Part shown: positions 1 through 64,000 of the stretch, piece after piece
How positions within the stretch are numbered: position 1 is the first letter of the stretch
How the letters are laid out: each line of letters begins with the position of its first letter
Made by a program: the position numbers and the translations under genes
Origin: Crossaster papposus
Taxonomy: Eukaryota > Echinodermata > Asteroidea > Velatida > Solasteridae
DNA length: 64,000 nt
Direction: 5' to 3'
Assembly: GCA_037893245.1 (NCBI GenBank)
Contig: JBAIAA010000313.1
Coordinates: 990,001-1,054,000 of the forward strand
The notes under the pieces: model-generated
What the model was told of the DNA's origin: nothing
Database searches by the model: none
What the model saw: the letters and a program-made list of their open reading frames with translations, nothing else

Positions 1-3000
1 ATGCCAGTGAGGGATGTTAATGAACACCGTAGGTTTTTGTCGCTGATTTCCATCTTTAAACATCTGGGTATAACTCATTGGCTCTTGATTGTTTCGAAGT
101 TACAAATACATATTTACTGGTGAAAAAATGAATTCGTTCATACTTTATAACACTATACAAAAAATATTGTTAAACTAGGATTGATTTGTTTACAAACACA
201 TTGTTTTTGTAGTGGTCGTAGACGATGATGTCATTTCTAAAGGCCAATAGGATATCTGGGTTTGTTTTACATTGAGGCACCTGTTTACGTACAAACAAGA
301 AATGTCAGGTAAGCATAAGTCGAGCAAAACCTAAAATTCAGTGACTCTGCTTGCATTTTCTTCTATTCATGTTTAAACATAATTATCAATTTATTCATTA
401 CAAATACCAACGTCCATTTACTACCGGTTTGTCAGCAATGCTGAACCCTTTTTTTTCTTCAAGTTATGCTAAGAAATTCGTGTCTTCGTTTTTGTTTTGT
501 ATTTCACCCTGGTTTTTGCGCCCATTGTTTACTCGGCTAAGAACATTAGGGGCTATATACGCCGCGGGCTGAAGGCCCACACAGACGGTTACTAATCAAA
601 TGTTCTCCTCCGTTTTACCGTATTTTTGGCACCGGTGCATAGCAACATTTGGACCCACAGTGATGTCCCAGTCATCTCTCGTAGTAGACAGCCGCAGGTT
701 TAGCTAGCATATTTGCTTTCTCAATGCTTTTGCCCCTCCTAATTTAATGTTCAAAGTCTATAACGCCGGGAAATGTTGACCAAGAATTATTAGGTTCTCG
801 TTTGCAGTAATTTATTTTCTTTTTCCCTGACTTCTTTTTCCCATATACCACACCATCCTGACTGAACATCAGTCTAATTTTTAGAATGAAATACTTTTTT
901 TTTTAAATCCCTTTGTCTTTATAGAAACTCGAGAAAAAACCTGCTTTATTCGATTGACTGATTTTCATGCTTAATCGTGTTGTCCTTAGATCCGCTCAAA
1001 TGGAGGGAATTTTACGAATCCAAAATCGAGTAAACTGGAACTCTTTTAAGACATTTTCGAGGGCAAATCACGAGCAAATCACAACCCGGGTCGGGGATGC
1101 TAAAAACGTTCGCAAGAAATTTCAAACTTTTTTGAAATTCGCCGAACTAAAAACGACTCCCGCGAACAATTGACGACGCTTCCGAACCCCCGCGCATGTT
1201 TGGCGAACGTTTGGAACCTAATACGAATGTTGGACTTTGCCATTTTCTTCGGCATTCGCATTCTTCGCGAATCTTTCGCGTTTTCCCGGGAAAACCCACC
1301 CTTAACCTTCTTACTCTACATGTACAACCAAATTGACACTTTTAATTGGTGCACTTTTTGTTAACTATAAGTGAGGGTAGGGGTCGGGTGGGGCGGGGCG
1401 GGGGTCGGGGAAGGTGATATTTAGCAATATCTCCATTGCGTCACTTTCCTAGATCCACCAGTATTACGCAAGCTAACTGGTATCGAATATTGTATTGACT
1501 ATTGGTGAGCTGATCTTTATGGGGGGTCCAGCCAATCAATTATTGATCAATGGTAACACTAACAGTATTGCAGTATGTTACAAACGGTTACTTAAAAATA
1601 TTGTATATATGAGGTTTTTAATGATGTGTTGTATACGCACGATGTGAGGTATACGCACAAAATAATAAGTGCTTGCACACAGATAAGTGCTTACACGTAG
1701 TAAACACTTGTCGTTTGTATTTGTTACGTCAATAAAATTGTCCTTGTACGCGATACGTTTGCTGTGACATTTCCAACCGCGGCCTGCACGTGGCGTAAAA
1801 CTAATTTAAAACCAGTGATTGATTAAAAGAAACGCGTAGCTCTATAACTACTGGACAGTATAGAATCCTGTTTATTTTGATCACATCCAAGAGTAGTACA
1901 AATGCCTAAAAGTAAGTCAAATGTTTGCAGTCGAACTTTTAAGTGCTTCTAAATTATAATTGCTACTGCACACAAACACAAACGCGTATATGGACCAACT
2001 TCGTTTGCCTGCTGTCGGGCAGAACGCTCTTACCAATTACTATACGATTTTATTATATTTTGTATTGTACTGATTAGTAATTGAATATTGAACTCGACTA
2101 AATGTATAAGTTTGCCAAGAAAGTTGAGTTTCCGAGACGCCTTACTTGATAAACAGAGAGAGGCAGGTGGTTAGCAGTAGCGGGGCCGATCAGTCGATTC
2201 ACCCCAGGGCCAGGGCCAGGGCCAGCCCTGACCCGTCGCCGTGTACAACCCTTCCGCTCGCTGCTGCTCGCTCGTCGGTCTTGGTATAAATCTTTAAAGT
2301 GGAAGTCCCCGGGCGTTACAATACAACCACACGAGCTCTTGTGATCTCCCCCCCCCCCCCCCCCCCCGTATTGATCGGTCGACACGCCGTAACGGTGTTG
2401 CCGTTGTTTGGGGATCGTAAACAAAACACGTCTTAGGGGAAATTGCCAGGAAGGATCGACCTTCTTGGCCGATGGTCCGAGTGGGCAGAGAGGTGTTAAC
2501 GGAGAGACTCTCAGGAACTAACATCAGTTTCGCGTTATTTTCTTTCTGTTGTTTTTTTAAGGGAAATAATAATCTTGTTTTTAAAGGGAGAAAAAATGTA
2601 GTTCCACGTTTGATTGTGTTGTCAGCCAGATAAGCACCTGGCCCTGAACATCTGAATGCAGCTGAGGCATAAAAAAAAATGTTATGTTGGCGTAACCCGA
2701 CCGACCCTAAAAATACGGCCGACCCTGGTTTTTTTTTTTAAGGGACGAAATTTAATGATTAAAATCTATATAAATCTAGTAATAAATACGTTTGAAACCA
2801 TTTCTGACCGTTTCTCATTGTTGTGTGTGTGGATTGTGTATATATTGAACCTGGACACGTGTATCACTACCGGCTTAAACAATTAGAAAACATATCATTT
2901 TCATTGCTGGGAGGGGGAAAAAAGAAGAAAAAAAGAAAAAGAATCCCTACCTACCTACCCTATTTTTTTGGGCCCGTTACGCTAACATAACATTTTTTGT

Positions 3001-3100
3001 ATGCCCGAGTATGCGCGGTTAGTTCACCCGGACGTATTCAGTGCATTCAGTACATTATTTGCTTATGAAGACAAACGATGCTATTGATGGGAAACGAATC
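1..3100. other. intergenic, no gene recognised
   Basis: Both strands give only short AT-rich frames without splice-supported coding or family motifs. Visible structure is limited to a short CAGGGC tandem run near 2203-2226 and a run of about 21 C at 2347-2367. The short frames across the C run are low-complexity artefacts. Confidence 0.6.
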
Positions 3101-3146
3101 GACGTGTGTTTAAATTTTTTTCTGAAGTTTTAAACCAGATTGCAGA

Positions 3147-3325
3147 TTATGCAGCAACCCACGAGACGGAGGGAACCTCCCCTCCTGTGTGGCGGTTATT
3201 GTGCTTGCGAAATGTTGCGGTTTCTCATGAATTCTTTTTAGGTTTAGGGGGGGGGGGGGTGCGTTAGGTAACAATAGTCTAGAGAGTATATACATAATGG
3301 GGGACTAAGGGGGAGTCCCATCGGC
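3147..3325 (-). repeat. dispersed repeat with internal G/C homopolymer, copy 1
   Basis: This is the minus-strand copy of a family also seen at 10784-10953, 11262-11415 and 16428-16625. All share the block TTACCTAACGCACC, then a C/G run, then CTAAAAACC...CCTGAGAAACC, then CACAATAACCACCAC and a second G run. Here the run is 13 G on the plus strand at about 3247-3259. Confidence 0.65.
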
Positions 3326-3345
3326 TCTAATCATCCATTCTTTAA

Positions 3346-3794
3346 ATATGTGACTGGCTCTACAAAAAGGGTATTAAGTCGCGCTGTGCATTATCATGTA
3401 ATGGCCTATTCAATGTTGAGAGGGTGAACATTTCATCAAAATGTGATTTACATTTTTTGTCATGAATGACATCTTCAATACCTACAGTTTCAGGTTTCAT
3501 TCACAGAAATGTAAATTTTGATGAATAAAGTGGGAAAAAAATACAATGTTGTGTGCATCGTTCTGTTGTACTACAATAGAGCCGGCTATTTCAAAGCCCG
3601 TTTTCTCAGTTGTGTACTTTAAACTCCAAGGAAGTAATCAATATGTAAACACTACATATCTTCAAAATAAGAGGGGCTATGGAGCTCTATTATATACCAA
3701 ATGAAAGCTTACATTGTGAGTTTTCCAACCATGTATATAACTCAATGTCACTGTTTGTAACATAATACCCATTATTGTGGAGTGGGTCACATAT
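3346..3794. mobile_element. MITE, family TGTGACCGGCTC, copy 1
   Basis: The element opens with ATGTGACTGGCTCTACAAAA and closes with GTGGGTCACAT, giving short inverted ends. The interior matches 18727-19108 and, in the opposite orientation, 30250-30991. I see no coding capacity. Confidence 0.7.
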
Positions 3795-3904
3795 GGGTAA
3801 AATGTACCTAACATTTTTGGTTACAATTTTAACCAACCTTTTTAACCAACCAAATTTTAATACATGTATTCAAATTTCGTTGGTTAAAAAGATTTAGTAA
3901 AACA

Positions 3905-4430
3905 TGCATGCTTCGAGAGTGCGTGAAAATCCCCCACGCGATATAGCACCTGTCGTTCGGAATTGTATACCGTTGCACGGGCTATCATTAATTACGCTTT
4001 TTTGCCATTTAAAGGGATCGTATACGTTTGGTAATTGGAACCCAATGTTTGTTTCAATCCTATATAGTTATAGATATATACCATAAAACTAACCTATAAC
4101 AAAATTCATTTCAAAATGTGGGTGTGATTTTGAGATATTGCCGAAAATCTGGAGCGGTTATGTCCACGCAGGAAGAATAATCTGCATTGGAATACACAAT
4201 ATGAGAAACGTCACTGCAGTAACGCTTCTCAGATTCAAATTTTGGGGGATAAAAAGTGATATCTTTTTCCATAACCGGAGGACTTCAAAGTGAAAAGTTT
4301 CTACGTAAACTTATTTCCATTGCGGTCCCATTGCATGTTTTGAGAGTGCGTGAAAAGCCCCCACGCGATATAGCACCTGTCTTTTAGAATTGTATACCGT
4401 TGCACGGGCTATCATTAATTCCTTTTTTTT
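3905..4430. repeat. 90-bp flank duplicated around a truncated TTAA MITE
   Basis: A block of about 90 bp (GAGAGTGCGTGAAAA, then the CCCCCACGCGATATAGCACC block) occurs at 3911-3995 and again at 4343-4427. Between them lies the left part of the AGGGATCGTATACG MITE family, starting at the TTAA at 4009. Its matching right inverted end is missing. Confidence 0.65.
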
Positions 4431-4439
4431 ATTATTTAA

Positions 4440-6925
4440 GCGCCCCTAATTACGTAATAAACAAATAATCGGCCCCATCACTGTCTGCTCAGGCTCTCTA
4501 TCGGTACCCGTGCCAAATATGCGACCAGTCACCACCATATGAGAGTAAAGTCGGCAAAATAAAAAATTGAGATATTTGTATTTTTTAAATTCCTGAGAGA
4601 GAGAGAGCTTTTCAATGGTATATAACACTTTGCAATAAATACATTTTACATCGCTCCAAAAGGTCATGGGTTTCACAAATTGTGTTTGTGAGAAAACTTA
4701 CCAAATAAACACTTACCTAAACAAAACACACAAAAGATTGCAAAACAGGACAAGTAAGGTTCGGTTGAGCGTAGCAACGACTATATGTTCTGAATATTTC
4801 TTCTTGAAACTTTCCACACAAACGAACTAATGTATAAACAACAAAATATCAAAATTTGAAAAACGTGGGACAGTTACAAAGACCTAATTTGCATATTTAA
4901 TTACCGTGTTAATTAGACCACTGATGGACTTTAATCCGAATACTAACTACGCAAACACTACGCAAAATCACGTAATTTTAGAGGTTTTCGATCATCTGAT
5001 CTCACCCCCAAAAATGGGAAAATGTAGAGTGGGACTTAGGCTTTCCAAATTACGCAAAATCTCAAAAATTAACACCCCTTCATATTTTGACTTTGGATGG
5101 CCATATCTCCGAATCACATTGTGCAACTTTACTCTCATATTGTGGTGGCAGGTCACATATTATGAATGCTGTCAGGCCGCCGGTTTCTGAGAAAAATAGA
5201 GACAGTATGTACTTACAAAACTGTAAAGGTTCTGTGGAGGTACACGTACCGGTATGTCACTTCTATTCTTATACGATTTAGACAACCTTATCTATAGTCT
5301 GGGAGCTAACTATGCCAATACAAATATGTGACCTGCTCCCACAAAAACAGACATAAGTGTTTTTTTGTTATTGTGAGATATTGTTATTTCCATTTAGTAC
5401 ACATCTTCAGCTTTCATTTGGTACCAAAACCACCTTTATACCATGCATACTTCAAATTGTATGAGGATATAATTTCGATGTGTTTGGGAGATAAAGTACC
5501 ACTTTTGGTACACAGTTTGCCTCAATAAATACATGATTTTTGGTACTTTCTCATCAATAACGTTGATTTTGTTTAACCTAACTGAGAGTTAAAGTATACA
5601 TATTAAAGAATTAAAAAAAATAACGAAAAACAAAAATCGATGTCCGCCCGATTTTTCACCCCATTTGAACTTTGACGAGCTGTATCTCGAAATAGCCTTT
5701 GCAACTTATGTCGGGTTTCGTAGGAGCGGGTCACATATTTCAAAAAACAGGATGTAAGTCCTCGCTCTCCTATATTTCCCAAAGTTAAAAGTTAGCGATT
5801 TCTGTTGTGAACAAAACGACCATTGCACTCGAGCATTTTGAAGATCTCCAATTTTGGTAATCCGGCCACAATAATATGCAGATGTTCGTGTCGCCAAGAA
5901 AACGGGCGTTAAGTATATTGGAAGCCGGCGGTGTGTGAAACCCTATAGGTTTTTTGTTGTTGTACATGTACAACAAAATGTGTGTGGCTGTTTAATTAGG
6001 ACAGACGACAGCTAGTGCCGTCTCGTACTGATATGCACAGCGCTTAAAAGTGGATTTGTTTTTCTGCACTCGCGCGATAGCCGCCTCTTTTTAGTATGTT
6101 CGAGTGACATCTGTCTGCGAAGCGAGACACACTGGTGCCGTAGTCGCTCGGTTATTATATCATAAAGGTTATAGGTTGATTAACTAAATGGGAAAAGACG
6201 AACCGAGTCTATAGCATTGGCGCTTTGGTGAGATTCCTTTAAACCGGAGATTTTGGACATGCGCGCAAGGGAGGCTTGTTTTTTGTTCCGACAAACAATG
6301 TAATCTGTTCGTGAAGTGTCACTTATACACGTGCCGAAGTTTCGGGCTACGTACTGCGACGTCGCTGCAGTGCGAATCGGGTCTAACTCATAGAGCTTTA
6401 GCTCTGGTCTAAACTATGATCTTACTAAATTGCAGCCATGCCATTTCACAATGAGATTCCGGTTGTTCATGTGCACTTTGTCTTTGAACGCACTGCTGCT
6501 TTTAATTTGGTCATAATGAAAGGACTTTTGAGTACCAACAGTTTCATGGTTGACAATTCACGGTGTCCAATTTAAAATTGTTCATTGTGAACATTTTGTT
6601 AACCAAAATTGAAAAAAACAAATAATGGTCATGCTCTTTTGTAAAAAAACAATTGTAAAAAATGGGCGTCATTTTTTAAGGGAACTCGATCGGTCTGTGC
6701 TAAAAAAACGAAAATAATAAAGTTTGTTGAACAGAGAATTGTCTACTGTATCCTCATGACGAGCAACATTTGTGATTTAAAAAAAAAATCTTCTAGGTAG
6801 CATTATGTTTGTCACCCACACACTGATGGTTGAAACTGGGTCATTCCGGCTAACTCTATAACGTCATAGGCATTAAGTTGGTAAGACAGTACATGTACAT
6901 TGTACTATACCAAATACTACACAAT
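4440..6925. other. intergenic, no gene recognised
   Basis: I see no exon with family similarity and no strong inverted-repeat element. The sequence is AT-rich with short unsupported frames. Confidence 0.5.
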
Positions 6926-6926
6926 A

Positions 6927-7289
6927 AGCCATTTGCTTGTTAACTTTAAATAATATCTGGTACACTGACTTGTTCACACAGTTTGGCACAGTTTAACTTT
7001 AAATTCTCCAGACCAAAGACGCTATTGCTATATCACGTGATTCGGGGCAAGCTCTTGCATAGTTACGTAATAGACGCTCAGCACCGATACATTGTTCACA
7101 ATGGGTGAGAATTGCACAAAGATACCAGACCATTCCAGAGCTGGGGGTTGCTATACCGTAAGGCTTGCCCCGAATCACGCGATGATAGCAACAGTGTCTT
7201 TGGTCTGGAGATTTTAGAGTGAAACTGTGCCAAGCTGTGTGAACAAGTCAGTGTACCAGATATTATTCAAATTTAACACGCAAATGGCT
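6927..7289. mobile_element. palindromic MITE, about 363 bp
   Basis: The left arm (AGCCATTTGC...ATCTGGTACACTGACTTG...CCAGACCAAAGAC) is mirrored by the right arm (GTCTTTGGTCTGGAG...CAAGTCAGTGTACCAGAT...GCAAATGGCT). The imperfect inverted arms are roughly 130 bp or more, with a short loop around the CGATACATTG region. No coding potential is visible. Confidence 0.75.
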
Positions 7290-7798
7290 TAGGCCGCATC
7301 CGAATCTCTTGTCTACGGCTATTGTCTAGGTGTTCGTCCATTACAAATACACGTGAGCAGGCTGACAATAGACGTAGCCGTAGCTCTAGAAGTCCGTTTC
7401 GGACACGGCCTTATTCTTATACGCCAGTGTGGTAAGAGTACTGCATATTTATGCAGTAAAGTGTATTTTGTAGTATTACTATTACTAGGTGACGTTAGGA
7501 TCAAAACAAGTCATGTACTGCGAATAAATGCATACTTATGTGTGCCACAATATCGCTGATGAAGGGGGTCTTTCATCCGTGATACGTGCTAAGCTACCCG
7601 AGACTAACGGGGACACGAGGTTGTTCAACGGAAAGTTATACCGATGTACGGTTTTGGAGGGTTTAGCGGTCGGTCAACAGTCGACGACACAGCTGTTCTG
7701 TTAATATTCGTCTCCAACCATTCCGTCTCTTCCTAGTAAACTTCATATTCTATTCTAAATAGCAGGAATCCCAGAAAGGGGTTAATCTGTGGGATATT

Positions 7799-8020
7799 GG
7801 CCCAATTTCATAGAGCTGCTAAGCACACAAATTCGCTTAGCACAACAAAAGTCTTGCTCTTAAAAAACAGGTTACCAGCCAAAATTCTACGTGTTTTTCA
7901 TGCTAATAAAATAAAGACCACAATAAAGACCACGTGAAAATTTGGTTTGTAACCTTGTTTTTGCCAAGGTTTGTTCATGCTAAGCACATTTTTGTGTTTA
8001 GCAGCTCTGTGAAATTGGCC
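7799..8020. mobile_element. MITE, family GGCCAATTTCATAGAGCTGC, copy 1
   Basis: The left end GGCCCAATTTCATAGAGCTG and the right end CAGCTCTGTGAAATTGGCC are inverted repeats. Further copies lie at 23432-23683, 33184-33406, 41861-42096 and 59174-59412. The motif GCTTAGCA recurs near both ends. Confidence 0.8.
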
Positions 8021-8064
8021 GCTATATATAGGCCAACAAAGAGGACGCTTCTTTCACCTAACGA

Positions 8065-8269
8065 CACGCTTAGACTAAAGTGTTGAATCAACCTTATAAG
8101 TGTGCTGTCAGTAAGTGCTCTTTAAAAGTTAGCATTTCAACCATTAAACTGATGAATTGAACACCTTGAGTGTTAAACTAATCAGTTTTATGTATGGAAT
8201 TCTAACGGCTATAGAGTAGTCACTGACGACATTATATAAGGTTGATTCAACACTTTAGTTTTAAGCGTG
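8065..8269. mobile_element. palindromic MITE, about 205 bp
   Basis: The ends CACGCTTAGACTAAAGTGTT and AACACTTTAGTTTTAAGCGTG are inverted copies that continue into GAATCAACCTTATA on both arms. The interior is non-coding. Confidence 0.7.
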
Positions 8270-8793
8270 GACGCTCGCCCGTGTCCACCGCCCATTAGGC
8301 CAACAACAAAAGTGTTCTGGTTGGCGCGCGCGCGTCGATTTAAACCATGCGCGTCAATCCTTTTTTTTCTCAAAACATTGTGGTGAAAAAAATGAAGAAA
8401 ATCAGCGGTTGCTACGACCAATGACAACATGCTACAACACTGCTGAACTGCATCAAAATAGGTCAAATGGCAAAAAGTTATAATGAACACAGGCCGTTTT
8501 CCAAACCCCAGCTTGGGCTTCGTCTCTAGCGTCCATTCTCATTGCCAAACTACACAAATGAAGCCTAGGAAGCGCTGATGCAGCTTCACTGATTTCTGTT
8601 AAGGAAACACACGGCATTCTGCGTAGCGTATCGTAACCCTTCGAATTGCACGCAGCTAGCTTAGCTGAGCCGCGGAACTGGTGACCTCCCATTTACAGGT
8701 CACACAAAATCTACCCAATCAGAGCTCAAAGCGCATTATATCAGAGCCTCCACTCGCCCAGTGTGCCGGGCTGTGGGACTGAGCGAAATAATA

Positions 8794-9558
8794 TAAACAG
8801 GTTCAAAGAAATAAGTCCCCCCTGGGAAATGTGCATTTTTCTGGAAGACAGTTGGGTCCTTAACCTGTTACAAAAATGTAAAATATAGTCTTAAATGTTA
8901 CACATTTATTGTGCAAAAGAGTTTCACCCAACAGTTAACCTTCGCCTTGAAAAGCTGGCATTTATTAAATGTGATGACCAATAAAAAATGACACTTTCTT
9001 GCATAGGGATTGGACAAATGGAGAAAATCATGTTTTTAATATTCTTTCCTCACTTCATTTAATGTGTACAAAATGTAAACATGCATTTAATGTTGTTGTT
9101 TTTGTTTTTAATTTCATTACTGAAAAGAAAGGACAAAAAACAAAAATTCCATTTCCACAAAACCTTTATGCTTAAAAAAAATTGTTTTGCTTCGGTGACT
9201 CTAATTTACTGTGCTTCGTAAATTTAGAAAATTAAAAACAAAAACAAAAACATTAAATGCATGTTTACATTTGTACACTTTAGGAAAATTAATTGAAGTG
9301 AGAAAAGAATATTAAAAAATTATGTAAAAACATGATTTTCTCTATTTGTCCAATCCCTATGCAAGAAAGTGTCATTGGTCATCACATTTAACAAATGACA
9401 GCATTTCAAGGCGAAGGTTAACTGTTGGGTGAAACTTTATTGCACAATAAATGTGTAACATTTCAGACTACATTTTACATTTGTGTAACAGGTTAAGGAG
9501 CTAACTGTCTTCCAGAAAAATGCAAATTTCCCAGGGGAGACTTCTTTTGACCTGTTTA
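8794..9558. mobile_element. long palindromic element, about 765 bp
   Basis: Two imperfect arms of roughly 350 bp each mirror one another. The outer ends are TAAACAGGT and ACCTGTTTA. Shared internal blocks include CTGTCTTCCAGAAAAATGC, AACCTTCGCCTTGAAA and GGATTGGACAAAT. A full-length transcript would fold back on itself. No transposase is encoded. Confidence 0.8.
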
Positions 9559-9559
9559 T

Positions 9560-10780
9560 TAACGACGATGTCCCACGGGCGGCGGGACGCAAATGTATGT
9601 CATGCAACGCGACAATTCGTATTTCTGTTCACTCAGTTATGTTCACGCAAACACCACCACCACCAATATTGTGTTAATTCAATGCAAATAAATACAACGG
9701 GAACTTGTGAAGTATTTACCGTTTAAATACCTAAACAGTAAAACCAAATTGCTTAGAACTAAGCAAAACGGTACTATCAATCGACCAAGATCAATAGTTA
9801 AGGGTAAAATAATAGCATGAAGATTAAAGAAGTGTAAACTAATTCAGAATAATCCCCCCCAAAAAAAAAAATTAAAAAAAAAAATAACAAAATCCATCAA
9901 CGGCGACTGGATGTTTTCCATGCGACTGATAACCGCTCTTTCCTCCCCGGTATAAACGCTTCAACATGGTCCACTTATCCGTCGCAATATCATTGTTGTG
10001 GGTAGTACACTTTAAAAGGGCTGGGAAAGTGCATTTAATCTCCCCGCTGTAGTTAACCGTGTGCGGGTGGCTCACCGTATAGTTCAGGCTGACCCATTTC
10101 CTCCTAATTGCCGTCGTCATCATAAAGCCTTTAAGTGGTCTCATATGATTATAATGCAAACGAAAGCAATCAGCATAATGACTTTTACTTGGTCGTGGAG
10201 TGGTATACTCAAGACTCTATTGGTAAAACGAACATCGCTCATCGGTACTTCATCACTGGGTTAATGTTATTGAGTTGTTGATAGGCAATTAGTAAATGGA
10301 CAGCGATATACATTTGATCTTGCATACAATAATTTATGGCCAGTGAAAAGTGACACGAACCGCGATTATTTTGATGGCTAACGCATAACACTGCAAATCG
10401 TTGCGGCTCCAATCGATAACGTTTCTCGTTTGATTTCACATTAACTTAAAAAAAAAAACTAATTTCACGAGCTGGGAGCTTATTTTTGCTGTGAACAAGA
10501 TTAACTAAGCAACTGGGTGATAATGAAATCCCATGCTGGCTTGAATATAAATTACTGCAGAGGATTTATTTCCACAACACCACCGACGCCATTTTGTCAT
10601 CTTCTAAAAGGTGGTGTCTCGTGAAGCTGGTTTGGTTTCTAATGTCGCATAAGACACTATAGCCTTTTAATGAATACCTAGAAGAGTTAATAGCTTCTGA
10701 TTGGTCGAGACTCGATCACGTGGAGCGCATTCTTTTGCAGTAATGGCCCCTGCTTTTACCAATTGAAGCAAATTCTATAC
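9560..10780. other. intergenic, no gene recognised
   Basis: Only short frames are present, none with family motifs or supported splice sites. A (CAC)n stretch lies near 9651-9664 and A-rich tracts near 9860-9890. Confidence 0.5.
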
Positions 10781-10783
10781 CCA

Positions 10784-10953
10784 GCACGATATGTGGCAGA
10801 GGGGTACCCCCCTCTTATCCCTATACTTTATACGCACTCAACACTATTGTAACCTAACCCATCCCCCCTTGAAACCTAAAAGGAATTCCTGAGATTCCGG
10901 GAACACAATGGTCAACACAAAAGAGGGGGGGTTTTCTCTGCCACATATCGTGC
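10784..10953. mobile_element. homopolymer-bearing repeat family, copy 2, with clear inverted ends
   Basis: The ends GCACGATATGTGGCAGA and TCTGCCACATATCGTGC form a perfect 17-bp inverted pair. The interior carries the family blocks (CTAACCCATCCCCCC, CCTGAGATTCC, G run). This copy shows best that the family is an inverted-repeat transposon. Confidence 0.7.
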
Positions 10954-11048
10954 TTCATATGGCAAATTCACTGTTTATTCCCTGAATACAAAATATTTAT
11001 TCCCTAAATACAAAGGTATTTATTAAAGGGAATAACAGGCCATTAAAT

Positions 11049-11151
11049 GTGTGATAACGTACCGGGTCGGGGGATGACCAATGACAATAGACCTCGCCTT
11101 CGGCTCAATTCATTGCCATTGGTCATCGCCCAACCCGGTCCGTTATCACAC
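11049..11151. repeat. 103-bp near-perfect palindrome
   Basis: GTGTGATAACG...GATGACCAATG on the left is mirrored by CATTGGTCATC...CGTTATCACAC on the right, leaving a loop of about 30 bp. It is a probable small MITE. Confidence 0.7.
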
Positions 11152-11192
11152 AGTAATGACCGGGTCATCACTAAGTTATGCCCTAAGTAATG

Positions 11193-11415
11193 ACCCCCCC
11201 CCCCCCCCCCCCCCCCCCGCCACTACTACTACTAGTACTACTACTACTACTACTACTACTACTACCCCATACCTATACACTCTCTAGACTATTGTTACCT
11301 AACGCACCCTCTAAAAACCGAAGAAAAAAATCCTGAGAAACCGCCACATTCCGCAAGCACAATGACCACCACAAAGAAGGGGGGGGGGAGTTCCATCCGT
11401 CTCATGTCTTGCTTC
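11193..11415. repeat. C homopolymer, (ACT)n microsatellite and homopolymer-family copy 3
   Basis: About 25 C at 11193-11218 are followed by an ACT trinucleotide array to about 11262. The family block TTACCTAACGCACC...CCTGAGAAACC...GACCACCAC plus a G run follows, to about 11415. The proline/threonine frame over it is an artefact. Confidence 0.7.
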
Positions 11416-11599
11416 ATACTCGCCTTATCATTCCAGCCTGTCACAGTGCTGATTTCAGTGCCTTTCGTAACTGTCATGTTTGTTTAATCATCCATGGCAA
11501 TGACATAATGAACCTTATACCATTGGACAAAGGATATTCAACCCTTTCCACAACCATTTTGTCTTTTTCTGAAATATTCAGTAATAATATGAATTGGAA

Positions 11600-11626
11600 A
11601 TGGGGGGGGGGGGGGGGGGGGGGGGG
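11600..11626. repeat. G homopolymer, about 27 bp
   Basis: An uninterrupted run of G on the plus strand. The reading frames across it are low complexity. Confidence 0.9.
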
Positions 11627-12310
11627 CACACCCTGTATAAAGACGTGAACGGTTTTTGCCAAGTCTAAACGGTGTGGGAAGTATCTGTAGTACTGTGATT
11701 TTGGGTTTTTGTTAAAAGTTCTATTAAATCAACTATTAAATCTAACATCAAATACCGTTAACTCTAATACGTATGGGATGAGATTGTCAAAAGTCTGCAA
11801 ATTGATGAAATGTTTGACAAATGCACATCTTTACTACCATACGTTTCACGCGGTAGTGAGGACTCTGTTCCGACCTTGTTTCTACCCTTTGATGGTAGCT
11901 GCAGCGACCCATAGCCTGGTTGTCATTGCGATACTAATGATTTATTGAGGCAGGCAGTCTTCTTGGCGAATTTCTTTCCAGCGTATGTATTCGCGTTTAT
12001 AGAGGTTTTGCACGCGAAACGGATACGTGTGTATTTTATACGCATACGTTTTAGCTATCTGTAAACATGTACATACATTCCGCCATTTCGCATTATGTAC
12101 GCCTACGCTTATAGTTCTCGGAACCCTTACCAATATAATAAAGGACATCCTATAGTCTGTAACATTCTAGCGGGCAGGTAGGATATTTGGAGGAATCGTG
12201 CCTTTGGTGATACAAACATGGAATTTGGGAAACAGTCAGAGCTCGTCATGAGAAAGATATTTGACTGTTAGGATGTAGAAAAACAAATAATAGGTATAGA
12301 ATAGGTCGTA
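11627..12310. other. intergenic, no gene recognised
   Basis: No family motif, inverted-repeat element or splice-supported exon is visible. Confidence 0.5.
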
Positions 12311-12543
12311 TTTTTGAACATTGAGGGCGCTGTGCTCACGGTATTGGGGGTACAATTAAAAGTGATTAGAAGATAATTCACGTCAGTTTACATATTCTTA
12401 CAGCTCCAAAATCTAAATTTTTCAATATTCCATTTGTTAGATAAAAGTAAAGTTACTGAACCACTTCATTGATTTTACCTGTGTTGGGTACCCAGAAAAT
12501 GGCGTCTTACAGCGCCCTCATGCGACCAGGAATACGGCGCATT
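12311..12543 (+). repeat. dispersed repeat, pair with 20787-20966
   Basis: The blocks TTGAGGGCGCTGTGCTCACG, GATTAGAAGA and AATTCACG, and AAAATGGCGTCTTACAGCGC followed by CATGCGACCAGGAATACGGC, recur in inverted orientation at 20787-20966. The 116-residue frame at 12469-12819 starts inside this repeat and is not a credible gene. Confidence 0.75.
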
Positions 12544-13488
12544 ATAACGAGCAATGGCAGCCATTTTAAATATTTTAGAAATTTGCTTGTTATTCTACCT
12601 TATATTTTTTTCTTTTCAAAGGGCAAATCTGCGATATCCAACTATCTTTCTCGGACATACTCTGGCTGTACGTGTGTCAAACCCTACGCTTGTATATGGC
12701 CAAAGGCGCAATGCCATCACCTATCTGCCGTACTATTTCTCGGTCATTTAACTTTAGTTGGACGACAAGAAAAACAATGTGCAGCAAATAACATTGATAT
12801 AAAGTTGACTCGAGGATAAGTCCTTCGAGGCTCATACACTCGCGGTCTCCCGACTGATTACGAATCTTCAGGAGAATAGGCCCCGAAAGGCAGACATTAT
12901 GATGTTCAACACAACATACTCCTTGCCAACAATCAGTCTGTCAACGTTGCACTCCTAATACCTAAAGCCCGTTGATATATGGATTTGCCGTTGTTTGACC
13001 GGGCCGGATTTACACGAGCAAACAGTGCAACTGACTGTTTCATCAACAGACTTGATGAATTGAACTCAGCCGAAGCGCCCGCTGTGTGTGTATTCAGCTA
13101 CTGTCGTGAGGCTCACAATCGTACGGCTTCAAGGTAAACTATTAAGGGGTATTATCCAGGTGACTCCCTAATTCTCTGTAAAAAATGCAAAGCTGACAAG
13201 ATCCTGTCTGCGATGTATGAAATATTGTCCGACTCTGACGAGTCACTGGGGGTATAACTATTATTTGCCTATTACACTTTGTTGAAGTCAATATTAATCC
13301 TCGCAAAGCCCGGTTCATACTGTACTACTCGACGCAAAAAGCGAACGCCGAATCCGAATTTGTGACGTCGCAGAAAGTTTTCTTGCTGCCAATTTGCAAA
13401 AGTTGAACACAATTTCCGACTCCGGCGAATGCTCGCAGCGAATGTTTCGTGAGGTCAAATTCGCTCGCGTGCGAAGTATAAACCGGTC
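12544..13488. other. intergenic, no gene recognised
   Basis: I see nothing with coding support. Around 13330-13470 is CGAA/TTCG-rich sequence (for example GACGTCGCAGAAAG) resembling other TTCGCG-rich stretches of the window, probably old repeat. Confidence 0.5.
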
Positions 13489-13731
13489 TTAACCAGTTTG
13501 CGCCGGGATTATTTTAACATCTGCGAGCCGACGCGCGGGATTATTTTGTTAACGAAACTCGATCCGAGGCGGGTTCAGGCCGATAGTACCGGGAAGCACA
13601 CCCACGCATTTCCGGCCTTGCTCGCTGTTGACAGACATTTCCGGCCTTGCTCGTGGCGTGTTTATGCGTCATCCGTTTTTAATCGGAAAAAAAAATGCGT
13701 TTATATACGTCATCTGGCGCGAACTGGTTAA
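13489..13731. mobile_element. TTAA-flanked MITE, family CCAGTTCGCGCC, copy 1
   Basis: The termini TTAACCAGTTTGCGCC and GGCGCGAACTGGTTAA are inverted, with TTAA at both outer edges. The interior contains two TTTCCGGCCTTGCTCG blocks. Relatives are 27237-27480 (opposite orientation), 43839-43983 and a decayed one near 19330-19565. Confidence 0.8.
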
Positions 13732-14022
13732 TTTAGAGATGATAATAAAACAGAACATAATTATATCAATTGTTCATACCCATATGGTAATTTCGCTTAT
13801 AACATAAACGCGTATATCGGGACCGCGTCGCGCAGTCATCATTCGTCACAATTACGTCATCTCTGCAGCGCCCTTGTGGTTTTTGTATGTTTCTATATAA
13901 TTTGCGACCCAGAGACTACGGTTGTTACTAAAAACAGATGTGTGAATAAACGAACACTTGAAAGTTAAATTGTGCGTCATCAGTCCTATTTATTATTTAC
14001 AATGCCTATACACTCTTGAACA

Positions 14023-14198
14023 GATTGGTTGAAAATAACAAATTGATTGGTAAAATGTGTCAAACCAATGAAATTGGTCAATACTAACCAAATATTATAA
14101 ACAATGGTATTGGTCATTTTAAACAAAATATTGTTTAAAATAACTAATATTTTGGTTGGACACATAATCTACCAATCAATTGGTTATTTTCAAACAAT
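14023..14198. mobile_element. palindromic MITE, about 176 bp
   Basis: GATTGGTTGAAAATAAC...ATTGATTGGTA is mirrored by TACCAATCAATTGGTTATTTTCAA, with AT-rich internal symmetric blocks around ACAAAATATTGTTT. Non-coding. Confidence 0.7.
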
Positions 14199-14204
14199 CC
14201 GTTT

Positions 14205-14552
14205 TAAAGGTAGTGTACACCATTTGCAGATATCGAAAATATTTACTACCGAATTATTAAGAGATATGTTACTCATCTGAAAGTATATAATGATTCTAGG
14301 CATTCAGCAAAATGATTGCGCTAGATATCCTTTAATTATTCTAAAAAAATAAATTTTATAAAGAAAAATCCGCGATCGCCGGACGGTATCATACAAAATC
14401 ACAAATAACATAATAATAACTGCTTGACGCCGGTTGAAAACAAACGCTGTTTGGGCAGGTTAGTTAAATGATATTTACTATAAAATACAACCCCGCAAAT
14501 CTACTCATTCATGATAACTCAAGCAATCACCAATGGTGTATCCTACCTTTAA
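14205..14552. mobile_element. TTAA-flanked MITE, family AGGTAGGATACACCA, copy 1
   Basis: The ends TTAAAGGTAGTGTACACCAT and ATGGTGTATCCTACCTTTAA are inverted and include the TTAA target. The interior has the family block CGCGATCGCCGGACGG. Other copies are at 24271-24584, 25206-25580, 25590-25822 (partial) and 42508-42893. Confidence 0.8.
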
Positions 14553-14559
14553 GGATGTA

Positions 14560-16000
14560 TATCGTGTACTATAGGTGTATATAGTGTATATAGGCTAATT
14601 TTAAATTCACAGTGCACTCTGGGAATCCCATACGTGGTTGCAAACGCGTACAGTTCCACGAACAAAACAAAATAATGTGCCAATAGCCAGAAACATACAC
14701 AACATTCACCGAGATTCGTGACCTACATGTATATTGACATCACAGTGTTCGCCATCAAACAACTCACTTTTACCTTCACGACAGCAACACAAGTACCGTG
14801 CGAACGACAGGAAAACAGACGGGTGGTACATCGTCAATCCACCGCGTGGGTGGTTCGGCAAACACGCTCCTAAATCACCGCTTATAAAGAGAGACGGGCA
14901 GTTCTCTCTCCCTTCCTCAGCTTCTAACTTTTTTTTTATTCTCGTGTCTCATACTCAAGGGGGCACTCCACTATTACGATCACTGTAATCGTAAAAGAAA
15001 GGTGTTTGAACATCACTAGCACTCACTATACGGTTTGTGGTAATGTGTACTCGTGCACATGGGAATTCACTACAATGTACATTTGGCCATGTGCAGATGA
15101 AACTTACATACAGTACACGTTAAGTGTTTGGTTATAATAATTAAACACAGCATGACGCTGCTCTCACACTGTGGCGAATGATCTTGCGAATATGAATATT
15201 TATATTTCGCGGTGAATTCGCCCAAAAATTGCGATTGGATAGTGACTATTTTTATCTCGGTCACCCGTCGGTCGTCCTCGGTCGTCCCTCGACCTCTCCT
15301 TAACATATCAAAAGGTTTGGGTCACTAAAGCCGTGCTTGTTTTAGTAGCAAAAAGGTTCTATGGAGAATGACGTGAAAAACCCGGGTTTTTTTGCATCCA
15401 TCTCCATGCTGCTAAAAGTACTGCATATTTTGCCTAGTTTGACTAGTATAATACAGCTAAGACTATGTTCTTTCTAATAAAGCAAACAAATTACACTTTT
15501 ATTATGATTTACCCCCGCGTTTTATTGCCTAAAGTAGCCAATTTACTGTTAGTTTTAGCTCGTTTTCTGTGTAAAATCAACGGTTGGGTCGACGGAGCTG
15601 TTTTACTATTGCACAATTTGGCATAGCGCCCTCTTCAGTTTCTTAGTTTGAGGAAGTGTTTTTTCTCTGTTCTTTTTTCTTTCTAACCATATATAACTCA
15701 ATTTGATTGGTCAATGTTACCCCCCGCGTATCTGAGATTTAAAAACATCACTCGCCGAAATTTCGCGCCGAGGAAAAATTTTGGTGTGGGGAACTGTGTC
15801 GCGTAGTCTGGTCACGGTCGCCGTACATAGTACAATCACAGTGGTGGAACCAGACCGGCTGCACAGACTGCACGTCCACGCCACGTGAATGAATGTTCTA
15901 CACACAGCAGCGTTTTCCCAAGGTCGTTTGTGTAGTGCTGGGTATCTGAGCATTATTAGGCTATTTTAATAGGGTCCTTTTACCCCCTAAACCTTTTGAT
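14560..16000. other. intergenic, no gene recognised
   Basis: I find no supported exon on either strand. Confidence 0.5.
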
Positions 16001-16330
16001 ATGATATCTTACGAATATATTACGAATGCTTACCAACGCTTGCCAATGCTTGCCAGTGCCTTACCAATAGCTAACGAACGTTGTCAACGCTTACGCACGC
16101 ATTACCAACGTTACCAATGTCTTACCAATGCTTACGAAAATCGACGGCGAATGACCATCTTCACAACATTCGCTGAAATTTAGGAAGCGCTTCCTAAATT
16201 GACCGATCTTCGTAAGGAGGTGGAGAATGACTTGTGAACGTTCCGAATTTGTTACCAACGCTTACGAATACACAGCGAATGTTGCGAAGTTTGAGCGATT
16301 GTCAAATATTTCCATTTGTAAGCACATTCG
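16001..16330. repeat. degenerate tandem repeat, unit about 10-20 bp
   Basis: Variants of CTTACCAATGCTTACGAA and CTTACCAACG recur across 16015-16280. The copies are imperfect, so this is an old array. Confidence 0.6.
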
Positions 16331-16427
16331 CTAGCATTATTCGCCACAGTGTAAGAGCAGCATAAGCGCGTGATTTTAGCTTTGGCCGGACTATAGTGGG
16401 GCTGTGGTAGTCATAGAATTATACCCA

Positions 16428-16625
16428 GGTATGAGACCGACGGACTCCCACTGAGTCCCCCGCTGTTACCTAACGCACCGCCGCCGCCCCCCCCCCCCCC
16501 TTAAAAACCTAAATAGAATTTCTGAGAAACCACAATATTGACCAGTACAATAACCACCACCGGTACCACAGAGGGAGGGGGGGGGGGGGGGGGGGGTTAT
16601 ATTCGTCCCATTACTTACTTCATAT
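16428..16625 (+). repeat. homopolymer-bearing repeat family, copy 4
   Basis: The family blocks TTACCTAACGCACC, a C run (16487-16500), CCTAAATAGAATTTCTGAGA, AATAACCACCAC and a G run of about 26 (16570-16596) occur in the same order as in copies 2 and 3. Confidence 0.7.
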
Positions 16626-16758
16626 GCCGCGTCATGATCTCCAGATTTTGACCATTCAGCGGGCGCCTTCTATCAACAGCTTAGTCCACATTTCTGATCG
16701 AATTGACGTCACAATTTCCAAAGTCGATTCCGATTGGCTGCATGGCGCGCCGGACGCG

Positions 16759-17108
16759 ATTTTTTTCCCCCAAACGGCATCACCATAGAACTGTTTTTTA
16801 GCGCATCTGATTGGTTGTTTAACATCTACGTCATCAATTCATCCACGTGTCGCATTGCATGACGTGTAATAGGGTCAAAAAAGCCCAGAGTCCTAGGGTC
16901 AAAAAGGTTAGGGTTAAGGTTAGGGTCAATAAGTTGAGAGTCCTAGGGTCAATAAAGCCCAGAGTCCTAGGGTCAATAAAACCCAGAGTCCTATGGTCAA
17001 TAAGTTAAGAATCCTAGGGTCAATAAATTGAGAATAAAATTTACTACCATGACGTAATCAGATGCGCTAAAAACTAGTTCTATGGCAATGTCGTTTTTTG
17101 GGGGAAAT
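16759..17108. mobile_element. inverted-repeat element with telomere-like internal tandem repeats
   Basis: The arm with CCATAGAACT...TTTTTAGCGCATCTGATT (16759-16815) is mirrored by AATCAGATGCGCTAAAAACT and TTCTATGGCAATG (17056-17108). Between them, 16870-17035 holds about six copies of a unit of about 24 bp containing CCTAGGGTCAATAAAGC. A short stretch at 16909-16926 reads GGTTAGGGTTAAGGTTAGGG. Confidence 0.7.
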
Positions 17109-18220
17109 TCGCCAATTACAAATATCAGACATTGAATGCGAAGCGGGTTCCGTTGAACCACGCAGGTAAACACTCCGACAACAGGTTTTTTTTCTAAAGG
17201 TAAAACAATGTTTGTTGCATGGCGTATGTTACACATTTTATTTTTGCCTCGAACGTCTGATACTGTTCATAATACACAACGTAACTAGACCCTTTATTTT
17301 TGCGCGGTCGTAGTTCGTTTCCCATTTGTTTGGATATGACCCGCTCTGTGAAAATGAGTCAGATGTCGCACAGTGCGCTTACGAGATTTGGGTGGTTGAA
17401 CGCGGAGAGGGGGGTTTTCGTACGAAAATTCGATATTCCTATTTCACGATTTTCACCTTGGTTAGGATCTATATTTTCAATTTCTACATTGAAACATGTT
17501 GAATTAAATCAGATTTAGTGAGAAAAACCGGTTTTGTATTCTATTGCAAACATCTCCTAAAGGGAAATATTTTTTTTAATGCATGATTTCTCATGAATAG
17601 CTTTTTAGATTTCGCAAAATCGTCAAAATTAAAATAGGTTTATCACAAGAACGCAACATGCTACAGACCTCCAACATATATCAAATTAAGGAGGACAATG
17701 CACTCTTTCTAATGGTAGGCCTATACCTAACTCTGTTTGTCAAATTTTCGACATCTGACTCATTTTCACAGAGCAGGTCACATTATAGACTTGTTATAAA
17801 TATGCTACTGACACAATACGGACTGAAGACGACTACAGAGGCAGAGAAGCAGAGGTACTCTAGCCCACCTCTCATCGGCTAATTAACCGCCAATTTGTAC
17901 ATGGAGCCGGGCGGCTGCTATTGACAACACGCTAGTCACCGTTAGCAATCTGAATCTGGCGGCTGCCTCGCGCTAAATGGGATGCTGATGTCACGACGCG
18001 TCGGCCGCAGATTATGTTCCGTTTAGTCAGGTGGGGATTATATGGCAACAGTTCCCGCGAGACCAAAGGTTCAAGGAACGTATATAACATGCACGTTAAA
18101 AGAGCTATACCCTTATGTTTAGAAGGAAAGGGGTGTTCGTTTACGGCCCTCGTGATGATTGGGTGATGATATGTGTAAAGTTTACACACAAAATGGTGGG
18201 CCCCCAAAAGCTTATTCACT
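17109..18220. other. intergenic, no gene recognised
   Basis: Only unsupported short frames. Confidence 0.45.
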
Positions 18221-18347
18221 GTCAACACATGTTAGTCAAAATACCGTAAATTAGTCAATATGAGGCATCATTTCGACAAACATTAGTCAAAATGATGTCT
18301 CATAATTATGACTAATTTACGTTATTTTGACTAATTTATATGTTGAC
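18221..18347. repeat. 127-bp palindrome with TTAGTCAAAAT motifs
   Basis: GTCAACACATGTTAGTCAAA...AATTAGTCAATATGA is mirrored by GACTAATTTACGTTATTTTG...ATATGTTGAC. It is a probable small inverted-repeat transposon. Confidence 0.7.
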
Positions 18348-18726
18348 TGTGTTGTAAACACCATCGTAAATGCACAGTCGTCCGAGGACATGACAACATG
18401 TTTCCCCTTTGTTACTGTATTAAACTACTCTACATTCAAGAAATGAACCTTTAATTTCATTGTTCCGTTACGCAACACATGGACCAGAAGGGGCAATTAC
18501 AGTTACATGTCACTAGCTCACCACTGAACAATGGACTGAATTAATTAATCTCCTAGTCCTACATCTTAACAAAGGGGGGACGTATAGGTGGACATTTTGT
18601 GAATTCGCTTCCAAGCCAAGTCGAATCAAAGAATGTCCACTTTTTCGGCATTTCTTATTGTTAACATAACACTCTCCATTCGAGGACCATTTTTAGCAAC
18701 AGATGTCCCTCCGATCCGAGAGCATC

Positions 18727-19108
18727 TGTGACCGGCTCTACAAAAAAGGGTATTAAGTCGCGCTGTGCACTATCATGTAATGGCCCACTTAAAGTTGAGA
18801 GGGTAAACATTTCATCAAAATGAGATTTACATTTGTTGCCATTAATGACATCTTTAACACCAATATTTTCCGGTTTCATTCAAAGAAATGTTGATTTTGA
18901 TGATTCAAAGCCTGTTTTCTCAGTTGTGTAATTTGAACTCCAAGGAACTAATCAAAAGCAAACATGTCATATTTCCAGAACGGGAGTGGCTATGGAGCTC
19001 TATTATATACCAACTGGAAGCTTACGCGGTGGGCTTTCCAACCATGTATATACAACTCAATTTCACTATTTTGTGACATAATACCCATTATTGTGGAGTG
19101 GGCCACAT
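18727..19108. mobile_element. MITE, family TGTGACCGGCTC, copy 2
   Basis: Starts TGTGACCGGCTCTACAAAA and ends GTGGAGTGGGCCACA. It is collinear with 3346-3794 but lacks about 70 bp of that copy, including the GCATCGTTCTGTTGTACTAC block. Confidence 0.75.
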
Positions 19109-19329
19109 CTGGAGTACGATTACACAAACATGATTTTGTACATAATTAGTTTATAAGGGCCCGCCTGATCGCACCTCGTTTGTACAGTGTCACCTTTTTA
19201 CTACTTACACTACATAACTATAATTATACAGCTTTCTCAATACCGCTTTGCTTGGCCATTTCGTACAATCCACAATAGACAAGCCCGGTAAAAGCTTGTT
19301 TTGGTACCAATATTTACTTGGTCCATTAA

Positions 19330-19565
19330 AACCTCTTCGCGCCAAGATTATTTGGACATTGACCGGGGCCGACCCATACAGGCGCGGGCTTGTTTTCACC
19401 GAAACTCGACCCGAGTTTAGGCCGGCATCTGTGGTACTGGTAGCACACCCTGATATTTCCGACCCCGCTCGTTTCGAGCCGGTTGCCGACAGGTATTTCT
19501 GGTCTTGCTCTTGACTTGTTTATCCGTCATCCGTTTTGAATTACGGAAAAACTATGTGACGCGAA
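19330..19565. repeat. decayed member of the CCAGTTCGCGCC family
   Basis: It shares CATTGACCGG, CGAAACTCGA and TTATCCGTCATCCGTTTT with 13489-13731 and ends in GACGCGAACTG. The outer TTAA ends are no longer recognisable. Confidence 0.5.
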
Positions 19566-19569
19566 CTGT

Positions 19570-20786
19570 GTGGCTATTCACTGAAAGTGCATGCGCCCTA
19601 AACACAATAGGGCTAGATTGTAGGCTATTCGTTGCCGGCCGCAGTTACTAGGTAGGCCTAATCACAGTTTAAACTAATAGGCCCTGGTGACGACTACAGT
19701 CTGCCAGCCTATTAGTATAGTATTATGACCCGGCCCTCTCTGTTCATTGATCAGCAGAAGAAAAAAAAATGCACCTGGACAGGCTTACACTCGACAATTC
19801 TCCTTAACAAACCCGCATCCATAATCATCTCGTAACGATGCTGACATTAATGTCTCATTTGCTATAGATCCCAAACTAATCCTTGTCACTAACAGACATG
19901 ATACCTTGGTTTCATCATCGGATTCTGCCCGGGGTGCAGGAGAGATAATATACAGAGAAGACAAACAAATCCGAGCTAAATAAAACCATGTATACCGAAT
20001 GCGTTTGCACTATGCGGAACATCTGCGCTAACTCCACGTCTGTCGTCGAACTTCAATTGAATTGATGTTTGTCATAATAACACTGTAACGTTCCATTAAA
20101 TGTATAAATTCTCTTCATTTGTAAAGTACAGATCAGAGATGCGCCAATTACACGAAAAAGGACAGTGGCCTTGCATTTAATAAAAGCAATATCGACAATT
20201 TTGATTGGTTAGTGGGTGCAGCGGGCACATGTTCTTTTTCTAAACTCTTAACCAATGGTTTCGTCAAAATGGTTATAGGACCAGCGACAATGTTTGGAAA
20301 TAGTAATCAACTGCAGAAACTGGTATTACTGGTATAATAGCTTTCTCTTATTGGATAGAATTATACCCAACCTCATTACCATGGCTACGATCTTGCTGCT
20401 CCATGTTTTCCCACCATGCCTTGCGCGATCGCGCACGCGCCCATAATGGAGTCGAGGCCGAATTTTACCTCAAGATATTTGTTGTATTACGGTTCTGCTA
20501 TATCAAAGCTACAAATAAAAACGGCAGTCGAATAAGGCGATGTAACATGACGTTAAATGAAGCTTAATGGACAAATTTGTCGTTGCTAAGTAGGCGTTAT
20601 TTCTGTATTTCAAATAAAAAGGTTGTTTTTATTTTCAGGTACAGACATTGGTGGTATTTAATTCTTTTGAGCAACTAACACGTGATCTCCCAGTATGCGC
20701 ACAGGATGTAAATAGCGCCCTGTGCGTTGTCCGTCAAACGAAAGATACTGTACAAAATTATCTTAACGCGTGCGCAATTGGCGCGA
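19570..20786. other. intergenic, no gene recognised
   Basis: No supported exon and no clear inverted repeat. Confidence 0.45.
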
Positions 20787-20966
20787 TGCGCCGTATTCCT
20801 GGTCGCATGAGGGCGCTGTAAGACGCCATTTTCTGGCAAAATCGCGTTTTCTAAAAAAAAGAATATTCTTTGGAGATGTAAAAATATGTTAAACTGTCGT
20901 GAATTGTCTTCTAATCAATTGTAATTATACCCCAGACACCGTGAGCACAGCGCCCTCAACGTACAA
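20787..20966 (-). repeat. dispersed repeat, inverted partner of 12311-12543
   Basis: The reverse complement carries the same ordered blocks as the partner copy, including CCGTATTCCTGGTCGCATGA on the plus strand. Confidence 0.75.
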
Positions 20967-21179
20967 AAACATAAAGCGTATAGGCGCGTACAACTCGGTT
21001 TTTTAATTTTTTATTTTACATTCACTGACGCGTTGTTTTGCCCATAATTTTTTTAATCACGGTTTCGTACTTGTTGAAATGACAGGCGGTCTATGCGTTT
21101 ATATATCTGTGACCAATAGAGCTATATTAAATTACTAGAGCGCTAACTCTTCATTCTTACGCGCAGAGATACTTTGAAT

Positions 21180-21665
21180 CTAAGAGCAAGTTCGGGCGCG
21201 AACTATAGTTAACCATAGTTTGACTAACGTCGCTCGAACGCAGAATGGTTGGACTATCTAGTCGACTATTTGGAACCAGACCCCGGAGCACGGTTGCCGC
21301 TGGTTGACAGTAGCCTCTTTTCTCAGGAAAACATGGAGAGAACCAGTGACGTAGAAAAAAGGTTATGTCAGTAGTCGGACGGAGGGAAAGGCAGTAACGT
21401 TATAAAGTGAAAATCTGGCGGGTCTAATGTAATTTTTGTCTTGTTTTTGGACCAACATGACTAACGTTATGGCTTATCCTACTTATATGCGTGGAAGAAT
21501 AGTGGCAATGTCCAATTTATTCATGTCGAAAATGTAAACAAAGCGGTTGCCATCTTTTCAACAATAGTTCGACTATAGCCGTTCTAGCGAACTGCATTTG
21601 AGCATGCGCATTGGTAAAGCAGAGACTGACTAATGGTAATAGTTCGCGCCCGAACTTGCTCCTAG
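21180..21665. mobile_element. inverted-repeat element, ends GAGCAAGTTCGGGCGCGAAC
   Basis: GAGCAAGTTCGGGCGCGAAC at the left and GTTCGCGCCCGAACTTGCTC at the right are perfect 20-bp inverted repeats, and CTA flanks both ends. About 485 bp. The interior is not recognisably coding. Confidence 0.75.
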
Positions 21666-21667
21666 AT

Positions 21668-21978
21668 TGCCACACCACCTTCCTCCATTCGCCTCTGTCC
21701 TGCGCCAGTTGGGTGGCGCCCTCTACTGTTAGTCCTAGAGTGCCCAGATCCTTTTTGAGCGCTTAGATCCAGGTTATATTGTTTGGCATCCTCTTAACTT
21801 TTTCACTTTTCTGTACACTTCTCGTAGTGCTGTTTTTGCAGGTGTTTCTTCTGGTAGTCGCATAGCGTGGCCGTACCATCGCAGTCTTCTGGTCTTGATT
21901 TTTGCGCTCCATTTTTCTTGTGTTGTCTTGTTGTACAGGTCTTCACTGGATATTTTCTTTGGCCATTTGATGTTTATA
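21668..21978 (-). pseudogene. LINE reverse-transcriptase C-terminal remnant
   Basis: Read on the minus strand, the region gives, across one stop and a frame change, segments such as RRLRWYGHAMRLPEETPAK, then KKDLGTLGLTVEGATQLAQD followed by RGEWRKVV. I know this pattern (LRWYGHV.RMPE ... LAQDR..WR) from the C-terminal tail of non-LTR retrotransposon ORF2 proteins. No catalytic domain remains, so it is dead. The exact clade cannot be decided by eye. Confidence 0.75.
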
Positions 21979-22148
21979 GCCTTTCGTAGTAGGGTTAGCG
22001 CAACAATTTTCTGCTAGCGCGGTTAGCGGAAAATGGTGACCGTAAGCGCGGAATTCTGTGGTTAGCAGAGTCAAGAAATTGGGCCCTGCTCGCATCACTT
22101 TGTACATCGAGCCAGTAGTCTAGTAATTTTAATATTACAGCTCTATAT

Positions 22149-22368
22149 AGCCGCGTTCGCATTGGACTTTCTTTGGTAAAACCTACGGAGAACTTAACCA
22201 AATTAAATCCAATGCGGACAGGCGGTAACATTGCCAAATTGTCCATTTTACTCTCCGCAACAGTAAGATCTACAGGCCCAAGCTTCTAGCGGAGGATTTA
22301 ACACTGTTAACTTTGACAATCACGTACCGTAACATTTGACAATATTAAGTCCAATGCGAACGCGGCTC
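22149..22368. mobile_element. MITE, ends AGCCGCGTTCGCATTGGACT
   Basis: AGCCGCGTTCGCATTGGACT is mirrored by AGTCCAATGCGAACGCGGCT: a perfect 20-bp inverted pair around 180 bp of non-coding sequence. Confidence 0.8.
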
Positions 22369-22946
22369 AAGCTGTGACCATACTGCATGTTGCAACCGTT
22401 GCGCGTCATTCGCGCGTGCACTGTACGGCTGGAATCACGACTACACCCAAACAGCTCTTGGGATTGCAAAGTGGACCCCGACACTCGTTCTACACAAGAA
22501 TAACACAAAATTCCCAGTTTTAAAGGGATGGTTGTAATAACTTTACTTTGACTGGAGAAATAAAATAAAAAACGCACGTAGTAAAACAATGCACGCAGTC
22601 AAACTGATTTTTAAAAATCTTGGTTTAATGTACAACTAAATGTTTAGACGTTTTGTAACAATCCTTACAAAAAATCACCAAAGATCTACTTTTTTTTCGT
22701 TCAACACAGAAAGCAAAACAAAGTCTGTCCCGATACAATAATTATGGCTCATGAGACCGGCCTTTAACTAGGATTCGGGATTAGTAGCATTAAACGACCG
22801 AGAATATTTCCCATTGGATGGGATGCTGGTTTGTCGCAGGTTACTCCCAGCTACCTTTATTTAGCTAACTATTTTCTTAAACGTTAAACAATAACCTAAC
22901 AAAATAGTGGTATTTGGTGTTTTTGTTATTTGCTTCCGGCAAGCAT

Positions 22947-23341
22947 TTAAAGGGATCGTATACGTTTGGTAATTACTTCAAAAATTAATGGCAATAAAAA
23001 CTTACTTGGTAAGAAGTAGAGCAGCTTTGGATAGTATAATGCATTTTTAGACACTTTTCACTTCGAAGTACTGTAGTTATGGAAAAAGATATCACTTTTT
23101 ATCCCAAAAAATTTGAATCTGAGAAGCGTTACTACAGTGACGTTTCTCAGAGTGTGTATTCCAATGCAGATTATTCTTTCTGCGTGGACAAAACCGCTCC
23201 AGAATTTCGGCAATATCTCAAAATCGCTACCACCTTTTGAAATGAAATTTGTACAGGTTAGTTTTATGGTATATATCTATAACTATATATGATTGAAACA
23301 AACAGTGGGTTCCAATTACCAAACGTATACGATCCCTTTAA
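22947..23341. mobile_element. TTAA-flanked MITE, family AGGGATCGTATACGTTTGG, copy 1
   Basis: TTAAAGGGATCGTATACGTT at the left and AACGTATACGATCCCTTTAA at the right form perfect inverted termini including TTAA. The interior (TTCACTTCGAAGTACTG, CTGAGAAGCGTTAC, GAGAATTTC-like block) is shared with 43081-43475, 52038-52435, 54728-55125, 57164-57567 and 60146-60545. Confidence 0.85.
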
Positions 23342-23431
23342 AAGTACATAATAAAAAATGCCCTGTGATGTTTATTCGGATCTGAACAGATTCCCGCAAA
23401 GATAATCAATTAAACTGAGTAATAAACACCA

Positions 23432-23683
23432 GGGCCCAATTTCATAGAGCTGCTAAGCAAATAAATTTGCTTAGCACAAAAAGTCTTGCTCATTAAAATT
23501 TAAAAACAGGTTACCAACCAAAATTATACGTGTTTTTTCATGCTAAGCAAAAAAACAGCCGATTATCAATCCAGAACAATAAAGATCAGGGAAAATTGTG
23601 GTCTGTGTAACCCTGTTTTTTACAAGGAAGAATTTTCATGCTAAGCAAATTTTGGTGCTTACACATTTTATGAAATTGGCCCC
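23432..23683. mobile_element. MITE, family GGCCAATTTCATAGAGCTGC, copy 2
   Basis: The ends GGGCCCAATTTCATAGAGC and TATGAAATTGGCCCC are inverted. The internal AAAAACAGGTTACCAACCAA block is shared with the other copies. Confidence 0.8.
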
Positions 23684-24270
23684 TGTTCTCATCAATGAGT
23701 CCCGATTTATACTGTTGGTTGCAAATATATGTATCTTTCTAGGGCTGTGTCTGAATTAATTGGCTGCGGCTTGATATTACACACGAGTCGATGCGACATG
23801 GCTGTATAGCCGCTTCCATATCCTCCTGTGTAAAGCCGCAGCCAAGTAAATCGTACACGGCCTTGCAGGCAGGGAGGGGCTATCACTATGCAATCTTAAA
23901 AGGACAACATACCATTTTTCAGTTGTGTAATTTTATCTGCGTTTAAAGCAGCAACAATTTGAAGGCGCTTGATAAAGAAAGGTGCTTGACAAACAACCTG
24001 GTGAAGTTTTTAGCTCTGTGAAATTTCAACTCAAAATCTGCTGACCGAGTCACAATTTGAAGGAATTGCGACCACAATCTGCGCTCAGAACGCGTTATCA
24101 TCCAGACGAACTGAATCTATATGCACACAACGCACTCAGCAGACCAATAATAAGGCAGACCTCCGATTTAAATGTCCAGCGTAGGGTAATAATAGGCCTC
24201 CATGTAGCTATGAGATACCACACATTATGGCACCTATTTATCTATTCAAAGTTCCTCGATTGTTTCACTA

Positions 24271-24584
24271 TTATAAGGTAGGATACACCATTGGTAATTA
24301 CTTCAATTATCATGAATGGGTGGATTTGGGGGGTTGTATTTCATCGTTTAAAACCGACCTGCCCGAAGTTTTACAATCATGAATGCTAAAAAAAGCAAGA
24401 GAAAAGGTGCTTGTTTTCAACCAGTGTCAAATTTATTTTTTCGTAACAATAAATTACAGGGTATCCAGCGCAATCATTTTGCTGGATGCCTACAATCATT
24501 ATTTACTTTCAAATAAGTAGGATATTTCCTAACAATTCGGTAGTGAAATGTTTCGATATCTGCAAATGGTGTATCCTACCTTTA
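24271..24584. mobile_element. MITE, family AGGTAGGATACACCA, copy 2
   Basis: TTATAAGGTAGGATACACCA and TGGTGTATCCTACCTTTAA are the termini. The left TTAA is altered to TTATAA. The middle is shorter than in 42508-42893. Confidence 0.75.
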
Positions 24585-24589
24585 ACCCT

Positions 24590-24965
24590 AACTACCCTGA
24601 GTCCATCAAAATCCATTTCCTGTTTTGGAGGATTTTAGCGGATTCAGGATACCTCCATATTGAACCAACTGGAGGAGTGTGATGGATTGAGGATTTTAAG
24701 CCTAGCATTACTGCAGGAGTGTGATGGATTCAGGATACAGACATGCAGGTGATGGACTGTGATGGACTCTATGGAGAAACGCACTGCAATTTTTTGTATG
24801 CCACCTAGGTATCCTGAATCCATCACAGTCCATCAAACTTTTGCTGGTGGAGAATGATGGACTCAGGATCTCTCCAGAATGTATACTGGTGGAGTCTGAT
24901 GGACTCAGGACACCAGCAGTTTTTGCAAACCAAAATTGGTGGACTGTGGCGGATTCAGGATACTT
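24590..24965. repeat. irregular repeat of TGATGGACTCAGGAT in both orientations
   Basis: At least nine variants of GTGATGGATTCAGGATAC occur at irregular 40-70 bp spacing, some as the reverse complement (GTATCCTGAATCCATCACAG near 24810). The opposed copies create hairpin potential. The 155-residue frame on the minus strand here is a by-product of the repeat. Confidence 0.65.
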
Positions 24966-25205
24966 TCTAGTAAAAGGGGTGAGGGAGTTACTGTATCGCA
25001 TAAGTACACACAAAACCAAAAAACACCAATGTGTGGCCCTTGATGTAGATTTAATGCTATTAGAATAAGCCTTTGCACCGATGACTTTTACATACTTATA
25101 TATGTGCCCTCTATAGGAGCCAGTTCGAGACGATGGCTTTGTAGTCCCACAGAAAAAGCGCTTATATGTAAACAAAGTGCGACCTCGTCGTCGTAAAAAA
25201 TAGGC

Positions 25206-25822
25206 TTAAAGGTAGGATACACTATTTGCAGATATCAAAAATATTTACTACTGAATTATTAAGAAATATCTTACTCATTTGAAAGTAATTTATGATTCTA
25301 GGCATCTAGCAAAATAATTGCGCTAGATCTTCTAATTATTCCGAAAAATTAAATTTTATAAAGAAAAATTCGCGATCGCCGTTCGGTTAACAAAGATAAC
25401 ATAAGAATAACTGCTCGACGCAGGTTGAAAACAGTCGCTGTTTTTCGTGCTTTTCTCGGCATCCATGATTGTAAAACTTCGGACAGGTCAGTTAAACGAT
25501 ATTTACTATAAGATACAACCCCCAAAATCTACCCATTCGTGAAAATTCAAGCAATTACCAATGGTGTAACCTACCTTTAACTGTGGTTCAAAAATAAATT
25601 GCGATCGCCGAACAGCGATCACGAAAAAACAAAGATAACATAAGAATGACTGCCCAATGCCGGTTGGAAAAAAAAATGCTGTTTTTCTTGCTTTTCTTGG
25701 CATTCATGATTGTAAAACTTCGGACAGGTCAGTTAAATGATATTTACTATGAAATACAACCCCCCAAATCTACCCATTAATGATAATTCAAGCAATTACC
25801 AATGGTGTATCCTACCTTTAAA
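25206..25822. mobile_element. two adjacent MITE copies, family AGGTAGGATACACCA
   Basis: A full copy spans 25206-25580 (TTAAAGGTAGGATACACTAT ... ACCTACCTTTAA). A second copy lacking its left end runs from about 25590 to 25822, ending TGGTGTATCCTACCTTTAAA. Both carry the CGATCGCCG block and the CATGATTGTAAAACTTCGGA block. Confidence 0.75.
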
Positions 25823-25950
25823 TGTGTTAATGCAGATAAAAGTACACATGTACATGATGTGAAGGGCACGCATTTGTATTATACATCCTGGCCCGACATT
25901 TTAATGTAAAAAAAATGAAGAAAACAAATGAAAAATCCAAAAAAAAAAAC

Positions 25951-26033
25951 CTAACTTATTTCTTTGACACTGTCTGAGATATCCTCAATACAATCTTTCA
26001 GTTTTTCCCATTGTTCAACAGTTAAGCTGATGC
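25951..26033 (-). CDS. SUB1: SUB1 exon 4 (C-terminal)
   Basis: Acceptor TTTATAG precedes 26033. The exon supplies the end of the shared glycine codon, then [18 protein letters not shown] and the stop TAG at 25951-25953. It matches the PC4 C-terminal helix, including the conserved QW. Confidence 0.95.
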
Positions 26034-29000
26034 CTATAAACAAAACAGAGCAAAAAAACAAAAACAAAAACGAATTAGAAATAACTAAAAATCATGGTGA
26101 ATCGCAATATTTAATTGAAGGATGTGAAATTTAATTGAAGGATGTGAAATAAAAACAAATGTAAAAGGGGGACACAAAGCTGGACAAAAAGGAACCCCCC
26201 CCCCCCCCCCCCCAACAAAAAAGGCGGAGTTGACCAAAATAAATTGTATGTGCTGTTGTAAGGTGCTGAAATTACAAAAGAGGGCGCTGTTACAAGTATA
26301 CAGTACGGTACATATCCATAAACGTTTTCCAAACCCCAGCTTCGTCTACATATTTGGCTTCAATCATGCAGTTTGGCAATGGTGATGGAGCCAGAGACTA
26401 AGCTCAAGCTGGGGTTTGCATAACGGCCTTAGATTGAATCCATAGAAAATGAAGGTGGCAATCTTGGAGATCAAGTATCAAAATAGAATATTGTTGTAGT
26501 CATAAAATATATGGTGTACTATAATGGTAACCTTACATTTTCTGGCTAGACATCCGATCTTTTTCCAACTTATCAAGTTGGTTAGATGTGGTTTGTGCAA
26601 TTTTCAGATTGTCAATTTTGTTGTTGTTGATTTTGTTCCCCTGAATCCAATGTGATTCCTGTTTGGTTTATGCAAATTGAATTGAAGCAATGAATCGAAA
26701 CGTGTGCATGTGGCACAGAGATGTAGTACATGTACAGTACATGCAAGTAAAAGCCGACAGTGGCAGAACAAATTTGATGCAGAATGCTGGTTTGTCAGTG
26801 TTTCAAATTTTTGCCCCACTGCCTAAAAACAAACAAACAAACAAACAAACAAGTGACAGTCTGTTCAGGCGTTCCACAGTCGCGGCGAACCAAATGAGTG
26901 AATTGAGTCCGACGTCTGAAACGAATAAGGGCGACAAGGCGCGCCAGACGGCGAACGATCGACTGCTGGAGTTTCAATTTGGTTCGGCGCGACTGTGGAA
27001 CGCCTGTCTGAATCGAGCGTTAGCCTACCTTTCTTTCCAGGCTTGAGCTCCCCTGAGTTGTCTGTGTAGTATTCTCTGATATCAATCAGCACTTTGCCCC
27101 GAAACTCTCTTACGTTGACAAACCTCTGTCTAGAAAGCTGTAAGACGAGGATACAACACACACACTGTACCAAACGATGAGCACCGGGCAGTCCACAGAC
27201 CTTAAAGACTCTCCAAAAGGGACCTGAACTTTTTGTTTAACCAGTTCGCACCGGATGACGAAAATAAACGCAAAGTTTTTCCCAGATTCAAAACGGATGA
27301 CGCATAAACACACGCCACGAGCAAGGCCGGAAATGTCTGTCAGCAGCGAGCAAGGCCGGAAATGCTTGGGTGTGCTTCCTGGTACTGGCGGCCTAAACCT
27401 GCTTAGGATCGAGTTTCGTTAAAAATAATCCCGCGCGTCGGCTTGGTGATGTTAAAATAATCCCGGCGCGAACTGGTTAAGTGAAGGGGAGAGGGTGAGG
27501 CATTGTACAGTTAACCCAAACTTTATCGGGTGTGTGCAAAATCATATTGATTTTGGAGGATTGAGGATTGTTAGGGTTTTAATGCATACACAATACAATT
27601 AAGGCCTATTATAAAACGAAACAAATCAATATTTGTCATATCGATTATCGATTGAGAATTGTACTCTTAAAACTTTACAAAGTTTTTCATATGTAAATAA
27701 TTAACATTATAAACCTTAACCCCCAAGGCTCCCGCACTAGAAATCATACCACACCTAACAACCTTCAACAGCTCACACAGGTTCAGTAATTATTGGTACA
27801 CTGTACTGAACCTAACAGTACTAAACCTGCCAAACTCGGACAGTTTAAGTTTGAATGACTTGGTACAGATTGGTCAATGCATACTTTTGCATTGACTTGG
27901 TACAGATGATGGGTCAATGCATTGTTCAGTAAACGTGCTGGTCAGGCCAGTGGTATAATGTGCTTGAGTGGGGACACACATACAGGCTGTGACCAGCCAA
28001 GGGTTACCGTTCCTTCCCCCAAACTCCAACATTTTTACAAGTCTCATGCCTAGTATCTGTCCTGAACCTCACTGAATTCCACACGGTCTCCCTGGGCCTT
28101 TTGTAGTCAAACAAAGTCCAACAAGAAGTTGTTATGGTTTGGTACCAAACCTGCCAAAACCTAGCAAAACCTGCAGTTGGAGTTTGATGGGTTTGGGGTA
28201 GTTAGGGTTATTGTTTAGATTCAGGGGCAGGGTTGGGGTGAGATGTTTGGGTGGGGTGTTGGGGTGGGGTGTTGGGGTGGGATGTTGGGGTGGGATGTTG
28301 GGGTGGGATGTTGGGGTGGGATGTTGGGGTGGGATGTTGGGGTGGGATGTTGGGGTGGGATGTTGGGGTGGGATGTTGGGGTGGGATGTTGGGGTGGGAT
28401 GTTGGGGTGGGATGTTGGGGTGGGATGTTGGGGTGGGATGTTGGGGTGGGATGTTGGGGTGGGATGTTGGGGTGGGATGTTGGGGTGGGATGTTGGGGTG
28501 GGATGTTGGGGTGGGATGTTGGGGTGGGATGTTGGGGTGGGATGTGGGGGTGGGATGTGGGGGTGGGATGTGGGGGTGGGATGTGGGGGTGGGATGTGGG
28601 GGTGGGATGTGGGGGTGGGATGTGGGGGTGGGATGTGGGGGTCAGGTGTGGGGGTCGGGTGTGGGGGTCGGGTGTGGGGGTCGGGTGTTGGGGTCGGGTG
28701 TTGGGGTCGGGTGTTGGGGTCGGGTGTTGGGGTCGGGTGTTGGGGTCGGGTGTTGGGGTCGGGTGTTGGGGTCGGGTGTTGGGGTCGGGTGTTGGGGTCG
28801 GGTGTTGGGGTCGGGTGTTGGGGTCGGGTGTTGGGGTCGGGTGTTGGGGTCGGGTGTTGGGGTCGGGTGTTGGGGTCGGGTGTTGGGGTCGGGTGTTGGG
28901 GTCGGGTGTTGGGGTCGGGTGTTGGGGTCGGGTGTTGGGGTCGGGTGTTGGGGTCGGGTGTTGGGGTCGGGTGTTGGGGTCGGGTGTTGGGGTCGGGTGT

Positions 29001-32000
29001 TGGGGTCGGGTGTTGGGGTCGGGTGTTGGGGTCGGGTGTTGGGGTCGGGTGTTGGGGTCGGGTGTTGGGGTCGGGTGTTGGGGTCGGGTGTTGGGGTCGG
29101 GTGTTGGGGTCGGGTGTTGGGGTCGGGTGTTGGGGTCGGGTGTTGGGGTCGGGTGTTGGGGTCGGGTGTTGGGGTCGGGTGTTGGGGTCGGGTGTTGGGG
29201 TCGGGTGTTGGGGTCCGGTGTTGGGGTCCGGTGTTGGGGTCCGGTGTTGGGGTCCGGTGTTGGGGTCCGGTGTTGGGGTCCGGTGTTGGGGTCCGGTGTT
29301 GGGGTCCGGTGTTGGGGTCCGGTGTTGGGGTCCGGTGTTGGGGTCCGGTGTTGGGGTCCGGTGTTGGGGTCCGGTGTTGGGGTCCGGTGTTGGGGTCCGG
29401 TGTTGGGGTCCGGTGTTGGGGTCAGGTGTTGGGGTCGGGTGTTGGGGTCGGGTGTTGGGGTCGGGTGTTGGGGTCGGGTGTTGGGGTCGGGTGTTGGGGT
29501 CGGGTGTTGGGGTCAGGTGTTGGGGTCAGGTGTTGGGGTCAGGTGTTGGGGTCAGGTGTTGGGGTCAGGTGTTGGGGTCAGGTGTTGGGGTCAGGTGTTG
29601 GGGTCAGGTGTTGGGGTCAGGTGTTGGGGTCAGGTGTTGGGGTCAGATGGAGGGGTCAGAAAGAGGGGTCAGAAAGAGGGGTCAGGGGTCGAGGTTAGAA
29701 GGAGGGGTTAGGGATTGGGGTCAGATGTCGGGGGGAAGGATAAGGAAAGTGGTTTGGGAGGAGAGTGGTTTGGGAGGAGAGTGGTTGGGGAGGTCAGGGG
29801 AGGGGGTTGGGGGGCAGGGGTCAGGGGAGAGGTAAGGTTCAGGGGCAGGGTCGGGGCAAAATCAGAGGAGGGATGATGGATCAGTGGGGCTGGGGGCGAG
29901 TTCAGGAGGCGGGTCGGAGGCTGCTTCAAATAATAGAAATGCACAACTGTAAATGGTATATTGTTCCTTTTATTAGCCACCACAACCTTCTTTGGATTCT
30001 CAATCCCAAACCCCCACCCCCTAACAAAGGTATTTGTACCCATTTTCAAACTTACTAACGTGTGGGACTGTAGGGTATACTCACTGGGTACATATGATCC
30101 TCTGGCCCATCCCCGGATTTCGCCTTCTTCTTGGCAGACTTCTGTTTGGGTTCTTCCTCAGGACTTGGGCTCCGTTTAGGTTCCTTCTCAACATACTTCT
30201 CTTTCATCTTCTTCTTTTTGGGCTGTGAATCAATTTATTAAACGATAAATGTGACCGGCTCTACAAAAAGGTGTATTAAGTCGCAAAAACAGAAATTGAG
30301 TTATATACATGGTTGAAACGCCCACAACATAAGCTTTCATTTGGTATATAATAGAGCTCCATAGCCCCTCCTATTTTGGAGATATGACGCATTTACGTAT
30401 TGATTACTTCCTTGGAGTTCAAATTACACAACTGAGAAATCAGGCTTTGAAAAAGCCGGCTCTGTTGTACTACAACAGAACGATGCACACAAAATGAGAT
30501 TTTTTGTTCCACTTTATTTATCAAAATCAACATTTCTTTGAATGAAACCAGAAACTGTAGATATTAACCATCTTATGGTTTTAACTTTCAAAACCTTTCA
30601 AAATCTGCTTAATGGGCAAAATGGCTATCAATAAGTATGAACCTTTCAAAACGCTCCAGAATTTTTTGCTACTGCACTACTAGTACTACACCTTTCAAAA
30701 CCTTTTGAAAGTTGTTTTTTTGTTAACACCAGTTTGTTCAGAGAGTTGTTTTACTGGACTGAAGCGTTTTGAAAGGTGAGAAAGCTGTCTGACAAATAGA
30801 ACCTATGAAAGGTTTTGAAAGGTCTGACAGCTCTATGGTAACTGCACTGTATATAGGAGGGTTAATTAAAGATGTCATTCATGACAACAAATGAAAATCA
30901 CATTTTGATGAAATGTTTACCCTCTCAATGTTGAGCGGGCCATGATAGTGCACAGCGCAACTTAATACACCTTTTTGTAGAGCCGGTCACAAATTAGGGA
31001 TCATGGACTTTGTGTAGTTCTGACGGTTGTTGTGCACATGCACAATCTTAAATCTTAATACCGAACTGGCTTATTCTCTTAATTTTATTGACACAATTTT
31101 TGTGAAATTTATAAAAGTTTATTGCATTACGGTGGAAAATGTGATTTTTTGGGTTGCTGTCTTGTAATGTTAGGAAATTTTGTTGGAAAATACTTTTAAA
31201 AGATACACTTGACTCTCCATATCGCTAGACTTGTGTAGTAACACACAATTAAAGAAGCGACAGCCGACCAACGTTGGAAAAAACCTGACTATTTTTAAAC
31301 ACTGACCCCAACTTATTAAATTTATTAACCCTAACCCTACCTAATGCTACTTTTTACTACTAGTAGTAAAAAGTAGTATGCAGTACTCTCAATGACTTGT
31401 GCGCAATGCCTGTAGTAATTTTTAGTATTTGGTACTTCACCCCTTATTGCACTCGTAGTACTTTTTAGCATTGGGTCCCTCTGCTTGCTGAGTGTGCATG
31501 GCCCATGTATGCTGTGTAAGGTGTTCTAAACTCTACAGCAAAAATTGTCACTTGGGACACAATGGGTCAAGGCTGGACTACTGCATTTTTTGCCAGGTAA
31601 GTATTACTGACCTGTATTGCCCCTAGTATTTTGTAGTTGGCAGTATCTGTACTCTGTCAGTACACAACCAATCATCAGTCACGGAGAGACCCAATGCTAC
31701 AAAATCCTAAGTAGTATTCTGTAGTACGCAGTTCTTTAGCCCAAAGTATTAAGGCCTAGGGGGTTAGGGTTAAAAGTTAGTCCACATTTTACAATACGGG
31801 CGTTTACACAGTCACAGTACCACATTACATCTGTAAATTATCGCGGTCGGACCAGGGTTCGATTTACCCGGGTGCACGCATGCACCAGTGCATGTAGATT
31901 TTTTTTTGTGCACGTAACTTTTCTGCCCCACGTGCACGCCGTGCATGTAGCTTTTTGACCACCAAAGTACTCATTTCAGACATATATTTATCAGCCCCAG

Positions 32001-33561
32001 TGAGAATACGAATAAAGTTGGTTGAATACTTTACCAGATAATGTACGAACGTGTTATTTATTTCATAAATCCATAATTTATTCCTTGCAGCAGATTCAGA
32101 ATCAGTAAACTTGCGCACGCCGTCGCGTCGCGTCATGTTCTAGCGCTAGTGCTATTTTTGTAATCGGGAAAGCCCTCCATATTCGTACGTACGTACACGT
32201 TGTTTACGGGAGTGACGTCTACAGGGGTTATCGTAATTGACTCAATTGTGGCTACCCCTCTAGGCAATATTTGCTCAGCACTCGCTGTAGTCTTGGTGCG
32301 AGACGTTGTTGTTCATTATCACGCAACTATCGCGATTTAGCGCCCCTGCGCCTAACGACTATCAAACAATAGAGGGCGCTGTTGGAAAACTTCCAGATAA
32401 CCACCACACATCGGCTCAGAACAGATTCGCGGCTTCCAGAATACGCCCTCTATCGGTGGAATAGTCGCGACGCGTATAGTGTTGAGTACATAGGCCCTAT
32501 GGTTTTATGGTTTTACTAACTCAACAAGAACGTCTTGCACCAAGACTACACTCGCTATCGCACGCACGTGTTGCACGCGCTGTCAGTGAATTGTGATTTT
32601 TGCAACGGCGGCCGGAGTATAGTACGAGTTTGCAAAATTAATGGTGCATGTAACTTTTTGCTGGTGCATGTAGGTTTTTTGGTCTACATGCACCAGTGCA
32701 TGCAACTTTTTTTTTGTAAAACGAACCCTGGGTCGGACATTCGGGAACCTCGTTTATCTTGCCATTATAACTATAAGCACTTTAGGCTAGCACAAAGGGA
32801 AACATTTGAGGTTTAACACACGTTGATATGGACAGCTCCCCCCTTCGGGACGTCATGTCGACCTCGAGAATGGGTGAAAATCAACTAGTCTGGTTTCCTA
32901 AACTTAATAAATCCCCTGACGTCTATATTGATGTTTTTTCTGTTGGAAGTCAAGGAACCAGACTAGTACAAGAACATGAATGTTTTTCTTTGTTTTTCTA
33001 GCATGATCTACACAAAACTTCAAACAAGTCAGTGTAACAATTTTTCATATAAAATGGAGGTAGAACTAACCTCCCAAATCCATCTAAGGCCTATTTGAAC
33101 TGAAGATTACAGCAACATCAAAAAGTTGTATGTTCTCTTTAAATTCATGCTTAACTTCTAGTTCTACACAATCGCCAGACCAAGGGCCAATTTCACGGAG
33201 CTGCTAAGCACAAAAATTTGCTTAGCACAAAAAAGTCTTGCTCATTAAAAACAAGTTATCAGCCAAAATTCTCTGTGTTTTTCATGATAAGCAAAAAAAC
33301 AGCTGATTATCAATCAAAAACAATAAAGATCACGTGAAAATTTTATCTGTAACCTTGTTTTTACCAAGGAAATTTTTGTGCTTAGCAGCTCCGTGAAATT
33401 GGCCCCAGCAGAGTCGAGACCGGATGGATGCTAGGCCTAAATAGAAATGCCCGACCTGGTGAAAAAAACTAATCTGACCCATTTTAAATATTCACCTGAT
33501 ATTCCTCCTCGCTGTCGGACTCACTCGAAGACAACGTTGGCTTGGACTTGATCTTTGACAT
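25951..33561 (-). CDS. SUB1: SUB1/PC4 transcriptional coactivator gene, four coding exons
   Basis: Joined minus-strand exons 33496-33561, 30085-30222, 27029-27137 and 25951-26033 encode 131 residues in one open frame; human SUB1 is about the same size (127). Seen: a serine/acidic N-terminus ([11 protein letters not shown]), a lysine-rich linker, then the PC4 C-terminal domain with [26 protein letters not shown] and EQWEKLK. Known for the family: the domain dimerises, binds single-stranded DNA, and links activators to RNA polymerase II; the SEAC-type N-terminus is a casein kinase II target in human. Junction phases are 0, 0 and 1, all with GT-AG. The ATG at 33561 is chosen because it opens the acidic segment and follows a non-coding leader. 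Intron 1 is 3.27 kb, intron 2 2.95 kb and intron 3 about 1.0 kb, all loaded with mobile DNA. UTR limits are not visible. Confidence 0.95.
26196..26213. repeat. C homopolymer, about 18 bp, in SUB1 intron 3
   Basis: Uninterrupted C run on the plus strand. Confidence 0.9.
26322..26428. repeat. palindromic repeat in SUB1 intron 3
   Basis: ACGTTTTCCAAACCCCAGCT is mirrored by AGCTGGGGTTTGCATAACG. Related sequence (GGCCGTTTTCCAAACCCCAG) lies at about 8491-8580. Confidence 0.6.
26866..27006. mobile_element. MITE next to the SUB1 exon 3 donor
   Basis: CAGGCGTTCCACAGTCGCGG at the left and CGCGACTGTGGAACGCCTG at the right are near-perfect 30-bp inverted ends (one mismatch further in). The element ends 22 bp from the exon 3 boundary. 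An (AAAC)n tract borders it at 26826-26851. Confidence 0.8.
27029..27137 (-). CDS. SUB1: SUB1 exon 3 (PC4 beta-sheet core)
   Basis: Acceptor CGTCTTACAG ends at 27138 and the donor is AAAG|GTAGGC. It encodes [31 protein letters not shown] and PGKK, the DNA-binding core, and ends one base into a glycine codon (phase 1). Confidence 0.95.
27237..27480. mobile_element. TTAA-flanked MITE, family CCAGTTCGCGCC, copy 2
   Basis: TTAACCAGTTCGCACC and GGCGCGAACTGGTTAA are the termini. It is the reverse-orientation relative of 13489-13731 with the same paired GCAAGGCCGGAAATG blocks. It lies in SUB1 intron 2. Confidence 0.85.
28243..29645 (+). repeat. 13-bp G-rich minisatellite, about 108 copies
   Basis: The unit is TGTTGGGGTNNGG. 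Variants are in ordered blocks: TGTTGGGGTGGGA (about 28274-28541), TGTGGGGGTGGGA (to about 28640), TGTGGGGGTCGGG (a few units), TGTTGGGGTCGGG (about 28686-29210), TGTTGGGGTCCGG (about 29211-29420), then mixed TCGGG and TCAGG units. It lies inside SUB1 intron 2 and is therefore C-rich in the transcript. Because 13 is not a multiple of 3 and no unit contains a stop, all three plus frames stay open for 486-530 codons. These are not genes. Confidence 0.95.
29646..29930 (+). repeat. degenerate G-rich border of the minisatellite
   Basis: Units decay into AGAAAGAGGGGTC and TTTGGGAGGAGAGTGG repeats before returning to ordinary intron sequence. It is still purine-rich on the plus strand. Confidence 0.7.
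30085..30222 (-). CDS. SUB1: SUB1 exon 2 (basic linker)
   Basis: Acceptor TTGATTCACAG, donor CCCA|GTGAGTAT. The 46 codons are rich in Lys/Glu ([28 protein letters not shown]) and end EDHMYP, equivalent to the DDNMFQ segment before the PC4 domain. Confidence 0.9.
30250..30991. mobile_element. MITE, family TGTGACCGGCTC, copy 3, carrying a nested insert
   Basis: GTGACCGGCTCTACAAAAAG at both ends (inverted) gives this copy the clearest termini of its family. The interior is the reverse of 3346-3794. It is interrupted at 30564-30869. SUB1 intron 1. Confidence 0.8.
30564..30869. mobile_element. nested TTAA-flanked MITE
   Basis: TTAACCATCTTATGG at the left and the TATATAGGAGGGTTAATTAA region at the right bracket a segment absent from 18727-19108, where the uninterrupted sequence (reverse complement) is GGTGTTAAAGATGTC. 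The interior is rich in CTTTCAAAACC and its complement. Confidence 0.65.
31853..32730. mobile_element. non-autonomous hAT-type element, 878 bp
   Basis: Outer ends are CAGGGTTCG and CGAACCCTG, typical of hAT transposons. They are flanked by an exact 8-bp target duplication GGTCGGAC (31845-31852 and 32731-32738), the hallmark length of hAT. Subterminal GTGCATGTAG/CTACATGCAC motifs recur in both arms. No transposase is encoded. It sits in SUB1 intron 1. Confidence 0.9.
33184..33406. mobile_element. MITE, family GGCCAATTTCATAGAGCTGC, copy 3
   Basis: GGGCCAATTTCACGGAGCTG and CAGCTCCGTGAAATTGGCCC are perfect inverted ends, including the shared CGGAG variant. It ends 90 bp from SUB1 exon 1. Confidence 0.85.
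33496..33561 (-). CDS. SUB1: SUB1 exon 1 (start and acidic tail)
   Basis: ATG at 33559-33561. The 22 codons read [10 protein letters not shown] then [12 protein letters not shown], with donor CAG|GTGAAT. The arrangement equals the start of known SUB1 proteins. Confidence 0.9.
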
Positions 33562-34042
33562 TGCACTTTAATTGCAGACACGATTTCAAACAACTGCCAA
33601 AAACTGTACCTCTCTCTGGCTCTCTCCCGCCAAAACTAAAGTGCAAAAAACACCAAAAACAACGTCAGTGCAACACGTTTGTCGCTACCGTCACAGTCCC
33701 TGCTCATTACGCGCATTGTCTAGGTAAAACATCCGAAACCACAGGGGCCAGACTATCTAAATAAACGGTGGCCTCGGAAAGACATAACTAAGAGGGCCAT
33801 CCAGCCCCCAATTGTGTTGATATATTCGATTGAGTACCTTGGCGGGGTGCGGTGGGGGATGACAAACTTCACGCGGTCCACCCTGTTTATCATCAAACCG
33901 ATGTATGCAGTAACACGTTAAGCTGCTTATCATACGAAAGAAGAAGTACCGGGCGAATTAGAATGCATCTAATTTATGACCTTCAGAGGTCAGGGCAGGT
34001 ATTTTGAATGGGTGCGGTATATGCGCTGCTAGTGGGATAGAC
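33562..34042. other. SUB1 upstream region, no defined promoter motif
   Basis: This non-coding stretch must include the SUB1 5' leader and promoter. I see no TATA-like box at a fixed distance. A pyrimidine-rich stretch (CCTCTCTCTGGCTCTCTCCC) lies at 33609-33628. Confidence 0.4.
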
Positions 34043-34399
34043 CAGGAGCCAGGGGGGGTCAGGGTAGCTGGAAAGCTAACCAATTTTTATATACATCACT
34101 ATGCTCCATATGCACCTACATTCATGGAATTTGACGTCTGCCGGGCACACTGTGGTGGGTGTGGTCAAGAGGGTCAGGAGAATGGCACCCAAAAATTGAG
34201 CTAGATCAGCTCATCACCTAACCGCTTAAAACTCATGACAAAATGTTCAGCATAACTCCATGTACCATAAATGACCACTGCCAGACATTTTCAATGGTGG
34301 TGTGTGTCCGCCAGACTTAATTAACTGGTACCCCAAAATTGAGCTAGATCAGCTTAGGAGCTAACTAAATGAAACCAAGTGCTAAATGTTTAGTATGAC

Positions 34400-35020
34400 C
34401 CTATGTATCATGAATCAGCACTGCCAGACACTTTTAGTGGTGGGGTACCCCTGCCAGACGTCGCCGAATGACCACACCCCAAAATTGACCCAGGTCAGCT
34501 CATGAGCTAACCAAATGAAACCAAGTGCAAAATGTTCAGTATGACCCTATGTATCATGAATCAGCACTGCCAGACACTTTTAGTGGTGGGGTACCCCCGC
34601 CAGACGTCCCCAAATGACCACACCCAAAAATTGACCCAGGTCAGCTCATGAGCTAACCAAATGAAACCAAGTGCTAAATGTTCAGTATGACCCTATGTAT
34701 CATGAATCAGCACTTCCAGACACTTTTAGTGGTGGGGTACCCCCGCCAGACGTCCCCAAATGACCACACCCCCAAATTGACCCAGGTCAGCTCATGAGCT
34801 AACCAAATAAAACCAAGTGCAAAATGTTCAGTATGACCCTATGTATTATGAATCAGCACTGCCAGACATTTTTAGCGGTGGGGTACCCCCACCAGACGTC
34901 CCCAAATGACCACACCCCAAAATTCACCCAGGTCAGCTGATAAGCTAACCAAATAAAACCAAGTGCAAAATGTTCAGTATGACCCTATGTATCATGAATC
35001 AGCACTGCCAGATATTTTTA
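34400..35020 (+). repeat. 146-bp tandem repeats, left arm
   Basis: GCCAGACGTC recurs near 34456, 34602, 34748 and 34894, a spacing of 146 bp. Each unit carries GACCCAGGTCAGCTCATGAG and CAGTATGACCCTATGTATCA. The last unit is interrupted by the LINE. Confidence 0.85.
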
Positions 35021-36326
35021 GTACAGTACAGAGACAGCCCTTCTATGTGTGCAGAACCATATTTTGAACTCACTGAACTGTAACAAAGCTGTGTTCTTAG
35101 TTCTTTTAGATTTATCCACTGCATTTGACACTCTGGACCATGGTATCATGCTGCGTCGGTTTCAAAATAGGTTCGGCGTTAACGGAACGGCCCTCAAATG
35201 GTTTGTTTCGTACTTCCAAGACAGTCGGACTCATGTACATCTTGCTGGAGCTGACTCTGACGAGATGATTCTTCTCACAGGAGTACCCCAAGGTTCAGTC
35301 ATTGGCCCCCAAGCGTTTACCATGTACATCAGTCCAGTGTGTGATATCTTACGTCAGCACGACGTCAAATATCACATGTATGCTGACGACATTGACATTC
35401 AGATTTATTTGGATTTTGATCCCGCCATTCCTAACGATGCAGCATGCGCTTTGTTCAGGTTGTCAAATTGCATTAGGTGTATCCAATCCTGGATGATTGT
35501 AAACAAACTTCAACTTAATAATGATAAAACTGAGTTTTTTATTGCCTCATCTTCTCATCATCAGAAACGTTTAAATCACCTCACTCTTACCATCAACAAT
35601 ACCACAATCAAGCCATCCCCAACAGTGAGAAATCTGGGCGTTACATTTGACACTACTATGTCAATGACTCCTCACGTCAACAATGCATGCAAATCAATCA
35701 ATTACCACTTATGGAACATATTGAAGATTCGCAAATACATTGACTCAGACACATGCCATGCTGCTGCCCGAGCTCTAGTCCTGTCACGGCTAGACTATTG
35801 TAATTCTCTCTTTAATGGCATGAAACAATCGGATATCTGTCGCCTACAAAAGCTTCAAAACAATGCTGCCCGTATGACACTCACGCAACCTAAACATTGT
35901 TATGCATCACCACTTCTTCGGCAATTACACTGGCTACCTGTTCAAAAACGCATCATCTTCAAAACGGCTGTGAATATGTACAAGGCACTCTCAGGCACGC
36001 ATCCACAATACATAATACATTCACTTGACCTCAGTATGCCCAACCGACGTGGTCTTCGCTCGGAGCATAACTTAAAAAGTACAACGCACATTCAAACATG
36101 CAGGTGATAAGGCTTTCTCTGTGGCTGGACCCAGATGCTGGAACTCAATACCTCTCAACATTCGTCATCGTAACTCTGTTCACCAGTTTAAACGTAAACT
36201 CAAATCATATCTGTTTTCATCCTAGGTTTGCTCTCATCCTTCATTTTGCAATTTCATCTTTTTCTGTTTTCGTGGAGTTGTTCTCAAGCGCATTGAAACC
36301 TTTGGAAAAATGCGCTTTATAAATGC

Positions 36327-36356
<30 letters not shown>
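35021..36356 (+). mobile_element. 5'-truncated L2/CR1-like LINE
   Basis: Inserted into the 146-bp array, with TTAGT on both sides (TTTTTAGT before, ATTATTAGT after) as a probable short target duplication. It begins inside the reverse transcriptase (STETALL in frame) and ends in AATGCGCTTTATAAATGCC followed by (ATT)n. The endonuclease and the N-terminal part of the reverse transcriptase are absent. Confidence 0.9.
35024..36225 (+). pseudogene. LINE reverse transcriptase, truncated and frameshifted
   Basis: The frame reads through STETALLCVQNHILN, then catalytic motif A (LLDLSTAFDTLDH), motif B (GVPQGSVIGP) and motif C (YADDIDI), followed by the thumb-like region. It breaks near 36070-36100. 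A one-base shift restores the family tail AFSVAGPRCWNSIPLNIR and FKRKLKSYLFSS, with a stop at 36223-36225. The catalytic aspartates are present, but the protein lacks its start and endonuclease, so it cannot move on its own. It belongs to the Jockey-superfamily side of LINEs (L2/CR1), judged from motifs. Confidence 0.9.
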
Positions 36357-36358
<2 letters not shown>

Positions 36359-36671
36359 GTGGTGGGGTACCCCCGCCAGACGTCCCCAAATGACCAGACC
36401 CCAAAATTGACCTAGATCAGCTCATGAGCTAACGATTTGAAACTGAGTGCAAAATGTTGAATTAAATTCGAACTAAATCAGCTCCATAGCTGATCCACTG
36501 AAATAATGTTTGGCACAACACATATGAATGTGAATTTTTATCACGAATAACCACTTTCACATATACATGTAATTCGTGAGCAGTTAAAAAACAGGCTTCA
36601 CATCAGTCTTCAGTTCTCATCTAGATATTATAATCCATCTCTTCCTCTTGATCTGAATCCGAGTCTTCACT

Positions 36672-37251
36672 CTATGGTTCGTCATCAGAGTCACTCAGCT
36701 CACCAAGTGCTTCCAAGCCACACTCTACTTCGCGACCGACGATAATTGTCTCATCGCTGTCACTGTCCACCTCTGCCAAGTCTGCAATTGTACTATTCGT
36801 GAACAAAGTGTCAGGTACTGCGGGCCCTTGGAACCAGTTTGGCTGCAGGAGGTTTCCATTTACCGACCAACCATATTCAGTTGGTGACAATCCATCCCCA
36901 GGAGTTGCTGTCGCTGCGTTGGTCCACAATATTGTGACGTACTGAGCTCGGCGAACCTTCATCTCAAGGGTCCGACGACAAGTTGGCAGCAGCGCACAGT
37001 CTACCCGTTTGACATTTGCCAATGGATTCTTCATTCTTGGTTGTTGTCCACGTCTTGTCGTGAAATGTTTTCAGTTTGCTGTCTTCTTCAGTTGCCTTCT
37101 CACAGATATAGCAGCTTACTTTTAGAGTTTCAGAGCTTTCAGAGCTATCGATAGTGATAGGTGAAGAATCTGATTCATGATGGGGTGGCTCTCCCAAATT
37201 GTCATCGTCTTGAATCATATGTGTGTCTTCCGAACCCTCGGCACCCTTGTC
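36672..37251 (-). pseudogene. cargo gene of the foldback-like element, frameshifted second exon
   Basis: The acceptor CCTTTTCAG precedes 37251. The frame opens with an acidic segment (DDDNLGEPPHHESDSSPITI) and CYICEKATEED, a possible zinc-binding cysteine pair. A frame change near 36964-37034 leads into ALLPTCRRTLEMKVRRAQY and DGLSPTEYGWSVNGN, ending in an acidic tail with a stop at 36672. The second half resembles, from memory, the C-terminus of uncharacterised proteins common in repeats of marine invertebrates (pattern LPPT...L..H..RA.YQ...W...P.P...GW). Function unknown. Confidence 0.5.
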
Positions 37252-37310
37252 CTGAAAAGGAAATAATAGATCTATGAGTGTTGATAACATAATGGTCCAA
37301 GGATCAATCA

Positions 37311-37520
37311 ATCAATCAATCAAGTCTTGTATAGCGCAAACTCCACCAATAAGGTGCTCTGTGCGCTTTGGCAGTTCTTGCAAAAAGTCAGAGATTCGCA
37401 CCAAAGAGATATCCCTTCAGTAGCCGTTTGAATGTAAGAATGTCCGGTGCCTGATGGATATTGGAAGTCCGTTCCAAAGTTACGGCACAGCAACACCAAA
37501 GGCTTCATTGTCATATAGCT
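37311..37520 (-). repeat. retroposon fragment with (GATT)n tail
   Basis: It ends (minus strand) in GCGCTATACAAGACTTGATT and a GATT array. Elsewhere it reads AAGGTGCTCTGTGCGC on the plus strand. The GCGCTATA tail resembles the LINE and SINE tails at 36300 and 46180. It lies in the cargo-gene intron. Confidence 0.5.
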
Positions 37521-37621
37521 TAAGTCTCAATGGTGGAACTACTAGGCATCGCTGCCAGTGGCTGGACATCTTCACTTCTTACTCGTCTCAGTAGTTGAAC
37601 AAAAAGTGTCAATGAGCTTAC

Positions 37622-37690
37622 CTTTTTATCGACGGTGATGGGTGAAGACTCCAATTCATGGGGTGGGTCTCCCAAATCTTCTGCATCCAT
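37622..37690 (-). CDS. cargo gene first exon, duplicate of the acidic segment
   Basis: ATG at 37688-37690. The 23 codons read MDAEDLGDPPHELESSPITV then DKK, with donor AAG|GTAAGC. It is clearly paralogous to NLGEPPHHESDSSPIT in the next exon, and its phase 0 matches the following acceptor. Confidence 0.5.
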
Positions 37691-37782
37691 TCTACAGCGT
37701 TCTGATGTCTAACCCATTAGCAAGAAGCTGAAAAAGAGAGTTTGGTATGGATGTGCAAGTGGTGTATTAATTTTTTTATTTG

Positions 37783-37798
37783 GGGGGGGGGGGGGGGG
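37783..37798. repeat. G homopolymer, about 16 bp
   Basis: G run inside the foldback-like element interior. Confidence 0.9.
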
Positions 37799-37799
37799 T

Positions 37800-38877
37800 G
37801 GCAGTGGGCCAAATGCCCCCAGACGTCCGCGAAAAACATGTTTTTCATATTGCAAGTTTTGGCAACAAAATGTCAAAAAGTGGTGTTTTGAATCCCCCCC
37901 ACCCCACCACCCCTGAACCAAATTCCTATAGTAGGCCTACCACGTCTCTGATAATAATGCAAAAACGCCTCCTTTTAAAGGACCAGTGCCTATGTATATC
38001 TTATGAAAATAAATTACCGGTAATTGGTTAATTATTGGCACTGGCAGCAAATTCACCCATTCAGAGAAATCAATCAAATGATCATGTCAATTTTACATAG
38101 CCCTATCGGCTATTACAGTGTATTACATCGTACATTTAGGCGGGAATAGTTATAAGCATAATTTATACAGTGGGCGGATCTCCAAAGGCATAAAAGGGCA
38201 AATCTATATTATTCACAATAAAATAATGAATAATAATACATGTAATCATGAATAGCACCCCCTACATTTGTTTACACATCACTAGTGTGTAAACAAGATA
38301 TGTCTTGGCCTAAATATGGTTTTTAAATATATTTTTTTACATGACATAGGCCTATACACTGGCCTTTTAAAATCAGAAACAAGATGCATCAGGCCTGTAT
38401 TCTGTGTAGGCCTTTTCATGTCGTAAATTACTGTGAAAGCATGGCAGAACCTCAACCCTTCAGAACAGTAAACAGTGCATCATCATCATCAAGAACACAC
38501 TGTTGAGTGGCTACTGTGCTATAATTTCCAACTAGAACAGTTTCCTTTTATAAAGTTTGATTCATGAACATTTCTATGAGATAATATGATTTTTAAGAAA
38601 CTTACCTCTCAAACTGATACTGCTGTACATTTTTGACATCTACTTTTGGCCAGTTGTGTGTAAATTGAAGAGAGAACTTGACTCAATACTGGCATGCCTG
38701 TATTACATGTAGCCTACACAAGATGTTGTGGTTATTACCACAGATCAGCTATATTGGTCAACATCTGTCTTACACTTGATTTATAACGGAGTTCCAAGTA
38801 AACCTTTCCGTCTCTTGCTATATATATTGGCAATTATGGGCCAATTGCAATATACAAAATAATTAGACTTAGATTTG
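37800..38877. other. foldback-like element interior, no gene recognised
   Basis: AT-rich sequence. I see no further exon of the cargo gene with confidence. Confidence 0.4.
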
Positions 38878-39600
38878 GGGTGTGGTCATTTGGGGACGTC
38901 TGGCAGGGGTACCCCACCACTAAAAATGTCTGGCAGTGCTGATTCATGATACATAGGGTCATACTGAACATTTTGCACTTGGTTTTATTTGGTTAGCTCA
39001 TGAGCTGACCTGGGTCAATTTGGGGGTGTGGTCATTTGGGGACGTCTGGCGGGGGTACCCCACCACTAAAAGTGTCTGGCAGTGCTGATTCATGATACAT
39101 AGGGTCATACTGAACATTTTGCACTTGGTTTCATTTGGTTAGCTCATGAGCTGACCTGGGTCAATTTTGGGGTGTGGTCATTTGGGGACGTCTGGCGGGG
39201 GTACCCCACCACTAAAAGTGTCTGGCAGTGCTGATTCATGATACATAGGGTCATACTGAACATTTTGCACTTGGTTTTATTTGGTTAGCTCATCAGCTGA
39301 CCTGGGTCAATTTTGGGGTGTGGTCATTCGGCGACGTCTGGCGGGGGTACCCCACCACTAAAAGTGTCTGGCAGTGCTGATTCATGATACATAGGGTCAT
39401 ACTGAACATTTTGCACTTGGTTTCATTTGGTTAGCTCATGAGCTGACCTGGGTCAATTTTGGGGTGTGGTCATTTGGGGACGTCTGGCGGGGGTACCCCA
39501 CCACTAAAAGTGTCTGGCAGTGCTGATTCATGATACATAGGGTCATACTGAACATTTTGCACTTGGTTTCATTTAGTTAGCTCATGAGCTGATCTAGCTC
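38878..39600 (-). repeat. 146-bp tandem repeats, right arm
   Basis: Same unit in inverted orientation, with GACGTCTGGC near 38896, 39042, 39187, 39333 and 39479. This arm holds one more unit outside the shared GGCGACGTC variant than the left arm. Confidence 0.85.
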
Positions 39601-39977
39601 AATTTTGGGGTACCAGTTAATTAAGTCTGGCGGACACACCCCACCATTGAAAATGTCTGTCAGTGGTCATTTATGATACATGGAGTTATGCTGAACATTT
39701 TGTCATGAGTTTTAAGCGGTTAGGTGGAGAGCTGATCTAGCTCAATTTTTGGGTGCCATTCTCCTGACCCTCTTGACCACACCCACCACAGTGTGCCCGG
39801 CAGACGTCAAATTTCATGAATGTAGGTGCATATGGAGCATAGTGATGTATATAAAAATTGGTTAGCTTTCCAGCTACCCTGACCCCCCCTGGCTCCTGCT
39901 CTAGGAGTAAGCGTCACTTCACACTTGCCAGCAGCAACGACCTGAGCACGTACAATTGAATGTGTTGTCTATAATTG

Positions 39978-40899
39978 CAGGCGCGGATCCAGGGGTGGGC
40001 CGCGGGGGCACGTGCCCCCCGGGTAAAATGAGTTTACAAAAATATAAAAATGGGGGGTGGGGGAAAAGAGGGGGGGTGGGGGAAAAGAGGGGAGGTAGAG
40101 AAAAGGAAGGGAGGAGGATCGGATCGGAGGATCTGCTGTCTAATTCTTGGCATATTAATATAATACTGACTAAAAATAGTTATCAATCCATGGAACCCCA
40201 GATGGCGACCCACACCCGTTTAAATTATCCATGTACATGAAGCCCTCTCAGGGTCTTTACTCGCAGCGGGAGAGCGAGGCCGGACGGACATCCGCAGAGG
40301 ACAACCTGAACCCGCCTGGCGCGCATCTAGCCGCTCGTTGGTATCACCATGGAGCTATAGCTCCATGGTATCACTGGCTCCGTTAACCGCGGACTACCTG
40401 GCAGTGGCATCGAGGTTCGATAAATAATCCCGCGCCTGGTGGACATGTGGCCATTGAATTGGCAGTAATGTCCCCTCCCGCCAATTACCATTTTATTGCA
40501 GTATATCTGGATGAATGTTTATGTTGTTAACTACCTTGTGTAAGAATGTTAGTTGGTTGGTTGTTAGCGACAGTTTTGCTATAAATATATTTTATATATA
40601 TTCTCGCATGTTCCAGTTTTGGGTGTGGCCCACATTCATATATAAACTTTAATATATTTATAATAGGGGCCTATATTTATAATCTGCATAATTCCCCTTT
40701 TTATCTCCATATAATCTTGAAAACTTTTGCTAAAAAAATCAGAGGAAAGAGGCCAGGAATCGCCTCAGATTGCACCACAAAGCATATAGAATCCAAAATT
40801 GTCCGAGGCCCTTAAGCGGGCCCCGGACCCCACGCCGTAAGGGCTTCGCGCTTCGCGCTCGCATGCCCCCCGTCTAAAAAAATCCTAGATCCGCGCCTG
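39978..40899. mobile_element. hAT-like non-autonomous element, 922 bp
   Basis: CAGGCGCGGATCCAGG at the left and CCTAGATCCGCGCCTG at the right are inverted ends starting CAGG. AATTG flanks both sides, shorter than the 8 bp expected for hAT, so the class call is tentative. G-rich internal repeats (GTGGGGGAAAAGAGGGG) occur at 40060-40090. Confidence 0.65.
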
Positions 40900-41860
40900 A
40901 ATTGTATATAATACTAAATCGCTTGATAAATTTCACTCTTAAAATCTCGAAATATGTCGACGAGTTAAGCTCCCTTTGCTGTACTTGCCTTATGTTTATC
41001 TAGCCTGAGAGTGGTGATCTGCATTTGTCAGGCATAATACGTTTCCACTTTTCCCCAAAACATAAAAAGGTAGGTTTTTGTGTTTTTTTGTATTTGGCGA
41101 TGGCCATAAACAATATGTCGAATTCACCATAACCTTTAACATTGACAAATATATTGATGTACAAGTATAATTACTATAAAGTTATTGGCAATGAGGTGTT
41201 TTGCCCAAGTTGAAGCAGTAATGGCAAGTATAGTTAGGTCCAAGTTGTTGTAGTAATTAAAGTGGCCGGGTTCTATACGCCGATTGCTGCAGCTCGAATA
41301 ATAACAAAATGATTGAGTATGTTGTGTTTCATTTGTGTATGATGATTTAAATGATAATGGATAATTCCCGTACTCATAATGGAATGGAAATCAGGTGTTT
41401 TTTTAAATAAAATATCTGTACCACTGAATTGTTAATGCACAGCTGTGTAGATAAAAGGCTGGGTGGTCAATTTTTTTTTCTTCTAAACAGACACTTAAAA
41501 CAGACAAAACTTGCATTGAAAATTTAAATTTAATTCTAAGCTTACAAGATGAAAACGGAACTATATCCGTTCTGGTTACATAATAGTTTGAACTTCAATA
41601 GTATCGTTTTTCCAGTCAAATTTTCAATAATTAATTAACTTAAAAACGTGTATCACTGTTTCCGTGACACATGTGCTTCTGTGAAAGATCCTGAACTTAA
41701 GAAATTAATTTAATAAATACGGCTTTATAGTATGGAATAAAATGTAATACGCCCACAAATTATAATGTATTGTCGCTATATATATAGCTTCCCTTCGTTA
41801 CGCACACTATATTCTCTATTGAGCTTTCTTCACTAATTAATAAAAGTAAATGCATATCTT
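40900..41860. other. intergenic, no gene recognised
   Basis: AT-rich with no supported exon or inverted repeat. Confidence 0.5.
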
Positions 41861-42096
41861 GGGCCAATTTCATAGAGCTGCTTAAGCATAAAATCTGCTT
41901 AAGCACAAAACATCCTTGCTTATCACCTCACCAGCCACAACTCCATGTGATGTATATTGTTTGTGATTGGTATTCAGCTGTTGTTAGCTTAGCATAACAA
42001 TCGCATGGAATTTTGGCTCCTTACCTGATTTATTAGTCAAGGTTTTTTTGTGCTTAAGCAAAATTGTATGCTTAAGTAGCTCTATGAAATTGGCCC
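41861..42096. mobile_element. MITE, family GGCCAATTTCATAGAGCTGC, copy 4 (variant)
   Basis: GGGCCAATTTCATAGAGCTG and the TATGAAATTGGCCC right end are inverted. This copy uses GCTTAAGCA where the others have GCTAAGCA, marking a subfamily. Confidence 0.8.
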
Positions 42097-42507
42097 CTGT
42101 TCGGAATCATTTTTCCTGAACAATGAATAAAAATAAGCATTTGAAGTAACTGACATTTTAAGCATTTAAGTATACTGTATGACAAACAATATGTTGCTAT
42201 ATGACTAGAATAATATATTTTTTACTTTCTACTGAGCATTTGCTAGGAGAGTATAAGCATTTGCATCGTTTGGTATGAATACTAAAAATGAGTAATTTTT
42301 CGGATGTTTTGGTTGCATGGGTTATAAGGGCAACTTTGAAAAGGGATAAGCAAATAGTAGTGCGCAAAAAGAAACTTTGACTTTAGTACCTGTATGATCA
42401 AAACGAATCATACAGCTCAGAATAAAGCTATATGCGAACCGTAAGAAAGAAATCAATTATTAGCACCAATGACCGGCACCGCCAGATCATACTACATGTA
42501 CTACGAT

Positions 42508-42893
42508 TTAAAGGTAGTATACACCATTGGTAATTGCTTGAATTATCATGAATGGGTAGATTTTGGGGTTGTATTTCATAGTAAATATCGTTTAACTGAC
42601 TTTTCCGAAGTTTTACAATCATGGATGCCGAGGAAAGCACGACAAACAGCGTTTGTTTGGCCGGGGTCGAGCCGTTATTCTTATGTTATCTTTGTTTTTT
42701 CGCGATCGCCGTCCAGCGATCGCGAATTTTTCTTTATAAAATTCAATTACAGGAATAATTACAGGATATCTAGCGCAATCCTTTTGCTGAATGCATAGAA
42801 TCATTGTTTACTTTCAATAATTGAGTAAGATATTTCTTAATAATTCGGTAGTAAATATTGTCGATATCTGCAAATGGTGTATCCTACCTTTAA
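42508..42893. mobile_element. TTAA-flanked MITE, family AGGTAGGATACACCA, copy 5
   Basis: TTAAAGGTAGTATACACCAT and ATGGTGTATCCTACCTTTAA are the ends. It contains CGCGATCGCCGTCCAGCGAT. Confidence 0.85.
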
Positions 42894-43080
42894 GGCGTAA
42901 CTTGGTAAAATTGTTCAAACGTTAGTAGATATTTTGCGAAAAAATCTCAAAAAACCTAGGCCTACACATAAACTCGACTATTGTGATTGGCCTAATTAAT
43001 GTTAACTTTGAAATAATTCATCTGGGATAATATGAAGCAATTCAATAACATAGAGATGTTCAGACATTCCGATTCATTTC

Positions 43081-43475
43081 TTAAAGGGATCGTATACGTT
43101 TGGTAATTACTCCAAAAATTAATGGCAATAAAAACTTACTTGGTAAGAAGTACAGCAGCTTTGGATAGTATAATGCATTTTTAGAAACTTTTCACTTCGA
43201 AGTACTGCGGTTATGGAAAAAGATATCACTTTTTATCCCCAAAAGTTTGAATCTGAGAAGCGTTACTGTAGTGACGTTTCTCAGATTGTGTATTTCAATG
43301 CAGATTATTTTTCCTGTGTGGACATAACCGCTCCAGATTTTTGGCAATATCTCAAAATCGCTACCACCTTTCGAAATGAAATTTGTACAGGTTAGTTTTA
43401 TGGTATATATCTATAACTATATAGGATTGAAACAAACGGTGTGTTCCAATTACCAAACGTATACGATCCCTTTAA
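43081..43475. mobile_element. TTAA-flanked MITE, family AGGGATCGTATACG, in a 3' UTR position
   Basis: Perfect termini TTAAAGGGATCGTATACGTT and its complement. Its right end is only 16 bp past the stop codon of the DUF4773-like gene (43492-43494), so the minus-strand transcript must run into it. Confidence 0.85.
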
Positions 43476-43491
43476 TTCTCTTCATCGCGAC

Positions 43492-43808
43492 CTACAGGTT
43501 GGCCGGCTCTAGCACTACGGTCAATGGGAAGTTATCTCCGGTGAGCTCAGTGCTCATCAGCGAGTTGGTCATCAGGGCCTCCGCCACGGGGCCCAGGTAC
43601 AGCACGCCCTCCGGAGTACGGCCGTAGACGGCGAGACGTAGTGGGATCCGGAAGCAACCCAGGTTTTTCTTAGCCAGGGTGTGGCCGAGGAACTTGGCTT
43701 CCAGGCGGCCGCAGCCGCTGATCTCTGCCGTAGTCACAGCCAAGTTGTAGAGGGCGATGCACACCTTCCCACCGGCCAGGGGCACGCAGATTGGGGGCGG
43801 GTTTTTCA
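43492..43808 (-). CDS. cassette 6, exon C, terminal exon
   Basis: Acceptor TGTCGATCAG, 317 nt, stop TAG at 43492-43494. Contains NPPPICVPLAGGKVCIALYN, SGCGRLEAKFLG and LGCFRIP. A C-terminal extension of about 50 residues (RTPEGVLYLGPVAEAL onward) is absent from other cassettes. It is more GC-rich than the other copies. Confidence 0.85.
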
Positions 43809-46800
43809 CTGATCGACAAAAGAAAGAAATTAAGCCAATTAAACAGTTCGCGTCGGAAATATCAGCGTGTGCAACCCACAATGCCGGCCTCGGTGAACCC
43901 GTCTCGCGAGGTTTGTGAAAAACAATACCGTGCCTGATGGGTCCGGTCAATGTAAATATAATCCTCCCGCGCGAACTGGTTAAGCATCTGCCACAGATAA
44001 ATATAATGAGGGTGGGGGTGTTCCCCGTGCAGACGCTGACATGGTGCATTGGGGCCTTATTAATAAATGCAATGGTGAAGTTACTAACTATATTTTGGAA
44101 TTGCTCTAGAATGTAGAAAAAACATAGTACATGGCATTCTAAAACCTCCAAGGGCAATTACGTCCCTGGTCCCCCGACTTTCCCTCCTCTTTATTCCCCC
44201 CCCCCCCCCCCCTCACCCCTACCCACCCGTATGACCCTTAGGTCTATAATTAGACTTTGTATCTATTAAACTTCACCCCAGGTTTCAATACCAATTTGAA
44301 ATCATCTATCGTTCGCGAATTCGCAAAAATGAACAAAATAATTTATATTCGTCAAATCAATAAACATTATACTGTAATCGACTTCAGTCAAGAATATTTG
44401 CAATTGTTTCTGTAAGGTGAGGCTTACTAATTTCTGAAAACAATTATTATGTCTATATGTTGATGTATTATTATGCAAGGGAATTGTGTAGCGCTGCTTT
44501 AAGTGAACCAAATGATACAGATAATGTCCGATGCTTGCTACCTTATATTGGTACACATGTTTTGATATACGTTTCTATACTTACGTGACACAGTCTTTTT
44601 GAAGATGACTTTCTTGTCGATGGTTAGGGTCAGAGACACGCCGATAGCGGTTGACAAGTACTGGACTGTGATGCAAACTGCAGGGCGCAAACGACGAGGG
44701 GAAAGGCAAAATACATACAAATCGTTGGTAAAACATCCACTGCGAAAAATGATCATCCTTAAAGCTTGAATGCATGAGCCAGGTTTAGGCGCATGTTGAC
44801 GTGGATGTTCGAATTGCTGGTTTTGGCTGTGACTTTGACCGTTGCTATGCTGTTGCTAAGGACGGACAATGACTGCCCATAGCAACAGTATAGCAACGGC
44901 CGAAGTCGCAGCCAAAGCCAGCAATTCAGACACGGCCTAAGACTCGAACCTGCAATCCACTAACCCGGAGTCATCAGATGCCCTATATTAAATTGAGCTA
45001 CGGCGCCAGTTACAGAGATGCGGCCTTTAGGAAGCACATAATAATAACCCTTTTATTGTTTGAAATGTGCTTGCGAACATCAAATTCAGCGATTTTTGTT
45101 TCGGCAGATAAACAGTTCGCCAAACACGAATGTAAAATAGCAGAAACAACGAAAATATCTTGTTTAATAAGAAATTTATGAACAATTGCAGAATGAGGAG
45201 TCAGTGTAAATGAACAAAAATAAATAAAAAACTCTCCCGACCGTTAGTCTGACTTATTGTGACGTGGGTTAAAAACAAAAGAACAACGACCATGCCAGGA
45301 CTCGAACCTTTAATCCTCCGATTCATAGTCGGATGCCTTAAATATCCCGGGCTACACAATACAGAAATACGACTATGGGCATATAAACGTAATTCAATCA
45401 ACATTTTCAGTTTAGAAATGTGCTTGCGAAACTTCAGAATCACCGATTTTGGTTTCGGCAGAAGAACAATTTTGCACGCATGCAAAATAGCAGGAACACC
45501 ACGACGAAAAGGTCTTGTTTTTAGGTACAGATAAAAATACAAATCGATAAACAATTGGAGGTTGCGGATTTTGTAGTATTTTTCTTCTTCTAGTATTAAG
45601 TGGCGTTGGGGTTGGTTTATCACTCACCTTGGCTATCGATCTTGAGTTTCTTAACTTTGATGTGTTGACAGCATTGGCATTGATCCTTAGAGCAATTACA
45701 CGCGCCATTCGAACCTTCACTTAGTTCCAGGTCCATCCACTCAGTCATGCCTTGAGATTCTAGTGAAGACTCTAATAACACAAAAAGGAAGACCTACAGA
45801 ATTGTATAACACATGGACTTCATCCGTCACATGAGAAGATGGCTCTGTCTTGTGGAGTGCTGTGGCCTCGTGGTCTGGACCATTGAATTTGTAATATGTG
45901 GGTAAAGCTACATGTTGTGGGTTCGAGTCCGGCCTGGGACTACGGTTCGTGTGCCCTTGGGCAAGGCACTTTGTCACTCATTGCTTCTCTCCACCCAGGA
46001 GTAAATGGGTACCTGTGAGGGCAGAGATGGTTATTGTGGTGGATTTAGCGGCTTTGCGCCGAAATGGCAGCATCGAGCTGTATACTCCCCAGGGAGCTGA
46101 GATGGTATTTAGAATGTTTCATAGGCCCAATGACCGGGGTAATAATGTTGAGCGCTTTGAGACGTTGGTGATAAAGCGCTATATGAGCACCGCACATTAC
46201 TATTACTAAGGACGGAAACATTTCACCACAGAGGATTCCTCTAAATAAGTCAACTCCTTTAAAATGGTTTCAATATTCATCCTGTCAAATAATGTAAACG
46301 AACAGTTTGTGTATATAATTCTGTTTCACTCACAAGCTCCGGGTATCAAGAGGGTGGGCTGGGGGTGGTGAAAGGGGGAGGGGGTTAAGTATATACTTTG
46401 TAATATTTTTTGTCTGGCAGTGAATTTCTATTATAACTGACATACAGATCCTTGTCATTTGATTGGTGGAGATCCAATCACGTGACATTCATTATTACTC
46501 CAATTCACGCCGCAGCTCAAAAAAGTACCCTTCGCCCACGGTGAATGGGATTTACTATTCAACAGTTAGGATCATCCTCGTTCCTACGGCTGTTGAACAG
46601 TCGACCCTCACTCCTAAACCCGGGGAAAAAGTTGGGACCCAATTTGTGCTCCTTACGTCACACAATCATGGCGGCCGGCGACGTAAACAGATGAGCCAAC
46701 GTTCGCGGATCTGTTTGCCAGTTTAAAAAACAAATATTGAGTGGCTTTAAACTGTGACATGGGATTAATATTATCGCTCGGTAAAATCTGGACTTTTCCA

Positions 46801-49800
46801 TTTTCACGAGGCGAACCCGCGATAATATTCCTCCTATCCAATCTGAGCCACTCAATATTGTATTCAATGTTGGGAATAAGCAGTTGTGGTTCTGTTGCGG
46901 TGGCGAGTTGGGTGGCGAGTGGACCGCCGAGGCAAGTATGTTTTGGTGAGTGGGGTGGCGAGTAGGGTGGCGATTGGAGTGGCCAGTGGGGTGGCGAGTG
47001 GGGTGGCCAGTGGGGTGGCGAGTGGGCCGCCGAGGCAAGTATGTTTTGGTGAGTGGGGTGGCGAGTAGGGTGGCGATTGGATGGCGAGTGAGGTGGCGAG
47101 TGAGGTGGCGAGTGAGGTGGCGAGTGGGGTGGCGAGTGTGGTATCGAGTGGGTGGCGAATAGACTGCCGAAGTAAGTATGTTTTGGTGAAATAAAAAGCT
47201 TTTCCTTTTTTTTGCTTGAAAAGAATTGGAGGACAAGGACCCGATTAGTTCACGTTTCAGTAGTCTCACTTGATCTTCCTATTTCACACTACATCTTGCG
47301 CAGAGTAGTAAGAAAGGCAGTACTTTTGCTTTCGGATGTTTGGATGTATCCTCCTGACAGTTTCACTCAGAGAATTTTTTTAAAGTTTGTCCTTGGTAAT
47401 TTAACTCTTTTTTAGGGGGGGGGGAGCACTTGTAGTTTTCTATTAATTATAGGTTTAATCAAAGTCATCTGGAAAAAGTATCAAGCTCAACTCTAGAATC
47501 TTGTAATCTAATCAAATTGTTGATCGAACAATACGCAACGTGATCCTCTCGCGGTATGAAATAGTGCACTTAATTCCTTGTTTCAAAGTGCTATCTGAGT
47601 TTAGTTTTAGTTTCACGCAACTGATAAACAGCATAATCGACTTATCCTCAAATTTAACAAAAAAGAAAGTTGCCTTCCAAGCTTCAGTGAAACAAAACGT
47701 GACTTCACTTTGACTTTGTGCCCTATACCGAACAGGACAAGATAAGACAAAAACACTGTTTACAAGATTTAGTGGTAATCACATAATTAAATAATACATG
47801 GATCGGTTAAACATGTTAAGTTTGGACTTGATATTAAGCAAGACGGATTACAGTCTAATTATTGGCTAAAATGACTTAACAAATGTCAATAAATTAAGTA
47901 CTCTGGGAGTTAAGTAGGAATGATTTCAGTTTACACTTGAACGTATCAAATGTACATTTTTTAAATAAAATACAAAAAAAAAGTTATCACCTTGATTGTT
48001 CTTTTTCAAGGGCATCTTGAAGCAGCCCAAGTCTACCGAAGCCATTGTCTTGCTCAGAAGTTTGCCTTCCAATTTGGCGCATCCCTGGAAGTATTCCGGT
48101 GATACTGACAACTTGTACAACTCGGCACAGATCTCCGCGCCAATCTCAGTTCCGGAGAATTTCACGCAGACTGGATCGGGATTTATAACTGCGACAAAAA
48201 CATATTTAAAAGTAGTGCATACGACATTTTTGCAAGCTTGAACAACCCGAAACTATACTCGACTTTATTCGAATATCGACTGAAGAATATAATCAAGCAT
48301 CATGTAAAATCGTGGCACCTGATGTGCTGTAATTTTAAAGAAAAGTTAACTTTTGTATCAATTCCCAACTGTTTTCTTTCTTTTTTCAAAAACTTTCCCC
48401 CACTCCATCAAATTGAGTTTCTCCCAGTGCAAGGATACACATGATAATTACCCGACGTACTGATTATCACTGAATGCTCCGTTCCGTCTAAAGCCGGGTC
48501 AGGGAACCATGCTACAAGAACATTTGTTTTCCTCTGGGGTTTTTTTCCCCAGCATCTATGAACCGAAAATCTTCTAACAGAAGAATGAAGCAATATTTTT
48601 TCTATAAAAAACTAATTCCCTAATCCAGCTATTTTTGAAATGTACAACCAAAGCTGTATACTACAAATCTTTCTGGTATATTACAACACGTCAAGCAACA
48701 ACACGACACAACACGACACAACACGACACAACACAAAACGACACAACACGACACAACACGACACAACACGACACAACACGACACAACACGACACAACACG
48801 ACACAACACGACAACCTTATCAATGTGGACCTTACTGGATGGGGTTGTACGTTTTGGCTATTGTTTTCATTTCGGTCTATTCCTACCCAATTTGTAAGAG
48901 TTGAATCCGTTGGCTGGTTAATTTGTATTCTTAGCGGTTCTTTCCTCGCCTTCCACCACTATGACCCGGGTTCGAATCTGGCCTTGGCCAATAAAGGATT
49001 GGGTTTTCAGTCCCTGTCTGACCCTGTAGGGTTTCCCTAGGATATTCTTCTGGTGTTTTTCCCCTACGTCTAAAACTGTACCTTCTTCTCATTGTCTTCT
49101 CTCTCTACGGGTTTCTGCAGGCTTACGAGCTACAGTGACGAGGACACTTTTTATAGATCCTTGGTTTCATTACCAGAAATAAATAATTTAAAAAAATAAA
49201 AAAATCTTACTCGACACAGTTTTCTCGGAGATAACTTTTCCATCGAAGGTGATGAACAACTTGGCGCCGATTTGCTCAGAAATGAAAGTCACGTTGACAC
49301 AAGCTGCAGTCAGTAAAACAGGGTGGAATTGTTTTGTGAATGAACAATTTCAAAAGACCAAAATCCAATCTAAACTGTAGGAACGACACGGAGTTTAATC
49401 AAAAAAGCCATTTGAGTTTGCACTTGAGTCATTTCAATCATATCCAATAATGTTTCACTCTAAAACGTGTGGTTCTTAACATTTTAGTTGGTGAAAGAGC
49501 AGATATTCGCTCCTTTTAAAAAAAAATAAAAGTAAAGCAACAAATACCAATTCTAGGTTTATTTTGTTTTTACGATGGCAGGTTTAATTTTGTTCCCTTT
49601 AAGATCAATAAAAACAGTTGGTTGAAGTCCGACTTTCTAAACGACACCATGTGCGCAATATTAATTCACAATTGTACATACCTTGTCTTCTAACTCAATG
49701 AAGATGTTTCGGGATATCTTAACAAATATCTGTCGTGAGTATGGTGGCGTATACCTTTTGAGTTGATTTTAAGGGCGGAAATCTTGACGGGCTGACAGCA

Positions 49801-52800
49801 TCCGCAATCTTTGCCTTTGCACGAACAGGGCGAAGCAGCCACCGACGGCCGGCCTTCTGAAAGCTCCGTCCATGCCACATCGTCACTTTGAACTTGGTCT
49901 GTAAGGTCAGGTAGATTAGTGTAAACACTGCTCATTCTTAATTACATTGAATAATACATGTACATTAAAAACAAGTGTGGAGACATCATCCTAAAATTCT
50001 AAAGCTTGTGGTGGATGTGCCCTACAGAACAGGACAAGATAAGACAAAAACCACTGATTACAAGATTTAGTGGTGATCACATAATTAAATAATACATGGA
50101 TCGGTTAAACATGTTAAATTTGGACTTGATATTAAGCAAGACGGATTACACTCTTATAAAATGACTTAACAAATGACAGTAAATTAAGTACTCTTGGAGT
50201 TAAGTAGGAATGATTTCAGTTTACACTTGAACGTATTAAATGTACATTTTTATATGAAATACAAAAAAAAAAGTTATCACCTTGATTGTTCTTTTTCAAG
50301 GGCATCTTGAAGCAGCCCAAGTCTACCGAAGCCACTGTCTTGCCCAGAAGTTTGCCTTCCACTTTGGCGCATCCCTCGAAGTCTTCCGGCGATACTGACA
50401 ACTTGTACAACTCGGCGCAGATCTTCGCGCCAATCTTTCCGGGGAATTTCACGCAGACTGGATCGGGATTTTTAACTGTGACAAAAACATATTTAAAAAG
50501 TAGTGCATACGACATTTTGCAAGCATGAACAACCTGAAACTATACTCGACTTTATTCGAATATTTACTCGACTGAATAATATAATCTAGCATCCTGTGAA
50601 ATCGTGGCACCTGATGTGCTGTCATTTTAAAGAAAAGTTAACTTTTGTTCCCCACTCCATCAAATTGAGTTAGTCCCATTGCAAGGGTACACATGATAAT
50701 TACCCGACGAACTGATTATCACTGATTGCTCCGTTCCGTCTAAAGTAGGTTCAGGGAACCAATGCTACAAGAACATTTGTTTTCCTCTGTTTTTTTCCTC
50801 AGCATCTATGAATCCAAAAACCTTCTAACAGAAGAATGAAGCAATATTTTCTATAAAATACTAATCCCCTAATCCAGTTGTTTTTGAAATTTACAACCAC
50901 AGCTGTATACTACAAATCTCTCTTACAGTATCTTACAACACAAGCTACAAAACACAACACAACACGACACGACACGACACGACACAACATCACAGCACAG
51001 CACAGCACAGCACAGCACAGCACAGCACAGCACAGCACAGCACAGCACAGCACAGCACAGCACAGCACAACACAACACAACACAACACAACACAACACAA
51101 CACAACACAACACAACACAACACAACACAACACAACACAACACAACACAACACAACACAACACAACACAACACAACACAACACAACACAACACAACACAA
51201 CACAACACAACACAACACAACACGACAACCTTATCAATGTGGACCTTACTGGATGGGGTTGTACGTTTTGGCTATTGTTTTCAGTTCGGTCTATTCCTAC
51301 CCAATTTGTAAGAGTTGAATCCGTTGGCTCGTTAATTTGTATTCTTAGCGGTTCTTTCCTCGCCTTCCACCACTATGACCAGGGTTCGAATCTGGCCTGG
51401 GCCAATATGGATTGGGTTTTCAGTCCCTGCCTGACCCTGTAGGATTTCCCCAGGATATTCTTCTGGTGTTTTTCCCCTACGTCCAAAACTGTACCTTCTT
51501 CTCATTGTCTTCTCTTCACAGGTTTCTTCAAGCTTACGAGCTACAGTGACGAGGGCACTTTTGATAGATCCTTTGTTTAATTTAAAAAAATTAAACAAAT
51601 CTTACCCGACACAGTTTTCGCGAAGAGAACTTTTCCATCGAAGGTGAGGGACAACTTGGCGCCGATTTGCTCAGAAAGGAAAGTCACGTTGGCACAAGCT
51701 GCAGTCAATAAAACAGGGTGGAATTATTTGTTTAATACACTGTTTACACTTGAGTCATTTCAATCAAATCCAATAAAGTTTCCCATAAAAAACGTGTGGT
51801 TCTTAACATTTTAGTTGGTGAAAGAGCAGATATTCGCTTCTTTTTTAATAAAAGTAAAGCAACAAATACCAATTCTAGATTTATTTTGTTTTTACGATGG
51901 CAAGTTTGATTTTTTTCCTTTAAGATCAATAAAAACAGTTGGTTGAAGTCCGACTTTCTAAACGACACCATATGCGCAATATTAATTCACAAGTACAAAC
52001 CTTGTCTTCTAACTCAATGAAGATGTTTCGGGATACCTTAAAGGGATCGTATACGTTTGGTAATTGGAACCCACTGTTTGTTTCAATCATATATACTTAT
52101 AGATATATACCATAAAACTAACCTGTACAAATTTCATTTTAAAAGGTGGTAGCGATTTTGAGATATTGCCGAAAATCTGGAGCGGTTATGTCCACGCAGG
52201 AAGAATAATCTGCATTGGAATACACAATCTGAGAAACGTCACTGCAGTAATGCTTCTCAGATTTAAATATTTGAGGATAAAAAGTGATATCTTTTTCCAT
52301 AACCGCAGTACTTCGAAGTGAAAAGTTTCTTTAAAAAATGCATTATACTATCCAAAGCTGCTGTACTTCTTACCAAGTAAGTTTTTATTGCCATTAATTG
52401 TTGGAGTAATTACCAAACGTATACGATTCCTTTAACAAATATCTGTCGTGAGTATGGTGGCGTATACCTTTTGAGTTGATTCCAAGGGCAGAAATCTTAA
52501 CGGGCTGACAGCATCCGCAATCTTTGCCTTTGCACGAACAGGGCGAAGCAGCCACCGACGACCGGCCTTCTAAAAGCTCCGTCCATGCCACATCGTCACT
52601 TTGAACTTGGTCTGTAAGGTCAGGTAGATTAGTGTAAACACTGCTCATTCTTAATTACATTGAATAATACATGTACATTAAAAACAAGTGTGGAGGCATC
52701 ATCCTAAAAATCTAAAGCTTGTGGCGGATGTGCCCCACAGAACAGGACAAGATAAGACAAAAACCACTGATTACAAGATTTAGTGGTGATCACATAATTA

Positions 52801-55800
52801 AATAATACATGGATCGGTTAAACATGTTAAATTTGGACTTGATATTAAGCAAGACGGATTACACTCTTATAAAATGACTTAACAAATGACAGTAAATTAA
52901 GTACTCTTGGAGTTAAGTAGGAATGATTTCAGTTTACACTTGAACGTATTAAATGTACATTTTTATATGAAATACAAAAAACAAAGTTATCACCTTGATT
53001 GTTCTTTTTCAAGGGCATCTTGAAGCAGCCCAAGTCTACCGAAGCCATTGTCTTGCCCAGAAGTTTGCCTTCCACTTTGGCGCATCCCTCGAAGTCTTCC
53101 GGCGATACTGACAACTTGTACAACTCGGCGCAGATCTTCGCGCCAATCTTTCCGGGGAATTTCACGCAGACTGGATCGGGATTTTTAACTGTGACAAAAA
53201 CATATTTAAAAAGTAGTGCATACGACATTTTGCAAGCATGAACAACCTGAAACTATACTCGACTTTATTCGAATATTTACTCGACTGAATAATATAATCT
53301 AGCATCCTGTGAAATCGTGCAGCACCTGGTGTGCTGTCATTTTAAAGAAAAGTTAACTTTTGTTCCCCACTCCATCAAATTGAGTTAGTCCCATTGCAAG
53401 GGTACACATGATAATTACCCGACGAACTGATTATCACTGATTGCTCCGTTCCGTCTAAAGTAGGTTCAGGGAACCAATGCTACAAGAACATTTGTTTTCC
53501 TCTGTTTTTTTCCTCAGCATCTATGAATCCAAAAACCTTCTAACAGAAGAATGAAGCAATATTTTCTATAAAATACTAATCCCCTAATCCAGTTGTTTTT
53601 GAAATTTACAACCACAGCTGTATACTACAAATCTCTCTTACAGTATCTTACAACACAAGCTACAAAACACAACACAACACGACACGACACGACACGACAC
53701 AACATCACAGCACAGCACAGCACAGCACAGCACAGCACAACACAACACAACACAACACAACACAACACAACACAACACAACACAACACAACACAACACAA
53801 CACAACACAACACAACACAACACAACACAACACAACACAACACAACACAACACAACACAACACAACACAACACAACACAACACAACACAACACAACACAA
53901 CACAACACAACACGACAACCTTATCAATGTGGACCTTACTGGATGGGGTTGTACGTTTTGGCTATTGTTTTCAGTTCGGTCTATTCCTACCCAATTTGTA
54001 AGAGTTGAATCCGTTGGCTCGTTAATTTGTATTCTTAGCGGTTCTTTCCTCGCCTTCCACCACTATGACCAGGGTTCGAATCTGGCCTGGGCCAATATGG
54101 ATTGGGTTTTCAGTCCCTGCCTGACCCTGTAGGATTTCCCCAGGATATTCTTCTGGTGTTTTTCCCCTACGTCCAAAACTGTACCTTCTTCTCATTGTCT
54201 TCTCTTCACAGGTTTCTTCAAGCTTACGAGCTACAGTGACGAGGGCACTTTTGATAGATCCTTTGTTTAATTAAAAAAAATTAAACAAATCTTACCCGAC
54301 ACAGTTTTCGCGAAGAGAACTTTTCCATCGAAGGTGAGGGACAACTTGGCGCCGATTTGCTCAGAAAGGAAAGTCACGTTGGCACAAGCTGCAGTCAATA
54401 AAACAGGGTGGAATTATTTGTTTAATACACTGTTTACACTTGAGTCATTTCAATCAAATCCAATAAAGTTTCCCTCAAAAAACGTGTGGTTCTTAACATT
54501 GTAGTTGGTGAAAGAGCAGATATTCGCTTCTTTTTTAATAAAAGTAAAGCAACAAATACCAATTCTAGATTTATTTTGTTTTTACGATGGCAAGTTTGAT
54601 TTTTTTCCTTTAAGATCAATAAAAACAGTTGGTTGAAGTCCGACTTTCTAAACGACACCATATGCGCAATATTAATTCACAAGTACAAACCTTGTCTTCT
54701 AACTCAATGAAGATGTTTCGGGATACCTTAAAGGGATCGTATACGTTTGGTAATTGGAACCCACTGTTTGTTTCAATCATATATACTTATAGATATATAC
54801 CATAAAACTAACCTGTACAAATTTCATTTTAAAAGGTGGTAGCGATTTTGAGATATTGCCGAAAATCTGGAGTGGTTATGTCCACGCAGGAAGAATAATC
54901 TGCATTGGAATACACAATCTGAGAAACGTCACTGCAGTAATGCTTCTCAGATTTAAATATTTGAGGATAAAAAGTGATATCTTTTTCCATAACCGCAGTA
55001 CTTCGAAGTGAAAAGTTTCTTTAAAAAATGCATTATACTATCCAAAGCTGCTGTACTTCTTACCAAGTAAGTTTTTATTGCCATTAATTGTTGGAGTAAT
55101 TACCAAACGTATACGATTCCTTTAACAAATATCTGTCGTGAGTATGGTGGCGTATACCTTTTGAGTTGATTCCAAGGGCAGAAATCTTAACGGGCTGACA
55201 GCATCCGCAATCTTTGCCTTTGCACGAACAGGGCGAAGCAGCCACCGACGACCGGCCTTCTAAAAGCTCCGTCCATGCCACATCGTCACTTTGAACTTGG
55301 TCTGTAAGGTCAGGTAGATTAGTGTAAACACTGCTCATTCTTAATTACATTGAATAATACATGTACATTAAAAACAAGTGTGGAGGCATCATCCTAAAAA
55401 TCTAAAGCTTGTGGCGGATGTGCCCCACAGAACAGGACAAGATAAGACAAAAACCACTGATTACAAGATTTAGTGGTGATCACATAATTAAATAATACAT
55501 GGATCGGTTAAACATGTTAAATTTGGACTTGATATTAAGCAAGACGGATTACACTCTTATAAAATGACTTAACAAATGACAGTAAATTAAGTACTCTTGG
55601 AGTTAAGTAGGAATGATTTCAGTTTACACTTGAACGTATTAAATGTACATTTTTATATGAAAAACAAAGTTATCACCTTGATTGTTCTTTTTCAAGGGCA
55701 TCTTGAAGCAGCCCAAGTCTACCGAAGCCACTGTCTTGCCCAGAAGTTTGCCTTCCACTTTGGCGCATCCCTCGAAGTCTTCCGGCGATACTGACAACTT

Positions 55801-58800
55801 GTACAACTCGGCGCAGATCTTCGCGCCAATCTTTCCGGGGAATTTCACGCAGACTGGATCGGGATTTTTAACTGTGACAAAAACATATTTAAAAGTAGTG
55901 CATACGCCATTTTGCAAGCATGAACAACCCGAAACTATACTCGACTTTATTCGAATATTTTACTCGACTGAAGAATATAATCTAGCATCCTGTGAAATCG
56001 TGGCATCTGGTGTGCTGTCATTTTAAAGAAAAGTTAACTTTTGTTCCCCACTCTATCAAATTGAGTTAGTCCCATTGCAAGGGTACACATGATAATTACC
56101 CGACGTACTGATTATCACTGATTGCTCCGTTCCGTCTAAAGTAGGTTCAGGGAACCAATGCTACAAGAACATTTGTTTTCCTCTGTTTTTTTCCTAAGCA
56201 TCTATGAATCCCAAAACCTTCTAACAGAAGAATGAAGCAATATTTTCTATAAAATACTAATCCCCTAATCAAGTTGTTTTTGAAATTTACAACCACAGCT
56301 GTATACTTTAATCTCTCTTACAGTATCTTACATCAAAACACAACACAACACAACACGACACGACACGACACAACAACCTTATCAATGTGGACCTTACTGG
56401 ATGGGGCTGCACGTTTTCAGTTCAGTCTATTCCTACCAAATTTGTAAGAGTTGAATCCGTTGGCTCGTTAATTTGTATTCTTAGCGGTTCTTTCCTCGCC
56501 TTCCACCACTATGACCCGGGTTCGAATCTGGCCTGGGCCAATAATGGATTGGGTTTTCAGTCTTTTTTCCCCAGTTTTTCCCAGGATAGTCTTCTGGGGT
56601 TATTCTCCTACGTCTAAAATTGTACCTTCTTCTCATTGTCTTCTCTTCACAGGTTTCTTCAAGCTTACGAGCTACAGTGACGAGGGCACTTTTGATAGAT
56701 CCTTTGTTTAATTTTAAAAAAAATTAAAAAAATCTTACCCGACACAGTTTTCTCGAAGATAACTTTTCCATCGAAGGTGAGGGACAACTTGGCGCCGATT
56801 TGCTCAGAAAGGAAAGTCACGTTGGCACAAGCTGCAGTCAATAAAACAGGGTGGAATTGTTTTGTGAATACACTGTTTACACTTGAGTCATTTCAATCAA
56901 ATCCAATACATTTTTCCTCCAAAACGTGTGGTTCTTAACATTTTAGTTGGTGAAAGAGCAGATATTCGCTTCTTTTTTAATAAAAGTAAAGCAACAAATA
57001 CCAATTTTAGATTTATTTTGTTTTTACGATGGCAGGTTTGATTTCTTCCCCTTAAGATAAATAAAAACAGTTGGTTGAAGTCCGACTTTCTATACGACAC
57101 CATGTGCGCAATATTAATTCACAATTGTACAAACCTTGTCTTCTAACTCAATGAAGATGTTTCGGGATACCTTAAAGGGATCGTATACGTTTGGTAATTG
57201 TAACCCACTGTTTGTTTCAATCCTATATACTTATAGATATATACCATAAAACTAACCTGTACAAATTTCATTTTAAAAGGTGGCAGCGATTTTGAGATAT
57301 TGCCGAAAATCTGGAGCGGTTATGTCCACGCAGGAAGAATAATCTGCATTGGAATACACAATCTGAGAAACGTCACTGCAGTAATGCTTCTCAGATTTAA
57401 ATATTTGAGGATAAAAAGTGATATCTTTTTTCATAACCGCAGTACTTCGAAGTGAAAAGTTTCTAAAAATGCAGTATACTATCCAAAGCTGCTGTACTTC
57501 TTACCAAGTATAGTTTTTATTGCCATAAATTGTTGGAGTAATTACTAAACGTATACGATCCCTTTAACAAATATCTGTGGTGAGTATGGTGGCGTATACC
57601 TTTTGAGTTGATTCCAAGGGCGGAAATCTTGACGGGCTGACAGCATCCGCAATCTTTGCCTTTGCACGAACAGGGCGAAGCAGCCACCGACGACCGGCCT
57701 TCTAAAAGCTCCGTCCACGTCACATCGTCACTTTGAACTTGGTCTGTAAGGTCAGGTAGATTAATTGTAAACACTGCTCATTCTTAATTACAATGAATAA
57801 TACATGTACATTAAAAACAAGTGTGGAGGCATCGTCCTAAAACGCTAAAGCTTGTGGCGGATGTGCCCTGCAGAACAGGACAAGATAAGACAAAAACCAC
57901 TGATTACAGGATTTAGTGGTGATCACATAATTAAATAATACATGGATCGGTTAAACATGTTAAATTTGGACTTGATATTAAGCAAGACGGATTACACTCT
58001 TATAAAATGACTTAACAAATGACAGTAAATTAAGTACTCTTGGAGTTAAGTAGGAATGATTTCAGTTTACACTTGAACGTATTAAATGTACATTTTTATA
58101 TGAAATACAAAAAAAGAGTTATCACCTTGATTGTTCTTTTTCAAGGGCATCTTGAAGCAGCCCAAGTCTACCGAAGCCACTGTCTTGCCCAGAAGTTGGC
58201 CTTCCACTTTGGCGCATCCCTCGAAGTCTTCCGGCGATACTGACAACTTGTACAACTCGGCGCAGATCTTCGCGCCAATCTTTCCGGGGAATTTCACGCA
58301 GACTGGATCGGGATTTTTAACTGTGACAAAAACATATTTAAAAGTAGTGCATACGCCATTTTGCAAGCATGAACAACCCGAAACTATACTCGACTTTATT
58401 CGAATATTTTACTCGACTGAAGAATATAATCTAGCATCCTGTGAAATCGTGGCACCTGATGTGCTGTCATTTTAAAAAGTTAATTTTTGTATCAATTCCC
58501 AACGATGTTGTTTGTTTTGTTCAAAAACTTTTCCCCATTCCATCTAATTGAGTTAGTCCCATTGCAAGGGTACACATGATAATTACCCGACGTACTGATT
58601 ATCACTGATTGCTCCGTTTCGTCTAAAGTCGGTTCAGGGAACCATGCTACAAGAACATTTGTTTTCCTCTGGGTTTTTTCCCCCAGCATCTATGAACCCG
58701 AAATCTTGTAACAGAAGAATGAAGCAATATTTTTTATAAAATACTAATCCCCTAATCCAGCTATTTTTGAAATTTACAACCAAAGCTGTATACTACAAAT

Positions 58801-60721
58801 CTCTCTTACAGTATCTTACAACACATGCAACACATCAAAACACAACACGACACAACACGACACAACACGACACAACACGACACAACAAAACACAACACGA
58901 CACAACACAACACAACACAACACAACACAACCCGACGCAACACAGCACAACACGACACGACACGACACGACACGACACAACACAGCACGACACAACACAG
59001 CACGACACAACACGACAACCTTACCAATGTGGACCTTACTGGATGGGGTTGCACGTTTTGGCTATTGTTTTCAGTTCGGTCTATTTATACCCAATTTGTA
59101 AGAGTTGAATCGGTTGGCTTGTTATTTTGTATTCTTAGCGGTTCTTTCCTCGCCTTCCATCACTATGACCAGGGGCCAATTTAATAGAGCTGCTAAGCAC
59201 AACAATTTGCTTAGCATGACAATTTGTCCTTGGCAAAAACAAGGTTACAGACCAAATTTTCACCTGATCTTTATTGATCTGGATTGATAATCAGCTGTTT
59301 GTTTGCCTAGCTTGAAAAACACGTATAATTTTGGCTGGTAACCTGTTTCTAATGAGCAAGACCTTTTGGTGCTAAGCAAATTGTTTTGCTTAGCAGCTCT
59401 ATGAAATTGGCCCCTGGGTTCGAATCTGGCCTGGGCCAATAATGGATTGGGTTTTCAGTCCCTGCCTGACTCTGTATGGTTTTTCCCGGGATATTCTTCT
59501 GGGGTTTTTCTCCTACGTCTAAAACTATACCTTCTTCTCATTGTCTTCTCTCTACAGGTTTCTTCAGGCTTACGAGCTACAGTGATGAGGCCACTTTTGA
59601 TAGATCCTTGATTAAATTTTTGTTTAATTAAAAAGAATCTTACCCGACACAGTTTTCTCGAAGAGAACTTTTCCATCGAAGGTGAGGGACAACTTGGCGC
59701 CGATTTGCTCAGAAAGGAAAGTCACGTTGGCACAAGCTGCAGTCAATAAAACAGGGTGGAATTGTTTTGTGAATGAACAATTTCAAAAGACCCAAATCTA
59801 ATCTAAACTATAGGAACGACACGGAGTTTAATCCAAAGAGCCAATTGAGTTTGCACTTGAGTCATTTCAATCAAATCCAATAAAGTTTCCCTCTAAAACG
59901 TGTGGTTCTTAACATTTTAGTTGGTGAAAGAGCAGATATTCGCTTCTTTTTTAATAAAAGTAAAGCAACAAATACCAATTTTAGATTTATTTTGTTTTTA
60001 CGATGGCAGGTTTGATTTCTTCCCCTTAAGATAAATAAAAACAGTTGGTTGAAGTCCGACTTTCTAAACGACACCATGTGCGCAGTATTAATTCACAATT
60101 GTACAAACCTTGTCTTCTAACTCAATGAAGATGTTTCGGGATACCTTAAAGGGATCGTATACGTTTGGTAATTGTAACCCACTGTTTGTTTCAATCCTAT
60201 ATACTTATAGATATATACCATAAAACTAACCTGTACAAATTTCATTTTAAAAGGTGGTAGCGATTTTGAGATATTGCCGAAAATCTGGAGCGGTTATGTC
60301 CACGCAGGAAGAATAATCTGCATTGGAATACACAATCTGAGAAACGTCACTGCAGTAATGCTTCTCAGATTTAAATATTTGAGGATAACAAGTGATATCT
60401 TTTTTCACAACCGCAGTACCTTGAAGTGAAAAGTTTCTTTTAAAAAATGCATTATACTATCCAAAGCTGCTGTACTTCTTACCAAGTATAGTTTTTATTG
60501 CCATAAATTGTTGGAGTAATTACTAAACGTATACGATCCCTTTAACAAATATCTGTGGTGAGTATGGTGGCGTATACCTTTTGAGTTGATTCCAAGAGCG
60601 GAAATCTTGACGGGCTGACAGCATCCGCAATCTTTGCCTTTGCACGAACAGGGCGAAGCAGCCACCGACTGCCGGCCTCCTGAAAGCTCCGTCCAAGCTA
60701 CATCGTCACTTTGAACTTGGT
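43492..60721 (-). CDS. multidomain gene of six tandem DUF4773-like cassettes (5' end not found)
   Basis: Eighteen minus-strand exons join in one frame (2,705 nt, about 900 residues) with a single stop at 43492-43494. The order repeats six times: exon A (cysteine cluster C-x-C-x4-C-x-C-C), exon B (CANVTFLSEQIGAKLSLTF type), exon C (NPDPVCV, CAELY, GCAK, LGCFKM). Every complete exon starts and ends in phase 1, with GT-AG borders. A typical cassette has ten cysteines, suggesting disulfides and secretion. From memory the pattern (CxCC cluster, IGVSLTLTI..KVIF.KTVS, NPPPICV, LGCF) matches the Pfam family DUF4773, known as single-domain secreted proteins of unknown function in insects and others. 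Five separate genes plus one is less likely: exons C1-C5 end in donors, not stops. The first exon with a signal peptide is not recognisable in 60,760-64,000. Confidence 0.8.
43839..43983. mobile_element. TTAA-flanked MITE, family CCAGTTCGCGCC, copy 3
   Basis: TTAAACAGTTCGCG and CGCGCGAACTGGTTAA are the ends. It lies in the last intron of the DUF4773-like gene, ending about 30 bp before the terminal exon, so it borders the branch-point region. Confidence 0.75.
44196..44212. repeat. C homopolymer, about 17 bp
   Basis: C run in the intron between cassette 6 exons B and C. Confidence 0.9.
44585..44677 (-). CDS. cassette 6, exon B
   Basis: Acceptor CCCTGCAG, donor TCAC|GTAAGT, 93 nt, phase 1-1. 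Reads CITVQYLSTAIGVSLTLTI then DKKVIFKKTVS, the copy closest to the family pattern I remember. Confidence 0.8.
44795..44938. repeat. palindromic repeat
   Basis: GTTCGAATTGCTGGTTTTGG...ACCGTTGCTATGCTGTTGC is mirrored by GCAACAGTATAGCAACGG...GCCAAAGCCAGCAATTC. A small inverted-repeat element in the intron between cassette 6 exons A and B. Confidence 0.75.
44938..45560 (-). repeat. two copies of a tRNA-like repeat
   Basis: Units at about 44938-45200 and 45258-45560 each hold a minus-strand tRNA-like B-box (GGTTCGAGTC) and a shared block (GAAATGTGCTTGCGAA, TTTCGGCAGA, AAAATAGCAG) on the plus strand. The cloverleaf is degenerate, so these are retroposon copies rather than tRNA genes. Confidence 0.55.
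45628..45759 (-). CDS. cassette 6, exon A
   Basis: Acceptor GTCTTCACTAG, donor CCAAG|GTGAGT, 132 nt, phase 1-1. The diverged reading is TEWMDLELSEG then CNCSKDQCQCCQHIKVKKLK. The cysteine spacing is identical to the other cassettes. Confidence 0.8.
45860..46208 (+). mobile_element. tRNA-derived SINE with LINE-like tail
   Basis: Its head contains the RNA polymerase III B-box GGGTTCGAGTCC and the body TGCCCTTGGGCAAGGCACTT and GTAAATGGGTACCTG, familiar from SINEs of marine animals. The tail AGCGCTTTGAGAC...AAAGCGCTATATGAGCACC and ATTACTATTA resembles the LINE tail at 36288-36356. Confidence 0.85.
46733..46862. repeat. short inverted-repeat element
   Basis: AATATTGAGTGGCT and AGCCACTCAATATT bracket about 100 bp in the intron between cassettes 5 and 6. 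Confidence 0.6.
46892..47165 (+). repeat. minisatellite GTGGGGTGGCGA with higher-order unit
   Basis: The basic 12-bp unit GTGGGGTGGCGA is repeated with variants. A longer block CGCCGAGGCAAGTATGTTTT plus GGTGAGTGG recurs three times (about 46920, 47030, 47165). Long frames on both strands here are repeat artefacts. Confidence 0.85.
47991..48188 (-). CDS. cassette 5, exon C
   Basis: 198 nt, one codon longer than in cassettes 1-4 (KFSGTEIGAEIC), phase 1-1, with the same four cysteines. Confidence 0.8.
48700..48812 (+). repeat. (ACACAACACG)n array, cassette 5
   Basis: Ten-base unit, about ten copies, in the intron between exons B and C of cassette 5. It is the same position as the pentanucleotide arrays of the other cassettes. 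Confidence 0.9.
49211..49303 (-). CDS. cassette 5, exon B
   Basis: 93 nt, phase 1-1, donor TCGA|GTAAGA. The diverged reading is CVNVTFISEQIGAKLFITF then DGKVISEKTVS. Confidence 0.8.
49755..49898 (-). CDS. cassette 5, exon A
   Basis: 144 nt, phase 1-1, TELSEGRPSVAAS and ISALKINSK. No MITE follows its donor, unlike cassettes 1-4. Confidence 0.8.
50281..50475 (-). CDS. cassette 4, exon C
   Basis: 195 nt, phase 1-1, NPDPVCVKFPGKIGAKIC through LGCFKM. Confidence 0.8.
50944..51225 (+). repeat. (CACAG)n(CACAA)n array, cassette 4
   Basis: About 16 CACAG units followed by about 31 CACAA units. The Cys/Val/Leu frames on the minus strand are artefacts. Confidence 0.95.
51606..51698 (-). CDS. cassette 4, exon B
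   Basis: 93 nt, phase 1-1, CANVTFLSEQIGAKLSLTF. Confidence 0.8.
52038..52435. mobile_element. TTAA MITE AGGGATCGTATACG in cassette 4
   Basis: Ends TTAAAGGGATCGTATACGTT and AACGTATACGATTCCTTTAA. It lies 32 bp inside the intron from the exon A donor. The same site in cassette 5 is empty (TCTTAACAAATATC at 49717-49730). Confidence 0.9.
52468..52611 (-). CDS. cassette 4, exon A
   Basis: 144 nt, phase 1-1. Same protein as cassette 3 exon A. Confidence 0.8.
52994..53188 (-). CDS. cassette 3, exon C
   Basis: 195 nt, phase 1-1. It carries TMAS where cassettes 1, 2 and 4 have TVAS. Confidence 0.8.
53662..53915 (+). repeat. (CACAG)n(CACAA)n array, cassette 3
   Basis: About six CACAG and about 35 CACAA units. 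The same flanks as cassette 4, but a different block ratio. Confidence 0.95.
54296..54388 (-). CDS. cassette 3, exon B
   Basis: 93 nt, phase 1-1, DGKVLFAKTVS ending. Matches cassette 4 exon B. Confidence 0.8.
54728..55125. mobile_element. TTAA MITE AGGGATCGTATACG in cassette 3
   Basis: Same site and near-identical sequence as in cassette 4, including the ATTCC variant in the right end. Confidence 0.9.
55158..55301 (-). CDS. cassette 3, exon A
   Basis: 144 nt, phase 1-1. Identical in protein to cassette 4 exon A (TELLEGRSSVAAS, then CSCKGKDCGCC). Confidence 0.8.
55677..55871 (-). CDS. cassette 2, exon C
   Basis: 195 nt, phase 1-1, four cysteines, NPDPVCV through LGCFKM. It keeps the TVAS form. 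Confidence 0.8.
56335..56372 (+). repeat. short (CACAA/CACGA)n array, cassette 2
   Basis: Only about eight units, with flanks shared with cassettes 3 and 4. Confidence 0.9.
56440..56735 (+). repeat. SINE-like unit in the B-C introns (representative copy)
   Basis: CACTATGACCCGGGTTCGAA contains a B-box-like core, followed by TCTGGCCTGGGCCAATAATG. Equivalent copies lie at 48900-49195, 51320-51600, 54010-54290 and 59110-59640 (split by a MITE). It was duplicated with the cassettes. Confidence 0.5.
56739..56831 (-). CDS. cassette 2, exon B
   Basis: 93 nt, phase 1-1, CANVTFLSEQIGAKLSLTF then DGKVIFEKTVS. Donor TCGG|GTAAGA. Confidence 0.8.
57164..57567. mobile_element. TTAA MITE AGGGATCGTATACG in cassette 2
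   Basis: Same site. The right end keeps GATCCC, and TTACTAAACG replaces TTACCAAACG, a variant shared with cassette 1. Confidence 0.9.
57600..57743 (-). CDS. cassette 2, exon A
   Basis: Same borders and length as cassette 1 exon A. It reads DDVTW where the others have DDVAW. The upstream in-frame ATG seen before other A exons is put out of frame here by an indel, supporting intron status for that sequence. Confidence 0.8.
58126..58320 (-). CDS. cassette 1, exon C
   Basis: Acceptor TTTGTCACAG, donor CAAG|GTGATA, 195 nt, phase 1-1. Encodes VKNPDPVCVKFPGKIGAKIC ... GCAKVEGQLLGK ... VDLGCFKMPLKKNNQ. The Q in GQLL is unique to this copy. Confidence 0.8.
58840..59018 (+). repeat. mixed CACGA/CACAA/CACAG array, cassette 1
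   Basis: Interspersed pentamers without clear blocks, in the intron between exons B and C of cassette 1. Confidence 0.9.
59174..59412. mobile_element. MITE GGCCAATTTCATAGAGCTGC unique to cassette 1
   Basis: It interrupts a sequence intact in cassettes 2-5 (ATGACC[C/A]GGGTTCGAATC). CCAGG precedes and CCTGG follows the element, a probable 5-bp target duplication with one mismatch. Confidence 0.85.
59644..59736 (-). CDS. cassette 1, exon B
   Basis: Acceptor GACTGCAG, donor TCGG|GTAAGA, 93 nt, phase 1-1. Encodes CANVTFLSEQIGAKLSLTF then DGKVLFEKTVS, a predicted beta-strand pair with one cysteine. Confidence 0.8.
60146..60545. mobile_element. TTAA MITE AGGGATCGTATACG in cassette 1
   Basis: Same site, sharing the TTACTAAACG variant with cassette 2. 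Confidence 0.9.
60578..60721 (-). CDS. cassette 1, exon A
   Basis: Acceptor CCTGACCTTACAG, donor AAAAG|GTATAC, 144 nt, phase 1-1. Encodes acidic VQSDDVAWTELSGGRQS then CSCKGKDCGCCQPVKISAL. This is the most 5' exon I can support. Confidence 0.8.
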
Positions 60722-60849
60722 CTGTAAGGTCAGGTAGATTAGTGTAAACACTGCTCATTCAAAATGAAAAAAGCACGGAATTTAGCACACAACCATAGTA
60801 TGTTATTTATGAGAAAATTATTAGGCTTCTATGGCCATCGCTTGTCTGT

Positions 60850-60963
60850 CTTTTGAACAAAATATATATATATATAGGTACATAGAATATAACGACCAAT
60901 TTTCAGTCTTTTGAACAAAATATATATATATATAGGTACATAGAATATAACGACCAATTTTCA
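60850..60963 (+). repeat. 57-bp tandem duplication with (TA)n
   Basis: TCTTTTGAACAAAATATATA...AACGACCAATTTTCA occurs twice in direct succession. Confidence 0.9.
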
Positions 60964-61351
60964 AAATGTAGAAAATGGTTGGCATCGCTTGTTATTTTTT
61001 CAAAAGACAAATTTGCAGTGGTTTTATGGACTTTCTCAGGACATACCAGTGTACAAAACGTCATGCTTTGATCATCAAGTGAACAATTCTATACTGCAAA
61101 GATAATATACACGACAGCCTCAATATACATATAAATGGGTATAAAACTGCCACTGTAGATGGGCGTTCTGGCAAAATGAGACGGAAATTGGGGCATTCCA
61201 CAGTGGTAAAAAACAACCTGCAATGTGTGATATTTAATCTGCACATACTTTAAAGGAAAAGTACAACAATCCTGGACTACAAATGGGTTGGTGCTCTACA
61301 GGTAAGTATCGTTAATGGACTCCCATCACACTTGGGGGGGGGGGGGTACCG

Positions 61352-62275
61352 ACTTGAGGGTTCATATTGGGCTTTTGACAGAATAACCAAAACTTGAGCA
61401 ATGTTGCTGGAAGGTAGAAGTTAACGTATGGTTTTCTTTTTAAAGAAGAATCCCTCGTAACAGATGGCAAATGGCTGTATTGTTTGGCAATGACCAACCA
61501 TCTGGAAAGTCTTTGTGGATTGCACCAATGGCTAGTCTATAATTCTTTATTATGGCTACTGTTAATCTTAGACTCGAAAAGATAAACCAGACAATCCCTA
61601 ATACCCGTTAAAGAGGTATTGGATCGAGAGAGTGCCGTTTACGCCATTTTATATAAATGGTGTGATCTATAGCTGATATCGTAGACAGCGTGTCGAGGGT
61701 CTAAGACTATGTGCTGCAAAGGTCGGCGGCCTTTCGTGAAAGTTCTGCTGATGCAAAGGATCTCCTGACAGTGTCCGACAAGTCAGTTGAAGACCTTCCG
61801 GGGTTGGGTTAATGAATCCCGACACCGGTTTAAGGAAGCGTTTACTTCCTTGTTGTGAAAACGATTATGCCATTATGAATTCTCTGAATGAATTCAGTTT
61901 GTTTCCTGTCTCAATTTTCAGACCACGTCTCAGATCACTGTTTCGGTTTCTATAGACACCGTAGTCGGGCAGATTGGTGAACAGCATAGTACTATAAATG
62001 CCTACAATTTGGTACACAATATTATATAGTATTACACGAGAAATATGTGTCGCTCTATGGCCAACGCAGATTTGACCTTTGAAAATTGTAGATATCGAAT
62101 AACATGCAATGGCAGCCTGTTTTTGAAAATTGCTTGTTTATATTCTATCTGTATTATTTTTCAAAGTACAAATCTGCGATGGCCCAATAGCCGAAAATCT
62201 ACCTCATGACATACATTTACCATAACTGTGTGACAAATGCCAGTGCTTTTATCATCAAGCAGTGGTGGATTGCCC
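61352..62275 (+). repeat. 0.9 kb direct duplication, copy 1
   Basis: Begins ACTTGAGGGTTCATATTGGG and ends AAGCAGTGGTGGATTG. Collinear with 62898-63853, with small indels. I found no coding exon in either copy. Confidence 0.85.
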
Positions 62276-62404
62276 CTGTCAAATGAACAATGTTCACCAT
62301 TCTGCCCGACTTACAGCAGTTTCCTGTTAACCTTAGTCGTGGGGGGCTGGGGGATGCACAGTATCGACCCTTATAATGTTTCAGTACATAGCAGTAAACC
62401 AATA

Positions 62405-62580
62405 AGCTAAGTTTGCTCACAAAATATATTTAATACACAAATAAACCACAAGAGAAAACCGACTAGCTACATTTTTATATATTTTAAAGTTAACAAAGAA
62501 ATTGCCAAGGCGAGACTCAAACCTGCGACCTCCGAAATACTGGACCAGCGCTCTACTAACTGAGCTATCTTGCCCTATGT
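62405..62580 (-). mobile_element. tRNA-derived SINE, copy 1
   Basis: Minus strand: GATAGCTCAGTTAGTAGAGC (A-box region) and GGTCGCAGGTTTGAGTCTC (B-box), then a body ending near AATACACAAATA. It looks like a tRNA head, but the acceptor and anticodon stems are poor. Confidence 0.7.
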
Positions 62581-62704
62581 TGGCGGTGTCCCAAATTGTC
62601 AGTATATTTGTTCGAGGGCGCTGTAGTCAGAAGTCATAAACACGGCATTGCGACAGGGATCGCGCCATTGTGTGGAGGACTCAGTGAGGATACGACTTTT
62701 TATC

Positions 62705-62848
62705 TTACAATACACAAATACATCACATGGGAAAACTGACTAGGTAAATTTTCACAAATGTCAAAGAAATTGGCAAGGTGGGACTCGAACCTGCGACCTC
62801 CAAAACACCGGGCCGGCGCTCTACCAACTTAGCTATTTTATCGCTCTA
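62705..62848 (-). mobile_element. tRNA-derived SINE, copy 2
   Basis: Minus strand: ATAGCTAAGTTGGTAGAGCG and GGTCGCAGGTTCGAGTCCCA, with the same body as copy 1 (GTCAAAGAAATTGGCAAGG on the plus strand). Confidence 0.7.
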
Positions 62849-62897
62849 AAAACTCCTGGGCCCAATTCCATAAAAGCATTCCAACTTAGTATATTAT

Positions 62898-63853
62898 TAA
62901 GACTTGAGAGTTTATATTGGGCTTTTGACAGAATAACCAAAACTTGAGCAATGTTCCCGGAAGGTAGAAGTTTATGTATGGTTTTCTTTTTAAATAAAGA
63001 AGAATCCTTCGTAACAAATGGCAAATGGCTGTATTGTTTGACAATGACCAACCATCCGAAGATTGCACCAATGGCTAATATATAATTCTTTATTATGGCT
63101 ACTGTTAATCTTAGACTCGAAAAGATAAACCAGAAAATCCCCAATACCCGTTAAAGAAGTATCGGATCGAGAGAGTGCCGTTTACGCCATTTTATATAAA
63201 TGGTGTGATCTATAGCTGATATCGTAGACAGCGTGTCGAGGGTCTAAGACTCTGTGCTGCAAAGGTCGGCGGCCTTTCATGCAAGTTTTACTGATGTAAA
63301 GGATCTCCTGACAGTGTCCGACAAGTCAGTTGAAGACATTCCGGGGTTGAGTTAATGAATCCCGACACCGGACGGTTGAAACAACGGTATATGGCAAAAT
63401 GCGTTTACTTCCTTGTTGCGAAACGATTATGTCGATATAAATTCTCGGAATGAATTCAGTTTGTTTCCTGCCTCAATTTTCAGACCACGTCTCAGATCAC
63501 TGTTTCGGTTTCTATAGACACCATAGTCGGGCAGATTGGTGAACAGCATAGTATAGGATTGTTCATTTGATGATAAATGCCTAAAATTTGGTACACAATA
63601 TTATATAGTATTACACGAGAAATATTTGTCGCTCTATGGCCAACGCAGATTTGACCTTTGAAAATTGTAGATATCGAATAACATGCAATGGCAGCCTGTT
63701 TTTGAAAATTGCTTGTTTATATTCTATCTGTATTATTTTTCAAAGTACAAATCTGCGATGGCCCAATAGCCGAAAATCTACCTCATGACATACATTTACC
63801 ATAACTGTGTGACAAATGCCAGTGCTTTTATCATCAAGCAGTGGTGGATTGGG
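62898..63853 (+). repeat. 0.95 kb direct duplication, copy 2
   Basis: Same sequence as copy 1 about 1.55 kb further on, with extra blocks such as ATGCGTTTACTTCC in a longer context. It ends at the G run at 63851. Confidence 0.85.
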
Positions 63854-63914
63854 GGGGGGGGGGGGGGTTGGCGGGCGTTGCAACTCACCACCCCCCCCCC
63901 CCCCCCCCCCCCCC
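63851..63914. repeat. G17 run followed by C26 run
   Basis: Seventeen G at 63851-63867 and about 26 C at 63889-63914, separated by 21 bp: an inverted homopolymer pair able to form a hairpin. Confidence 0.9.
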
Positions 63915-64000
63915 TTTCCCTTCGGCTGCTGGACAAAGTTTATTTTATTGCCAAAAAAACCCCGAAACTCCCGAAAATTGGTATAGAATCGATGTACATG

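Follow-up and report, generated by a model that had tools for sequence, protein, structure and literature searches.

The DUF4773 family (PF15998) comprises secreted proteins. It is rarely named in the literature searched, where neither PF15998 nor its presumed InterPro number was found. The reports that name it place it among the most abundant upregulated transcripts of the locust pleuropodia, a secreting organ (PMC6966819), among proteins listed as reduced in a comparison of octopus skin mucus (PMC11431876) and, in oyster haemocytes, as a marker of a cluster identified as macrophage-like (PMC12064177). Tandem DUF4773 arrays receive no mention in those portions of the three reports that deal with the domain, and the accessible portions of the literature on domain copy number in sea stars hold nothing on the gene described here.

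Variable numbers of tandem domains are documented in proteins built from other modules. Alleles of DMBT1 (salivary agglutinin) encode 7-21 SRCR domains, and bacterial binding by the form with 8 SRCR domains is reported to be 30-40% lower than that of the form with 13 (PMC9038570); DMBT1 copy number is reported to have no effect on Crohn's disease (PMC4851238). In LPA, which encodes apolipoprotein(a), kringle IV type 2 is a large intragenic coding repeat that gives rise to many protein lengths (PMC6314250). The locus of interest here resembles DMBT1 in encoding a predicted secreted protein with tandem cysteine-rich domains that differ in number between copies (between alleles in the case of DMBT1), but its domain is unrelated to SRCR, and its second copy, on contig C84, may be an allele or a paralog. 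With LPA it shares the large intragenic repeat of coding units; the domain is again unrelated, and the unit measures ~2.3-3.0 kb as compared with 5.6 kb in LPA (PMC6314250).

Architecture and domain identity of the array

Positions refer to the window, i.e. the whole stretch of 64,000 nt that was analysed (C313:990,001-1,054,000), unless preceded by the contig prefix C313 or C84. On the minus strand, from 60721 to 43492, 18 exons form six repeats of a three-exon module. All were identified by exon pattern and by Pfam, the C exons also by the PF15998 search of the assembly, and exon A of module 1 also by its invariant cysteines:

60578..60721, minus strand: module 1 exon A (cysteine-rich, CxC..CxCC)
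59644..59736, minus strand: module 1 exon B
58126..58320, minus strand: module 1 exon C
57600..57743, minus strand: module 2 exon A
56739..56831, minus strand: module 2 exon B
55677..55871, minus strand: module 2 exon C
55158..55301, minus strand: module 3 exon A
54296..54388, minus strand: module 3 exon B
52994..53188, minus strand: module 3 exon C
52468..52611, minus strand: module 4 exon A
51606..51698, minus strand: module 4 exon B
50281..50475, minus strand: module 4 exon C
49755..49898, minus strand: module 5 exon A
49211..49303, minus strand: module 5 exon B
47991..48188, minus strand: module 5 exon C (longer by one codon; among modules 1-5, module 5 has changed most)
45628..45771, minus strand: module 6 exon A (of the terminal module, which is of a different type)
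44585..44677, minus strand: module 6 exon B
43492..43808, minus strand: module 6 exon C, which includes the C-terminal tail and the stop codon

Exons A and B measure 144 and 93 nt, and exon C 195 nt (198 nt in module 5), with the terminal C exon reaching 317 nt. Every junction is in phase 1 and all 17 internal exons are symmetric (1-1), so that the repeat unit is frame-neutral and carries whole domains; since each domain corresponds to one phase-1 three-exon cassette, any whole number of cassettes preserves the reading frame. The joined translation runs for 905 residues in an unbroken frame, its sole stop lying at the end of the terminal C exon. The six tandem three-exon cassettes, encoding at least 900 residues, that the first-pass annotation had proposed are thus borne out with all of their 18 exons in place. 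Exon ends were located by patterns requiring AG before and GT after the exon, and the splice dinucleotides are therefore not independent evidence; the recovery under these patterns of 17/17 internal exons in a single phase throughout does provide independent support. The array repeats far beyond chance, and the repeat search returned families with four or five copies, 300 nt long or shorter, at a spacing of ~2.3-3.0 kb. Ten cysteines are invariant in 6/6 modules. Identity to exon C of module 1 is 84-98% in modules 2-5 and 44% in module 6, the latter being, to judge from such comparison, an older and different type of module.

The family name given by the first-pass annotation proved correct: in a profile search of the joined translation, Pfam DUF4773 matches each of the six modules with 93.2-98.9 bits (curated cut-off 27) over nearly the whole profile, i.e. 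positions 1-114 of 118 (2-114 in module 6), and the joined protein as a whole scores 521 bits in six stretches. An RRM_occluded match fell below its cut-off (28 bits, cut-off 30) and was rejected as spurious. Searches beyond Pfam were negative within their scope, with no match of module 1 to solved structures by sequence, no NCBIfam family matching modules 1 and 6 (the two of six that were queried) and no Rfam family matching the window. Likewise, two short patterns drawn from all six modules matched 85 stretches of bacterial and archaeal genome contigs and two exon C patterns matched 41 stretches of viral contigs, with none confirmed in either case, and 0/14 control genomes were matched by the PF15998 profile.

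The first-pass annotation had taken 43492..60721 to be the gene. This holds for its exons but probably not for its start, which seems to lie upstream, past the window edge. When the 33 kb upstream of exon A of module 1 were scanned for an ATG followed by a hydrophobic stretch and a phase-1 donor, 11 candidates emerged. The one with the best hydropathy is a 100-nt exon, C313:1056118-1056019, whose donor GTAAGT is in phase 1; it lies ~5.3 kb upstream of exon A and outside the window. This is a likely signal-peptide exon, judged by hydropathy only, and it is conserved, with a 9-bp in-frame insertion, in the copy on C84. If it is spliced to the first exon A, the full product would be a secreted protein with a predicted length of 938 residues, signal-peptide exon included, although further exons may lie in the 5.3-kb gap.

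Exon C alone, aligned across its six rows from the window, was modelled as four antiparallel strands, the best model having a mean pLDDT of 84.4 and the other four 40.6-61.7; exon C is, however, only half a domain. Compared with the PDB, this model gave 1074 listed matches (E up to 10), none of them at E <=0.001. The thioesterase-type matches (from E 0.26) were set aside as commonplace for a small strand meander.

A two-module copy on a second contig

A PF15998 search of the whole assembly (1.02 Gb, 1841 contigs) yielded 28 candidates and 11 matches, of which six fall on C313 and two on C84, with C307, C1257 and C656 contributing a single match apiece. At the other loci, one C exon each (C307, C1257 and C656) or two modules (C84) were found, as compared with the six tandem modules of the window. 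The C1257 and C656 loci are 89-94% identical in 8/9 blocks of at least 150 bases and 82% identical in the ninth.

On C84 there is an open gene of the same kind, made of one module of the type of modules 1-5 (N-type) and one terminal module, with a product of 364 residues including the predicted signal peptide, so that the count of six domains is not fixed within this assembly. Read in reverse, the contig matches the window and its flanks collinearly on both sides of the gene: comparison of C84:205200-274500 (69.3 kb) with C313 at ~990.0-1072.4 kb gave a chain of 49.6 kb (the best chain of blocks of at least 300 bases) with a mean identity of 94.6%, gaps counted, which extends to both ends of the compared stretch without reaching an end of the collinearity. 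The best long flanking block is 97.3% identical. A further block pairs C84:131-140k with C313:1139-1148k at the expected distance (65.6 kb onward on C84, 67.0 kb on C313), a piece that is also present elsewhere on C84. Four probes from C84, three of 1.5 kb at 60k, 500k and 900k and one of 9.9 kb at 700k, lie in dispersed repeats and are uninformative on collinearity. A several-kilobase piece of C84:100001-109900 has relatives at C84:62933-69684 and 131370-139631 and, among the scored matches, one place on C313; the searches with the 100k and 700k probes missed their own place, so that an absent match there means little.

Six modules on C313 and two on C84 are found on collinear contigs whether these represent alleles or paralogs. 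The explanation that we hold to be reasonably likely is that of a secreted protein with six DUF4773 domains, the cassettes of which are gained and lost by unequal recombination, in the manner of DMBT1 or LPA, with a domain number differing between haplotypes or duplicates. In such a scheme, one gene would give rise, through a single transcript, to a signal peptide and six DUF4773 domains (~938 residues); unequal recombination between near-identical introns would multiply and remove cassettes; and, as a consequence, domain number would come to differ between haplotypes or recent duplicates.

As to what C84 is, haplotigs retained in an assembly frequently have the appearance of such a collinear copy, and we lean towards an alternative haplotype, i.e. 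an allele. The main competing view, less probable in our judgement but a serious one, is that of a recent large segmental duplication, with paralogous two- and six-domain genes. Indeed, three Rpb2-type genes, besides a bacterial one, are each found on a single contig (14 matches from 18 candidates), which indicates a mostly haploid assembly in which C84 may represent a duplicated paralog instead of a second allele, and C1257 and C656 offer a second similar pair of DUF4773 loci. On the other hand, a duplication has to be reconciled with collinearity across all of the 69.3 kb compared, with no end in sight and 94.6% mean identity over 49.6 kb, and with the additional block at the expected distance. 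In the same assembly, contig C8 (5.3 Mb) carries full-length uninterrupted matches to COX1 and Rpb2_6 and is probably a bacterial chromosome, from a symbiont or a contaminant; the mitochondrial contig presents a tRNA cluster and cox1 (Pfam), followed by trnR, frames read as nad4L and cox2, and trnK. The cluster precedes cox1, and this gene order suggests an echinoderm and, in view of where the cluster stands, probably a sea star.

The two copies also appear to differ in their mobile elements. The B-C intron of the C84 gene contains an insertion of ~2.5 kb (C84:228844-231351), two parts of which are 97.5-97.6% identical to positions 35023-36355 of the window; it is probably a recently mobile retroelement. 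In the window, a reverse-transcriptase frame (RVT_1, 35022-36107) is enclosed by arrays of a 146-bp tandem repeat, one at 34186-35022 and the other at 38874-39702. By eye, their consensus units resemble reverse complements of one another, and the whole (34186-39702) reads as a foldback-like element. It seems to be absent from C84, since the chain has no block between 33837 and 40236. Elsewhere in the window, at 28232-29644, lies a 13-bp satellite of ~109 copies (GTTGGGGTCGGGT) with a strong strand skew.

Divergence, constraint and probable joint transcription of the modules

Across the whole unit, modules 3 and 4 show 11 differences in 2276 aligned sites (0.5%), and the other nine pairs among modules 1-5 are 3.5-7.7% apart (3.5% for modules 2 and 3, 4.6% for modules 1 and 2, and 6.7-7.7% for module 5 against the other N-type modules), a pattern that suggests repeated duplication. 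The N module of C84 is closest to module 2 (2.8%). The ranking shifts along the unit: modules 2 and 3, for example, are 0.3% apart in the C-to-A intron and 3.5% apart in the A-to-B intron. Such a mosaic would be expected where units exchange unequally or undergo conversion. One flank upstream of exon A is common to module 1 and the C84 gene and another to modules 2-5, which marks the duplication junction. Module 5 is farther from its sister modules than C84 is from C313 in the best flanking block (97.3%), so that, if rates were even, the array would be older than the separation of the two copies, with a later loss of modules on C84; this dating is weak, because all chained blocks together average only 94.6%, gaps counted. 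Each of modules 1-5 carries in its B-C intron an ACAAC-type microsatellite (48698-48813, 50935-51227, 53650-53917, 56337-56375 and 58828-59017), which varies greatly in length and is possibly a site of recombination.

The near-identity of modules 3 and 4, with just those 11 differences, and the presence of a shorter copy on C84 could also be taken to mean that the array is partly an artefact of assembly, with one module assembled twice as modules 3 and 4 or two haplotypes joined head to tail. This is improbable: the ACAAC repeat differs in length between modules 3 and 4, and modules 1, 2, 5 and the 3/4 pair are distinct, being 3.5-7.7% apart and having introns of different lengths, so that at least four N-type modules and the terminal one would remain even in the case of an artefact.

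With respect to selection, a comparison of module 6 with its C84 counterpart gives 8 changes in 135 synonymous sites and 2 in 417 nonsynonymous sites, counts that indicate purifying selection. Between the C84 N module and modules 1-4 there are 2-5 synonymous changes in ~98 sites and 4-5 nonsynonymous changes in ~334, and between it and module 5 there are 3 synonymous and 19 nonsynonymous changes; the codon changes private to module 5 are 15 nonsynonymous and 1 synonymous. Module 5 may be under weak constraint, the numbers fitting relaxed as well as diversifying selection. Both sets of module 5 counts would also suit a functionless, decaying expansion in modules 1-5, in which nothing beyond the terminal module and possibly one more would matter. 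We regard such decay as unlikely in view of the frame, splice sites and ten cysteines retained in 6/6 modules, and of the counts between the C84 N module and modules 1-4.

Modules 1-4 are each followed by an intron of 375-382 bp that links exon C to the next exon A, and module 5 by one of 2219 bp. No A(A/T)TAAA motif and no signal-peptide-like exon is present in the four short introns, which makes separate transcripts unlikely, and we infer that all 18 exons are spliced into a single transcript. Together with the upstream signal-peptide-like exon, these short introns make the single secreted polydomain gene of the first-pass annotation the best reading of the locus. That the cassettes are instead separate tandem single-domain genes, each with a transcript of its own, is very improbable, although DUF4773 seems to be single-domain elsewhere in the assembly (C307, exons joined by eye, 64 bits; one C exon found at each of C1257 and C656), given that modules 1-5 lie so close together, that the 2219-bp intron before module 6 has one poly(A)-type signal but no signal-peptide-like exon, and that the joined frame is closed by one stop only.

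Possible multivalency and the meaning of domain number

The domain family is a known one; the feature that would be added here is a module number differing between two collinear copies in one assembly. The first-pass annotation had suggested a new architecture and a structural, adhesive or defence role, which stand as candidate readings. The secretory and immune settings in which the literature places DUF4773, combined with the tandem architecture, lead us to propose, with less assurance than for the gene model, that each domain may be a disulfide-stabilised, strand-rich binding unit, and that several in a row may bind a repetitive surface (glycans of microbes, mucus or matrix) with greater avidity. 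A multivalent binding role of the repeated domains is thus a more tentative suggestion, made by analogy with SRCR domain number in DMBT1. Going further, the protein might be a variable, secreted, multivalent recognition protein and an echinoderm counterpart to the DMBT1-type agglutinins, with alleles of at least two and of six domains generated by unequal recombination and perhaps kept by balancing selection; we consider this extended analogy doubtful.

The three animals in which DUF4773 has been placed in a secretory or immune setting are very unlike one another, yet the literature searched says little of the domain. A six-domain gene and its two-domain counterpart form a natural dose series from which the action of the domain may be learned.
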